Notes under the pieces: model-generated
Databases searched by the model: none
What the model was told of the DNA's origin: nothing
What the model saw: only the letters and a program-made list of their open reading frames with translations
Made by a program: the position numbers and the translations under genes
NCBI GenBank assembly: GCA_947561395.2
Contig: OX387182.1
Location: 52,537,283 to 52,601,282, forward strand
Origin: Buxus sempervirens
Taxonomy: Eukaryota; Streptophyta; Magnoliopsida; Buxales; Buxaceae
Direction of reading: 5' to 3'
DNA: 64,000 nucleotides
In this document: in pieces, positions 1 through 64,000 of the stretch
Position numbering within the stretch: position 1 is the stretch's first letter
How the letters are laid out: each line of letters opens with the position of its first letter

Positions 1-362
1 ACATTTAGTGAACCTTTACCAAAATAATTAATGTGTAATGATATTTCATTGTTACAAATCAACTATTACAAAAATGCCCTTACATCACTTACTCAAATGG
101 TTTGTACAAGTCACTAACTCAAGGTACAAGTCAATAAAAGCCAATTTATTGACTTATGTACAAGCCTAAAACTTTATATTGCTTGTAAAAGTCTTGGGAG
201 TGAGTGGTACAAGGGCATTCTTGGAAGAATTTGTTTGTAATAATGAAATAACTCTAAAAATTAATTCTTTTGATAAAGGTTCATTAAATGTTAAAACTCA
301 AAACGTTGTTGAATGAATCTTAATTATTTTGAAAAAGTGTCATTAAAAGTTAATTTTCCCTT
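1..362. repeat. MITE, left end outside the window
   Basis: A non-coding inverted-repeat element of the family also seen at 3897-4252. The right end (about 320-362) carries the family terminal pattern: a TTATTTTGAAAAAGTGTCATTAA stretch followed by TTTTCCC. The start of the window carries the opposite arm, so only a few bases are missing on the left. The class is unclear because the left target duplication cannot be seen. Confidence 0.5.
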
Positions 363-1310
363 TTATAAATTACTATGCGCATAAAGCGTGCACTCCCCTA
401 ATATCTTAAATGTATTAGAAGGTTTATTTGTTATTATATCCTAAACCTCTTAATCCAACTATTTAACTCCCTTTTTTCTCTTTATCTTTTACTTAAAAAA
501 TATAAAAGAAAGAATATGTCATATATATTAGCAAGTTAAATAATAATATTTTTAAATATATTATATCAAACTAGACTACAACTTAACTGGGTTAAACACA
601 GATTGAACCTAAGGTGCCACTCATCCAAAAGCCTTGTGGGTTTGGCTCAGATCTTGCAACCCACTCAAGCAACCACAACACAACCATCTCCAATGAGCTT
701 TCCCTTTCTATTTCAGTGTACTGAGATATTTCTTATCCACAGATTAATTGCATCCATTAGAGGGCACATAAGATGCTTTAATAGAAAGATGATGGTGCAA
801 AGCTGCTCGGCTCGGTCTTCTTTGAAGCCATTGTTGTTGCTATTGGCTCTTGTTGGGTTCACATCCTCTACATAAACGGGTGAGATCATCTCGTACGACT
901 ACAGAGAGAACGGGACCGCTGATTGCACGTCAATTTAATGGTAGTGGTCATCAAATGGGTTACCGGCCCACTGTATCACCTACGGCAAAGATTCACAATA
1001 TACCCCTAGATTACGACGAAAACATTTTTTCTAGTGCCAAAATTCGGTGGTTCAGTGAAACCACTCATTGGGATGTGTTTTGACTTTTGAGGTCTGGGCC
1101 CCCATTGAAATGGGGCATTCATCCATCCATTCCAAACTGGTACCACTAAGTGGCATTAGAGGAAATGATCTCCATCAAGATACACTGGTGTGGGGCCCAC
1201 CAAGTGAATAGTCTATGGGCCCCACACCAATGTGTCTTGGTGTAGGGTGTATTAGCAATCTTTGCTATAGGTGATATAGACTTGGTTACCCTTCTTGTTC
1301 TGTTTCTTAC
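363..1310. other. Non-coding stretch, start of unit A
   Basis: No gene is supported. Positions 370-860 are shared with unit B. Positions about 880-1290 have no counterpart there and hold short inverted motifs around GGGGCCCACACCA and its complement, resembling the small repeat at 35495-35643. The small open frames here look accidental. Confidence 0.4.
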
Positions 1311-2738
1311 TAGAGCTGTAAGTAGGGCGGGTTGGGCTGGGTTTCAATGAGTTCGGGCTCAACCCTAACTAAAATTGGTGAACCCAAACTCTCCTCGGCC
1401 CGCCCTAACCCAAACTCTTTGAGCCCAAACCCAACCCTAAAATTATTTCTTGAGTTCGGGTTGGGTTTGGGCCAGCCCAAACTTTTTTTTCTACTTGATA
1501 CAATGATACATTTACATATATAAGACTACAATATTTCGATATATATAATAAAGTTTATTGGCATACATTGATTTGTTTGTGTATTAGGTTAAAAAATGAT
1601 CTTTATAAGTCCACCAAACTTTTGAGCTTGTTGTGGACCTGTGGTATCAGGCAAATTAGCTTATGAAACTAAGTAGCACAATAAAGCAAGGACCTACCCC
1701 ATTTGAAAAATAGACTTAATATTCATGTTTCCTATCTCTTCCAATTACTTTAGAATCTACGTGTTTTTTTTTTGCTGAGTTGGAATCTACGTTTCAAATA
1801 TTAGAACCACAAAATTACGTAAGAAACACATAACTCATTTGCATATGACCAAACAAGAACAATAAATCAAGATTTTAGGGGATATATATTGATGTTAAAA
1901 ATAACATAAAATAAAATACTACTAAAGTAACAAGATTTTCTGTTTTGCTACCTTATTGGAAATCAAATTTAATGAAATTTTGCATCCGGCAGTAAAAGAC
2001 TGGGGATTGAAATATCTGAACTAACTTTGTAGTCAAAGAGGGGTAAATAGTTTTAGATTATATGGTGCATAGCTGAGGAAGAGAAACAAACCCTCCCAAG
2101 CACACATTAATGGATCTCATCCAGATCAAGTACTAGAAAAGAAAAGAATTAAACAGTACCTGAAAGCAGTGAATAAATGGGGAAAGATGAGATGCCCATT
2201 TTGACAAAAATAGCAATCGCAAATCCCTTGTGACTTGTGAGCGATGAAACTATATTGCAAATCCCTTGTGAGCAATCGCAAATCCCTTGCTACCGGAACT
2301 GTATCCCACTGTATTGACGGCGACGCCGACAACAATTGTATTGCTAGCTCCTGCCGATCGAGCTTCTTTGTTGGGGGTTTCTCTAGCTAGATTGTCTTTG
2401 AGATGTGAGGTATTGATAATAGAAGAGAGGGACAGTGAGTTAGTAAGAGGGGTGAACAATTCCAACTTCCGTGGTAGAGATATGAAAGAAGACGAGAAAC
2501 TTTTAGGTTTGCAGGAGACAATCGTATGGAGGTTTGTTAGAGGGGGTTTTAGTGCTATATATATTTCGGGTTATTCGGGTTTTTTCGGGCTATACCTTGT
2601 GAGCCCGAGCCCAACCCAAACTCAACTTTGGGCTCAAGATCGAGCCCAGCCCAAACCCAAACTTATTTCTTAAATTGGGCTATTATTCGGGCTGGGTTGG
2701 GCGGGCTTCGGGCGGTCCGGGCCAAACTTACAGCTCTA
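1311..2738 (+). mobile_element. hAT-type non-autonomous DNA transposon, copy 1
   Basis: A 1428-bp element bounded by inverted repeats (TAGAGCTGTAAGT at the left, ACTTACAGCTCTA at the right) and flanked by a perfect 8-bp target duplication TTTCTTAC at 1303-1310 and 2739-2746. Eight-base duplications with TAGAGCTG-type ends are typical of hAT. Both subterminal regions are packed with GGGTTGGG/AACCCAA motifs. No transposase is seen. Copies of the same family lie at 7566-23260 and 28869-34622, both inverted relative to this one. Confidence 0.92.
2287..2673 (+). other. Open reading frame inside hAT copy 1, unknown product
   Basis: A 128-codon open frame within the hAT element, opening on a non-ATG codon. 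A related frame of 118 codons is open in the copy at 28976-29332 on the minus strand, and the opposite strand is also largely open in both. The product matches no family I recognise. It could be a captured host fragment or chance. The many amino-acid differences between the two copies argue against strong constraint. Confidence 0.25.
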
Positions 2739-2844
2739 TTTCTTACTGCATGAGCGATCACGGAGGATTTATTGCATGGATCTTTTGCAAGGTGTTTTTG
2801 CCTTGCTTTTTGCATTGGTTGTGAGATGTTGCCATTGAATATTC

Positions 2845-3206
2845 TTGAAAAACGCCTTTTTAATACAAGAATATTGAAAAGACCACCAAACTAATCATTG
2901 AAATTAAATTTATTTAAATGCCAATATAGCTCCAAAAATATCAAATTAAAGTTAGAGTTAATACAACTAAATAAGTCCTAAAAAACAAAATTTCAACTTT
3001 CTCCATTGAGTATTTTCCAAAAGTTTCATTATAAGTATGCAAATAAAGGTAATTTAGTCATTTAGCATATAAGGTAAATAATTTTTTTCAAACTTAAAGG
3101 ATATTTTAGGTATAAAATTTTTGGAAGGGGGCTTTGCAATCATTCATGAATATGTCAAAGGAAGTTTTTGATATTTTCCAAATGTTAGGAGGTCTATGTG
3201 GCGTAA
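2845..3206 (-). repeat. Repeat family R39, unit A copy (truncated)
   Basis: Non-coding A+T-rich sequence shared with 25155-25509 in unit B and, inverted, with the fuller element at 39625-40031. The terminal pattern (a TATGTGCATAAG-like end next to AACATTTGGAAAAT) marks one end. The unit A and B copies lie at the same place, so the insertion predates the duplication. Confidence 0.6.
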
Positions 3207-3214
3207 GTTACAAA

Positions 3215-3856
3215 TAAAGGTGGCAATGGGTTGGGTTTGGGTTGGGTTGATGTAGGGGGTTAACAAGCCAATGCTCCTCCCGAACTCGCCTGTTTAATAA
3301 ACGGGTTGGAATATCCCAACCTGCTCTAACCCACTTCAACCAGCCAACCCGTTTAAATAATTTAAATTATCACTAAAAATTAAAAATTTTAATTCATTTT
3401 AATATGAAAGCACACCTAACAAGTATAATAACATAACAATCATTAAGATATAACTAAAATAACCTGAAGAAAGGAACAAAAACATAATAATAAAGTTTTA
3501 AAAGACTTTACTTGTCATCAAAGCTTCAATTTATATTAGTAGAGGCGAAGAAATTTGAAATAATTATATCTAGAAAATCTTTCTTCACTTTTATCCTTTG
3601 TCATTATTTATATTAAAAGAGTAAAGGTTGAATAGCCACAACTATTGTTACTATAATGTTCCAAACTTATATCACCCAAAAAAATAATTGCGTTATTTCG
3701 GGTTGAGGATTCAAACCCTAACTCAACCCGTTTATAATCGGGTTGAGAATTGATGATCTGAACCCAATCCATGGGTTGAAACAGTCAACCCAAACCCGCC
3801 TAAGACTCGGTAGATTCGGATGGGTTGGTGGGTCACGGGTTACAATTGCCACCCTG
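3215..3856. mobile_element. hAT-type MITE with 8-bp target duplication
   Basis: A 642-bp non-coding element with terminal repeats around GGTGGCAATGGG and TTACAATTGCCACC and a perfect 8-bp duplication GTTACAAA at 3207-3214 and 3857-3864. The ends are rich in GGGTTGGG/CAACCC motifs. It occupies the same site as the hAT element at 25518-28420 in unit B. Confidence 0.88.
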
Positions 3857-3896
3857 GTTACAAATCTCAAGGGTATATGTGTAATTATCCCTTTTT

Positions 3897-4252
3897 AAGG
3901 GAAAAATTGTTTTTAGTGATGCTTTTTCAACATAATTCAGATTTAGTAGACAAATTTTAAAAAATTGGAAATTAGTGATACTTTTTTTAAATAATTGAGA
4001 TTCGGTATTATTTTACTATTCTTGAAAATTTTCTTCTAAAAATACCCTAAAAAAACTTGCAAACCTCACTTGTACTTAAATGAGTGGAAAGGTTTTCAAA
4101 GTCTTTTGAGGGCATTTTGGGAAGAAAGGCAACATTAAAATGACACTAAATCTCAATTATTTGTAAAAAGTATCACTAATTCTTAATTTTTAAGAATTGA
4201 TAGACTGAATAGGAATTATTTTGAAAAACATCACTAAAAACCAATTTTCCCT
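3897..4252. mobile_element. MITE with ~42-bp terminal inverted repeats
   Basis: The left arm begins AAGGGAAAAATTG and runs through GTGATG; the right arm is its near-perfect complement over about 42 bp. The middle is A+T-rich and non-coding. Unit B lacks it, so it arrived after the duplication. Relatives lie at 1-362 and at about 40765-40820. The flanking T runs hide the target duplication, so the superfamily is unassigned. Confidence 0.75.
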
Positions 4253-4308
4253 TTTTTTTTTAATTCGTGCCGCTACGCATGATCATCAGCCATTAACACT
4301 ATCATTTC

Positions 4309-4360
4309 TGACGGCCACGTCACCACCGTGATGTCAGCATGGGACCCAGAGGATACGTCA
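4309..4360 (+). promoter_or_regulatory. ACGTCA motif cluster upstream of the VQ gene
   Basis: Two ACGTCA hexamers (4317-4322 and 4355-4360) plus a TGACG (4309-4313) lie about 280-330 bp upstream of the start codon. TGACG/ACGTCA is the core recognised by plant TGA-class bZIP factors (as-1 type element), known from salicylate-responsive promoters. The pair is kept at 28546-28588 in unit B with almost the same spacing (37 versus 38 bp). That the motifs act on this gene is inference. Confidence 0.45.
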
Positions 4361-4396
4361 CCGCCCCGAAAGCCAAGGTTTCTGCATACTCTACGT

Positions 4397-4415
4397 GGAT
4401 AAACTCATCATAAAC
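4397..4415. other. Possible transposon excision footprint
   Basis: The sequence holds GGATAAAC, three spacer bases, then TCATAAAC. In unit B the same site carries a 149-bp insert flanked by GGAGAAAC copies (35487-35651). The doubled octamer with a few bases left between is what excision of a cut-and-paste element leaves. Confidence 0.4.
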
Positions 4416-4636
4416 CATTGAAACATATCTCCCCTAATTTCTCGTTCGCTTCATTTTGCTCTAGTACCAAACTATCCTTCTGTTCACCTTCTTCTTCTTC
4501 TTTTTATTCCTCTCTTTCTCCTTCCCGAACCCTACCTTTTGATCTATTCCTAGCACCTCCTTATGCCCCCTAAAACCCTCCCTCAACCTGGTTTTCCGTT
4601 TTCAAGTATACCCTTTTAGGCTTTTGATCTGTTGAC

Positions 4637-5071
4637 ATGGATAAACCAAATGTTCATCATCAAAGAAAGAGCAGAAAACAGCCCAAACCAAAGAAGAAAC
4701 TAATCAAAATTGTGTACTTCACAGACCCTATTATGGTGAAGACTACAGCTTCACAGTTCAGATCCCTGGTTCAAGAGCTCACTGGCCGAGACTCCGATGT
4801 CGCCGATGCAGCTAAGTTCTCGGAGATCAGTGGTGTTCAGGGTGTCCCTGATCTAGGAACCAAGGTCACAGACGATGCTGTAGTAGTGGAGGTCCCTGGG
4901 GTAGTGGGCTCATATGGCAAGTCACTACCCGGAAGTTCTGAATCGTTTCTGGAGGCATTTGATGATGACTTACCCTATCAAATGCTAGAAGGTTCATTTG
5001 AGTTCTTGCCCTCTGAAATATTCTATGGATCCTCCTCAGTTGATGTGAGCAGAAGCTCTGATGCAGTGTAA
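4637..5071 (+). CDS. VQ motif-containing protein, SIGMA FACTOR BINDING PROTEIN 1/2-like
   Basis: A 144-residue, single-exon protein, as is common for VQ genes. The VQ core FRSLVQELTG (residues 41-50) fits FxxxVQxLTG. Before it lies a lysine/arginine-rich stretch (residues 10-24) that could serve nuclear import, then an IVYFTDPIMVKT segment matching the region before the motif in SIB1/SIB2 (VQ23/VQ16). The C terminus (LPYQMLEGSFEFLPSEIFYGSS) resembles the SIB tail. Known SIB proteins bind WRKY33-type transcription factors through the VQ core and plastid sigma factors, and promote defence against necrotrophic fungi. The upstream leader is pyrimidine-rich and no clear TATA box is seen. ACGTCA motifs lie near 4309-4360. 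A second, disrupted copy is at 35875-36309. The VQ assignment is firm; the SIB subgroup is by resemblance. Confidence 0.88.
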   Translation: MDKPNVHHQRKSRKQPKPKKKLIKIVYFTDPIMVKTTASQFRSLVQELTGRDSDVADAAKFSEISGVQGVPDLGTKVTDDAVVVEVPGVVGSYGKSLPGSSESFLEAFDDDLPYQMLEGSFEFLPSEIFYGSSSVDVSRSSDAV

Positions 5072-6442
5072 TTAGGTTGTAGATCACCACCACTTCATGT
5101 CCCTATCAACAATTAAGTGTCTTAACTGGGTTGCAGCAATATTGTACAAAAATGCCTATGGTTCTTCTTGCTTGTCTAGCCATTCAATATATATGATGTG
5201 TTGGGTTATCAGTGTCCTAGCTAGTTCCATTGTTCACACCAATTGAAGTAACAGTTAGTGAAGGTCACAAAACAGACTTTCACTACCATCTATACAGTCC
5301 AAAGTCCAGACATTTGAGTGAGTTTTAGTTAACAGGCAATACTGGATCTTGCCTCTCAAGGTTGAAAGGATATGGAGTAGAACTTGTCCAGTAATGACCA
5401 GCTTTGCCAAGGTAAATGAACTAAGAGGGAATGCCACTCTATATCTCTGTCTCAATATGGAGAAATGGTGGAGAACTATTAAGTAATAACCCCAAATAGA
5501 TCAGCCACTATATTCATGGATAGAACATGAAAGTGATACCACATGTGTGATTGTGTAATCTCATTTCACTGACTATCATCAGCTTCCCTTGTGAGTTTCT
5601 ACTTGCAACTTGCAATCTAGGACATGGGGTGGAGCTTCTACATCTTATCTCTTTGTACTTTCTTTGAGCCATCTCCAGCAAGTTGATCTACTTGTTACTT
5701 GTTAGTAGTATCTATCAAATCATTAGTTTTAAAAGTGATTCAATATGGGAGTCCTTTGGTTTTAAAACTTTGGTCTTTTATCTAAATAGGTGGTTAATTA
5801 ATTACTTCCAAAGGGAGGATGGGCATCTGGTTTGGTAAGTGAACAAGTAGCCAGATGATTCTAATTAAATTATATATGAAGTTCCTTTGAATCTGGTACC
5901 AGTGCAGACTGTATTCTTAATTTGGTTGATGTTTATTTAATTTGCCCAAGTTGGCTTTAAATGTTTCTTCTGCCCACGTGCAGGTTATTTCAATAATGAA
6001 ATTTTATGTGTGCATTTGTATCTTGTCTGATTTCATTAACCACATATCCATGTATTATCTTATAAGTTGTTGATCCAAGTATTTCTGTGGAGTAGTACTC
6101 CCAGTCAAAATATTGAATGGTGGACTTTGATTAAGATGTTGACTTAGTCAAGTCCTTAAAATTAGGTCCTTCTTAATTTGTCTTTTAGTAAAAAGAAAAA
6201 GTAAATAAAATAAAATAAAAATAAGAATCAATGATGTGTTGACGATTTTAATTTTTTTATGGGTTCTCAATTTGTCTTTTTAGTAATTAAATCCATGATA
6301 GTTGGTAGTCTGACACTAACATAAGTAGAAGCACCTGCGTATTTTTTTATTATTTGGTTTTCCTAAAATCATATTGGGGCATGGAAGTATGACACTAAAA
6401 AACCACTTTTGGGGCTCAAAGGTCAAATCATGATTGTATGGT
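5072..6442. other. 3' flank of the VQ gene, no gene seen
   Basis: Non-coding. The first part should include the 3' untranslated region. Parts of 5150-6060 match unit B downstream of its VQ copy, where a solo LTR interrupts the match at 36431-37660. No RNA gene or long open frame is supported. Confidence 0.5.
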
Positions 6443-6534
6443 CCTTCTTGTAGCTTTCATGTACGATTCGCATTCCCTACATCATACGTTGTAGCCTTCT
6501 TGTAGCTTTCATGTACGATTCGCATTCCCTACAT
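6443..6534. repeat. Two-copy 52-bp tandem repeat
   Basis: A stretch beginning CCTTCTTGTAGCTTTC occurs at 6443 and again at 6495, identical over about 41 bp. No function can be read. Confidence 0.8.
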
Positions 6535-7098
6535 GCATAGGCATGTGAATGATACACATGGTAGATGATGCCCATTCTCACGCACACACATATATAAAAT
6601 TTCACTTGGACGTAGTTTGATTAGAAAATACCCATTGGCGATTAGTAACCATGTAGGCCAATGAAATATCTTTTTGCTTATAATCGTCATGTATAAACTT
6701 GGGGTTTGATTTATGTAAAATTTTTGGTAGATTAGTTTTGTAATGTTGGCCTCAACCGCGTTGCTTGCATTTAATTTGTGAGTGTAGTGACCTTGTGTTA
6801 TTCTTGGTGGATAATGTTGAACTACGGGCAATTGTTGCGTACATGTTGTGGGTTGAGGGTGTTCTAGGAGTTGAGCGGTTTACTCAAAAAACATATGTCG
6901 GATCTAAGATGTTACTCGACGGGGATCCGAATGATCTCAAACTTCAAAATTTATAGACACTAATAACATGCTAGATGGTTGGGCTAGGCACTTCCATGTT
7001 AGGCTGGTCCTTTCACTCATTGGAGAAAAACTATTCAAAAACATGTATGGTTGCCAAGAGCTAGCCATGAGAACAGATCATGATTTTGGAGATCATTT
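6535..7098. other. Non-coding stretch, no recognisable gene
   Basis: Two short open frames (6765-6956 and 6968-7222) match nothing I recognise, and the second runs into the SINE. I see no domain, signal or repeat that would support a gene. Confidence 0.35.
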
Positions 7099-7113
7099 GA
7101 ATGCCATAAATTT

Positions 7114-7423
7114 ACCACAAAAGTGGTGGCCCAATGGCCATGTGGTTTACTCCCATGTTGTTTGGAAGTGGAGGTCCTGGGATCAAATTCCCTTGCATCC
7201 AGGGATTAGTCATATGGATTGAAACCAATTCTGCCTTCATTGACTATTACATTTTCGTGGTGCTGTGGTGACGGTCCAATCCCCCAACTGAAGTGGGGAT
7301 GACTGGTAGCTATGGCTCAATTCAAACATTTTGCAACAGGGAGAGGAAGCTACGCACTATGGTCATGACTAGGGGGTCAGCCACGCTAGTAGCCCCTTCC
7401 TCCCTTTTTGGAAAAAAAAGAAG
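7114..7423 (+). mobile_element. tRNA-derived SINE (Au-like)
   Basis: A 310-bp element flanked by 15-bp direct repeats, GAATGCCATAAATTT at 7099-7113 and GAATGCTATAAATTT at 7424-7438, as left by LINE-driven insertion. The head has an A-box-like TGGCCCAATGG (7126-7136) and a degenerate B-box around GGGATCAAATTCCC near 7180. The tail ends in an A-rich run. The layout resembles the Au family of plant SINEs. The insertion is secure; the family name is tentative. Confidence 0.75.
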
Positions 7424-7457
7424 GAATGCTATAAATTTCTGAGGGACCATGGTTTAA

Positions 7458-7460
<3 letters not shown>

Positions 7461-7526
<66 letters not shown>
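7461..7526. repeat. (AT)n microsatellite
   Basis: About 33 uninterrupted AT dinucleotides between the SINE and the hAT element that follows. Confidence 0.97.
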
Positions 7527-7528
<2 letters not shown>

Positions 7529-7709
7529 CTATGGTGAAGGGTATCTTGGAGATACTGGTTGTATATAGAGCTGGAAATCTAACCCGAACCACCTGAGGAC
7601 CACCCAACCCAACCCGAATAAGAGCTTGAAATAAGCATTGAGTTTGTGTTTAAGTTTTGGTTAGGCTTCATTTTTAGGCTGAAGTTGAGTCTGGGTTGGG
7701 TTAGGGTTT

Positions 7710-8817
7710 TGTTCCTCCCAAATTGGTCCAGGCTGGACCGTGGCGGTAGGGATGATCTGTCTTTGTGCGGGCATGCCAGTATCTGTCGATACAATGATTC
7801 GGGTCGGATCCTGACCCCAGGCACCTGTTCCGGATCTAGACCAAAGTTGGTCTAGCCGTACTGCAAGTCACTTGTAATAAAGCTGGTCAAACGAAAGAAT
7901 GAAAACTAGGGGTTTGGTATTCGTGTTTAAAAATGATAGATGGTAATAACGAAATACCATATTTATATATCGGTCACCAAAGACGCAACCGTTGATTACA
8001 ACAAGTCTCCAAATAACTCAAAAAGAAATAAAACAAATGAAAACCACCAATGCTAATAGTACTGACCTCCCCTGGCCTTATAGCTGTAATCGGAGTATAA
8101 GGTAGGGATATAGGGGCGTCTATTAGTAAAGCTGATTCGAGGATTCACCCAGGAATACTATTTAACCGACGTTCCGCTAATCACTTGGCTTGACCAAAGA
8201 CAGCTTCGGTACCGGCTGTTCGTAACCCTGTAGCCGTAATCAGAGTACAGAATTAGGAGATAGGGGCGGCTTCAACTTCCTTGCCGGTGTCAAGGTCTTC
8301 ACTTCAATTGGAGTAAATAGTAGCCTGGAATGTTACTGCGATAGGAAGTAGTAAGAGGAGTCCTAAATTATCCCTTCTTGCTACAAGATGAGTGTAGGAG
8401 ACTGGATAGTGATCACGGGTGATCGGATTGTAATCATAGTAACTGGTTGCGGATGAGTGGATGTTGTCCTTAAGCCCTTCCCAACTGTGCCTTTATAGCC
8501 AAACTTTGACGGTTGCTTACGGTCCCATGTTTGCACGACCTTCATGTTGGTTCTGGAAGTTTTCAACCTTTTCCACTTCATTCGGGTAAGATAACCACTT
8601 GCCACGATCCCAAAAAATAACTTCCTTGTTCTCGTTGTTTATCCAAATGGTCTCAGTTGTTAGTGCTGTGTTGATGATGACGTCATCCCTCAGACATATG
8701 AATACGGTTTTCCTGCTTAAACATATGTGTATGCTTATGTGTCTTTATTGGCGAAACTAGCCCATGTAGACGCCATGTGGCTTTTCCTTATTTGTCGGGC
8801 TACGACAGGTGTAAACA
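7710..8817 (-). mobile_element. Solo LTR, family W, copy in unit A
   Basis: About 1.1 kb with TG..CA ends (TGTTCCTCCC at the left, GTGTAAACA at the right) and a near-perfect 5-bp target duplication (GGTTT at 7705-7709, GGTTC at 8818-8822). A TATA-like box on the minus strand near 8494 sets the orientation. Homologous to the LTR at 36431-37660. No internal region is present, so this is a solo LTR fossil inside the hAT element. Confidence 0.8.
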
Positions 8818-9309
8818 GGTTCATACTGTAAGCACATCATTTTTACTCTAAAAGCAAGAAGTGAAAACCCTAAAAGACAGCTTAAACCCTAAGAAGCAGA
8901 AATTGACTTTTTGACTAAGCTTGAATTGATTGCCATACCCTATACCAATGGATACGAAATCCCGACATGGTTCCAACACAACTGAGTTTGCCAGGATTGG
9001 AGTCCGAATGAAGAAGATATGAGCAGAACAACCCTAAGGGCAAAATTGTAAATAAATGCAAAGTATATCCATGTGGCGAGTGCATAAGTCACATTTGCCA
9101 AATGGCAAATTAAAGTGCTAAAGGACGAAATAAGAGTAAGACAAATCATAAAAGAAAATATCTTGGATTAAAATAATATTATTTCTTAAAATATCTTAAT
9201 TTAATTAATTAATAAAATAAAAATTTGGATTTCTTTCATATTGAAAATCATGACAAAATCAAATATCAACTCAGCCAAATAGGAGAGAGAAATATCAAAT
9301 TTGAAAAGA

Positions 9310-9385
9310 TTTGATTATAACCGAAATTGAATTTGGGTTATAAGCTATTTTATGTATAACTGAAATTCAATTTTGGTTCATAGAT
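9310..9385. repeat. Palindrome cluster of LTR family Z, 5' part
   Basis: Two imperfect palindromes of the form ACCGAAATTGAATTTGGGT and ACTGAAATTCAATTTTGGT. In the LTR's own order they precede the set at 20075-20185 that lies before the TATA box. Confidence 0.6.
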
Positions 9386-10254
9386 ATCTTTTGCAGATTT
9401 TTTTGCCAGACTAATCATTGGCGATCTTTGAAAAGATGTAAAACCCCAAATTTTTGATTAATAATTTAGAAATTGTTTTGGTAATAATAATAATAATTAT
9501 TGGTGAATATTTCAGGAATATGAAGAGCAAGGGTATTTTGGGAATTTCAGAGATTAATTGAAGAGATGAATTATTATTTATGGTAAGTGGTTGTTATATA
9601 TTTTGTAGCATGAGCATTCAAGAGATACTATAATTAAATTAAATGAATTAACTATAGTGTTAGTGTAGGTTGGCATTGTAGAGGGGCCATCAACAAATCA
9701 TTGGTGTTTAAATGAGTTGGGCGGCAAAGCAAGGGGGTATAAAAAGGAGAAGGAAGTTAGTTGGAGGGTTTTGCTTGGTCGGATAGAGTTGGAATCTTTT
9801 GGGGAACAAAATGAGGAGAAGGAGGAAGAAGATCAGATCTGAGGAGAACTTGATCTAGTCCAAAGAGAACCGAAAAGATGAGATGAGTTCCTCGTGATCG
9901 ATTGTAATAGAGAGAGAGTGAATTGGATTTGCTTAGAGCATTGGAGAAATTGAATAACCTCCAGATCAGAAGAGAATTCAAGTAAGTAGTGCTCTCTGAT
10001 TTAAATTTTCTAGTATAGATTCATCTATTCTCGATTGAATTGTGATTTACCAAATTAGAATGGTTTCAAGCTATCGTAGATGTTGATTAGGGAAATTCTA
10101 CGTTTAATCTCTTTGAATTAAATAGGAAAGCATGGAATAAGGTTCTAGACATGTTCTAGAGTATAATCGAATTGTTTTTAGCAGTTATTTTTGGTTTAGT
10201 GTTGATCGAATTGAGGATACAGAGACAAAATAGCTGCTGTCGAAAAATTTCCAA

Positions 10255-10305
10255 GGATCGCTCAACCAGACCGCTTGGGCGATCTGTCAAGCGCCCTTTT
10301 CTTTG
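10255..10305. repeat. Palindrome in LTR family F (forward copy)
   Basis: Contains GCTCAACC..GGTTGAGC-like and GCTTGGGCGATC arms ending AAGCGCCC. A close repeat of it is at 18563-18665, which was about 90 bp away before the inverted LTR inserted between them. Confidence 0.5.
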
Positions 10306-10383
10306 TTAAAAGTTCTGAAGAATAGGAGAAATCGCTTATGTAACGCCCCGGATCCGTGTTGTTCATTAAAGATATAACACGTC

Positions 10384-13161
10384 TGTGAGACATGGAAAAA
10401 TCACTGAGATGGTTCCCTCCGTCATCACACGGGCTAAACGAAAATGGGAGAGTCGCCACCATCCAATTTTAAAGGTGTGAATGGACACCGAAATTCATCA
10501 AAATAAGCAAATTGGCAAATACTAGAGTAAAAATAACTCTACTTGAAAATAAAATCCAGAGATGGGTAAGGGGATTAGATTATGAACGGGGGAAGGTGTT
10601 AGGCACCCCCACTCACCCACAAAAGGTGGTTGCCAAGTGTTGTTTATGCTAAAAAGTAAGAAAGCTTGCTAAAATCATTAAAAACCTTGAAAAAGGATTA
10701 AACAAATGTATGATACTTTCACATGAGAAATCCAAATGAATTCCAGATCTTCTTTTATGTCAGTATCACTTCTAGGACATCACCATTAAATGGAAATCAA
10801 AGCAAAACTCGAATAAAACCAAGTTGAGACAAATCTGGGAAATTTGGTAAAGGATAGTGCCATTTGTCTTGAAATCATTCAAATCCAATTTAAATTGAAT
10901 CAAACCAAATTCATTTGAAAGATTATGATAAATAGAAGACTCATGCAAATTTTCAATTAAATCCGGTTAAAATCTTAGGAGTTATGCTCCTTTGAAAGTT
11001 GCTGTTGGAACTCAGTAAAAGTAACAAGTAGGCAACTTTGGAAATTCATTTAGAAACATTGGTTCCATATAAATCCATGAAATTTGGTGTGAATGAAGTA
11101 TGTATGGCTATCTTTCAAATGAAACTAGCCTCATATAAAAATTCATTCGGATGTGCCTTGGGTGACCTCCCGAACAGGCCCCGAGGATCACTGATTAACC
11201 CAGAAAAGTGCTGTTGAGCAGTTCTGAGTAAATCGGTCACCCACAATACAAATGGAATCAAAAAATTATGAAACCAACTGGATTTGAAATTAGACTTCTG
11301 AAGGAAAATACAAAAATAAAAATCACTCGAATCGGACTTAAAACGAACACATGGCGCTCAGTCAAAGTGACAGGTTCCGCAATCTGGCCTGAACTGACCT
11401 ATCAACTTCGACTGAGTGGTGTCAAAAATCCACTTCATAAAAATTGATGACATTTTGCCGACATAAACTAGACAGCCTCACCTTTCCTATGGCATTGGAA
11501 TCACTCCAAAATTCATCCGGACAATGAAGTTACGAGTGTCCGAAGTTGGGGTACAGCTGCTGTCCAGTTTAAGCCTTTTTAAAGAATATCAACTCCAAAC
11601 AGTGGTAAGGTGTGTGGAATCCGAGCAATATGAATCCAAATCATTTGAAAGTCATTGAGAAATGTCCCAGAATTGTTTGGGGCTATTTATTTCAGATCTA
11701 TCACAATGAATGCAATAGATCTGAAATACAAGCCAAATCCGACAAAACAAGTGCAATATGTGCATGTGTACAAATCCTTTCTTCAATCACAACATAACAA
11801 CATATGGCATTTATATCAATCAAATGGGATTCTAAAAAGACCTAGGGTTCCGTTCCATTCTCGTTTCCCTTAGTTCTCTCTCCCCATTTAACGGTTCTTC
11901 GAGATAGTCTTAGGGTACTTTGAGTATGAAACGGTTTTCATAACGGTTTTTATAGAATCAAAAGGCTTTTCAACAAGGTTCTAACACTAAGGATCAATCC
12001 TCAGTCTCGTTTCCCCTAGATCCCGCCTTCACGTTTTACAGCTAGGGAGAGTCTTGAGGTACTTTGAGTAGAGGAAAGGGTTACATACACAAAGAGTAGG
12101 CCTTATTCTACAGAAAAGTAGAAGAAAGAGCTAATCCTAGAATGTAGGAACAGAAAAATAAAGAGGGGTTTTAGGCTTACCTTTGTTTCTAGAAGCAGTG
12201 TGGCAGCAGTTTCTTTCTTCACTCGGAGCTCTTCAATCTCCAACTTCTTGGCCATTTGCTTAAGGAGGAGCCTCCTATTTATAGGCAAAGGCTGGGTTAG
12301 GGTTTGCATGATGCTAGACACAAAATGATGTCTAGAGTCCACCAACCTAAACCCTAAAGCTATTTTTGAGATTTTCACTTTTTAAATGAAGGATATGATG
12401 GTAAAAAGTGAAAACTCTCGGAAAACCCTAATTTTGAGCAAAAACCTTGTATCCGACAAATCAGGTCGGATACAAGCAATTCTCTTTGTATCCGACATTA
12501 TCTATCGGATACAATAAGGATCTTTTGTATCCGTCATTATTTGTCGGATACAATAAAGATGTTTTGTATCCGACATTATCTGTCGGATACAAAAAAGAAG
12601 AAGCTTTTATCCGAATTTTAACACAGGTAATACTTATTTACATGTAATATCATTTAAGTAAATGTCCTCGTATTTTTTAATCTTCATTTACTTAAGGTAT
12701 TACATGTAAATAAGCAAACACCTCCCATTTGAATCCATTAAAAATAGTTCCAGACCAAAATTCCAAGTGAATAAAAAGTCAACCTTCCTGTTCCAGGCTA
12801 AATTCCAGTTTTTCAAGTCTAGTAAAAAGATTCAACATATTAAAACCAAGGTATTCGTCAAGATTTAAAATCTCAAAAAATTCTTTTATGCAATAACATG
12901 GTTAAAAACCTGATTACCGGGAAAAATTATCTTGAAATCATGCTTTAAAAAATATTTCATTTTCTGGGGTCAAAAGTGAACAAAATTCAACCAGAAAAAG
13001 TTTGACTTTACACAAAAGATTGAATTCGGGCCTTTTCTTTTGCGGTTTTGGATTCAAATGGGTTAAGGATCTCAAACCCAATGCTAAGAATTGAAAATTC
13101 CAATAAGATATTTCTCTCCTTCAAGATTTATCAAAAATCGTGCAATTTTGGGGTGTCTACA
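10384..13161 (-). mobile_element. Solo LTR, family X
   Basis: 2778 bp. On the minus strand it starts TGTAGACACCCC (13161) and ends CATGTCTCACA (10384). A perfect target duplication ACGTC lies at 10379-10383 and 13162-13166. A reverse TATA box is at 12275-12284. A four-unit palindrome array at 12447-12592 lies upstream of that TATA box in element orientation. It is the innermost level of the nest (hAT > Z > F > inverted F > X). Confidence 0.88.
12447..12592. repeat. Four tandem 29-bp palindromes in LTR family X
   Basis: Four units at 12447, 12486, 12525 and 12564, spaced exactly 39 bp. Each is TTGTATCCGAC, a 7-base loop, then GTCGGATACAA or a one-base variant. The arms are kept while loops and linkers vary. 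Confidence 0.92.
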
Positions 13162-15084
13162 ACGTCTCACGGAGGGTTATGTATGGGCCCACATTTCATA
13201 TATTAACTTCCATTATCAACATGGGACATTCATCAGAGTGCGGAAATATAGATTCTTTTATTAAGTGTGGGAATTCTAATCAATCATGAATGTTATCAAT
13301 TCTAAACAATCTGAATATCAAACCCAAGACTATTCTATTACAAATTTAATAGTTCAAATCCATCAATAAAACCTACTAAGATCTAAGGAAGATAGTAATC
13401 CTCCTCCTTATAGAAATTTGCCGGCTCTACCCCGATGGTTGGATCCTCACCAAGAGTATCTGAAAACAAAACAAAATAAATGTGATGAGATATGAATATC
13501 CCAGCAAGTAGCACATGCATGCAGAAAACAATTTACTTTAGTTCTAAAACATGCCACGAATAATAATCAATCACGAGTAACCAATAGGAGTTATCATAAA
13601 TTCGGAAATCAACAAGTTCTCAGTAATAAAGTAGTAACAGTGTTCAAACAACAAATATAAACAATTCACACAGTGGTCAATGTCATGTAGTTCACTTATA
13701 TTGTGTAATTCGCATGCCGGAGCGACATCAAAGCCTCATTGTACACAGTCCACCTGGCACTCTTAAATGATCGACGGCCTACTCAGGGATTCGTCATCCA
13801 ATGTTGGCCTACTCCGGGTATTGACATTGACAACCCGACCTATACAAGGACACAGGTTGCTCTACACTGGTCATGGCAACACTCATGGCCATGCAATTAC
13901 GCCAATAAAACCAACTCATTACATTACTAAGCTTAAGTCGAGGATCCGGGACAAGCTAGACCAATACTTAACTCAAACCATTACTTTTAATCACAAATGA
14001 ACTTGCAAATAAAACCAACCTCTGGTGCAACAAATACTAAAAGCAAACCATCTTTATCATGGGTCACTCAAGACCATCTCTATTCTTTAGAAAGCTTTAA
14101 ATATAGTTCATACCCAAAAGCCAATATTAAACCAATTTTTGTATGCAATAACTCAAGAGAAATCTCTTTATAAAATCTAACCAGTGTGTAAAAGTTAAAT
14201 AAAACTTAGTTAAAATAGTGTCACATTCTAAAATCTCAGTATCAAAACATGGCTACAAAATAAATAAAAATAGCACGGTTCTAACTCATATACATATAAC
14301 AATATATATGCTGAAATTCCCTATTTCCATCTCTTCACATGTTCACACAATTGCATTTGTATAAATTCTCTGATTAAGACTATTTCGGTTCATAATTAAA
14401 CCTTGATTAAGTTCAGAAAAATAATAACTAATTGATAGAAATCAGAATTTAAGTGGTTAAGCAATCGGCTACAACTCACTACACAAACTCTCTAGATTTC
14501 TTACTGTAGACAGTTGATTTTTGTACCCCTAAAATGCAGAAAATAAAAAATTTTAATTAAAAAGTAAAACCCCGAGGGGGTCAAAATTTGACTTTTTGAT
14601 CCAAAGAGAATTGACCATCAAACTTCCTCTCATTGAAAAGAGCATTTCGACACGGTTCCAACACAATTGAGTTTGCTGGAATCGGAGTCCGGATGAGGAA
14701 GTTATGAGTCGGTCAAACTTTTGGGGAAGCGAAAGTTGACTTTTTGCTTGACCCCAATTCAGCTGCCAAACTTAATCCCAGTGGATAGTGGGTTCTGAGC
14801 CGATTTCAACGACATTAAGTTTGCTCGAATCGGAGTTCGGACGGAAAAGTTATGAACAGTTGAAATTTCAAGAAAACTGCCCATGTGGCAAAACAACAAC
14901 AAAAAGCAGAATAAATGAATAAAAGAAGTAAAAGAAATATTTATTAAAAATATCTTAATCTTTTAATAATATTTTAATAAGAGAATCTAAGATTTTTTAA
15001 TATAATAATAAGAAAATTGGATAAAATCTTTATTAAAAATCAAATTTAATAAAGTGTTTCAAATCCAGCATTTAAAAAACGTGC

Positions 15085-15240
15085 TCGCCCATATTTGAAG
15101 TGCGGGCAAGCCTTCTAGAAGCAGGACACGCATCCCGTACGGCGACAGCTGGCGGATTCGCGAGATTTTGAAACGTGAATAATTTCGCCCGTATTTGAAG
15201 TACGGGAGAGGCATGCCCGCCCTTCAAATACGAGCACGAA
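15085..15240. repeat. Palindrome cluster upstream of the TATA box in LTR Y
   Basis: Three imperfect palindromes of the type GCCCGTATTTGAAGTACGGG lie just before the TATA box at 15247. A second set lies at about 16165-16265 downstream. Confidence 0.75.
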
Positions 15241-15794
15241 ATTTTGCCTATAAATAGGGGGCCAGCCCCCCCCCATTTCAACAAGCTGGTTCCTTTGGCT
15301 TTCCCCCCTCTCCTTCTCTGCTCCTTGCTCGTCCAACCCCTGTCAAAGCTTTGCCAAAATCCCACTAGCCCAGAAAAATCCCCATTTTACCCTTAAGCCC
15401 TGTCAAAGCCCATCCTTTTCATCTCTTTCAGCATAAGAAGCTAGTGGGCCCCTTTTCAAACCCATTTCGAAGAATCAACAGGAGCGCGGAAGTGCTGCCA
15501 AAATCCACCCACTGTCCCCACCTTTTTTCTCTCTCAACCCAAAGCAAGGGAATCCCTTTTCAAACCCATTTCGGAGAATCAAAGGGAGTGCGGAAGCGCT
15601 GCCAAAATCATTCGGAGAACCTCCACTCCTCAGAACAAGGTAATAATAGCACGGTAAGCTCTCCGTTGACTCTGTATTTAACATGTACTATTATCAACAA
15701 GTCATTGATTAATTATTTTTAAAAGCCATTCTCTACTGACTTTTTATCTAACTTGTTTGCTTATTTTGTGCATATAAACGGGGCTCCCCGGGGC

Positions 15795-15814
15795 GGGGGG
15801 GGGGGGGGGGGGGG
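15795..15814 (+). repeat. Run of 20 guanines
   Basis: An uninterrupted G20 inside LTR Y. The sister LTR has only short G runs at the matching place (about 27095-27110). It could be slippage or an assembly artefact. Confidence 0.9.
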
Positions 15815-17189
15815 AGTTCCCTCATGCGAAATAACGGGAGAGGAGAGGATTCTTGTTAAGAAAATGGTCTAACCAAATATTTCTGAATTAACTCTTTTTT
15901 ATGTTGATTTATTTAAAAGAGGGTTTTGTCCTCTTTGAAATCTAATTGTACCCCGTAATCCTTCCCCTCTCTCCCTTCTTGATTCTACACGTACAGGTTT
16001 GTGAATGGGATTAGGCGCAGTATGAAAGGATGAGATCTTTTCTCTTGGCGGGACTCCGAAAAAGTGGATAGTTGAGCCACCTGCAGAAGTCGGCGGACGG
16101 GGAAAAGAGGCCGGCGAATCAGTTCCGGCCAAAATCGGTGTAAAAATGCGAATTCGGGCGAAAACTGTATTTTCTGTACGGTCTAGGCATGCCCATATTT
16201 ACTATACGGGCAGGCCTGAACCGCATTAAATTTACAGTTCGGCCCAACCAGTATAGCAAATACGGGCAATTTTAAAATCACTTAAAAAACCATTTTTTCC
16301 GGCTTGGTTGGACCCGATCCGACCCATCCTTGTAAGACTTGACCCCCTGGGCTTCTTGGACCTTTCCAAGCCCATTTTGAGACTTTGGGCCTAAGTGGGC
16401 CCACCAAGACTTCGTGGGCCCTCCAACGGGCCCACATCCCGTCTAGCTCAACCAGGGCCCATTTTGATAAATGGGCCCAAGGCCACTTGACTAATTGCCA
16501 GTGGGTCAAATCCAAGCCCATTGGACCCTAAAAACCTTAACTCATTAATTTTGTAAATATTTAATAAACCTTAAAATCAAATAACCAAAATCCAATAAGG
16601 GTTACCCAATAACCCAAATTGGGCCTTGGGCTTAAGCCCAACTTGGATTCCACTGGGCCCTCCAACGAGGCCCATACCAGACCCATTCCATCAATTGATA
16701 AAAAGATAAAATCAAATAAAAAGGGGACCCACACCATCAGTGGTACCACCAGACCAAATAAGTGTGCATGTTGGCCTAAGAATTGGGTAAGAACTAAGTT
16801 GACCAGAACGAGGGAAACCCATGGGACCCGTCAACCGACGAGGCGGGCTAGGGTGTCTTCGGACTTCCCTAGACGTAATCGAGAACTTGCTCAATTCTCT
16901 AATAAGCCGTAGACCAAAATAATTAAGCCCGAATAGGTGCCCCTTTGTGTCTGCCTGCACCTCTCAGGCAGTGGCAACTCCAAAACAATCCCGAGGCGAG
17001 CATCACTTCGCATGCGCCTTGTCGTGCGGCCGAAATTGGGTGCGCACACTTACACTTAGATTTACTTCCATTCATTAACTAACGATCACTTCAGTAGGTT
17101 TATAACACTTGTTTAGATATCCTAGAGCAGCAATTAGTGTTTAGAAACTTGATATAAACATTCCCTAGAATCAGCCGCACTAGGCTGTT

Positions 17190-17555
17190 GATTTGAAGCT
17201 GGGCGCCAACCTCCTCCAGGTCAGCCATCCTTGGCGCCCATGAGCAATCTCCATAAATTCCCAACCTTTAATCAATTTAATTCTCTCAATATTTACTGGT
17301 GTGAAATTTGAAGATCATAATCACTTAAAGCTAATGCTAACATCCTATTTAATCTCTTAGACAAGTTTTTAAACAACTAAACTACAGAAATCAGCTTAGA
17401 AATAATCAGCCGCACATGTCTATTTACATTTGAAAGGGGCGTTGACCTCCTGTCAGTCAGCCATGGTTGGCGCCCCTCAGCCATCTCCAATTTTGAACTA
17501 ATGCTAACCATCGCTGACCTCTTGTCAGTCAGCCCTGGTTAGCGCCCAATGCATT
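17190..17555. repeat. Three palindromic repeats in inverted LTR F
   Basis: Three repeats of GGGCGCCAACC..TTGGCGCCC type, about 60-120 bp apart. Each pairs arms around a CTCC/TCAGTCAGCC loop. They lie downstream of the reverse TATA box in element orientation. Confidence 0.7.
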
Positions 17556-18562
17556 TTTCTTCCGAATCATATTTTAGTCAATGCTAACTCAATTATATCA
17601 AGGACTGAACCAAATTTAAGGCTCCATATCTATTTAATACTACTTATAATCCTTCTAACATCCTTATACAATTGATTTGGATTTAATTCCATCAAATTCA
17701 TGCTTCGATTCAAAGATTAATTCATAAAAACAATAACAGATGATTATACTAACTACTGCAGATAACTCTTTCAAATCATGCTTTCGATTGCAAATCCAAT
17801 GGAAAACCAAGTGATACTTACTTGTACAGATGAGCAATTCTTCTAAACTCTAAAACCTCTGACCACAGCACCTCTGAAGTGAGAAATTCAATGGCCGATT
17901 GTCTCTGTTTCATAGGAACAACCAGATTTGATCAGATCTGAGTTTGATCTTCACTTAACATCTAATTTGCACCCTAAATCCCAAATGAATTTCACTTACC
18001 TGATCTCTTTTGAGATCTGCAACCAGAATTGATCGATCCTCCACAAATCTCCAATTGCTGAATTCTTTAACAGCAAAACACTCTCCTCCGATTAGCTCCA
18101 AGCACCTCTAACTCAGCAAACCCTCAGAACTCAGCTTCTCCTCACTACTTAGCTCTTAGAATTGTCTCTGATTTCATCAAACGAAACTAGCAACTTGAAA
18201 TGAGCAGCCTGTTTATAGGCTTCGTTGGCACTCAAAACCTTTCATGATCTGCTGGGTGCTCACCCACAAATCCTCTCTACATAACACTTTTTAACCTTTT
18301 GATTATATACTTGCCTCTCCAGCAATTAATTTACCTAGCACCCATGCCAACTTAAATTAAATTTCTTAACATAAAATTATCTATTCAGCTAGATTATAAC
18401 CATCACTTACTTAAATTATAACTCTTCTCATTTAATTTCTAGAAATTCCCAAAAATTGCCCTTGCACCTCAGTTATCTGGAAATTCACCCATAAAATTTA
18501 ATTAGAATTATTAATTGATTCTCACAATTAATATTAGCAAAAATTTGGGGTTTTTCAGCTTA

Positions 18563-18665
18563 AGCGACCTCTCAAGCGCTCGTAAGTTTGAAATTAGATC
18601 TGATTGATGTGAATTTTAAGTCGGTTGCTCAACCAAATTGCTTGGGCGATTTGTTGAGCGCCCAA
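18563..18665. repeat. Palindromes in the forward LTR F, right part
   Basis: Contains AGCGACC..AAGCGCT and TTGCTCAACC..GTTGAGCGCCC arms, related to the motif at 10255-10305. Confidence 0.5.
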
Positions 18666-20074
18666 CTCTGATTTGGTTGGTTTGGAAGAAAATTAAGAGG
18701 GTTTACCACATGGATTAATTTCTGAGCAAATTCAAGACATGTATAACTAGGGTTTAGGTCTCTAGAGATGATTTCCAGTGGCCAATTGAATTTATCGAAT
18801 AAATCGTAAAATTTGGGTACGTTCTACTTAATGTGGTTTTGGATTTGGGATTTTAAGTAAAGTGTGTTGCTATGGTGATTTTAACTGAATGGGATGATTT
18901 CATACACTTGTATTAGTTGATTATAAACTTGTTTTAACTTCTAGAATTTCATAATTATGGTTTTCTATTGTTTTGGGCAGATTTAGCCTAGTTTGGAATT
19001 TCCGGACAGATTTAGATTACTTATTCTATCTCATGATTGAATGGTTTTAAATATTGTTTCGATTACTGAATTTGCCTTGAAGGCATGTATTTGAGATCCT
19101 CCATGATAGAGTGGATTTGGTCATGAGTGACCCATGTTTATATACTTAAGCACATTGGTTTACGTGTTGGCTTACTTGATGGTTTGTTTTTACTTAACTT
19201 AGTCTATTTTGCCTTGGATCCATGACTTAAGCTTAGTAATGTAATGTGTTGACTCCATTGATAGAATTGCATGGCCATGAGTGTTGCCACGACCGGTGTA
19301 GAGCAACCCAAACCTAGAGTAGGCTGGGTTGTCAATGCCGAAACCCGGAGTAGGCCAGTATTAGATGACGAAACCCTGAGTAGGCCATCATTTTAGAGTA
19401 TCAAAACCCTAAGTAGGCCGAACTGTGTACATGGAGGTGTGGATGTCGCTCCGGCATGTTGATTAATCAATTAAAGTGAACAACATGACATTGGTCATGT
19501 TGTTACTTGGTTTATAATATTTGTGTGGTTACTTGATTAGCGGTGTTAACGAGATAGTATTGGTTTATCCGTATTCCTTTGTATTATTATTGATTCATTT
19601 ATTGAAATTATTTGTCATGGCATGATTCTAGAAATGTGGAAAAATGTTTTAGCATGGATGTGCTACCTGCTGGGATATTCGTATCTCATTAGGTTTTGTT
19701 TTGTTTTGTTTTCAGATACTCTCGGAGAGGACACGACTATTGGGGTAAAGCCAAAGGAGTTGTATAGGGAGGAGGATTATTATCTTCCTTGGTCATTGTA
19801 GGTTACTTTGTAGAATTGAACTATTAATACTTGTATTTTGTTTGGGATTGAATTGGTATTGGAATTGTTTAGAGATATACATTTACATGGATTGGTTTAA
19901 TTCCCAAGCTTAAATAGAAGTTTTAATTTCTGCACTCTGATGTGTATGACCCATGTTATTAATATGAGTTGGTATATGAAATTTTGGGCCCATACATAAC
20001 ACTCCGTGAGATGTGTTATATCTTTAATGAACAACATGGATCCGGTGTGTTACACAAGATTTGGCTGATTTGAC

Positions 20075-20185
20075 ATTAATGTAACTGAAATTATATTTCA
20101 GGTTTGAAGAAAATTATGTATGACCAAAATACAATTTCGGTCATTCATGAAAATAAGGTAACCAAATTGAGATTTCGGTTACATT
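20075..20185. repeat. Palindromes upstream of the TATA box in LTR Z
   Basis: Three imperfect palindromes built on TAACTGAAAT..ATTTCAG, TGACCAAAA..TTTCGGTCA and GTAACCAAA..TTTCGGTTAC, ending about 10 bp before the TATA box at 20195. Confidence 0.7.
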
Positions 20186-21424
20186 ATTTTTGGGTATAAA
20201 AGCTGATTTACAGTTCATTTCAAGGGGTTCAGTATTTTTCCGAACTAAGCTCTCTCTCAACCTCTTTTCCCCACCTCATAAGCCTTCGAATCCCCTCCCT
20301 CCCTCACCAAATCCACATCACTTGAATCTCCTACTCTCTTCACTTAAACAAAGGAGAAGACCAAGAGAACACAAGTAAATTGAAGGGAAGGTGCTCTCAA
20401 GTCTTCAAGGTACCTCCAAACATACCTAAGGAGCTTGCTCCTTTTAAGGTAAATCTTCTTTACATTTTTTATTCAATATATATGAAATCCATGTCATTAT
20501 AAGCATATTTTGCATACAAGTACATTTTTAGTGCATTTCTAGTGTTCTTTTTCAACTCACTCCTTCACTTTCTTTTATTTTCTTCCTTAAGAGAGACTCC
20601 CATGGTAAAGGGAGAAGGATAAACTAAAGGAGAGGATGAGAGACCATAGCAAAGTCTATTTAAGTCTCATTTTAGTTCATTTGGGTGTTTCTTTAAGTAA
20701 AAGGAAAAGTGTGTTCTTCCCTCTCTCTATCTGAATCTAATGTAACCTTAATCCCCCATGTCCTTTCTTTACTTTCATTTGTTACCTATATTTGTTTTAG
20801 CTCTCTCTCTAAATATCCACTTGCATGAGCTCATTTTACTGCTTTCCTTTGTTTGTGAGTGATAGAATGATCTCCTCACTCTCTAGTCGATACATAAAGG
20901 AAGCATACACATGCTCATAACTTTTATGATGTTAAGCATATCATTAATCTTCATGTACACTCCATGCTTGCACTCACACAATAATATCCTTTCTTAAAGC
21001 ATCTTAGATGGTATTTTGATCATTTCAATGCTTCTTTTGGTATGATTTGTGTGGGTATGCTACCTGGTATGGTCAAATGTGACCTAGACTAAGGCCAATT
21101 GGGCTACTTTCCCTTTCTCTTCCCATAGAGAAGGAAATGTAAAGAGAAAGGGAAAGTAGTCTCATACAGTAAATGAGACACTTAAGGTCTCATTTCAAAC
21201 CAGGGATTTCATCCCTAAGTGGAGGAGCAAGGCCTCAAGCCTTGCTTCCTATTGTTTTGATATTAAAACCGATTAGGATATTTTAATTAAGCCGCAAACT
21301 CCATTCTTAGATCATCGTGGGCCTGCCCAGAAGCCCACAGGTATCCTGGTTATCCCCAAAGACCATTGAATCCATCCCCTGTTCAGAAAATGAACAACTG
21401 TGGTTTTCTATGCTTGACAGAATC

Positions 21425-21535
21425 TGTTCTACGCTTGACCGAAAACTCAGTTCGGTCAAGTATATAACTATTCATAGCCAAAATTGGATTTCGGTTATAC
21501 ATGATTTCTAGTATGACCGAAATTGAATTTCGGTC
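21425..21535. repeat. Second palindrome cluster in LTR Z
   Basis: Three palindromes of the same ACCGAAATT..AATTTCGGT type, about 1.2 kb downstream of the TATA box; the best is TGACCGAAATTGAATTTCGGTCA (21514-21536). Confidence 0.75.
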
Positions 21536-23260
21536 ATAAATAGTTACTGGGTAGACTGATCAGTCTTTTCGGTTTAACCCAGAGAAAACTAGAAGTGAAC
21601 TTTTTGGATCATTTTTGTTGCTTTAATCCCCTTTAGTCAAAATATAATTAAATCCAATAGGGTTTTGGGTTTTCCCTTAACCCAAATGGTATCAAGTTTG
21701 GGTCCATCGACCCATCTCAAATGATTTAAGTGAATAAGATGAACCCAATTAAGGGCCGTACCTCATGAGGCTCAATTAAAGCCTAATTGGATACATGCTT
21801 GACAATTTTAGATGATTTGGTAGTGACTTAGGATGCGGGCCTACCGGGCCCCATCTCTTTAAAATAGAACCCGCTTATTTAACCAAGATGGAAGGGATAC
21901 ACAACCCTCATCCATAAAAGCCTTGGGTTTCCTAACTTAAGCCTAGGAGATAGACCCCAAGCCCATCCCTAGTCCAATTGGAATCAAATCAAGGTAAAGA
22001 TAATAAAATTAAAGGAAACTACAGTAGGGCCCGCTTAAAGGGCCCATAGATCATCCACTCTCATCAAAGAGCATAAAATCTTAATTCCTGTCTCTTTTAA
22101 CTTTAAAATAATAATTAATAATTAATTAAACTTAACCAATAATCCTAAAGGGCTTCTAGCCCTAGACTAACCCCAAAAATAGGACATATGGGCTATCCCT
22201 TAGCCCATCTTTGACCTCGCGAACCTTCCAATAGGGTCAGCCAATTAGACAAAGATTACTTAATAAAGAAGATAAGAACCAAACGGGACCTATACCACTT
22301 AAACAGTCCCCATATAGACCTAATCAATGAGTGTATATCTATTTAGGATGGGTGAGATAAGTGAGTTGACTCATAACCAGGATGACCCATGGGACCCGTC
22401 ACCCAACGGGGCGGACCGGGTGTCTACAGACTTCCCCGAACCGTAACTAAGTACTTAACCAGAATCTCAAGTTGCAGACTACCTAATAGATAAACCCCAG
22501 GGACCCAAGTGTCTGCCTGTACCCTATCAGGCAGTGGTGACTCCCCATTCCCTTGTGTACTTTCCCAATCCTGAAAGCACGCGATTCTTTGTGCTTTCAC
22601 TGGATAACACGCCGGCACATATCCCTAAAGGAGGCAAGCACACGTGCACGTTCCAACAAAGGTGCGAATCGCGGATCGACGCACGCACGCATACTATACA
22701 ACTCGTATTTAAGTGAGTATTTATTATGTATATGTATTATTGTTTTCTTTTCTTTTACATTCTTTTTGTAGTTATATAATCAACTATAAAACATAAAATT
22801 AGTAACATGTGATTTATGTACACAAACACATATACGCTACAATGAATGTGGTATTTGGATGTACATCCTTGATAAAAAAAATTGTGCAACCACATACAAC
22901 GAGCATGTGATTGGCTCATTATTTTAAAAATAAATTTTTAAAAAATAACTTAATTAAGTTTTTTCCAAATTCAATAGACCAATTAAGAGGCTGCTATATG
23001 TGAGTAGATGATTTTAATTAATGATATTCCAAATGTTTGCATTCGTATTAAAAAAAAAAAAGAAATATCTAAAAATTTATATTTTTTTGGAGCCAACCTG
23101 AACTCAGCTTGAACTCAAATAATAATGTTTGGGTTGAGTTTGTGTTTAATGAGTTTGGGTTAGGACGGGCTAATGAAAAGTTTGGGAATAGTGAATCTTA
23201 GATTAGGTTGAGCCCGAACTTAAGATATTGCAAACCAACACGCTCATACTTATAGCTCTA

Positions 23261-23868
23261 GAATTTGTATGGGAGAGATGAGAACAACGTAGGATGGTGG
23301 AGCCGCCATGAATGTACACAGATTTTTTGCCCGTTTGAACATATTATATAATTTATTAATAACTTTTTTTTGGGTATGTTGTGGTCATTATTGTTGTTTA
23401 TATTGTGATTGGTTTGGTTCGGTTTTTGCCTTAAAACAGAAACCAAATTGATTTTTATCTATTGTTATTATAAAGCAAACATCGCCTTTTCCAGCTGACA
23501 TTTCATACCCAAAAAACCTTCAATTTTTTAAAATTAATATCTATGCCCATTTGTTAAATAACTAATTGCCTAACATTATATATCCAAAACACCCTTTATT
23601 AATTCCTTTCAAATTTGTTGTCTCATAATTACGTATATAGTCCAGTAATTGAGTGTATGCGAATATACATATCGCGCTAATATCTTAAATGTTTTTTATG
23701 GTTTATTAGTTATCCTTATAGGACCTAAACCTTATTACAATCCCCTTTAAATAATTATCAAATATACCCAATTGGTTTGAACAGATTGAACCAGATGACG
23801 CCAAAGCTCCAAACATGAACTCGGTTGATGGGCCGGTTAAAGGCATGACCTTGCGCTCATGCAACCAT
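23261..23868. other. Junction between units A and B, no gene seen
   Basis: Positions 23290-23460 match 40258-40430, the far end of unit B; from about 23650 the sequence matches the start of unit A. The head-to-tail boundary therefore falls between roughly 23460 and 23650. No coding sequence is supported. Confidence 0.6.
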
Positions 23869-24639
23869 TAGAGCTGGCAACCCACCCGAACCAAACCCGA
23901 ATTAAATGGGTTTGGGTTGACCCATTTAATAATTGGGTTGGTTTTGGGTTTAGGTTTTCTCAACCCATCTAAAAACGGGTCAACCCGTTGGGTACCCATC
24001 TAAATTCAAATTAAGTTTCCTTTTTTTCCCCCCTTATATTTATATTTATACCCAATTTATACTCTATCTTATTATGTTATCAAATATAGTTAACTGATTA
24101 AGCATGTTAATTTAATATGATAAGACTTTAATCATTAAATTATTTTACGACTAATATTATTTTATTAATTTTGAGAATTAATAATATTGCTATGTATACA
24201 CAAGTTGTTTATTTATTATATAATAAGTAATATGATTATATAATTGTATTATATAAACTTTAAAAGTTACATTTTTAATACAATGCATGTGAGACTAACT
24301 ATTATAATTTTGTTTAAATTCATTTAATTGATTTTATATATTTCAATTCTTCTTCTCAATTAAATTTCTCTTATTTTTAAATTTCTTGGAAAAGATGGTG
24401 CTTATTAAGTGTTTTTATGTTATTTATTAACGGTTTACTTTGTTAAATGGAGTTTTTATATAAGCATAATTGAACTTAAAATAGGAATAAAAATTAATTT
24501 TAAAAATAAACCGGTTGAGTTGGGTTCAACCCATTAATTGTCAGATTGGTGATTTCTCAACTTGTTAGTAATCGAGTTAAACCCAACCCAACCCATTTAG
24601 CTACCAACCCGTTTACAACTTGACCCATCGCCACCTCTA
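23869..24639. mobile_element. hAT-type MITE
   Basis: 771 bp with ends TAGAGCTGGCAACCC and CGCCACCTCTA. The flanking octamers GCAACCAT and GCAACCTG match at 6 of 8 bases, an eroded target duplication. Subterminal AACCCAACCC motifs abound. Unit A lacks it at the matching place. Confidence 0.75.
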
Positions 24640-24675
24640 GCAACCTGGTGGGTTGGCTCAAGATTTTGGCACCCG

Positions 24676-24945
24676 CAATGGCGGAACCACATTATTGCCC
24701 CCCCTAGCTTTTATTTTTTAATTAAAAAAATATATTTTTATATGTTTTAATTAAAATTTATGTTTTGCCCCATCTAAAATTTCTGGTTTCCCCCCTCACT
24801 CATTGAAATTTCTATATTTCATGATAACCCCCTCTAAAATTTCTGGTTTATTCCACCAACTCATTGAAATTTCTATATTTCATGAGAAGTGTTAATTGAA
24901 AATTTTTTTTATCCCCTCAGATTTGGAGTCATAGTTCCGCCACTG
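24676..24945. mobile_element. Small hAT-type MITE with 8-bp target duplication
   Basis: 270 bp with terminal repeats CAATGGCGGAAC and GTTCCGCCACTG and a perfect duplication GGCACCCG at 24668-24675 and 24946-24953. It contains a direct repeat with TCTAAAATTTCTGGTTT. Absent from unit A. Confidence 0.88.
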
Positions 24946-25154
24946 GGCACCCGCACAGCCAACCACAAACATCTCATATGCAACTTTCAAGCTTTCCCTT
25001 TCTTGTTCACCATACTCAAGTATCTCTTATCCACAAATTAATTGCGTCCATTAAAGGGCAGATAAGATCCTTTGATGGAAAGGTGATGTGCAAAGCTACT
25101 ATGCTAGCTCTTTTTTCAAGCCATGGTTGCTATTGGCTCTCATGATTTCTCTTT

Positions 25155-25509
25155 TGTTATTTTCAAGAACATTGAAAAAGACCAAACTAATCCTTGAGGT
25201 TAATTTATTTAAATGCCAATATAACCACAAAAATATCAAACTAAATTTAAAGATTTAATGCAACTAAATAAGCTTTAACAAAATCGAAATTCCAACTTAA
25301 TTTCTCCATTTGAGTATTCTCCAAAAATTTCTTTATAAATCTACAAATATATGTAATTTTGTCATTTAGCATATAAGATAAAGTATTTTGCTCAAACTTA
25401 AATAATATCTTAGCTATAAAATATTTGGAAGGGATCTTTGTGATTATTTGTGCATATGTGAAGGGAAGTTTTGAACATCTTCTAAATGTCAGGACTTCTA
25501 TATGCATAA
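25155..25509 (-). repeat. Repeat family R39, unit B copy
   Basis: Matches 2845-3206 at the same relative place, directly next to the hAT insertion, and the inverse of 39625-40031. Confidence 0.6.
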
Positions 25510-25833
25510 GTGACAAGTAGGGATAGCAGCTAGTGGGGGTTTGGGGCGGGTTTTTTTGAACCCGAACCCGTCCTTATAGAGTATTAGCCAATACGAAACT
25601 CTAACCCATCCTTATTGGGTCAGTAACGAGGTAGGTCGGGATTGACCCTGTAGTATTAATAGATACTAAAATATGTGTTTTTAAAAAAAATTATCAATAA
25701 AAAATATATTTATTCATTAAATATGTATCTTTTAAATATGATATATACCAAAATAATATTTTAAACATATAGAAGTAATATTATAATAGACTAAGATCGG
25801 GTTCGAGACAGGTTAGGCTAAACCCAAACATGG

Positions 25834-28330
25834 TGTAGACACCTGATTTTTGCACCCCCAAAAATGCAAAAAATAAAAATTTCAATTAAAAAGTCAAACC
25901 CTGAGGGGGCCAAAATTTGACTCTTTGATCCAAAGAGAATTGGCCATCAAACTTCCTCTCATTGAAAAGAGCATTTTGACACGGTTCTAACGCAACTGAG
26001 TTTGCCAGAATCGGAGTCCAGATGAGGAAGTTATGAGCCGGTTAAACTTTTGGGGAAGCGAAAGTTGACTTTTTGCTCAACCCCAATTCAACTGCCCAAT
26101 TTGATCCCAGTGGATAGTGGGTTCCGAGCCGATTCCAATGACACCAAATTTGCTGAAATCGGACATCAGACGGAAAAGTTATGGGCAGTTGAAGTTTCAA
26201 GAAGCTGCCCATATGGCAAAACAGCAGCAAAAAGCAGAATAGATGAATTAAATAAATAAAAAAATCGTATCTTTATTTTTTAATAATATTTTAATAAAAG
26301 AATCTCGTTTTATAATATAATAATCAAAAAATCGGATAAAAATCTTTAAATAAATCAAATTTAATAAAGCATTTGAAATCCAACATTTTAAAAACGTGAT
26401 GGACCGTATTTGAAGTACGGGTGAGGCATGCCCGTATTTCAAATACGAGCAAGCTTCTAGAAGGGGACGCGTGTCGCTGTACGGCGGGACACGCGTCCCG
26501 TACGGCCGATTTTGCGAGATTTGAAAATGTGCGTTTTTCGCCCGTATTTGAATTACGGGAAGGCACGCCCGTACTTGAAGTACGGGCAAGGCATGCCCGT
26601 ACTTGAAGTACGGGCAAGGCATGCCCGTACTTCAAATACGGGCACGAAAATTTTGCCTATAAATAGAAAGGCCACCCCCCTCATTTGAACAAGCTGGTCC
26701 CCCATATGCCCCCACTATCCGGTTTTGTCTTCTCCCACGTCCAAAACCCTGTCCAAATGCCCTCTCATTCCCAAGCTTAATTTTATCCCCAAAATACCCC
26801 TGAACCACTACCTTTTCACCCTCACCTTCAATCTCCTTTCAACCTAAGAATAGGAGAACCTCTTTTCAAACCCAATTCGGAAAATTAAAGGAGGTGCGGA
26901 AGCGCTGCCAAAATCGTACGGAGAGCTACCACACATTGAAAGTGAAAGGTAATAGCAAAATGAGTGCTTCTGGTAATGTATTGTTCAATATATATTAAAG
27001 TTGATTATTTCTAAGTAAACTTCATTTCCTTCTTATTCTGTTATTTGTATTTCACCTATTCACTCCTATTGTGCATGGTTTTTGGGCTCCCTATGATAAG
27101 AGGGAGCCCCCACATAAAGGAAGGAGAATAGCCAAAGTGAACTCAAGCAAACATTTGCATCATCTTGGTTATTTTAGGAGGGGTTTGTCCTCCTTGGAAA
27201 TCTGTTTGTACCCTTAACTCACCCCTCTCTTTCCTTTTTTAATGAATCCCACCATCATGTATGCCTAAAATCAGCTAAGGTGAACATCGAAGACATGGGA
27301 GATCATCCCATTGCAAAAGACCAAGAAGAAGGAAATAGGCATTCTCGAAGCCAAAAGTATCGTTCATGAATTTTTGTAGCGGAGTTGGAATCCGGTGAAG
27401 AATGTTCGGACATCCCAAGAAGACCACGGAACTGATTCCGATCGAAATTGGCACAAAAATGCAAGTTCGGATGAAAATCGTATACTCAGAACGGACAAGG
27501 CGTGACCGTAGCTAGTCTACGGTCTGACCTGAACCGTATTAAATTTACGGTTTTGACCAGACCGTGAATCAAATACGGTCACTCAATAAAGTAACTTAAA
27601 AAACCATTTTTTCCGACCCGGGTGGACCCAAATCCAACCCGAACCGGTCTGAATCGACCCAAGAAGTTGATTGGGCTATTCTTAGCCCTCCATAGACCAT
27701 GGGCCCTTATAGGCCCACCAAGGCACCTTGGGCCCACTTGTGGGGCCCAATTTTGACCGGCCCAAACCAGGCCCATTTTCAATAAACGGGCCCAAGGCCA
27801 CTTGACACTGGCTAATGGGCCCATTCCAAGCCCGCTAAGCCCAAATCTAAAGTGTAAATAAATAAAATTTGAATAAATAACCAAATGGGTTACCCAATAA
27901 CCCAATTGGGCCCCAGGCCCAATCATGGCAACCCACGGGTCTTCCAACAGGATCCGGGTTCGACCCACTTCACTAAATAAGAAGATAAAATCAAAGTAAA
28001 AGGGACCCACACCATCAATGGTCCCCACTCAGACCAAATAAGTGTGCATGCTGGTCTAGGAAGGGTGAGAATTAAGTTAACTCAAGACCAAGGAGACCCA
28101 CGGGACCTGTCAATCGACGGGGCGGGCTAGGGTGTCTTCGGGCTTCCATAGACGTAACCGAGAACTTACTCAGAACTCTAATAAGCCGCATACCAGAATA
28201 ATTAGGCCCGAATAGGTGCCCCTTTTGTATCTGCCTACACCTCTCAGGCAGTGGCGACTCCAAACCAGCCCCGAGGCGAGCATCACTTCTTCATGCACCT
28301 CGTCGTGCGGCCCGAAATGAGGTGCGCACA
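25834..28330 (+). mobile_element. Solo LTR, family T/Y, copy T
   Basis: 2497 bp, starts TGTAGACACCTG, ends GGTGCGCACA. A perfect target duplication CATGG lies at 25829-25833 and 28331-28335. A TATA box is at 26656-26667. Two shared 5' modules lie at about 25965-26190 and the hairpin module at 28231-28251. Inserted in the hAT element. No internal region. Confidence 0.92.
26405..26645. repeat. Palindrome array upstream of the TATA box in LTR T
   Basis: About six imperfect palindromes of the form GCCCGTACTTGAAGTACGGGC, the last three joined by AAGGCAT spacers, plus a GGACGCGTGTC..GACACGCGTCC palindrome in the middle. The array ends about 11 bp before the TATA box. A second cluster with GACCGTAG..CTACGGTC arms lies at 27505-27590. 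Confidence 0.85.
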
Positions 28331-28540
28331 CATGGACCTAACCCGATTTTAATGATAGCAAACCCTAAGCATTAAGTACAGGCCAGGTTACCTGTTTAAC
28401 CCGCCACATTGCCATCCTTGGTGACAAGGGCATAAATATAATCATCCTTTTCTAAATTCCTCACAGTACACAGTGCACATGCAGGATTTTTCTTGCCACT
28501 CCCCATACATCGTCTATAAACACTTGATCATTTCCTCCAA

Positions 28541-28590
28541 CGGCCACGTCACCACAATGAAGCCAGCCTGGGACCAGAGGATACGTCACC
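28541..28590 (+). promoter_or_regulatory. Displaced ACGTCA motif pair of the unit B VQ copy
   Basis: ACGTCA at 28546-28551 and 28583-28588, matching the unit A pair at 4317 and 4355. In unit A they lie about 0.3 kb from the start codon; here the retro-insertion starting at 28616 has pushed them more than 7.2 kb from theirs. Confidence 0.5.
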
Positions 28591-28975
28591 ACAATGAAAG
28601 CCAAGTTTTATGCATTTTTTTTTTATGGAAAGCCGAGCTAAGCTCTTTCTTCATTAAATGAACACAGAGATACAAGAGATGTGGCTACAAGCCAGAAAAC
28701 ATAGATAAAACACCCATAAAAGCCTAGATGCAAAAGAAGCCAGGAAACAGGGAAGGTATAAACCCCAACAATCTGGTAACAGTTCTGAGTGAAAGTGTCC
28801 GACCTTGTGCCGAAGCAAAATGAAACCACCTGAAAAACAGGGGTAAAGTCGGACGGAGGGTCCGTCGGTAGAGCTGTAATTTTGGCCTGGACCACCCGAA
28901 GCCCGCCCAACCCAGCCCGAATAACAACCCGATTTAAGAAATAAGTTTGGGTTTGGGTTTGGGTTTGGGCCGGGC

Positions 28976-29332
28976 TCAATCTTGAGCCCGAAGTTGAGTT
29001 CGGGTTGGGCTCGGGCTCACAAGGTACAACCCGAAAAAACCCGAATAACCCGAAATATATATACTACTAAAACCCCCTCCTTCAAACCTCCATATGATTG
29101 TCTCCTGCAAACCTAAAAGTTTCTTGTCTTCTCCCATATCTCTACCACGGAAGTTGGAATTGCTCGCCCCTCTCAATGACTTACTGTCCATCTCTTCTAT
29201 TATCAATACCTCACATCGCAAAGACAACCTAGCTAGACAAACCTCTAACAAAGGAGCTCGATCGGCAGGAGCTAGCAATACAGTTGCTGTCGGTGTCGTT
29301 GTCAATATAGTGGGGTACAGTTCCAGCAGCAA
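28976..29332 (-). other. Open reading frame inside hAT copy 3, unknown product
   Basis: 118 codons, related over nearly its full length to the frame at 2287-2673. A plus-strand frame at 29094-29477 overlaps it. No family recognised. Confidence 0.25.
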
Positions 29333-30466
29333 GGGATTTGCGATACAGTTCCATCGCTCACAAGGGATTTGCGATTGCTATTTTTGTCAAATCGGGCATC
29401 TCTCTTTAAATTGGGCATCTCATCTTTCCCCATTTGTTCACTGCTTTCAGGTACTGTTTAATTCCTCTCTTTTCTAGTACTTGATCTGGATGAGATCCAT
29501 TAATGTGTGCTTGGGAGGGTTTGTTTCTTTTCCTCGGCTATGCACCATATAATCTAAAATTATCTACCTCTTTGACTACAAAGTTAGTTCAGATATTTCA
29601 ATCCCCAATCTTTTACTGCTAGATGCAAAATTTCATTAAAATTTGATTTCCGATAAGGTAGCAAAACAGAAAATCTTGTTACTTTAGTAGTATTTTATTT
29701 TACATTATTTTTAACATCAATATATATCCCCTAAAATCTTGATTTATTGTTCTTGTTTGGTTATATGAAAATGAGTTATGTGTTTCTTACGTAATTTCGT
29801 GGTTCTAATATTTGAAATGTAGTCTAACTTAGCCAAAAAAAAAAAAAAACGTAGATTCTGAAGTAATTGGAAGAGATAGGAAACATGAATATTAAGTCTA
29901 TTTAAAATTACAAAAGTTGATTGATTTTGTAAAATGTATTATTTTTAGATTAAGGTTTGAATACTTAAACAATGTAAAAATGCAATGAAACTAATTCTGG
30001 AATTTCAAATGGGGTAGGTCCTGTATGCAACATTGCAATTTTCGTGAAACAGTGATTGAGTGGGAAATGTAGCGATGCCTTGCTAATCAAGTCATCATTT
30101 TCTATCTATTGTTTCTGTGAGAGTAGAGGATGCCTTGTTAGGATTAATTCTGCTACTATATTTGTTGTATTGCTGTTAATTCCATGCGTTATGATGGAAG
30201 GTTGCATCAAATTGGAAGACATGTGAAACTCATAAATATCTTAGTGAATATTTTGTTCTAAGGCTCTTTACACACATAAAAAGTTTGGTGGACTTATAGA
30301 GATCATTTTTTAACCTAATACACAAACAAATCAATGTATGCTGTAAGCACCTCATTTTTGCGCTCCCAGAAAAACCAGAAATGCAAACCCTGGACAGAAA
30401 GTCAAACCCTAAGTGGTGAAAAGTTGACTTTTTGATCAAGTGAAATTTGGCCACCTCGCTTTATAC

Positions 30467-30990
30467 CATTGGATAGAGAATCTGGACACGGTTCCAACAC
30501 AACTGAGTTTGCAGGAATCGGAGTCCGAATGAGGGTTCTGCGGGCGGTCAAACTCGAGCAGAGCCAAAAGTTGACTTTCTGCTAAAATCCGATCCAGAGG
30601 CCTACCCCTATACCATTGGATAGAGAATCTCGACACAGTTCCAACGCAACTGAGTTTGCAGGAATCGGAGTCCGGATGAGGGTTCTGCGGGAGGCCAAAC
30701 TTGAGCAGAGCCAAAAATTGACTTTTTGCTAAAATCCGATCCAAAAGGCCTACCCCTAGGCCATTGGACAGAGAATTTCGACACGGTTCCAACGCAACTG
30801 AGTTTGCCCAGATCGGAGTCCGGATGAAGGATCTATGAGCCGGTCAAACTTGAGGGGAGCAGAAATTGACTTTCTGCTAAACCCCAGAACAGCTGCCCAA
30901 ACTTGTCCCAGTGGATAGGTCATCCTGACACGATTCCAATGCAACTGAGTTTGGTCGAATCGGAGTCCCGGATAGTAAGTTATGAGCAAA
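30467..30990 (+). repeat. Four tandem ~147-bp modules at the 5' end of LTR V
   Basis: Units begin near 30467, 30613, 30761 and 30908. Each has a CCATTGGAYAGAGAAT-type start, then GACACGGTTCCAACGCAACTG and ATCGGAGTCCGGATG. The same module occurs once in LTR Z (about 8930-9030) and twice in LTRs Y and T. Confidence 0.85.
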
Positions 30991-31241
30991 ACAAGAAACC
31001 CTAAAAACTGCCCACGTGGCAAAAACAACAGAAAAAGGTGTCTGGGGGCAAATCCGTAAATAATCAGGACAGTAAAAAATATCTGTAATTATCTGGGGAC
31101 GAATCTGTCAATATCAGTTGATGAGAAAATTGCTCAGGGACTAATTTGCAATTTCCAAAAAAAATCACCCCACATGCTTAATTCCCCACCACATCTTTCC
31201 CTCTTTCTCTCTTCCATAACTCATTCCCCATTCCCCACCAC

Positions 31242-31243
31242 AT

Positions 31244-31274
<31 letters not shown>

Positions 31275-31370
31275 CTTCATAAATCCATGTCCCCTATGCA
31301 TCCCCCCATGCATCATACTCTCATCTCTCTCTATCTCTCTCTCTCCCTCATGAGCATCCATACATGCATC

Positions 31371-31433
<63 letters not shown>
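31242..31433. repeat. (CT)n microsatellites in LTR V
   Basis: CT tracts around 31245-31275 and a long one at about 31375-31433, separated by CATGCATC-rich sequence. Confidence 0.93.
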
Positions 31434-31435
<2 letters not shown>

Positions 31436-33179
31436 ATGATTGTGCCCCCCATGCATGCATGCCCATCCCATTGCCACATGAATAAAACCCCCCAAGTCAC
31501 ATACGTATGAGGTGTTCTCCCATTTGGTGCAGATTTTTCTCTTCAAGGCATTTTTCCTCTCCAACTTCTCCATTCTCTCTCCCAAGCTCTCTTCTCTCCC
31601 CTACGGTTGGAGCTCATTGGTGGCTCTCCATCTTTCTCACCTCTCCATTCTCCCATTCAAACAAGAGAGGAGCAGCTGCTGTTGGTGCAAGAAGGAAGCT
31701 ACTCCAGCCCTTGCCTGGCTCCAAGGAAGCTTCACACCCAGTCCCCAAGGATATAAGTCCCCAAGGTGAGCTCCTTCCCACATTTTGTTTAACATAGGTG
31801 AACATGAGATAGATTGAAGCATGTAAGGTCTCATGCATATGGAAATATTTCTGTTGTGCATTTCATGTGCATTTTTCTCTCTTTTGCCATCTCTTTTCAT
31901 GATAATACAAGAGCAACTACCCTTTAAAGGTAAGATTTTCGTTTGAGCAAAAGGGAAGAAGAGGTTTTTCTTTAGGCTTGGCTTTAAAGTATTGTAAGGT
32001 TGCTGTTTTTTTACTCTAATAATATTGTTATGTTCTCTTTCATTTTACTAGAGGAGCATGTTCCTCTCACTTCATCTAATGTGTCCCATGAGTAACCCCC
32101 CTTTCTCTTCCCTTCTTTAAGCGATCTCCTTTTTTTTGATTAAGTATGTTAGGTTCGTATAAACGCGTGAAAATCATATATTGAGCATGCTCAATCTCAT
32201 TTTTAATTTCATTTGTATATGATTTAGATATTGTTGTAAATGTGTGTGAGATCTCTCTATCATCCACCATCATTTGGAGCTCGGGTGTTGTTTTTTTAGG
32301 ATCATGTAAGCACCTCCCTTATCTACTGTTTTTATGTGATTCATCATGACTTTTGTTTCTTTCTATCTACTGATTTTGGCCTCATAAAGTCACCACTACA
32401 TGGCTTTGTACATGTCCTATTTGAATGCTTATTTCCTCTCTTGTTATGAATATGCCTAGGTGTTTGTGTGTACCATAGTCTAATGTGAGTTAGAAGGAAT
32501 ATAAAATCTGTTTGCTAGTTTTTTTTTTTGTGTAAGCACGAATAAACACGCTCACACATGTATATATTGATGTGAAATATGCCCATCAAAGTGAGTTACA
32601 TGTTATTCCTTACTTTTAGGATCATGGAAAAAGGATGTTTTATTGATTGTTTTTACATGCTATACCAAGGTTTTGTTTCATGTTAGCTGCTGATTTTTTA
32701 TTTATCACATGAAGCCACTCCATGTAGCTTCACACACTTTCCATAAGCATGTTTGTTCCCCCATGTATTAGGAACATGTCTAGTGGCTTTAAGCATGGCA
32801 CTATCTACCAAAACATGTATGCATGGAAATCTAGCTTTGGTTTTTATGGTCTACTTTATTGTTTAGTTAAATTTTAACTTAAAAATGCATTTCTTGGTTT
32901 GATATTCTCCCATGTACAATAAGAGTTTGTTTCTTTTTTTAGCAAAGAAACTAAAGTAGGGATATCCAAATCCCTACTCATTCTTTTGATTTGGATCGGA
33001 GGGAGGAAGCCCCCCACCCATTCCCTTTGAGTTTGGTTTTGAAAACACCAAAAAGAGGAGCCAAATGGCCTCATTCGGACCACTGTGGGCCCACACAGGG
33101 GCCCACAAAGACCTTATATATGTCCACAAACCCTTTGGTTGGATTTGCTGTAAAAAAAAAGGTGCAAAAAAGTGTTTTC

Positions 33180-33295
33180 TCAGTGTACCCGACAACTCAG
33201 GTCGGATCACTTTAAATTTGTGTGTAGCCGACCTTTATGGTCGGCTACATTGAGAATTATGTGTAGCCGACCATAAAGGCTGGCTACATGGCAGA
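33180..33295. repeat. Palindrome cluster in LTR V
   Basis: Three units: GTACCCGACA..GGTCGGATC, GTAGCCGACC..GGTCGGCTAC and GTAGCCGACC..GGCTGGCTAC. The second is a perfect stem of ten pairs. Confidence 0.8.
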
Positions 33296-34630
33296 AATGC
33301 CATTTTTTGTTTGTTCTTTGATTCTTACCGAATTTTGTGATGTTTTCAACAAAACCAGATGAACCAATAGGGTTTCCGGGTCACCCGGAAACCCAACATG
33401 GGACCTGGACCCCCGGTCCAATTTGGAACAACAGTGGGCCTTCCAACGGGGCCCACCAAGCCCAATAAACCCTAAAGCATGAAAATAAGCAACTTAAGCA
33501 ATCTAACCAAACCGGGCGGGCCAAACCCCATGCGGCCCACCCGAGCTTGATTTGTTGAATGTAATATGTGATAGATAGCATGGTTTGGCCGAGACCAAGG
33601 GCTAGGGCCTACCGGGCCCGCCAAGCCCATTAACCGAACCAAGTAAGGGTGCAAACCCTAAGCTTCAAGGAATCTGGGCTTTCAAGCCCAAAACTGGACC
33701 ATGGGCCCCAAGCCCAATGTCCAATGCACTTTGTCAAATATTAAACAAGATAAATCTAAAAATACTTTGACAACTATCTTGGGGGCCCACCCAGGGACCC
33801 ATAAAGCAATCCCGGCCCGCTTTTGGCATGGAAATCCACTTAAATTTAATTAAACTTGAAATTTAAAATAAAATCAATTCACTTGAACCAAAGCCCAAAG
33901 GGCCTCTCAGGCTAGACTGAGGCCCACTAGGGGGTATGTGGGCTTAACCAAGCCCACCAGGGATACCGTGGGCCTTCCAACGGGGCCCACCCAATCAGAC
34001 TCACTTCATTCAAAAATAAAAAGATAAAATCAAGTAAAGGGACCCACACCGCTTTGGCGGTCCCACCAGACTTAACCAAAATTGAATGCTGGATTAGGAA
34101 TCGGGTGAGTGAGAGACCAACTGAGCTGACTCAAACCAGGGAAACCTATGGGACCCGTCACTTGACGGGGTGGACTGGGGTGTCTACGGACTTCCCCAGA
34201 CCGCAACCGAGAACCTACTTAGAATCTCAAGCCGCAGACCAAGCCTTAGTAGAAGAACTTAGGCACCCAGGTGTCTGCCTGCACCCCATCAGGCAGTGGC
34301 GACTCCAAACAATCCCGAGGCACGCATCGTTTTGTGTTCGCCTTGTCGTGCGGCATTTCCGACGCGTGCACATATGCCAATAAACTTTATTATATATATC
34401 GAAATATTGTAATCTTATATATGTGAATGTATCATTGTATCAAGTAGAAAAAAAAGTTTGGGCTGGCCCGAACCCAACCCAAACTCAAGAAATAATTTTA
34501 GGGTTGGGTTTGGGCTCAAAGAGTTTGGGTTAGGGCGGGCCGAGGAGAGGTTCACCAATTTTAGTTAGGGTTGAGCCCGAACTCATTGAAACCCAGCCCA
34601 GCCCGCCCTACTTACAGCTCTATCCGTCGG

Positions 34631-35462
34631 AACACGGATTGAAAATCCCATTAAAGGGAGAAAGGGCTTCGTTGGAGACGAGAAAGCCCAAAAAGGGGTG
34701 CTCGGTAAACTGAGACACGTCCAGACCCAGAACTGCACCTGGACTATGGGGGTCGAAGCCCTCTAGTACCTAACAACACAAAACCAAACTAAGGACTGCA
34801 CAATAAACCTGATTGTGCTAGAAACGAAAACGAAACAAAACACCAAAAAACAGATTTCACGGGCAAAGAGTTGATGCAACAAAATCTTCGAAACCTCTGG
34901 TCCTAATGAACCATACAAGGTTAAAACTATGCAACCCCTCCCCGACTTCGTCCCCATCAGGGTCGTCTGCATCTGCATCATCATTCGTAGCCACATCCAT
35001 TCACAGCAAATGCAAGCCGCAATCACCAAACGTCAAAGTAACCAAATCCGGTCACTTTCTAAAACTCAACTCGGGGAAGAAAGTGAAGAGTCGAATATTT
35101 GCTCAGATGAACTAACAAAGACAGCACCTCAGAAACATGGTATCTCATAGAACTCAACCCAACTAAATCACCTGAGAAACGTGGTATCTCCCATCACAAG
35201 ATGATGCTTGCCCCCACAACTGAGTAGATAAACAAAGCGAAGACCAATGTGAAGCCTGGAGCTCGCTGGATGTAGTCGAAACCCGAGAACCAGCAAAAAG
35301 CGTCAGGGAAGAAGACGAAGAACAGTCGAAACCGGTCTCCAAAACCACTCAATAACGAGTGGAAAGAGGAGAGCGGTCGAAAAATCTCGTCCGAAACTGA
35401 CGGTAAAACCGCTGACTCGACAACCACTTACCACCTCGAACCAACCAAACAAATCGCCTTAC
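34631..35462 (-). other. Remaining 5' part of the retro-insertion
   Basis: Higher G+C than its surroundings. Minus-strand open frames at 35163-35427 and 34763-35029 show no recognisable domain. Confidence 0.4.
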
Positions 35463-35494
35463 CCAAGTTTTACGCATACCCTACGTGGAGAAAC

Positions 35495-35643
35495 GAGACC
35501 GTTTCATTGGAGCCACTCAGTGGTTCTAGCGTGAAACGTACGAATGGATGGCCCTTTTCAATAGTGGGACCCACACCACAAAATGCATCCCATCCGATAG
35601 TTTCACTGGACCACCGGATTTTGACTTAGAAGAAATGTTCACC
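35495..35643. repeat. 149-bp insertion flanked by GGAGAAAC
   Basis: Flanked by perfect 8-bp repeats GGAGAAAC at 35487-35494 and 35644-35651. Holds inner inverted motifs (CCACTCAGTGGTTC and a TTTCACTGGACCACC-like partner). Related sequence lies near 1040-1150. The unit A site is empty but carries a footprint-like doubled octamer. Confidence 0.6.
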
Positions 35644-35874
35644 GGAGAAACCATTGAAACGTTACCCTCGCCTTAATTTCTCGTTAGCTTTATTTTGCTC
35701 CGTCAAACTATCCTTCTCTTCACCTTCTTCCTCTTCTTTCTTCTCTTCTCTTTCTCCTACCTCGGACCCACCTTTTGATCCATCATTAGCACCTCCTTAT
35801 GCCTTTTATATAAAACCTTCCCTCAACCAGGTTTTCCATTTTCAAGTATACTCTTAGGCTTTTGATCTCTAGAC

Positions 35875-36309
35875 ATGGATAAACCAAATTTTCATCACCA
35901 AAGAAAGAGCAGCAAATAGCCCAAACCTAAGAAGAAACTAATCAAAGTTGTGTACTTCACAGACCCTATTATGGTGAAGACTACAGTTTCAACGTTTAGA
36001 TCCCTGGTTCAAGAGCTCACCGGCCGAGACTCCGATGCCACCGATGCAGCTAAGTTCTTGGAGATCAGTGGTGTTCAGGGTGTCCCTGATCTAGGAACCA
36101 AGGTCACAGATGATCCTATAGTAGTGGAGGTCCCTGGGGTAGTTGGCTCATATGGCAAGTCACTACCCGGAAGTTCTGAATCGTTTTTAGAGGCATTTGA
36201 TGATGTCTTACCCTATCAAATGCTAGAAGGTTCATTTGAGCTCTTGCCCTCTAAAATATTCTATGGATCCTCCTCAGTTGATGTGAGTAGAAGCCTTGAT
36301 GCAGTGTAA
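35875..36309 (+). pseudogene. Disrupted second copy of the VQ-motif gene
   Basis: Aligns codon for codon with the intact gene at 4637-5071. The start codon is at 35875, but codon 15 is TAG (35917-35919) where the other copy has CAG. The rest of the frame, including FRSLVQELTG, is open to the TAA at 36307-36309. The first in-frame ATG after the stop (35971) would give a 112-residue protein that keeps the VQ core but lacks the basic N-terminal stretch. By eye the copies differ by about 15 amino-acid changes against roughly half as many silent ones, suggesting relaxed constraint. Upstream ACGTCA motifs are more than 7 kb away. A pseudogene is most likely; a truncated VQ protein is possible. Confidence 0.82.
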
Positions 36310-36430
36310 TTTGGTTGTTTAAGATCTAGTAGATAACGACCACATGTCTATAGCTATCAACATATAAGTATGCTGTTTAATTAAGGCACGCTATATTTTA
36401 GTGCTTCATTTCTATTTTTCTTCATCCTTG

Positions 36431-37660
36431 TATTACTCCTAAATTGGGTTTGGCTTGGCACGTGGCGGTAGGGATGACGTGTCTGTGTGCAAGCATGCCA
36501 GTATCTTTGGATACAAAATTTGGGTTGGGTCTTGACCCCGGGCACCTATTCCGGGTCTAAACCGAAATTGGTCTAGCCATATTGCAAGTCATCTATAATA
36601 ATAATTGGTTAGACAAAAGAATGAAGACTAGGGGTTCGGTTTTCGTTTGGGTTCTTAGTCGTGTTTAAAAGAACAAGTGGCAACAAAAAAGCAATATAAA
36701 TTTAGATATCTGAATATAAATTCAGATATCGATCGCTGAAAGTACAACCGTTTATTACAACAAGTCTCCAAATAAAGCAAAAAGAAATAAAAGCAAAGAA
36801 AATGACCACAAGTCTCCAAATAAAGCAAAAAGAAATAAAAGCAAAGAAAACCAACAATGCTAGCAGTACCGGCCTCCCCTTGCTCTATAGCCGTAATCAG
36901 AGTATAGAATAACGATACAGGGAGCATCTGATAGCAGAGTTTATTCGGAGGTTCACCCAGGAATACCATTTAGCTGACACTCGGCTACTCACCTGGCTTG
37001 ACAAAAAGGAGTTTTGGTATTAGCTACTCTTAACTTTGTAGCCATAATCGGAGTATAGAGTCAGGAAAATAGGGGTGGCCTAGACTTCTTTGTCGGTGGC
37101 AGGATCTTTACTTTGATTGGAATAAACAGTAGCCAGGAATGTCATTGCGATAGGAAGCAGTGAGAGGAGTTCTAAATTATCCCTCTTGCTACAGTGTGAG
37201 TGTAGGAGATTGGATAGTGATCACGGATGATCAAAAGATAATTATAATAACTGGTTGCGGTTGAGTGGATGTTGTCTTAGAACACTTCGCAGATATGCCT
37301 TTTATAGCTGATTCTTAGCGATGGTTTAACGTCCTATGATTTCACGATCTTCATGACGGTTTGAAGTCGTTAATTAACTTCTCACTACTCTCCCTACCGA
37401 ATGACAGTTTGCCACAGTCCCAACAACTAACTTCTTGAATTACCGTTGTTCGTTAAGATAGTTGAATTATTTGTACGCCAAGTTCGGCCACGAAACGTAT
37501 TTTGGTTATACCCATTTGGCTGATAATGTCACTCTCACGCATATAAAAGTTGTTTTCTTGCTTCGGCATGTGTATATGCCTACGTATCTTTGCTTGTACA
37601 ATTAACCAGTGGACGCCACGTGGCCTTCCTTTATTCACTAGGCTACAACGATTGTAAACA
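36431..37660 (-). mobile_element. Solo LTR, family W, copy in unit B
   Basis: 1230 bp with a perfect 5-bp target duplication CCTTG at 36426-36430 and 37661-37665. Homologous to 7710-8817. A reverse TATA-like box (CTATAAAAGG on the minus strand) is near 37310. It splits the 3' flank of the VQ pseudogene; the broken host sequence, which matches 5168 onward in unit A, resumes at 37661. The unit A and B family W insertions are at different sites, so they are independent. Confidence 0.82.
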
Positions 37661-38566
37661 CCTTGTCTAGCCATTCAAGATATATGATATCTTTGGGGTT
37701 ATCAAATATCAATGTCCTAGTTCCATTCTTCACACCCACTGAAGTAATCAACATCTGGTAAAGGTCACAAAGTAGACTCACTAACATCTATACACTTAGT
37801 CCACTTGAACTAATGGGGCATGCCACTCTATACCCATATCTGACAATGGTGAAATATATAGTAGAGAAATATTAAGTAATAACCCAAATGGATAAGAGAG
37901 TACTATATGCATGGATAGAACATGAAATTCATATCACACACATGTGATTGTGTAATCACCTTTCACTATCAGCTTTCTTTTGTTAGTTTCAGCCTTCCAA
38001 CTTGGATTGTACGACAAGGCGTTGGAGCTTCTACATCTTGTCTCTTTGCACTTTAGTTCTTTGGATCCGTGCCATCTTCTGCAAGTTGATTAGCTTGAGA
38101 GTGAAATAAGTCAAATCGTTAGTATTCAATATGGGGTCTAGCTCAAAAACTTAATTTGGTCCTATTTGTATGAGTAGGTGGTTAATTGCTTCCAAAGGAT
38201 ATTCTAATTTATGAAGATCCTTTGAATCTGATATTAGTCCAAACAATATCTTTCTTTGATTGATGTTTCTTTTGCCCAAGTTGGCTTCAAATGCATGCGT
38301 CGTCTATGATTTCACTAATTAACCATATGTGCATGCATTGTTGGTGCCAATGATGTGAATTTAATTAAGCATGATTCATAACTTTATCTCCAAAAAATTG
38401 TTTCAGTGGGTATGATTAATTTTAAAAAAAAAAAACTAAACAAAATAAAGCGCGGTAATGTGTTACTGCCTCTATATATCTTAATTTGAGGCGGAAAAAT
38501 GCTAGTAAAAACTCGCCCCCTATTAATCCGTGTTTTGTAGAAGGGTGTTGATTTGAAGTATTTCAG
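37661..38566. other. 3' flank of the VQ pseudogene
   Basis: Matches parts of 5168-6060 in unit A. No gene seen. Confidence 0.5.
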
Positions 38567-38748
38567 TTCGGATGAGGGACTGTGCAGCTTCTATCTACAA
38601 TGTTATTTGCAGCACATATAGGATGCCGTTCACTTATTGTTCATCCATTTTTTTAGTTTTTATTTTTTTGTGTAAGACCCACATTGAACGGCACTCCTTC
38701 AATACTGTAAATAAAAGTGTAGATAGAGGCTGTACAGTCCACATTCCG
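38567..38748. mobile_element. Short MITE with ~50-bp terminal inverted repeats
   Basis: 182 bp. The left arm contains GGACTGTGCAGC and CTATCTACA; the right arm is their complement over about 50 bp. A 7-bp repeat ATTTCAG flanks it (38560-38566, 38749-38755). The inner part also pairs (GCCGTTCA and TGAACGGC), so almost the whole element can fold into one hairpin. Confidence 0.8.
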
Positions 38749-38755
38749 ATTTCAG

Positions 38756-39624
38756 TCTGCACTTGATAGCTAAAATTCTTTCAGCTCTATTGACATTCTC
38801 AACTTGTTGGCCCATAATAAGGGATATGAAGATGTTTGTGAAATAATTGTTATCAAAATCTATAAAAAGTGACAGACTGTTCCAAACAAAATAATCCTAT
38901 AATGTAAAAATTCTTAATGGAGTGTGATTATACCACATTATTGTACATATATTAGCTTCAAGGACTTGTGTTCTATTGTGAGACTAAATTTCTTGCTTTA
39001 AAAGATAAAAGAATTTTGGACACAAAGACAGTCAATTTTGAGGCTTAAACAATAGAAAGTACACAACAATAAGTCATTGTTTAATTTCATGTGAATTTAA
39101 CTTGGGTTTGCACAACTTTGTTCCAGAGAGTGAACTACTTAATTAGAGGGCTAATTAATTCTCCAAAGCTCTCAAGTATAAATTGACATTATGAGTTCCA
39201 TAATCAGCTCCTGGATTCTAGTCACCATAATTAATGATGTGGCACTTTGAACTGCAATAGATATATCAAGGAAGTGAGATTAATTAATGCAAAGAATTAG
39301 ACAAGGCAAAGCTGAGCAGTTCACTACTATAAATGGATTGAACTTAACTGTTATTTATGAACAGTACTAAAAGGTAAAGAAACACTAAAATATAGTGTCT
39401 TACAAATAGTTCATTATATGCTCAAGATATAGCAGACAAGATATTCATATCCATAGAGAAACTGAGATCCTAAGGAAATTAACCTTAATTCAGAAAAAAA
39501 AAATAGAACAAAACCCAATATTCTTCCAATAAAGCAAACAATCTAATTAATGGGACAATCAAAAGATAAAAAAAAGGGAGTGCAGCCTACTACCCCCATC
39601 TCAAGTAGATAAATCCAACTAAAC
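38756..39624. other. Intergenic, nothing recognised
   Basis: A+T-rich, with no open frame, repeat pair or RNA gene that I can support. Confidence 0.4.
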
Positions 39625-40031
39625 TTGTGCACATAAACTCCCTAATATTTTGAAAATGTCAAAAACCGTCCTTCACATATGCATGAATGATCATAAAGGC
39701 CCTTTCAAAAAGATTTTATACCTAAAATACCCTTATATGCGAAATGACAAAATTATCCTTATCCTAGATTTATAAGAAAACTTTTGGAAATGTCTTAATA
39801 GAAAAAGTTAAAATTTTTGTTTTTATTAGGACTTATTTAGCTGTATTAAATCTCTATTTTAGTTTGATATTTTCAAGAATGTATCACGTTTTGTACAAAG
39901 TTAATCTGACGGGCTAGTTTGATCGGTTCAATATTCTTGAATTAAAGGAGGTTTTTGTGACCATTTGTGCGAATGTTAAGAAAAGTTTTTTTTTTGTCAT
40001 TTTCCAAACGTAAGGGAGTCCATGTGCATAA
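39625..40031. mobile_element. MITE-like element, repeat family R39, full copy
   Basis: 407 bp with imperfect inverted ends over about 75 bp (TTGTGCACATAAACTCCC and the complement of GGGAGTCCATGTGCATAA). The middle matches the truncated copies at 2845-3206 and 25155-25509 in inverse orientation. No target duplication is clear. Confidence 0.65.
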
Positions 40032-40439
40032 GTGATAATGCAGCCGCCATGTACGAAAAAGTTTGAAATCACACGCTTACCAAAAAAAAAAAGGTTTGAA
40101 ATCACACAACGAAAGAAACCAAAAAATTGTTCCGACGTTCGTTGAATCTGTGAGAAAAGAATAACAAACAGTGTAAATTACATTTTCGTCCCAAGACTTT
40201 AGATGAATACACTAATGCCTCTAAGGTTTCTGAAATTTCTATGTCGCCCACTTTGCCTTGATGTGATAGGATACAGATTTTTTGCTCGTTTGAACCGATT
40301 AGAGAATTTATTAATAACTTTTTTTCCTTTTTTTTTTTTGTATATTGTGGTCATTGTAGTTATTTATATTGTGATTGGTTAGGTTCAGTTTGACCTTAAA
40401 ACAGAAACCAAATTTGATTTTAATCTACGTCTATATATC

Positions 40440-41800
40440 TATGCTATATCGCGCCAACCAAAATGTGGGACTTTCCAAAAATGGCCTCGCATATTATCAT
40501 TAAGATTCATTAATAAAAGGGTACAATAGTCAAAATGCCTCAATCTTTTAAAACTTAATAATTAGTTGCAAAACTCTTCCGTCTCCGTCTACCTCTTTCT
40601 TCGTACATTCGGTATTGCATGTGCACTCGGTTAGTTATATATTAAGGGAACTATTGAAGCATGTTAATTATTATGTTCAACTTCCTCAAAATGCTTTTAC
40701 ATTTCATTGTTAAGCTTCATTAATAAAAGGGGTATAATAGTCATATGTATCTCAATCCATTTAATGGTGGCTGAATTTGAATTATTTTCAAAAAGTATTA
40801 CTAAAAATCAACTTTCCCTTTTGATTATAATTTTATGAAAATATACCCAAAAAAGTCCACTTTTCTAAGTAAAGCATTCAAATTAATTATTGTCACTTGG
40901 AAGGTGAAAAATCCCCAATACGTGAGTTCAACACTTATCCTCACCAATACTTTACAGTTTGCTTCCAACCAAAACAAGTAGGTTAGGTGATGGGTGTTTG
41001 TGTTTTAGAATGGTTTGAAATCATCTGCTTCTCTTGCAACAGACCGATGTTGTTTCAGTCACTGCCTAGATTTCTTGTTGTTGAAAATTATGAAAATATC
41101 TTTTATTAGAAAAAATCTAACTGTGGCAGCATCTTACTCAAACTGCATTGTTTGTTGCAGGAGGAGGAAGCAGCAGACAATTTCATGCCATGTTGATTGT
41201 ACCCAAAAAAAAAAAAAAAAAAGGGTATTCAAAAAGCAAGACTTTATGGAGATGAGTTGGCATGTGAAATTATATTCTTGAGACCTACCTTTGAATAGTC
41301 CCATTCCCAAGACAAGCCTGACTGAAAAGATCACAATGAGTCCATTTCTCAAGGTTTGGACCTAAACAAATATTTATAAACCCTACCCAACTCTTGGCCT
41401 TTTACCTAAACCCAACCAAACCTGCCCATGGGCCCTTAAGGAGACCCAATCACTCCCCAGCCCACATCATTGACCGGCTAAACACCATTACAGCCAACTT
41501 AGGCGTGCAGATTCAACAATCATGGGCAATCCTCAACCCTCAATTACATACAAGAAAAAAAACACAACAAAACTCATATTATATATTGCCATTGATACGG
41601 GCACCCCATTTACCTCCATTACTTTCTTTCCCATTTTTTTTAATTGTTTTTGCCCTTCTGGCCTATCATTTCATTTCATTTGTAAGGAAAGAGCAGAATA
41701 TTCTCTTATTAAGATTAAGAAAAAAGAAAAAAACCAAGAAAAAGTGCCCCATTTATCAAGATATACAGAGCACCTTAATCCATTTAAGTTAATTAATTAT
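40440..41800. other. Intergenic region upstream of KEG
   Basis: Contains a direct repeat about 207 bp apart (TTCATTAATAAAAGGG near 40507 and 40714) and, at about 40765-40820, the right end of the MITE family seen at 3897-4252. Short open frames at 41015 and 41394-41803 have no recognisable domain and run through low-complexity sequence. Confidence 0.4.
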
Positions 41801-42229
41801 TAAAAACTTAAAAAGGCTGAGGAAACGAGTGTTCGGACTGGAAAAAGAAGCAAGGAGGCTGCCAAGAGGCGAAAGAAAAGGGGAAGAGCCAACACATAAA
41901 AGCTGCTGCTTCTGCTCTCTTCCTCTGCTTCTCCTCGTCTGCTCTCTCTCTATGTCTCTATTTCTCTCTGTCTCTCTCTCTACGTCTCTATCCAAATTCT
42001 CATCCTCTGATCTCTTCCTTGATCTCTCCCACTAAAACCCTCTCTCCATCTGTCTTAAAATTTCCTCAATTTAGTCATGGATCTACCGTTTTTGCTTCGT
42101 TCCATCTCGAATTTCAATCTCAATCTTAGTTTTTCTTTTTTTTCGGACGCTCTAGATGTCTTGCATGTTTGATTCATTGTTTTGATCGTCGATTCATTCG
42201 ATTTGGATTCGAGTAAAGAGGGGGAGAAG
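41801..42229 (+). promoter_or_regulatory. KEG: Probable KEG 5' leader and proximal promoter
   Basis: A CT-rich tract (about 41905-42055) typical of plant 5' leaders precedes the start codon. Two short upstream frames fall inside it: 42077-42172 (31 codons) and 42156-42185 (9 codons). The transcription start cannot be fixed from sequence, and an intron in the leader cannot be excluded. Confidence 0.5.
42077..42172 (+). other. Upstream open reading frame in the KEG leader
   Basis: ATG at 42077 to TGA at 42170-42172, 31 codons, ending 57 bp before the KEG start. A second ATG (42156) opens a 9-codon frame that overlaps its end. If transcribed, these could reduce translation of the main frame. 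Confidence 0.35.
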
Positions 42230-43017
42230 ATGAAGGTTCCTTGCTGTTCAGTCTGCCAGACGAAATACGACGAGGAAGAGAGAGTTCCCCTCTTGCTTCA
42301 ATGCGGCCACGGTTTCTGTAAGGATTGCCTTTCTCATATGTTCTCTGTTTCGCCTGATACCACCCTTTCTTGCCCTAGATGTCGCCATGTCTCCGTCGTG
42401 GGAAATTCCGTTAGCGCCCTTCGCAAGAACTTCGCGGTTCTCGCTCTCATCCACTCCAGCTCTTCTTCCTTCGATTGTGATTTCACTGACGAGGACAACG
42501 ACAGTGACGATGAGAACGACGGTGGTGAACTGGATGACGATGAAGGTGAGTTCGGCCGTCACAGGCGCAGTCGCCAGTCGCATACTTCGAGCTCGGGATG
42601 CAATGGTGGTGCTGGTGCTGGTTCGCTTATTGAGCTCTCTCCGCACCATGACTTGAGGCTGGTTCGGCGGATTGGGGAAGGGAGGAGGGCTGGAGTGGAG
42701 ATGTGGTCGGCGGTATTGTCTAGTGGTTCTTCATCGGCGGTGGCGGCACTAGCAACGGCTTCATCTTCGACGGGTAGGTGTCGTCACCGGGTTGCGGTGA
42801 AGAGGGTGACGGTCGGGGATGATTTGGATTTGGTCTGGGTGCTGAGTCAGCTTGAGAATTTGAGGAGGGCGTCGATGTGGTGCAGGAATGTATGTACGTT
42901 TCATGGTGTTATGAGAATGGAGGGACGCCTGTGCCTTGTTATGGATAGGTATTCTGGCTCGGTTCAGTCTGAGATGCAGCAGAATGAAGGGAGGCTTACT
43001 CTTGAGCAGATTCTCAG
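42230..43017 (+). CDS. KEG: KEG exon 1 (RING and start of kinase domain)
   Basis: 788 bp, 262 codons plus two bases. Ends CTCAG before GTATTC. Encodes the RING finger, acidic linker and kinase N-lobe up to LTLEQIL. Confidence 0.96.
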
Positions 43018-46000
43018 GTATTCTTTTCTGTCTTTAAAGTTTGTATTTTGTATTTTGTTTCTTAATTGGGTACTCTGCTTTCCTCTCCTCATGCTAAAAC
43101 AAGATTGGTCTCATTTTATGTGCTTACTTAGTGGACAAAATCAATTTTTGCCAGAAGAAAATGGGGTTCAGTTTCATTTATTTATTTCTTTTTATGGGGT
43201 ACACAAGTAGCTGAATATAGGTAACGGTATAAGTTTTAATAACCATTTCCTTTTGCTTTCTGTGGAATGATTTCTCAGGAAAATTCCATTGATCTTTCAA
43301 ATGTATGTGCTTTTTGAGACACAATTTTCCTTTTTATTCTTTTCTTTCTCTTATGCAATCTGCTTTGAGGGATAATGCGGATTTGTTAGTTGATTTATAC
43401 AATTCTAACCGAAAAAATTTATATTATGATATTTTATACAAATCAGCCCAAGTATATGTGAAGCTACAATCAATCTAGTTAAAGAATGACCTCTATGGTA
43501 TCAAGTTGACTAATAGGTGAAAAAGGGTATCATGCTTTGTTTCTACTCTCCCATCAGATATCAGACATGGCCTATATGCCATTTTGGTGATAGAATGTTC
43601 AGATGAAAGCAAACAATGAGGATCTATAAGGATATGATAATCTGATTTTGGATGCCACGCTGTGTTTGGGCCCATAAAAAAACACATGAATGGAGACAAA
43701 CAGGAGAGGAATAAAACTTCTTGGGAAGTGCCAGTATCTAGCGTGAAAGTAAAGACTTTCTTTCTCCTTATGACCCATATAGATGATTTGTATAAAATGA
43801 AGAAGGGTGTTAATTTAATAAAAAATGCCAGTTGTAGCTGCAAAAAACAAAATAACAGCACATAATCTTGCAAAATCAGTCGATAAGGCAGCAAGTGTTC
43901 CCCTGGGAAAGAGACCTGATTGGCAGCTTTCCAACTTCTTTCACATTTGTTTACTGAACGTTGGGGACATTGGGGGTACTAATAAAAAAGGGGTCTGATC
44001 ACCAGATTTATAACTTCCTTCCCTATGTTTTCTGGTCGTTGGGATCTTATAGTTCTGTTCCTCCTTACGCAGCACGGGATAGCAAAAGAGCTCATCTTAA
44101 CAATAGATTGTGTTACGTGAGTCATTGACAGATCAGTAGCTGATGATAATACAAGTCTACTAGATCGACTATGAAAGCCAAAACAAAGTCAAACAACCTT
44201 TCAAACTCTGATAAGCAAAGGGACAAAAGTCAAACAACTTTGGCAGAACTCCAGAGACTTTTCTTCTTTGACACTGGATCAAATTTCTCTCAAAACTGCA
44301 TAACACTTTTCCAAAATCCACTATGTGGCTTCCTTTGAACCTTTTTTGATGTATTTCTGATGTAATTGCATTTTGCTACAATATCTGCAATAACTGTATT
44401 TTTTTCCGACCTATTTTTTGCAACCATTTGAAGAGAAATAATAGTGGAACTCCTGAATTTTGCAAGATAATAAAATATGACATCTGTTTGAAACTATTCT
44501 ACTAACATTTTTATTAACCATGCCAAAGAAACTTATTGTTGATAACATTGTTGGAGGGCATCTGGATGCTTACAGATATTTTTGAAGATTTTCAAATGTT
44601 GTTTGCTTGCTCATTTATACTTTATAGGTACATAGGGCCTGCCCTTTTGCACTCTCAATGCAGTATATTCATCTCCTGAAAAGGAAAACAGTTCCCTGCC
44701 TGCAAAAGGCGGAAAAAAGGCATATAATTCCTCACATGCACCACACTTGTCTACATGTTCTGAAAGATCAAATGATTCTTCTCCTTCCATCTTGTTTAGC
44801 ATATCCGACTGACTCAATAACATTTTGAGCATCTTCATGCTCATTGAGGTTAAATATGTAGATTTTGATTGAATATCACACACTCAGGATTATTTAAAAT
44901 TACAACGAAAACTACTACGATAAGAAAAGGTTTTAGTAGAATTTTCAAAATAAGGTTGATATCATTTTGAGAAAATATTGTGCACTTTAAAATGGAGTTT
45001 CAGTGCCGCTTTGAGGTGGAAAAATTTGAAAAATTTCAGGAAACAGTTGAGAGCATTTAAAAGCCATCTCAACATGACTTAATGAACTTTAAACCTTATG
45101 ACTCCAGATCCTAAGAAGGTTACAACACAAAGCACATCGGTCAATGGTCAACTTCCTTAAAATAACATAATTAGTCTGCAGATCAAAGTGAAACTGTCTA
45201 AACATTGGTACTGTGCTTCAATTTGGTTTTATAATTCTAGATATTCCTGAATGAGTACTCCCTTACTGGATTCCATACCAAAGAGGCTGTGAAAAGATAG
45301 AAAAATGGAACAATGGAACAGATTCACACAAGTCCATCCTGAAGCAGCCTCCATTTTCTAAAAGTGACTCTTGTTGTTTTTAGAAAACTCTTGTAAAAGA
45401 CTAGTGATGGTCTTCATAAGCAAATTTATAGACCAATTTCAGGAGGAAGAAATTGGTTCTGAGCATTACCTGAGGTTAATTTCTGCCACATTCCTCAAGA
45501 AACAATTAAGGAAAACCCATCTAAAAGGTTAGTGGTGTTATATGTGAGAACATTATGTAGGCTATTGATGGGTTTAGTTAACACATTTTGCAACTTTAAT
45601 GAATAATATTATTATTGTGGATGCTACTATGCTTGGCTGATTTTGATATCCATAAATAACAGAAATGGAATGGAACATGCAACAGGTATTTCTAGAAGTT
45701 TATTCATTTGCACACTCTCCTACAAAAAACGATATACCTGTCAAAATTCCTACTACATTTAAGTATCTGATTTTTTAACTCCATAAGTTGTCCCATTTCT
45801 CCCCAGATCTCCAGATCAAGTTCCTTGATAGTGCTGTACTTAATATTATTAGTGTATGAATACCTAGATTTTGTTGGGATTTGGATGTACTTACCTACTG
45901 CTTAACCATGTGGTATTTAAACTCATTTCACTTAATTATTGAAAGCCTTTGAATGATCTCTGATCACAGAAGCAAAAGGCCTTAGTCAGCATATAAGCTT

Positions 46001-49000
46001 ACCTGTACATTTACAAAATTGGCAGAAAGAAATAGTAATAGAGGCTCTTCCTCTGTCAATCTTTTAGAGCTTTGAAAGAAACTTGTCGAGATCCTATTCA
46101 CGAAGAAGGATGTTCTCAATGTCCTCAATTCTTTCCTTGCAACCTCAAAATGATCACCCTTCGCATGTGTCAAGCAACTTCTGTTTTACATAATTATTGG
46201 CTTTCTGCATGTCAATTTTGCGTGAATGCCTGAAATTTCATGGTTTATGTCTGTCAATGTGCTAGTCAGTGATAAGCAAGCTAACTGAAAATGTAGCACT
46301 TGCTTATTCGGAACAACGTACAATATTATATATGTAATGTGTTGTGTCTTCCTCTTAAAACAACCTTTTTCAAGATGATAAAGGAACATGTCTTCTCCTC
46401 TATGAGGTGATTTATTGAAGTTACACAAGTTCATCACTTTGTTTCATTTTTTGAATCACTACAACTTGTTGTACTATATACATAAATCTCTGGATAATGC
46501 TAGAATAGTAGGTGTGAGACTTACTTTGGGGATGGTCTTATAAGAAATTGTCATTTCTCTTCATAGTTCATGATCTTCATTTTTCCGCCTTTTCCATCTG
46601 TCTTTATGTAGGAGTGCTATGAATTTGCACTAGTTCTATGTTTGAACTTTTCTGAAAGGCTCTGGTTAATGTTAGCCATTTTGCCCAATGTCCATAAAAT
46701 CTAACAATTTCCAAACTTACACCTCATTTTTATTATTTCTATTTTTGCAATTTCCAACTTATTTACTTATTTGGATGAAGAAGCTATCTTTTGGTGACTG
46801 AGACATTAGAGGTTGTTCAGCTAGTTTTTGCTTGATATATTAACTGCTATGATTGCAGATACAGAGTGGAAAACTTTTGACTTTCTCTTTTTGATTTATA
46901 CCCTTTTTTAAAATTTCTTTGTTACAAACTTATTCCGAAGACAGCTGTCTTTGGTTGCTGAGATATTATAGTATTTATTACGGCACAACTCTTTTCTACT
47001 TCATTTATTTGGTGTCCTTGTTGCAGATATGGGGCAGACATTGCCCGTGGTGTTACTGAACTTCATGCTGCAGGTGTCGTGTGTATGAATTTGAAGCCAT
47101 CCAACCTCCTTTTGGATGCAAGTGGTCGTGCGGTGGTTTCTGATTATGGGCTTCCAGCGATTCTGAAGAAACCTTCTTGCCGTAAGGCTCGATCAGCGCA
47201 AGAGGGTGATTCTTCTAGAACGCATTCCTGTATGGATTGTACCATGCTGAGTCCACATTACACAGCTCCAGAGGCATGGGAGCCACTTAAGAAGTCTTTA
47301 CATTTATTCTGGGATGACGCAATTGGTATATCTACAGAGTCAGATGCGTGGAGTTTTGGCTGTACACTAGTTGAAATGTGCACGGGTTCCATCCCGTATG
47401 TGGTGTAGCACTCCTTTTTTTTTATTATTTATTTTTAGTAAGTTATGGTACCTTAAATATAAGGTTTGGTCTGTATAAGATGTTGATATTTACTTTATAT
47501 TTTTGTGATTCAATCTTGACATTTGCAGTTGGTATGGCCTAAGTTCAGAGGAAATCTACCGGGCTGTTGTGAAGGCTCGAAGGTTGCCTCCACAGTATGC
47601 TAGTGTTGTAGGTGTTGGGCTACCTGGGGAATTGTGGAAGATGATTGGTGAATGCCTTCAGTTCAAGGCATCAAAAAGACCAACATTTCATGCTATGCTT
47701 ACAATATTTCTCCGTCATTTGCAAGGGATACCTCGAAGTCCTCCTGCAAGCCCTGATAAGTAAGAAATTTCACCTTTGACCTTGTCCTTCAGCTATTTTC
47801 TGTTTAGCAAAGTTTTCCCGTTATTATTTTGATCCTGCAAATATTTATTCTTTTGATTCCTTTTTAAAATTCTTAGTTGCTATAAGTCCTGGGAATAAGA
47901 CTTGGTGAGTAGCAAGTACTAGATATTCTGAAACAGGAAGTAACATCTGGATGCAATGTTGTTAGCTTTCACAATAAATTGTCTCATCTTCTGTTCATGA
48001 ATAAATCAAGCCATAAAATCTATGTACCTGATATAAAAGGATCCCCACCTAATTTAAACAATCACACAAATGTTTTTACCATCCAGCCACCAGCATTGAG
48101 CCACTGGGTTCTTTTCTTGCTTGTGATCTATGTTATTATTATTATTGTTTTTTGTTGTCCAGATATGTCATATGTGTCATGATTTTTATGTGGAAATACA
48201 GTGAATTTGCAAAATTTTCTGGAACAAATGCTACAGAACCATCTCCTACATCTGTTTTGGAGGTTTTTCAGGATAATCCTAACAATCTACATCGACTTGT
48301 ATCAGAGGGGGATCTGGATGCTGTTAGGTTAGTTGAGTCTTTTTCTGCATCCTAATTTGAAGAATGTTTGGACTGTGCCTAACCTTGCATTTCCCCTTTT
48401 TTGTTTGTATATGCAGAGATCTGCTCGCAAAAGCTGCATCAGGAAACAATAGCAGCTCAATATGTTCTTTATTAGAAGCACAGAATATTGATGGCCAAAC
48501 TGCTTTGCACTTGGCTTGTAGACGAGGTTGTGTAGAACTTGTCGAGGCAATTTTGGGGTACAAAGAGGCAGATGTGGATGTTCTGGACAAAGATGGGGAT
48601 CCTCCAATTGTTTTTGCTTTAGCAGCTGGATCCCCAGAATGTGTTCGTGTTCTGATCAGAAGATCTGCTAATGTCAGATCTAGACTGAGGGAAGGCTTCG
48701 GTCCTTCTCTGGCTCATGTTTGTGCCTACCATGGCCAACCAGATTGTATGCGTGTAAGTTCTCCATGGTCAATGTTATTTTCTGATTTTTTCTCCTTTAA
48801 TGATTCTGCCTTTCATTTTTTTTCTCTTCTGATTTTTTCAAACTCATATTTTGATGATCACAGGAGTTGCTGTTGGCAGGGGCTGATCCCAATGCAATAG
48901 ATGATGAAGGTGAATCTGTATTGCACAGAGCCATTGCCAAGAAATACACTGACTGTGCTATTGTAATATTGGAAAATGGAGGCTGCAGATCAATGGGTCT

Positions 49001-52000
49001 TTTGAATTCAAAAAATCGGACGTAAGAAATGATGCTATGCTTATTTATATTAAATTCTATTTAGCTTTGACGTTGGTCTCTGTCTTGGCTGATAAAATAT
49101 TTGGATGTGGTTGGGCCCAGCAACGTTATGAAACCTATAAAAAAAAGGGAATCTTGTATATCTATCCGTATAACCAATAACAATTTCAACTCCTATAAAT
49201 TATTGCTAGCAAATATATTCAGCATTCCTTTTTTTTTATCAGTAATCAAGAAATATATCTATATATATATATATATATATATATTATAAGGAAAAGAAAA
49301 CATGATTTGTAGGTTCACAGATTGTGCACCTAGGAATACAATGCTGAGGAGCAAGCCTGATCTAAGAAACAGATGGATATCCCCACCCACTCCCCTCCCT
49401 AATCTGAAAATCTATTACACACATGAATTCTTGTAAAGGGATATTATCCACCAAGTGTTGAACTGATAGACAAGTATGAATTAACCTTAGAACTTTTTTC
49501 TTCAAACATGCCACATTCCCCTCTGCGTTCCTAAATATTCTTGGGTACCTTTCTCCCTATATCACCCACGAAATGGCTGCAGGAGTAATGTTCCAAATCA
49601 TCTTCTTACAAGAACTTTCTTTCATCTGTCCCCATGCCTCTAGGAGCTTTCTAAATTTTTCTGCTTGCACCCAAGGTATCCCAATCCTTACAAGGATCAA
49701 ATTCCATAAGCTTCTTGTCTCTTTACAATCTACATGTTCTACAGATTCTTCATCCACCTTGCACATAATGCATCTGTTTGGTAATTGCCATCCTCTACTC
49801 TTGAGGTGATTTACTGTTAGTATCTTATCAAGAGCTGCAGCCCAAATGAAGAAAGACATGTTATTGAATAAAATATATTCAGTATTCTTTGTGGAGGAAG
49901 AAGGAATTATAGCTCTTTTTTTTTGTCTTAACAACTTTTATACTGTCTATTTACTTGAAGGAGTTATTCTAGCATTTTATACTGTCTGTTTACTTGAAGG
50001 AGTTATTTTAGCATATGTGAGATCTGGGACTCAGGCACATTATGGTTTTATGAATTTCTTTTGTAATGGTTAATTGGTTACACAGATTTATTCTTCTGTA
50101 ATGTTTGTTTCATTCCTTGCATCCCTTTACTCCCCTACCCCCTCTATAGTAGGCAATCTCATATCTATAATTATATCTATATCTATGTTGCTATCATTCT
50201 TTAAAAGAAGATGGTACAGTATTAGCTATTTGAGAATGAAATGTTTATTTCATGTCTGTGAGCATTGAGTTGGAAAATGACACTAATGGTGACATTTTGT
50301 TGTGCTGTGGTTCAATATTTTTGGTTTCACAATTTATACTTTGAGTTTTTTTTTGGTGGTGTGATATAAACATTTTTCACTTTTCAAGAAAATAATGTTA
50401 AAAAATGTGGGAAATTTTCAGTAAATGTTGGTAAGGACCTGTTTTACATATTTGCAACTCAAAATAAACATAATAATGTGTTAAAAAAGGTTTAGAGCCT
50501 AACTTATTTCAGTGATTTATGCGCTATCTTGATCACTATCTTTTCTCATTTGACTGCATTTGGAATATCAAGTTTGATGGTTTAAATGTGGTTGCTTCTT
50601 CTAAAGGAAAAACCTTTGTATTTGAATTTGTATAGACGGACAAGAGCAGTCATGAAGAAAATGGCAACACATGGGGAAAAGGAGCTGGAATTAACTTTTG
50701 TTAGCCTATTCTACATTATTCTTGGTTATAACATCATAGAGAAACCAAAGAACATACTGGGAATTAGAACACTAAGTAAATGAATGCTAAATATCTCCTG
50801 ACAATACTCCTCCTAAGGTGGCACTTATGTGCCTAATATATAACCAAGTTGCTTCGAAGGTGATTGAGATCTAGCAACTGCCTTAGATGTGAAACTGGTT
50901 CATCAGTTCTAAAATTGGTGTAAAATCTGGTTTTTTCTGAAGTCCTAACAACCAATCGTGATGGGTTTGTTCTATCGTGAATCAGTCATGCTGAACAGTT
51001 TGTTAAAGGCTGTCGCCTAGCCAACTGGGCATCTTTCCGAAAACCTAAGTAATGGTTGCCAAGGCCAGTGTTTCCTAGGCAATTGCATATGACATTTTTT
51101 CCCTTTTTCTAATATAAATTTGTATATATATATATATAGATATATATTGTATTGTGGACTGAAAATATAAACAGAAAAAAGAAAAAAAAGTTGAGAGAAG
51201 AAAAGCAAAAACTATTTTGGTGTCTCTTCCCCACTCTGATATCAAGTTTCAAACTGTCGAAGATTTTTGTACAGAAGAAGAAAAAGATAGAGGATGAAAT
51301 GTGAAAAGAGAGGATGGTAAATCTTGGAGACCAATCAATAAACATTTTCTGGATATCACACTCTGTTTATATATTTTGGTGTCTCTACCCCACTCTGATA
51401 TGTGTGTGTGCGTGGGTGTATATATTCAATATCATTAGTTTTTAACAGTAATAATATCCATGCTTCTACTTTCTAGCATTATTCTTTAGTTGCATTGGGA
51501 CTAAGGTATTTCAGGGTGGATACTTGGTTTGGTATTGATATTGCTTAAGCTAATATCTCTTTGCATTGATTTGAGCAAAATTTTGTTGTTTCACTTGTTC
51601 GTCATTCAAGTTGACATGTTAGTAATTTATCTGTTTGAAGCGGAACTGAAATTTAGATCATTAGTTCTTGGCTTATCGAATTGGAAATTTAAATCTCCTT
51701 CAAAGTGTGTAAAGAAAATTTCTTTTTTCTAATAACCAACAGGTCATCATTGTTCTCGGTCTCTTCTCTTTCTGAACTAAAGATTTTAACCATTTTGATG
51801 TCACAGCCCTTTGCACATGTGTGTAGAAACGTGGAATGTGGCTGTTGTAAGGAGTTGGGTGGAAGTTGCATCTATAGAAGAGATTGCTGAAGCAATTGAA
51901 AAACGAAGTCCAGTTGGAACTGCATTGTGTATGGCGGCTGCTTTGAAGAAAGATCATGAAACTGGTAAACTAGATTGTTGGCACTTGATGTTTAATTTAA

Positions 52001-55000
52001 TGTTAACTGGATATTTAATTAACACCATCCTTGAATAATTCAAAATATGGTTAGAAAATTTTGAAGTTTTCATCTGTGTTTCGAAATTCCATTTTGAAGG
52101 AGTTGATTTCTTTATTCAATTAGCTCTTTGAGTTTACTTGGATATTTGAGTTCTTAGGTGGTGGTTTGTCTCATCTTTTGAAGTGAATAAACAGAATATT
52201 GGAAGGCTGTTTAATGCAGGTCTATCTTTGCTAGCATGTTTAACATTGATGCACTGAAAAGCTAGTGCAGGATGCATTGCTGTACTATTATAGCAAAGCA
52301 CATAGATTATTCCTATTTTTCACACTCTTAGAATATGTGCTGATTAAAACTCTGACATGCGCTTTGTTAAGTAGATAGATAGCATTAATGATCTTACTCT
52401 TTTTTTTTTTGTATAAAGTTTGCTGTTATTTACTTGCTTTCTCTCTCTCATAATATGAATATATGCATTAACATATGTATGGCTGGAAGGATGATTGAGA
52501 AGCAACATCTATGCTAGTCCCTAATAATATTTGATAGACCCAAACCTCGAACCTCTGATTGAATTGAAACCTAGGAAGCAACTGCTAATAGAATGGACTC
52601 CACCACATACTCAATGCTACCCCGCTTGTCTTGGAATAATATGCGGCTCCTCTCTAACCAAATATGCCACACCACCGCATAGAATACTAAATTGTAAAGT
52701 GGCCTCTCCTCGCTAGTCTCCTGATCCGCCATTGATCAACCAACTCTTTGACAGATCTAGGCATAACCCATGAAACTCCAATCATAGTAGCCTCGTCCAG
52801 ATGGCCCAAGAAAACTGGCACTGCAAGAAGACGTGGTCAATGCTTTCCCTTGCCTCCATACACAACATGCAAACACGTGGAGATAAAACCATCTTCTTTC
52901 ACCTTATCTGAATGCAATCAGCCCTGTTGATCCTATAGAGGAGCACAGTCCATATAAATGCCTTAATGTTAGGAGATAATCTAGGCTTCCATAAATGAGA
53001 CAGAAAATGGAGGTAGAGAATCACACCCGCATGGATGAAAGATAGTGAAAAAGGATTTGCAAGAAAATGAACTAGAAGGGGATGGAGACGAAACAAAAAT
53101 GAAAGGGTTATTTCATGTTTATGTTGTCTTTAGTTGATTAGAGACTAAGCCTTCATAATTTCCATTCATTGCAAACAAATCAATAAAAGTAAGCTTAAGA
53201 AGGACCTCAATCATGTTAAAAGTCGAAGATGGACCCAAATAAAAAAAAAGGAGGACATAATTTTTCAAAGATATACAAAGTTTACTGCCAATTGATGCAT
53301 AATAATCAGGAATACTTCACCCTACGATAATCCTACAAATTTTTTAGAATACATGCAAGTCCTTCAAATAGTTATAAATGGTTTACATGGTTCTGATAAT
53401 TAAGTGGTCCATTTTGATGATGTTGTCAAAAGTGGTTCACCCAAATGGTCGGATCAAATCTGAAATTTGTCGGAGTAAAATATTTGCTGGTGACAAAGAG
53501 GAATAAAAGAACTGCAATATGATGGCTTTGTCAAATGTGCTTTTGTTTTCTTCTTAACTTGAAGGTGAATAAATTGCTAGGTAAAGTCATAGGTTGGTAG
53601 AAATGCCAAATCCCTTGTCATTAAAATCCTAAATATTAATCCCTAACAAGGCTGATCGCAAATCTTATTCAAAATATTGGGATAAACAAAACATGAGCAG
53701 TTGGCCATCTGCATTTGGGTTGGTATTTGATTGACTGGTGCATTTGAATTTCTTTTTTCTTCAATGTTTTCAATAGGTTGTCAAACAATGATGGTTTAGT
53801 TGGACGAGACACCGTTGCTGCTCCCATCCAAATTATTGGATTCTATATTTGTGTTGATTCTATTTATTAGATTGCTATTCTGCTTCTCCATGAATGTTCC
53901 GTAAATGTGTTTGTTTGTGGAAAGCTAAGTTGCTCTTAATGTATTTATATGTTGATCTCATCTTCTCCAAGAATGTTCTGTTCATTCATGGATTGTAACT
54001 TCAAAATTAGTTTTTAGAATTCAAAGATAATGCAATTAGGAATTGCTAATTGTATCATGCTAGTGCATTGGATGGCTGGGCCATGAACTCAATATTTGCC
54101 ATAGATGCTGATCAAAGATCATTGGCAGGAGATTTGTGGAGATTGATGACAAGAGATCTGAGTTTAATCATTGGAAGGAGGATGCTATTGAATGGCTCAA
54201 AATCTATTGTTCAATTTTTTTGGTCAGTAAAAGGAATTATATTTCCAAATTAAAATTCTTTCATGGATCGTTTCCCCTCAAAAGGGGCATGAAATAACAC
54301 CAAAATAAACAAAACCGCACCTCCAGCCAGAAGGCCTAAAAAGCTGTTCCACTCCTACTTCCATATTTATCCTCTGCCTTCCCTTCATAGTCATCTCACA
54401 GGAAGGAATGCCAATAAACATATAACTTCTGCTACCAACCAAGGGACAACAGTGATCATGGCATGTTGCACCTATGATCCAAAGCTAGATCGTTGGATTT
54501 TTAATTGAACACATATTCAATAGAGTGCTCTCATCTGCCAATGTAATTGATAATCGCCCTGCTAATTTGGGATCCAAGAGAACTTATAGTCTCTGTATTT
54601 GAGAAAATATAGGGTGTTTTGGTACTATATCTGGCATTAGAAACCATTTTTATTTTTGTATATTTCATATAATGATTATATAATCTAGCATTTGATAGCA
54701 CCTTATTGTAGGTGATGAATTATTCCTATCAATGGATTGAGTGATATTCGTCCATTCTTCTGGCTTGATCAAATGAGATTGTCTAAATCAACAAGCTTCC
54801 GCATTAAGTAGTGAATTAGAAAGCAATTTCTGTGGACTGCACTCTTTTATAGGATTAACATGGCTGATTGGATTCAAAGGAGGTGGAAGATGATGGTTTT
54901 ATCTTCTCATGTTTGTATATTGTGCATAGAAGCAGGGGAAGGCATTGACCACATATTCTTAGAGTGGTAGTTTGCTTCGTCATTTGGGCATGTCTACTTT

Positions 55001-58000
55001 TGATGATTGGGGTTTCATGGATTATGCCAGACTCGATCATTTATCCTTTTGATTAGTGGAGGATCAGAGGCCTAGGAAAGAGAGGGGCATATTATGTATA
55101 GCTTTGTATTTCATTATGTGGTGTGGCATATCTGGTTAGAGAGGAACCGCAGAATACTCCAAGATACGAGAGGGACTTTTGAGCAGGTGGTAGAGTCCAT
55201 TCTGGTGGCCATAGCATCTTGGGTGTCAGTCCAGAGAGTGCAGCAGGTTGGGCATTTCAGAAATTATTAGGGACTGGCATGGACGGTGTTTTTCATCTTC
55301 ACAATATGCTATTTCTATTAGTTAGATTTTGGGTATCTCTTAGGCGACTATGGCAATCAGTGTGGAGGTTATGTGCTATATGTGTTTTATCGTTTGAGTA
55401 TTTACAGTCTCATTTGTGGTCCCCATATCTCATGGGCCCACTTGTTTGTATTGTAAATTCTCTAATCTTTATAGATAATACTTCATTATCCAATTAAAAA
55501 AAAAAGAAGAAAGCAATTAAACGAAGACCAATCTCCCATGGAGGTTGGAAATTTGGAATTGGATACCTGTTTTATATTTTACTATATGTTAACTGATAAT
55601 TGAAGGTGTTGCATGAAGTAGTGGCAGTGTTGAAAACATGAAAATCCTCTGGCAAAAATAAGGTTTTACCAATGACCTATCTGGAAATAAGTCTTTTCTG
55701 TTGCAAGGATTTTCTATTTTCTTTTACCATTCCCCTCTAGTTACATCTGTAATTATACTATTTGATTTTATATTTATAATCCTCGTAGAGGGCAGAGAAT
55801 TGGTGAGGATATTGCTTGCTGCTGGAGCAGATCCTTCTGCCCAGGATTCACCGCATAAACGGACTGCTTTGCATATAGCTGCCATGGTGAATGATGTTGA
55901 GTTAGTCAAGGTAGGTAACATGGGTTCCTAATGTGATATTTTTAACAGTTCTGAATTCCTGTTGCGTGATGCATTTAACTAGTTCAATGACACGAATAAA
56001 GCCTATTTGGTGCCTTCATTTTTCCCTAGGTTCAGTTTATAATAACAGCTGCTTTGCATTTTTCAAATAGATTATTCTTGATGCTGGAGTTGACGTGAAC
56101 ATCAGGAATGATCACAATATGATACCTCTTCATGTGGCATTGGCCAGAGGTGCAAAATCTTGTGTTGGCTTGCTATTAGCTGCTGGAGCAAATTGTAATT
56201 TACAGGTTAGGCATCCTTATCTTTCCTTTTTTTTTCCTCGATACCAAAATTCAGTTTTTTTTTCTCCCTCAAATTAATTCTTTATCTTTTTTCTAATGTT
56301 TAATTGGTAAGTAGATAGTAGTTAATCCTTATATGTTCCAAATTTCCTATATTTGACTAGTTCTCATCTGTTAGTATTTTGTTTATATTAAAAAGAGTCA
56401 TGTCTGTTCAGTCACAGTATTAAGACTTTCCAGTAGTTGGAAATGCAGTACCTTTCGCATCCGTTTGCTTTTATTTCAGTGATTTCAAGCTAACATTGGT
56501 GATAGTTTGAGCTACTTCTAGAGGTCATTAGATGAGACATTTTCCTCATCATAGTTGTCATAATGGCTATGCAGAATAGTGCAATATGCATGCTTACTGC
56601 CTAGGTGATTAGGTGCTAACCTGAGTAAATTTATGTAAGTATGTTGAGTTAGTACTAACAATAATATATAAGGGATAGACTAATATTTTTGTGTATTATT
56701 AAGGGTTGTACTAATATTTTGGTGAAGAATAATGATGAATTAAACTAATATGGTTATATATTTAATTAGTGATATTACTTAATTTACATAACTGTATTAG
56801 TAATAACTGATAAGTAAATCTTCATTGTGTGTCGAAGTTTAATATAATTGTATATTACATAAATTTATTTATTATGAAACAAAACCATGTTACTATCTCC
56901 TTGTGCCTGTTGTTTATCTCCATCTCCGAAAGTTTTCAACATGTATTTCTCATCAAACATCATATCTCGACTGTCACCATCTTGTATTTTTTCTGAATCT
57001 CAAAGCTCACCCCTTTCTCATACCCGAGAACGATGCATTTCTGAACTTCAGATCAAGCTTTATCCTTTGCTCACTTGGTATGTGAGTGTAAGCAGGACAC
57101 CTGAATGCCCTCATCCTGGAGTAGCCTATCTCCCTTATTGTCGATACCTCTTCGGCAACATTCCTACAAGTATTGCTCTAGGTAATATGATGTAACATAG
57201 CATGTCATGTTCACTGCCTCAACCCAGAAATTCTTAGGCATGTCTGCATTTAGTCTGAGACACCTCACCCTCTCTAAAATGTTTTTGTTCATCCTTTCTA
57301 CTATGCCATTTTGCTATGACAGTCTTGCACTGTGAAGTACCTTCTAATCACATGTTCCTCACAGAATTTCAAGAATTTTGCTTCCTTGCACTCGAAACCC
57401 TTATTTGTCCTGAGTCACTTGATCCGCATCCTCTTCTGGTTCTCCACTTCTGCCTTCAATAGTCTAAACTTAGTAAATCTTTTAGACATGTGCTTTATGA
57501 AGTAAACTGAGATCTTCCTGAAGTATTCATCAATAAAGCTCACAAAATACCAAGCTACTCCCTTTGATTGGACTGTTACTGGCCCCAAAACATCCAAATG
57601 TACATAGTTAAGAACATCTTCACTCTTGTGTGAGCCAATTTAAACCGATCTACACTGCTTTCCTATAACACAGTACTTGCAGAAGCCCAGATTACATGAT
57701 TTAACCTCCTCCAAAAGATTCCTTTTATGAAGTTCCGTCATGGCTCTCTCAGTCATATGCCTCAACGTCATACGCTACAAAAGTGTCACCCTCATTGAAT
57801 TTTGCAGATGTCATTGTTGCAACTCCACCTACCATTGTACTCTCCCAACAAGTTTGTAGATGTTGCTTGCAACCTTTTGCCCCTTTATCAAAGCCATGAG
57901 CTCCTTGGTCAGCTTCAAAACTCTACCTCCAGACTTGTATCTGCACCCGTTAGAGTCTAAGGCTGTGTTTGGAACCCTAGATTTGGGGAGAAAAGAAAAG

Positions 58001-61000
58001 AAAATGCTAAAATTTTCTTTTCTCTTGTTTGGTTTCAATGAAGGAAAATGAGATTTTCTCTCCAAATTCTCTCCCTTTTTCTCCAATGTAATAAATTCTC
58101 TCTCAAACAAAAGGAAATTCACCATCACTTATCACTATTCACACCACCCACCCACCCCACTACTAGCACCATCCACCACCACCACAACCCACCACCCACT
58201 ATCGCCCGCCGCCACCACCAACCACCACTACCCATCACCACCACCATTTGCCACCACCTGCCACCAACACCCACCACCACCCGCCGCCGACTGCCACCAC
58301 CCACCGCCACCCGGCACCACCGCCCACCACCACCACCAGCGCCGCCGTCGTCACTGCCACCCCACCAACCCTACCAGCACCCACCCACTCTCACTCGCCC
58401 ACCACCCCAATCCATCATCTTACTAAAATATATTTTTCTTTTCTTCTCATTTCTCATCTCATCCAAACATTGAAAAAGAAAAGAAAATCAGTATTTTTCT
58501 TTTCTCCTCTTCTTTTCTTTTCCTTTTTATCTTTCTTTTCTTTTCTCCCCAAATCCGAGGCTCCAAACACAACCTAAGGTTCCCAATGAAATCAGATTCT
58601 CCTTCAGATCTGAAACACGTCTTACATCACCCAACGTCCTCACAACTCCAGCAAACATTTTTATCTTGATTGTGCCCATTCGAATAGCTTGGCACGAAGC
58701 ATCATTCCCTATCGAAACAATTTCACAATTTTCTGATCTGTAGGTCTTGAACAAATCCTTGTGTGCAAACATGTGAAAAAAACATCCAAAATCTAAGATA
58801 CAAGAATCCACAAATCTGTCCATCATTGATGAAACTGACAGTATATTACCATCGGCAGAATTTGAGCCTTCTTCCACTACATTTGCTGAGTTTGAGGCGT
58901 TCTCCTTCTCCCTTTTCCCCTTATCATTCTTTCTCTCCATTTTTTTTTCTTTGATGAGTAATGAAAGTATATTAGATTAAGAAGGATATCCTTCTCTCTT
59001 TGGACAATTCTTCTTCATATATCTCTTCTCATGACACTTAAAACATTCTATATGCTTTATCTTTGCCCTTTATTTCAATCTAGGATTTCCCTTCTCAGAC
59101 CTTTCCTTCTCCTTTTTCCTTCCACAATCCTAATTTCACTTTTCCACAAGCCCCTCACCTTAAGAACTCTCATCGCTATCTCTGATTATATTATTCCAGG
59201 AGAGCTGCAATGACTTCCTCTGTTTCCAGAGTTTCTTTTCCCCGAGGTAAGGTTATAACTAGATTTTTGTAAGGATTAGAAGCATTATTGTCTTATCTTC
59301 TTTGTCGAACTTCACATGAATCTTCAACAGATTACCTTTGATTTGATTAAATATATTGATGTGCCTTGTAGAAAAAGTTTTGTACCATGTTATGGACAAG
59401 GAGTCTCCTGAAGGCATCTGGGCTAAGTTGGAGAGTCGGTGTATGTCCAAATCTTTAACAAGCAAGTTGTATCTTAAGCAAAAGTTATACAAGCTTAGAA
59501 TGGCAGAAAAAAAGTGACAAAAAAAATGGAGTTTTTAGAGGTTTTGGAAACAAAGGAAGGGAAGAGAGAATTAGAGAAATATCCTTTAAATATGGCGACA
59601 TTTTTCAGACCCTTTTAGGTGCAAAACTTAGAAGGTTTTCGAGCACATTAAATTTCTGCCTGCCAAGTCACCAAAATTTTTGCAACATGGTGTAAGAAAG
59701 ATTTTCCCCAAAGTTTCATGTTGTGCCCCCCTTAAATAGAAAAATTTTGATTGCATGTCGTGATGTGTCATCAAATTTTAAAATACTGGGTAACAGCAAC
59801 TATAGTCGAGGATTTCCTCTACCTGTTCACATGCAATGGAGTCAGCTCGTAGTTTGTTCCTATTTCTAATTATTCTAATTGTTAAGAAATTACTGAATAC
59901 GTGGAAAAAGAAACTGTCCCTTTGCAGAGCTAAAACCCATTGTTTCCCCTTTTGTCCTCCTATTTTAAAGCAACATCACACAAAATAGCACAGGTTTATA
60001 GACCCATAACATTTAACCATCCACTTCATTCACCAATGTATGCCTTCTATCTTTGATAAATGTTGAAATCCACAAAAATAGTTTTCTTACATTTGTTTCA
60101 CAGTAAATCATTTTGGCCTATTCTTTTAGCCTATTCTAAATGAGCCCAAAAGCCGCTAGATTCAAACCTGATGATTCAGTACTATTGGCTTCTACAATCC
60201 AATCAGTTCCCTCTCTCTTAAGCAAAATAAAGTTGGGGATGGAGCCACATCTGAAAATTTGGACGGATGAATTTCTTAAAAGCAATCCTTCCCTCAAAAT
60301 CAAATGTCTTTTTTTCTCACTTGTATGTCTTCTTCATAGATCCTGTTCACACCTCCATTTTTCCTACCTGCTCCATTGCTTGTAATAAACTAGTTGCATC
60401 ACATACTACTATCTCTAACAGCTACAGCAACTAACTTTGGCAGCTACAATATGAAGCATTACCATTTTTATGGCATAGCTGGCCTAATTTTGTAAAATTT
60501 GGTTGATTAAGTCAGAAAAGTTAGCAAAGAAGAAGCATAGTCATCTAAGTAGATGTAGCTCAATCAATGATTGTAATGTCGTTGGTACACTTTTATGTTG
60601 TTTGATATAATTTTGATACAAAAATCATATAGATGCATCGTTTTTGGGTTATCGAGTTAAAATATAATATATTGGTTCTAACTAACTAACTTATTGCCTA
60701 GCATATAACTATAATGTTAATATATGACTTTTAAAAAAATGTAACACAATTAGCACTGTCTGATTAAATAAACTAAAGCAGTGTTTGCTTACTGGCAAAA
60801 TTTTGCTGAAACTGGTGGGTTTCAAATCAGAACCCTCAATTCAGATCTCCCCCAAAATCCCAATCCAACCCATTGTTTCAATTGGCTGGAGTGGTATGCT
60901 GCTTGATGTTGGTTGAAAACAATTCTAAATTGATGAAATGCCACATATTTCATCACTTTTATTAGATTCCACATGACACAAGTGGCATGCTGTGCTGAAT

Positions 61001-64000
61001 CGTTAAAAAAAAGGGAAAACAAAGGGGGTAGAGAGATGAGAAAGGTGGGGGCAAGGGGTGGGTTTCATACCTATTGGCCTCCTCTTGTTTCTGCCCGTAC
61101 ACATGCGCACACATACACACATGTATATAGACACATACACCAAGCATTTATCTATTATTTTTGGTTTTTCCTGTGTAATGATTTTTTTTTTCTTGGAATT
61201 TTTTTCGCATGATTCCTTGAAAAATGTAGTGGGATGAGTAGTGACCTGGTGAAATGCTAGTCAAATGGCATGATAGGCCTGGGTGAAACAGCATCAAAAT
61301 CAGCACAGTGAACCTTGGACCAAAGGATAGCTTAAGCCCTAGAAAAATGATTAGACAAGAACCTTTAACAACACTGGTCCCTTTGGAATTGAAGCCATTT
61401 TTTAAAAATAATTTCATAAATGGTTGCATTTATAAGGTTAACTGGTAGAATGTGACATGAAGAGTTGTAGTTGTGGACTTATTTCAATATGTAAAAATTA
61501 AAGAATTAATCATAAGCATCTTGTATTTGAGTTGTGCTGTATTTGAAGAATGGGCTAGTGCGCTTGGAGTTGGAACTAAATCCTTCAATTCAATCATGGC
61601 TATCATATGGAGTGCCTAGCTCATGAAATCTGAAAAATTGGGCTCCTGGATTTGGGATTTATGTAAATAAAAAAATCTTTAATCCAATGAACCAAAAAGT
61701 TTTCTAATTCAAGCTACTTGATAACTCGTCCCTTCATCAACTAGTTATTACGGTTATATAAGGCCTATAAAAATAACTGCAGAAAATAAAATAAAATATT
61801 TTTAAAACCAAAATCAAAGACCTGTTACTTTATGTAAACATTAAAGAATTAATAAGCATCTTATATTTGGGTTGTACAGAATCCAAAGAATGGGCTGGTG
61901 CACTTGGAAGTAAATCAATTTGTTCAATCACAGCCATGATGTGGATTGCCTAGGTCACAAAATCTGAAAAATTGGGCTTGTGTCTTTGGGATATATGTAA
62001 AACAATAATCTTTAATCCAATGAACCAAAAAGTTTTCTAATTCGAGCTACTTGATAATTCGTCCCTTCATCAACAAGTTGGCAATTAGATAAGGGCCTAT
62101 ATAAAATAATTGAAAATACAAAATAAAAAATTTTTTTAACCAAATAAAAAAAATGGATGGTAAATAATTTTATGAACGAGCTGGGTGTTATCAGGCTACA
62201 ATGAATTTTATGTATCATATGTTCATTCCTGAGGGAGAGATCTATTATCAAATTTAGGAGTATGGTGGGGATTGTCACTGACATTAATCCTTGAATCATA
62301 AACAAACTGATTACAGAACTGACATAATTCTCATGCTTTGACAGACTTTGAAACTATAAAATTGAACAAAAAGGTGGATTGTCTAAATTGAGCATATAAA
62401 ACTCTACTGCTAGCATTCAGATAGCCTACCTAGATTGCTCATGAATCCAGTCAAGAGTCCTTAGATAGTAATGATAAGCCTTTCTTACAGGCCTGCATCT
62501 ATTAGTTTGTGTGCATGGGCTGATTGGCTGCATGTTATTGTGTCACATGGGCTGACTGGTTGTATGTTATTGATTTTGTTATAAGGAATTAAGTGATTAT
62601 AAATTATAATTTGCACTGTTCCTGAATGTGTGCAAGACCGAATAAGATATTTATTCAGCCTTAGTGCTTGAACTTCCTTGATTGATTAAATATTTATTGA
62701 GACAAATTTCCTTCAATGGTTATCCTCACCCATCATGCTCAAATTCAGTCTTAGAAATTTTTTGAACACTTATTTAAAGGGAGAGAAACTCCTCCTCCTG
62801 CCATCTGCACCATCACTCCAGCCCTCCAAAACCACCACCACTATATAAATAAATAAATAAAATCTTAATTATATTTTTCTGAAGCAGATTTTCTTCCTTT
62901 CCATCTACTTACACAACGGACTTGTTCATCTTTATTAGGATGATGAAGGTGATACTGCTTTCCATGTAGCAGCTGATGCAGCTAAGATGATACGTGAAAA
63001 TCTTGAATGGATTGTTATTATGCTGCAGAATCCTGATGCTGCTATTGATGTCCGAAACCACAGGTAAGTGTTAGTTAATAAATGCTCTTTTTGGGATTTG
63101 CAATTCTATCATAAGATTCCTATATGCCATTCTTTCGGTTCAATAATTCATGTGTGGCTGTGGCACGTTTCTGCTTAATGCTTTAAAGTGCGTAGAATAT
63201 ATCTCTTTATGTGTCCTTGTGTGCGTGCGTGTGTGTGTGTGTCTCTCTCTTTCTGTTCGTATAAGGTTTGCTCAGGTGCATTTGATGCAGAAACTGATCT
63301 CTTTCTCGTGGTTTGTGGGTGTATATGGCTGGGGGGATAGGGTTTAGACCCCTGTCCTTGACATATATGCTTATCTAGGTTGCTTATAGATGTATCACCA
63401 TCTGTTACCATCACCAATTGGCCATCAATTGTATCATTGCCTTTAGATCTGTAAAGTTACACAACCTAGATTCTGAGAAAATCAGGATATATGAATTTGA
63501 GACTATTGGAGTGGATTTCAATCATGGTCAGATATATGTCGATTAGTATGCCATGTGCACAGTAATAATGATGGCTAGCAACAACTAATGTAATGGCAAT
63601 GACCAGTGGTGACCAGAGATGCCTATGATGTTAACGAGGATGGTATTAGTGTTCGCTTAGTATTTTTATTTTTGATCTTTTACTGATGGAGTCCATATAT
63701 TTGTAATTGGAGACAGTGGTAAAACATTGCGTGACTTCTTGGATGCTTTGCCTAGAGAATGGATATCAGAAGATCTGATGGAAGCACTTGTGAGCAAGGG
63801 AATTCATCTATCTCCAACAGTGTGAGTAAACTGTTATTACTATTAGTGCATGGTATCTTGATGTTTGATGTTTTCTGACTTTGTTGTTGAGTTTCCTTAA
63901 AAGTATGTATTTATATAATATGATCAACTTCTTATTATTTCAAAATTTTTTTTTTAGATATGAGGTGGGAGATTGGGTGAAATTCAAAAGAAGTGTGAAG
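42230..64000 (+). CDS. KEG: E3 ubiquitin-protein ligase KEG (KEEP ON GOING), 5' part, 12 exons
   Basis: Twelve exons with GT-AG borders keep one frame for 899 codons, a little over half of the roughly 1,630-residue family length; the rest lies beyond the window. Domains: RING finger (C6, C9, C25, H27, C30, C33, C48, C51); acidic linker (about 87-107); kinase-like domain from about 143 with VAVK lysine 191; ankyrin repeats from about residue 470 to 860; then YEVGDWVKFKR, the first HERC2-like repeat. The kinase has MNLKPSN in place of the HRD loop and SDYG for DFG, as in known KEG. In Arabidopsis KEG ubiquitinates ABI5, ABF1 and ABF3 and keeps abscisic acid signalling low, acting at the trans-Golgi network/early endosome. 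The ATG at 42230 was chosen because MKVPCCSVC matches the family N terminus and no ATG lies upstream in frame. Introns reach 6.7 kb through transposon insertions. Confidence 0.96.
43018..47026 (+). other. KEG intron 1 (4.0 kb)
   Basis: Donor GTATTC, acceptor TTGCAG. No coding sequence or clearly bounded transposon seen; the short open frames, such as 44611-44883 on the minus strand, match nothing I recognise. Confidence 0.85.
47027..47395 (+). CDS. KEG: KEG exon 2 (kinase catalytic region)
   Basis: 369 bp. Holds CMNLKPSNLLLD, SDYG and APEAW, and ends ATCCC before GTATGT. It joins exon 3 to read P-W-Y. Confidence 0.95.
47529..47759 (+). CDS. KEG: KEG exon 3 (end of kinase domain)
   Basis: 231 bp, encodes GLSSEEIYRAVVKAR through PRSPPASPD; donor GTAAGA, acceptor TTGCAG. 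Confidence 0.95.
48202..48327 (+). CDS. KEG: KEG exon 4 (linker, FQDNPNNLHRL)
   Basis: 126 bp after acceptor ATACAG. Encodes the linker and VFQDNPNNLHRLVSEGDLDAV, a family signature before the ankyrin region. Confidence 0.93.
48417..48753 (+). CDS. KEG: KEG exon 5 (ankyrin repeats)
   Basis: 337 bp, from DLLAKAASG through HGQPDCMR; contains GQTALHLACRRG and DKDGDPPIVFALAAGS ankyrin units. Donor GTAAGT. Confidence 0.96.
48864..49021 (+). CDS. KEG: KEG exon 6 (ankyrin repeats)
   Basis: 158 bp, from ELLLAGADPNAIDDEGESVLHRA to the SKNRT junction; acceptor CACAG, donor GTAAGA. Confidence 0.95.
49230..49870 (-). mobile_element. 5'-truncated LINE (L1-type) in KEG intron 6
   Basis: 641 bp. A T run at 49230 is the poly(A) tail of a minus-strand insert. 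A direct repeat AAATATATTCAG[C/T]ATTC (from 49211 and from 49871) flanks it. The minus-strand frame (about 49557-49870) encodes the zinc-binding tail found after plant LINE reverse transcriptases (zf-RVT: RGWQLPNRCIMCKVDEESVEH). The reverse transcriptase core is missing. Confidence 0.9.
49936..50013. repeat. 39-bp tandem duplication in KEG intron 6
   Basis: TTTTATACTGTC-led units at 49936 and 49975 differ at only two or three bases. Confidence 0.9.
50014..51806 (+). other. Rest of KEG intron 6, nothing recognised
   Basis: Includes short AT microsatellites near 51123-51150. No gene or bounded transposon is supported. Confidence 0.6.
51807..51964 (+). CDS. KEG: KEG exon 7 (ankyrin repeats)
   Basis: 158 bp, PLHMCVETWNVAVVRSWVEV to KKDHET; acceptor TCACAG, donor GTAAAC. 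Confidence 0.95.
52509..53110 (-). mobile_element. LINE (L1-type) fragment in KEG intron 7, minus strand
   Basis: Minus-strand translation gives the zf-RVT pattern (SPNIKAFIWTVLLYRIN, then VCMLCMEARESIDHVFLQC) and the tail region. Both LINE ends are missing, and no target duplication is seen. It is of the same family as 54829-55507, in opposite orientation. Confidence 0.8.
53111..54828 (+). other. Middle of KEG intron 7, nothing recognised
   Basis: Non-coding. Short open frames show no domain, and I could not place transposon borders here. Confidence 0.5.
54829..55507 (+). mobile_element. 5'-truncated LINE (L1-type) in KEG intron 7, plus strand
   Basis: 679 bp ending in an A-rich tail (55496-55507). 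A perfect 11-bp target duplication AGAAAGCAATT lies at 54818-54828 and 55508-55518. It encodes a decayed zf-RVT region (WIQRRWKMMVLSSHVCILC). No reverse transcriptase core. Confidence 0.9.
55789..55910 (+). CDS. KEG: KEG exon 8 (ankyrin repeats)
   Basis: 122 bp, GRELVRILLAAGADPSAQD to NDVELVK; acceptor CTCGTAG, donor GTAGGT. Confidence 0.95.
56071..56205 (+). CDS. KEG: KEG exon 9 (ankyrin repeats)
   Basis: 135 bp, exactly 45 codons: IILDAGVDVNIRNDHNMIPL to AAGANCNLQ; acceptor AAATAG, donor GTTAGG. Confidence 0.96.
57961..58574. mobile_element. Tourist-like (PIF/Harbinger) MITE inside the copia fossil
   Basis: 614 bp flanked by the 3-bp duplication TAA (57958-57960, 58575-58577), as PIF/Harbinger elements make. 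Ends are GGCTGTGTTTGGAACC and the complement GGCTCCAAACACAACC, continuing as long imperfect inverted repeats rich in GAAAAGAAAA. Copia coding-type sequence continues on both sides. The centre is a CCACC-rich minisatellite. Confidence 0.9.
58130..58400 (+). repeat. CCACC-rich minisatellite within the MITE
   Basis: Degenerate CCACCAC/CCGCC repeats almost free of G on this strand. Its proline/histidine-rich open frames are by-products of the repeat. Confidence 0.9.
61489..62150. repeat. ~340-bp tandem duplication in KEG intron 9
   Basis: Unit 1 is 61489-61830 and unit 2 is 61831-62150. Both contain AAAGAATTAAT, TCTGAAAAATTGGGCT, CCAATGAACCAAAAAGTTTT and CGTCCCTTCATCAAC in the same order, with moderate divergence. 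Confidence 0.9.
62939..63063 (+). CDS. KEG: KEG exon 10 (last ankyrin repeats)
   Basis: 125 bp, DDEGDTAFHVAADAAKMIREN to DVRNH; acceptor TTATTAG, donor GTAAGT. Confidence 0.96.
63717..63821 (+). CDS. KEG: KEG exon 11
   Basis: 105 bp, GKTLRDFLDALPREWISED to GIHLSPT; acceptor AGACAG, donor GTGAGT. Confidence 0.95.
63958..64000 (+). CDS. KEG: KEG exon 12, cut by the window end
   Basis: Acceptor TTTTTAG, then YEVGDWVKFKRSVK, the start of the HERC2-like repeat region. It continues outside the window. Confidence 0.95.

Follow-up and report, generated by a model that had tools for sequence, protein, structure and literature searches.

The window analysed here is a 64,000-bp stretch of Buxus sempervirens contig OX387182.1. 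It contains four solo LTRs, X (10384–13161, minus strand; TSD ACGTC), T (14505–17048, plus strand; TSD CTTAC), Y (25834–28330, plus strand; TSD CATGG) and V (30342–34372, plus strand; TSD TATGC). All four have TG..CA ends and a 5-bp TSD, traits found in many other LTR elements, and they range in length from 2,497 to 4,031 bp. A further LTR, Z, lies on the plus strand in a 5′ part (8823–9437) and a 3′ part (20064–22710) whose ends were placed by eye, and is interrupted by the F nest. Other repeats in the window, of ~88–97% identity, pair 1386–2738 with 28869–34552 and 4613–4912 with 35851–36150.

These LTRs had at first been described as unrelated families, which proved wrong for T, Y, V and Z, as they align at 74–87% in parts of their 5′ and 3′ regions. 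In alignment, Z 22359–22544 is 78% identical to V 34119–34306, and a conserved 3′ anchor, TGTCTGCCTGCACC..TCAGGCAGTGG, is present in V at 34272–34299 (plus strand) with a second copy in Z at 22510. The 5′ half of X matches the LTR at locus L138 at 77% over 490 bp. The polyprotein at L138 carries a G-patch (polyprotein piece, E 6.6e-7), and by eye the carrier element looks like a member of the Tat group of Ty3/gypsy.

Palindrome clusters and their position in the LTR

The LTRs carry clusters of an inverted-repeat unit in which CCG and CGG are separated by 11 bp (CCG-N11-CGG). In X, four units (12453, 12492, 12531 and 12570; period 39 bp) form a cluster at 12453–12586 on the minus strand, with a TATA-like box (12276–12284, minus strand) ~170 bp 3′ of it in LTR sense. 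The clusters and boxes of T, Y, Z and V are on the plus strand. T has an upstream cluster (15089–15233) with units at 15089, 15189 and 15217, the last two 28 bp apart, a TATA-like box at 15248–15256, and a downstream cluster (16193–16265) of degenerate units at 16193, 16221 and ~16249 (period 28 bp). The upstream cluster of Y (26404–26641; period 28 bp) comprises units at ~26404, 26432, ~26541, 26569, 26597 and 26625; its TATA-like box is at 26657–26665, and its downstream cluster (27506–27578) has units at ~27506, 27534 and 27562. What remains of the upstream cluster of Z (20085–20178) consists of degenerate units at 20085, 20124 and 20162, followed by a TATA-like box at 20194–20202; two more degenerate units lie in the 5′ part at 9321 and 9360, and the downstream cluster (21439–21533) has units at 21439, 21478 and 21517 (period 39 bp). 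V has a single cluster of the downstream type (33189–33283), with units at 33189, 33228 and 33267, also with a period of 39 bp.

Relative to the TATA box of the LTR, the first array is 15 to ~170 bp upstream and the second ~0.85–1.25 kb downstream. Clustered multi-copy palindromic units upstream of the TATA box occur in X, T, Y and Z, and also in survey loci L045 and L054. In V the conserved 3′ anchor follows the cluster at a distance of ~1.04 kb, and units are present at this place in 14 of the 28 survey loci. The 39-bp period is shared by X, V, Z and 13 of the 16 survey loci with at least two units, and the 28-bp period by T/Y and two survey loci. A core variant is common to the upstream and downstream clusters in T, Y, Z and L031. 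The preliminary description had placed palindrome clusters in every family, upstream of the TATA box in X, T/Y and Z and a second time downstream in T/Y and Z; this stands for X, T/Y and Z, and for V with a cluster of the downstream type only, and holds only in part for F.

The F nest has one strong palindrome (17503–17543) and two unstranded GGCGCC-type dyads with an N25 spacer (17202–17238 and 17438–17474), which fall outside the CCG-N11-CGG set. No strong palindrome with an arm GC of at least 0.3 was found at 18563–18665. F was considered as a member of the set and rejected, having no such unit and two GGCGCC-N25-GGCGCC-like dyads instead; it is therefore a separate matter.

Several other palindromes were seen in these LTRs. 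V contains GGGTTTCCGGGTCACCCGGAAACCC at 33370–33394, with similar palindromes in L044 and L057; in V and L044 it lies ~0.9 kb before the 3′ anchor. L040 and L050 (C1:4.99 and 13.12 Mb) have the same 3′ anchor, and there a different palindrome class, GGCGCTCACCTC..GAGGTGAGCGCC, replaces the CCG units near it. At L041/L042, two LTRs with matching palindromes are inverted about 5.3 kb apart (C1:5484931, minus strand, and C1:5490267, plus strand). L025 has a CCG-N11-CGG unit at 2795–2811, in sequence downstream of a 5′ LTR that is either internal to the element or nested in it.

A shared core at a fixed spacing

For each of 64 trinucleotides at 31 spacings, we took the excess of the count over the median of that trinucleotide for all spacings. 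Ranked in this way, CCG at k = 11 came first in the LTR parts of the window (17 occurrences, median 1) and again in a set of 18 LTR loci, all distinct (76, median 8), where GGC at k = 7 had a higher raw count (87) that mostly reflected the same dyads. CCG-N11-CGG occurred once in 38.1 kb of control sequence from the window. A scan of the window for degenerate dyads found 22 in 15.1 kb of LTR and none in the 48.9 kb outside, and comparison with shuffled sequence, a check that the preliminary description had proposed, upheld the excess (the LTR parts, shuffled 20 times, gave 0–1 dyads each time).

Genome-wide, CCG-Nk-CGG was found at 43,280, 163,369 and 40,613 places for k = 10, 11 and 12, respectively; the reversed-pattern controls gave 143,005, 126,325 and 105,655, with no peak at 11. 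Some 120,000 CCG-N11-CGG places therefore lie above the background set by the neighbouring spacings. The spacer-bearing form CCGNNAACTCAGNNCGG has 11,997 copies in the genome, compared with 2 for its reversed control. Its AACTCAG spacer is common to V (33189), Z (21439), some X copies and survey loci. In LTR sense, L045 and L054 have CTGAGTT in the upstream cluster and AACTCAG in the downstream one, so the two clusters are oppositely oriented there. Both inner bases were complementary in 64 of the first 100 listed places with the AACTCAG spacer, and paired in only 19 of the first 100 genome places of CCG-N11-CGG.

The rule covers part of the palindromes. Of 95 distinct strong palindromes, 30 were concentric with CCG-N11-CGG and 53 lacked any concentric CCG-Nk-CGG; the latter include double units as well as unlike motifs, for example GGCGCTCACCTC. 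The number of loci with at least one match, a weak statistic, was 20 of 28 for k = 11, 18 for k = 8 and 16 for k = 20. Other spacings that recurred for T, across 41 loci, were k = 2 (19 loci), 3 (12), 21 (14) and 30 (17).

Paired flanks differ between families

The bases around CCG vary between families, often in pairs that preserve the symmetry of the unit. Flank positions −5 to −1 and +3 and +4 show many pair types, and family cores with differing flanks include TATCCGAC, GCCCGTA, GACCGAA and AACCGCA. The early statement that each family has a palindrome of its own is thus half true: the flanks do differ, but the CCG/CGG core is shared and so, in some families, is the AACTCAG spacer. Counts of paired changes are inflated because the units are related by descent. 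Compensating changes between the arms, which the preliminary description had proposed to test for, were absent among copies of T (0.666 v 0.661 in shuffled data; 12 double-changed cells v 125 single) and among copies of X (0.945 v 0.946).

An antisense ORF in one element type

In one element type (L138/L139), an ORF of ~290–300 aa lies on the opposite strand between the gag-pol piece and the 3′ LTR. It is frame-shifted in L138 and open over 288–336 aa in L145, L147 and L148, the three examined out of five further copies. Among 150 scored matches, out of 5,428 candidates, 137 had no stop in the matched part. A C-terminal coiled coil was predicted by eye, and a PDB sequence search gave only a weak match, to a keratin coiled coil (E 0.068). 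Pfam comparison gave the plant mobile domain PMD (E 0.032) and DUF7745 (E 0.065–0.12), all below cut-offs. TRP28 was considered as its domain; PF04195 had no match in the genome, nor in the 14 control genomes. No copy of the ORF was found in the window using the 217-aa L138 piece as query (best E 8.8).

L138–L143 form a tandem retroelement array (C1:8476221–8568156) with a period of ~15.32 kb. The AACTCAG unit and the antisense ORF each occur seven times in it, always ~10.22 kb apart; six of the ORFs match the query exactly and one at 99%. Where the arrangement was examined, in one element, the palindrome array has the TATA box of the LTR on one side and the antisense ORF on the other. On the same sequence, L015–L017 (C1:8865073, 8926100 and 8987127) mark a segmental repeat spaced at 61,027 bp, in which the 1.5-kb stretches compared were 100% identical.

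Discussion

The clusters are probably arrays of sites at which a sequence-specific DNA-binding protein would bind as a dimer, with control of transcription from the LTR as its likely role. Each half-site would span ~10 bp around a constant CCG, two half-sites would make up the inverted repeat CCG-N11-CGG, and the units recur every 39 or 28 bp upstream and downstream of the TATA box. As families diverge, the CCG core and its spacing persist while the flanks change jointly on both half-sites, and this joint change would mean that each family is recognised either with a specificity of its own or by its own choice from a group of related binders. The binder may be a host factor or a protein encoded by the element. 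A foldable structure or dimer site had been set against shared origin with sequence turnover as alternatives. The relatedness of the LTRs, the fixed spacing and the paired flank turnover favour a dimer site and shared origin together, foldable RNA is disfavoured, and F falls outside the question. If the sites are regulatory, then with ~120,000 places a single genome would hold this regulatory-type motif in very large numbers, and the combination of constant core, fixed spacing and paired flank turnover would be a natural record of change in a regulator's specificity.

One form of the dimer-site reading invokes a fixed host transcription factor, for example a zinc-finger and coiled-coil dimer such as LBD. 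Dimeric factors typically recognise half-sites that are CG-rich and set in a fixed dyad, and the units fit that pattern. On palindromic DNA, LBD dimers hold their two zinc fingers a precise distance apart (excerpts of PMC6861928). However, a single fixed specificity would not permit the many pair types at −5 to −1 and +3 and +4, and in the literature covered, in part as excerpts, a spacing of 11 was not found for any LBD. We regard a fixed host factor as less likely than not.

The protein of the antisense ORF is a candidate binder, its sole link to the sites being co-residence in one element type. The arrays might be targets of a coiled-coil dimer that the element itself encodes in antisense, with flank specificity shifting together with the sites, so that each family would have a private regulatory or anti-silencing switch on its LTR and antisense gene. 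In the one element examined, the position of the array between TATA box and antisense gene would let it act on the two alike. This version is rather unlikely. If true, LTR retrotransposons would have a self-recognition system of the VANC kind, with ~120,000 sites in one genome; the arrays in any case offer a concrete DNA target for probing the role of unexplained antisense ORFs.

The palindromes might also persist under no current selection. One ancestral palindrome would have been amplified in tandem, template-switch correction of quasi-palindromes would alter both arms together, and CCG would simply be inherited. The fixed unit periods of 39 or 28 bp and the common ancestry of the LTRs agree with this, and the absence of covariation within T and X copies is what decay after insertion would produce. 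Such a process would, however, hardly account for a CCG and an 11-bp spacing that persist across widely differing flanks, or for the core variant that upstream and downstream clusters have in common in T, Y, Z and L031, and we consider it improbable.

Finally, the palindromes could fold in LTR RNA, as cis-acting structures or, as reported for maize Sirevirus, as a source of small RNAs for host silencing. The arms are complementary and clustered, use of the TATA box would presumably place the downstream cluster within the transcript, and small RNAs are in excess on the LTR palindrome clusters of Sirevirus (excerpts of PMC10760457 and PMC5311732). Yet hairpins give no reason for an exact CCG spacing, which peaks at 11 genome-wide while the perfect-stem loop varies from 1 to 11 nt over 188 units that were themselves chosen for spacing 11 (1 nt, 18 units; 3 nt, 12; 5 nt, 29; 7 nt, 61; 9 nt, 15; 11 nt, 53). 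Sense-strand mismatches were G:T in 69 cases and A:C in 133, the opposite of what selection for an RNA hairpin predicts, the A:C excess coming mostly from T and survey loci, and Rfam gave no match at gathering scores over 8800–34400. RNA hairpins are thus very unlikely to account for the clusters, and small RNAs may be a by-product of the palindromes.

Comparison with known systems

Several known systems invite comparison. In VANDAL21, the anti-silencing VANC proteins, encoded by the transposable elements themselves, follow family-specific motif arrays (excerpts of PMC5735166). As here, these are arrays of short motifs in noncoding regions, which vary between related elements, spread in tandem and evolve jointly. 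VANC sites, however, are 9-base motifs that share one orientation and belong to a DNA transposon (excerpts of PMC5735166), whereas the LTR units described here are inverted dyads and are not arrayed in the same orientation.

Retand, Grande and RIRE2 have ORFs between pol and the 3′ LTR that are antisense to gag-pol, for which a regulatory role has been proposed (excerpts of PMC11963269 and PMC7264820); the extra ORF described above has the same position and orientation. Retand LTRs measure 315–1,194 bp (excerpts of PMC11963269), compared with 2.5–4.0 kb for the four bounded LTRs here.

We found no published description of CCG-N11-CGG in LTRs in the open-licence literature, exact-string search included. 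The closest likeness is to the RM of Sirevirus (Ty1/copia), clustered palindromic units upstream of the TATA box with a CGG-CCG signature and an element-specific remainder, which were specific to Sirevirus among the elements studied (excerpts of PMC2829016). Common to both are LTR palindrome clusters shortly upstream of the TATA region, element-specific sequence around a CG-rich triplet signature, and additional clusters elsewhere in some elements. The RM signature is CGG-CCG with a gap of 4–6 (our count from Table 3 of PMC2829016), whereas here it is CCG-CGG with a gap of exactly 11, and the Sirevirus polarity with a short gap was not found in these arrays. The second cluster precedes ENV in Sirevirus (excerpts of PMC2829016) but lies inside the LTR here, and the carrier is a Sirevirus there and, in the element examined here, one with a G-patch polyprotein and an antisense ORF. 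Maize Sirevirus likewise has a palindrome-rich LTR cis-region, although its palindrome consensus, CACCGGACNNNGTCCGGTG, differs from CCG-N11-CGG (excerpts of PMC10760457 and PMC5311732). The CCG-N11-CGG arrays follow a rule of their own, with the Sirevirus RM as nearest precedent and with inverted polarity, a gap of 11 and two clusters in the LTR as distinguishing features. They extend what was a peculiarity of Sirevirus to an apparently different kind of LTR element, at a different spacing.
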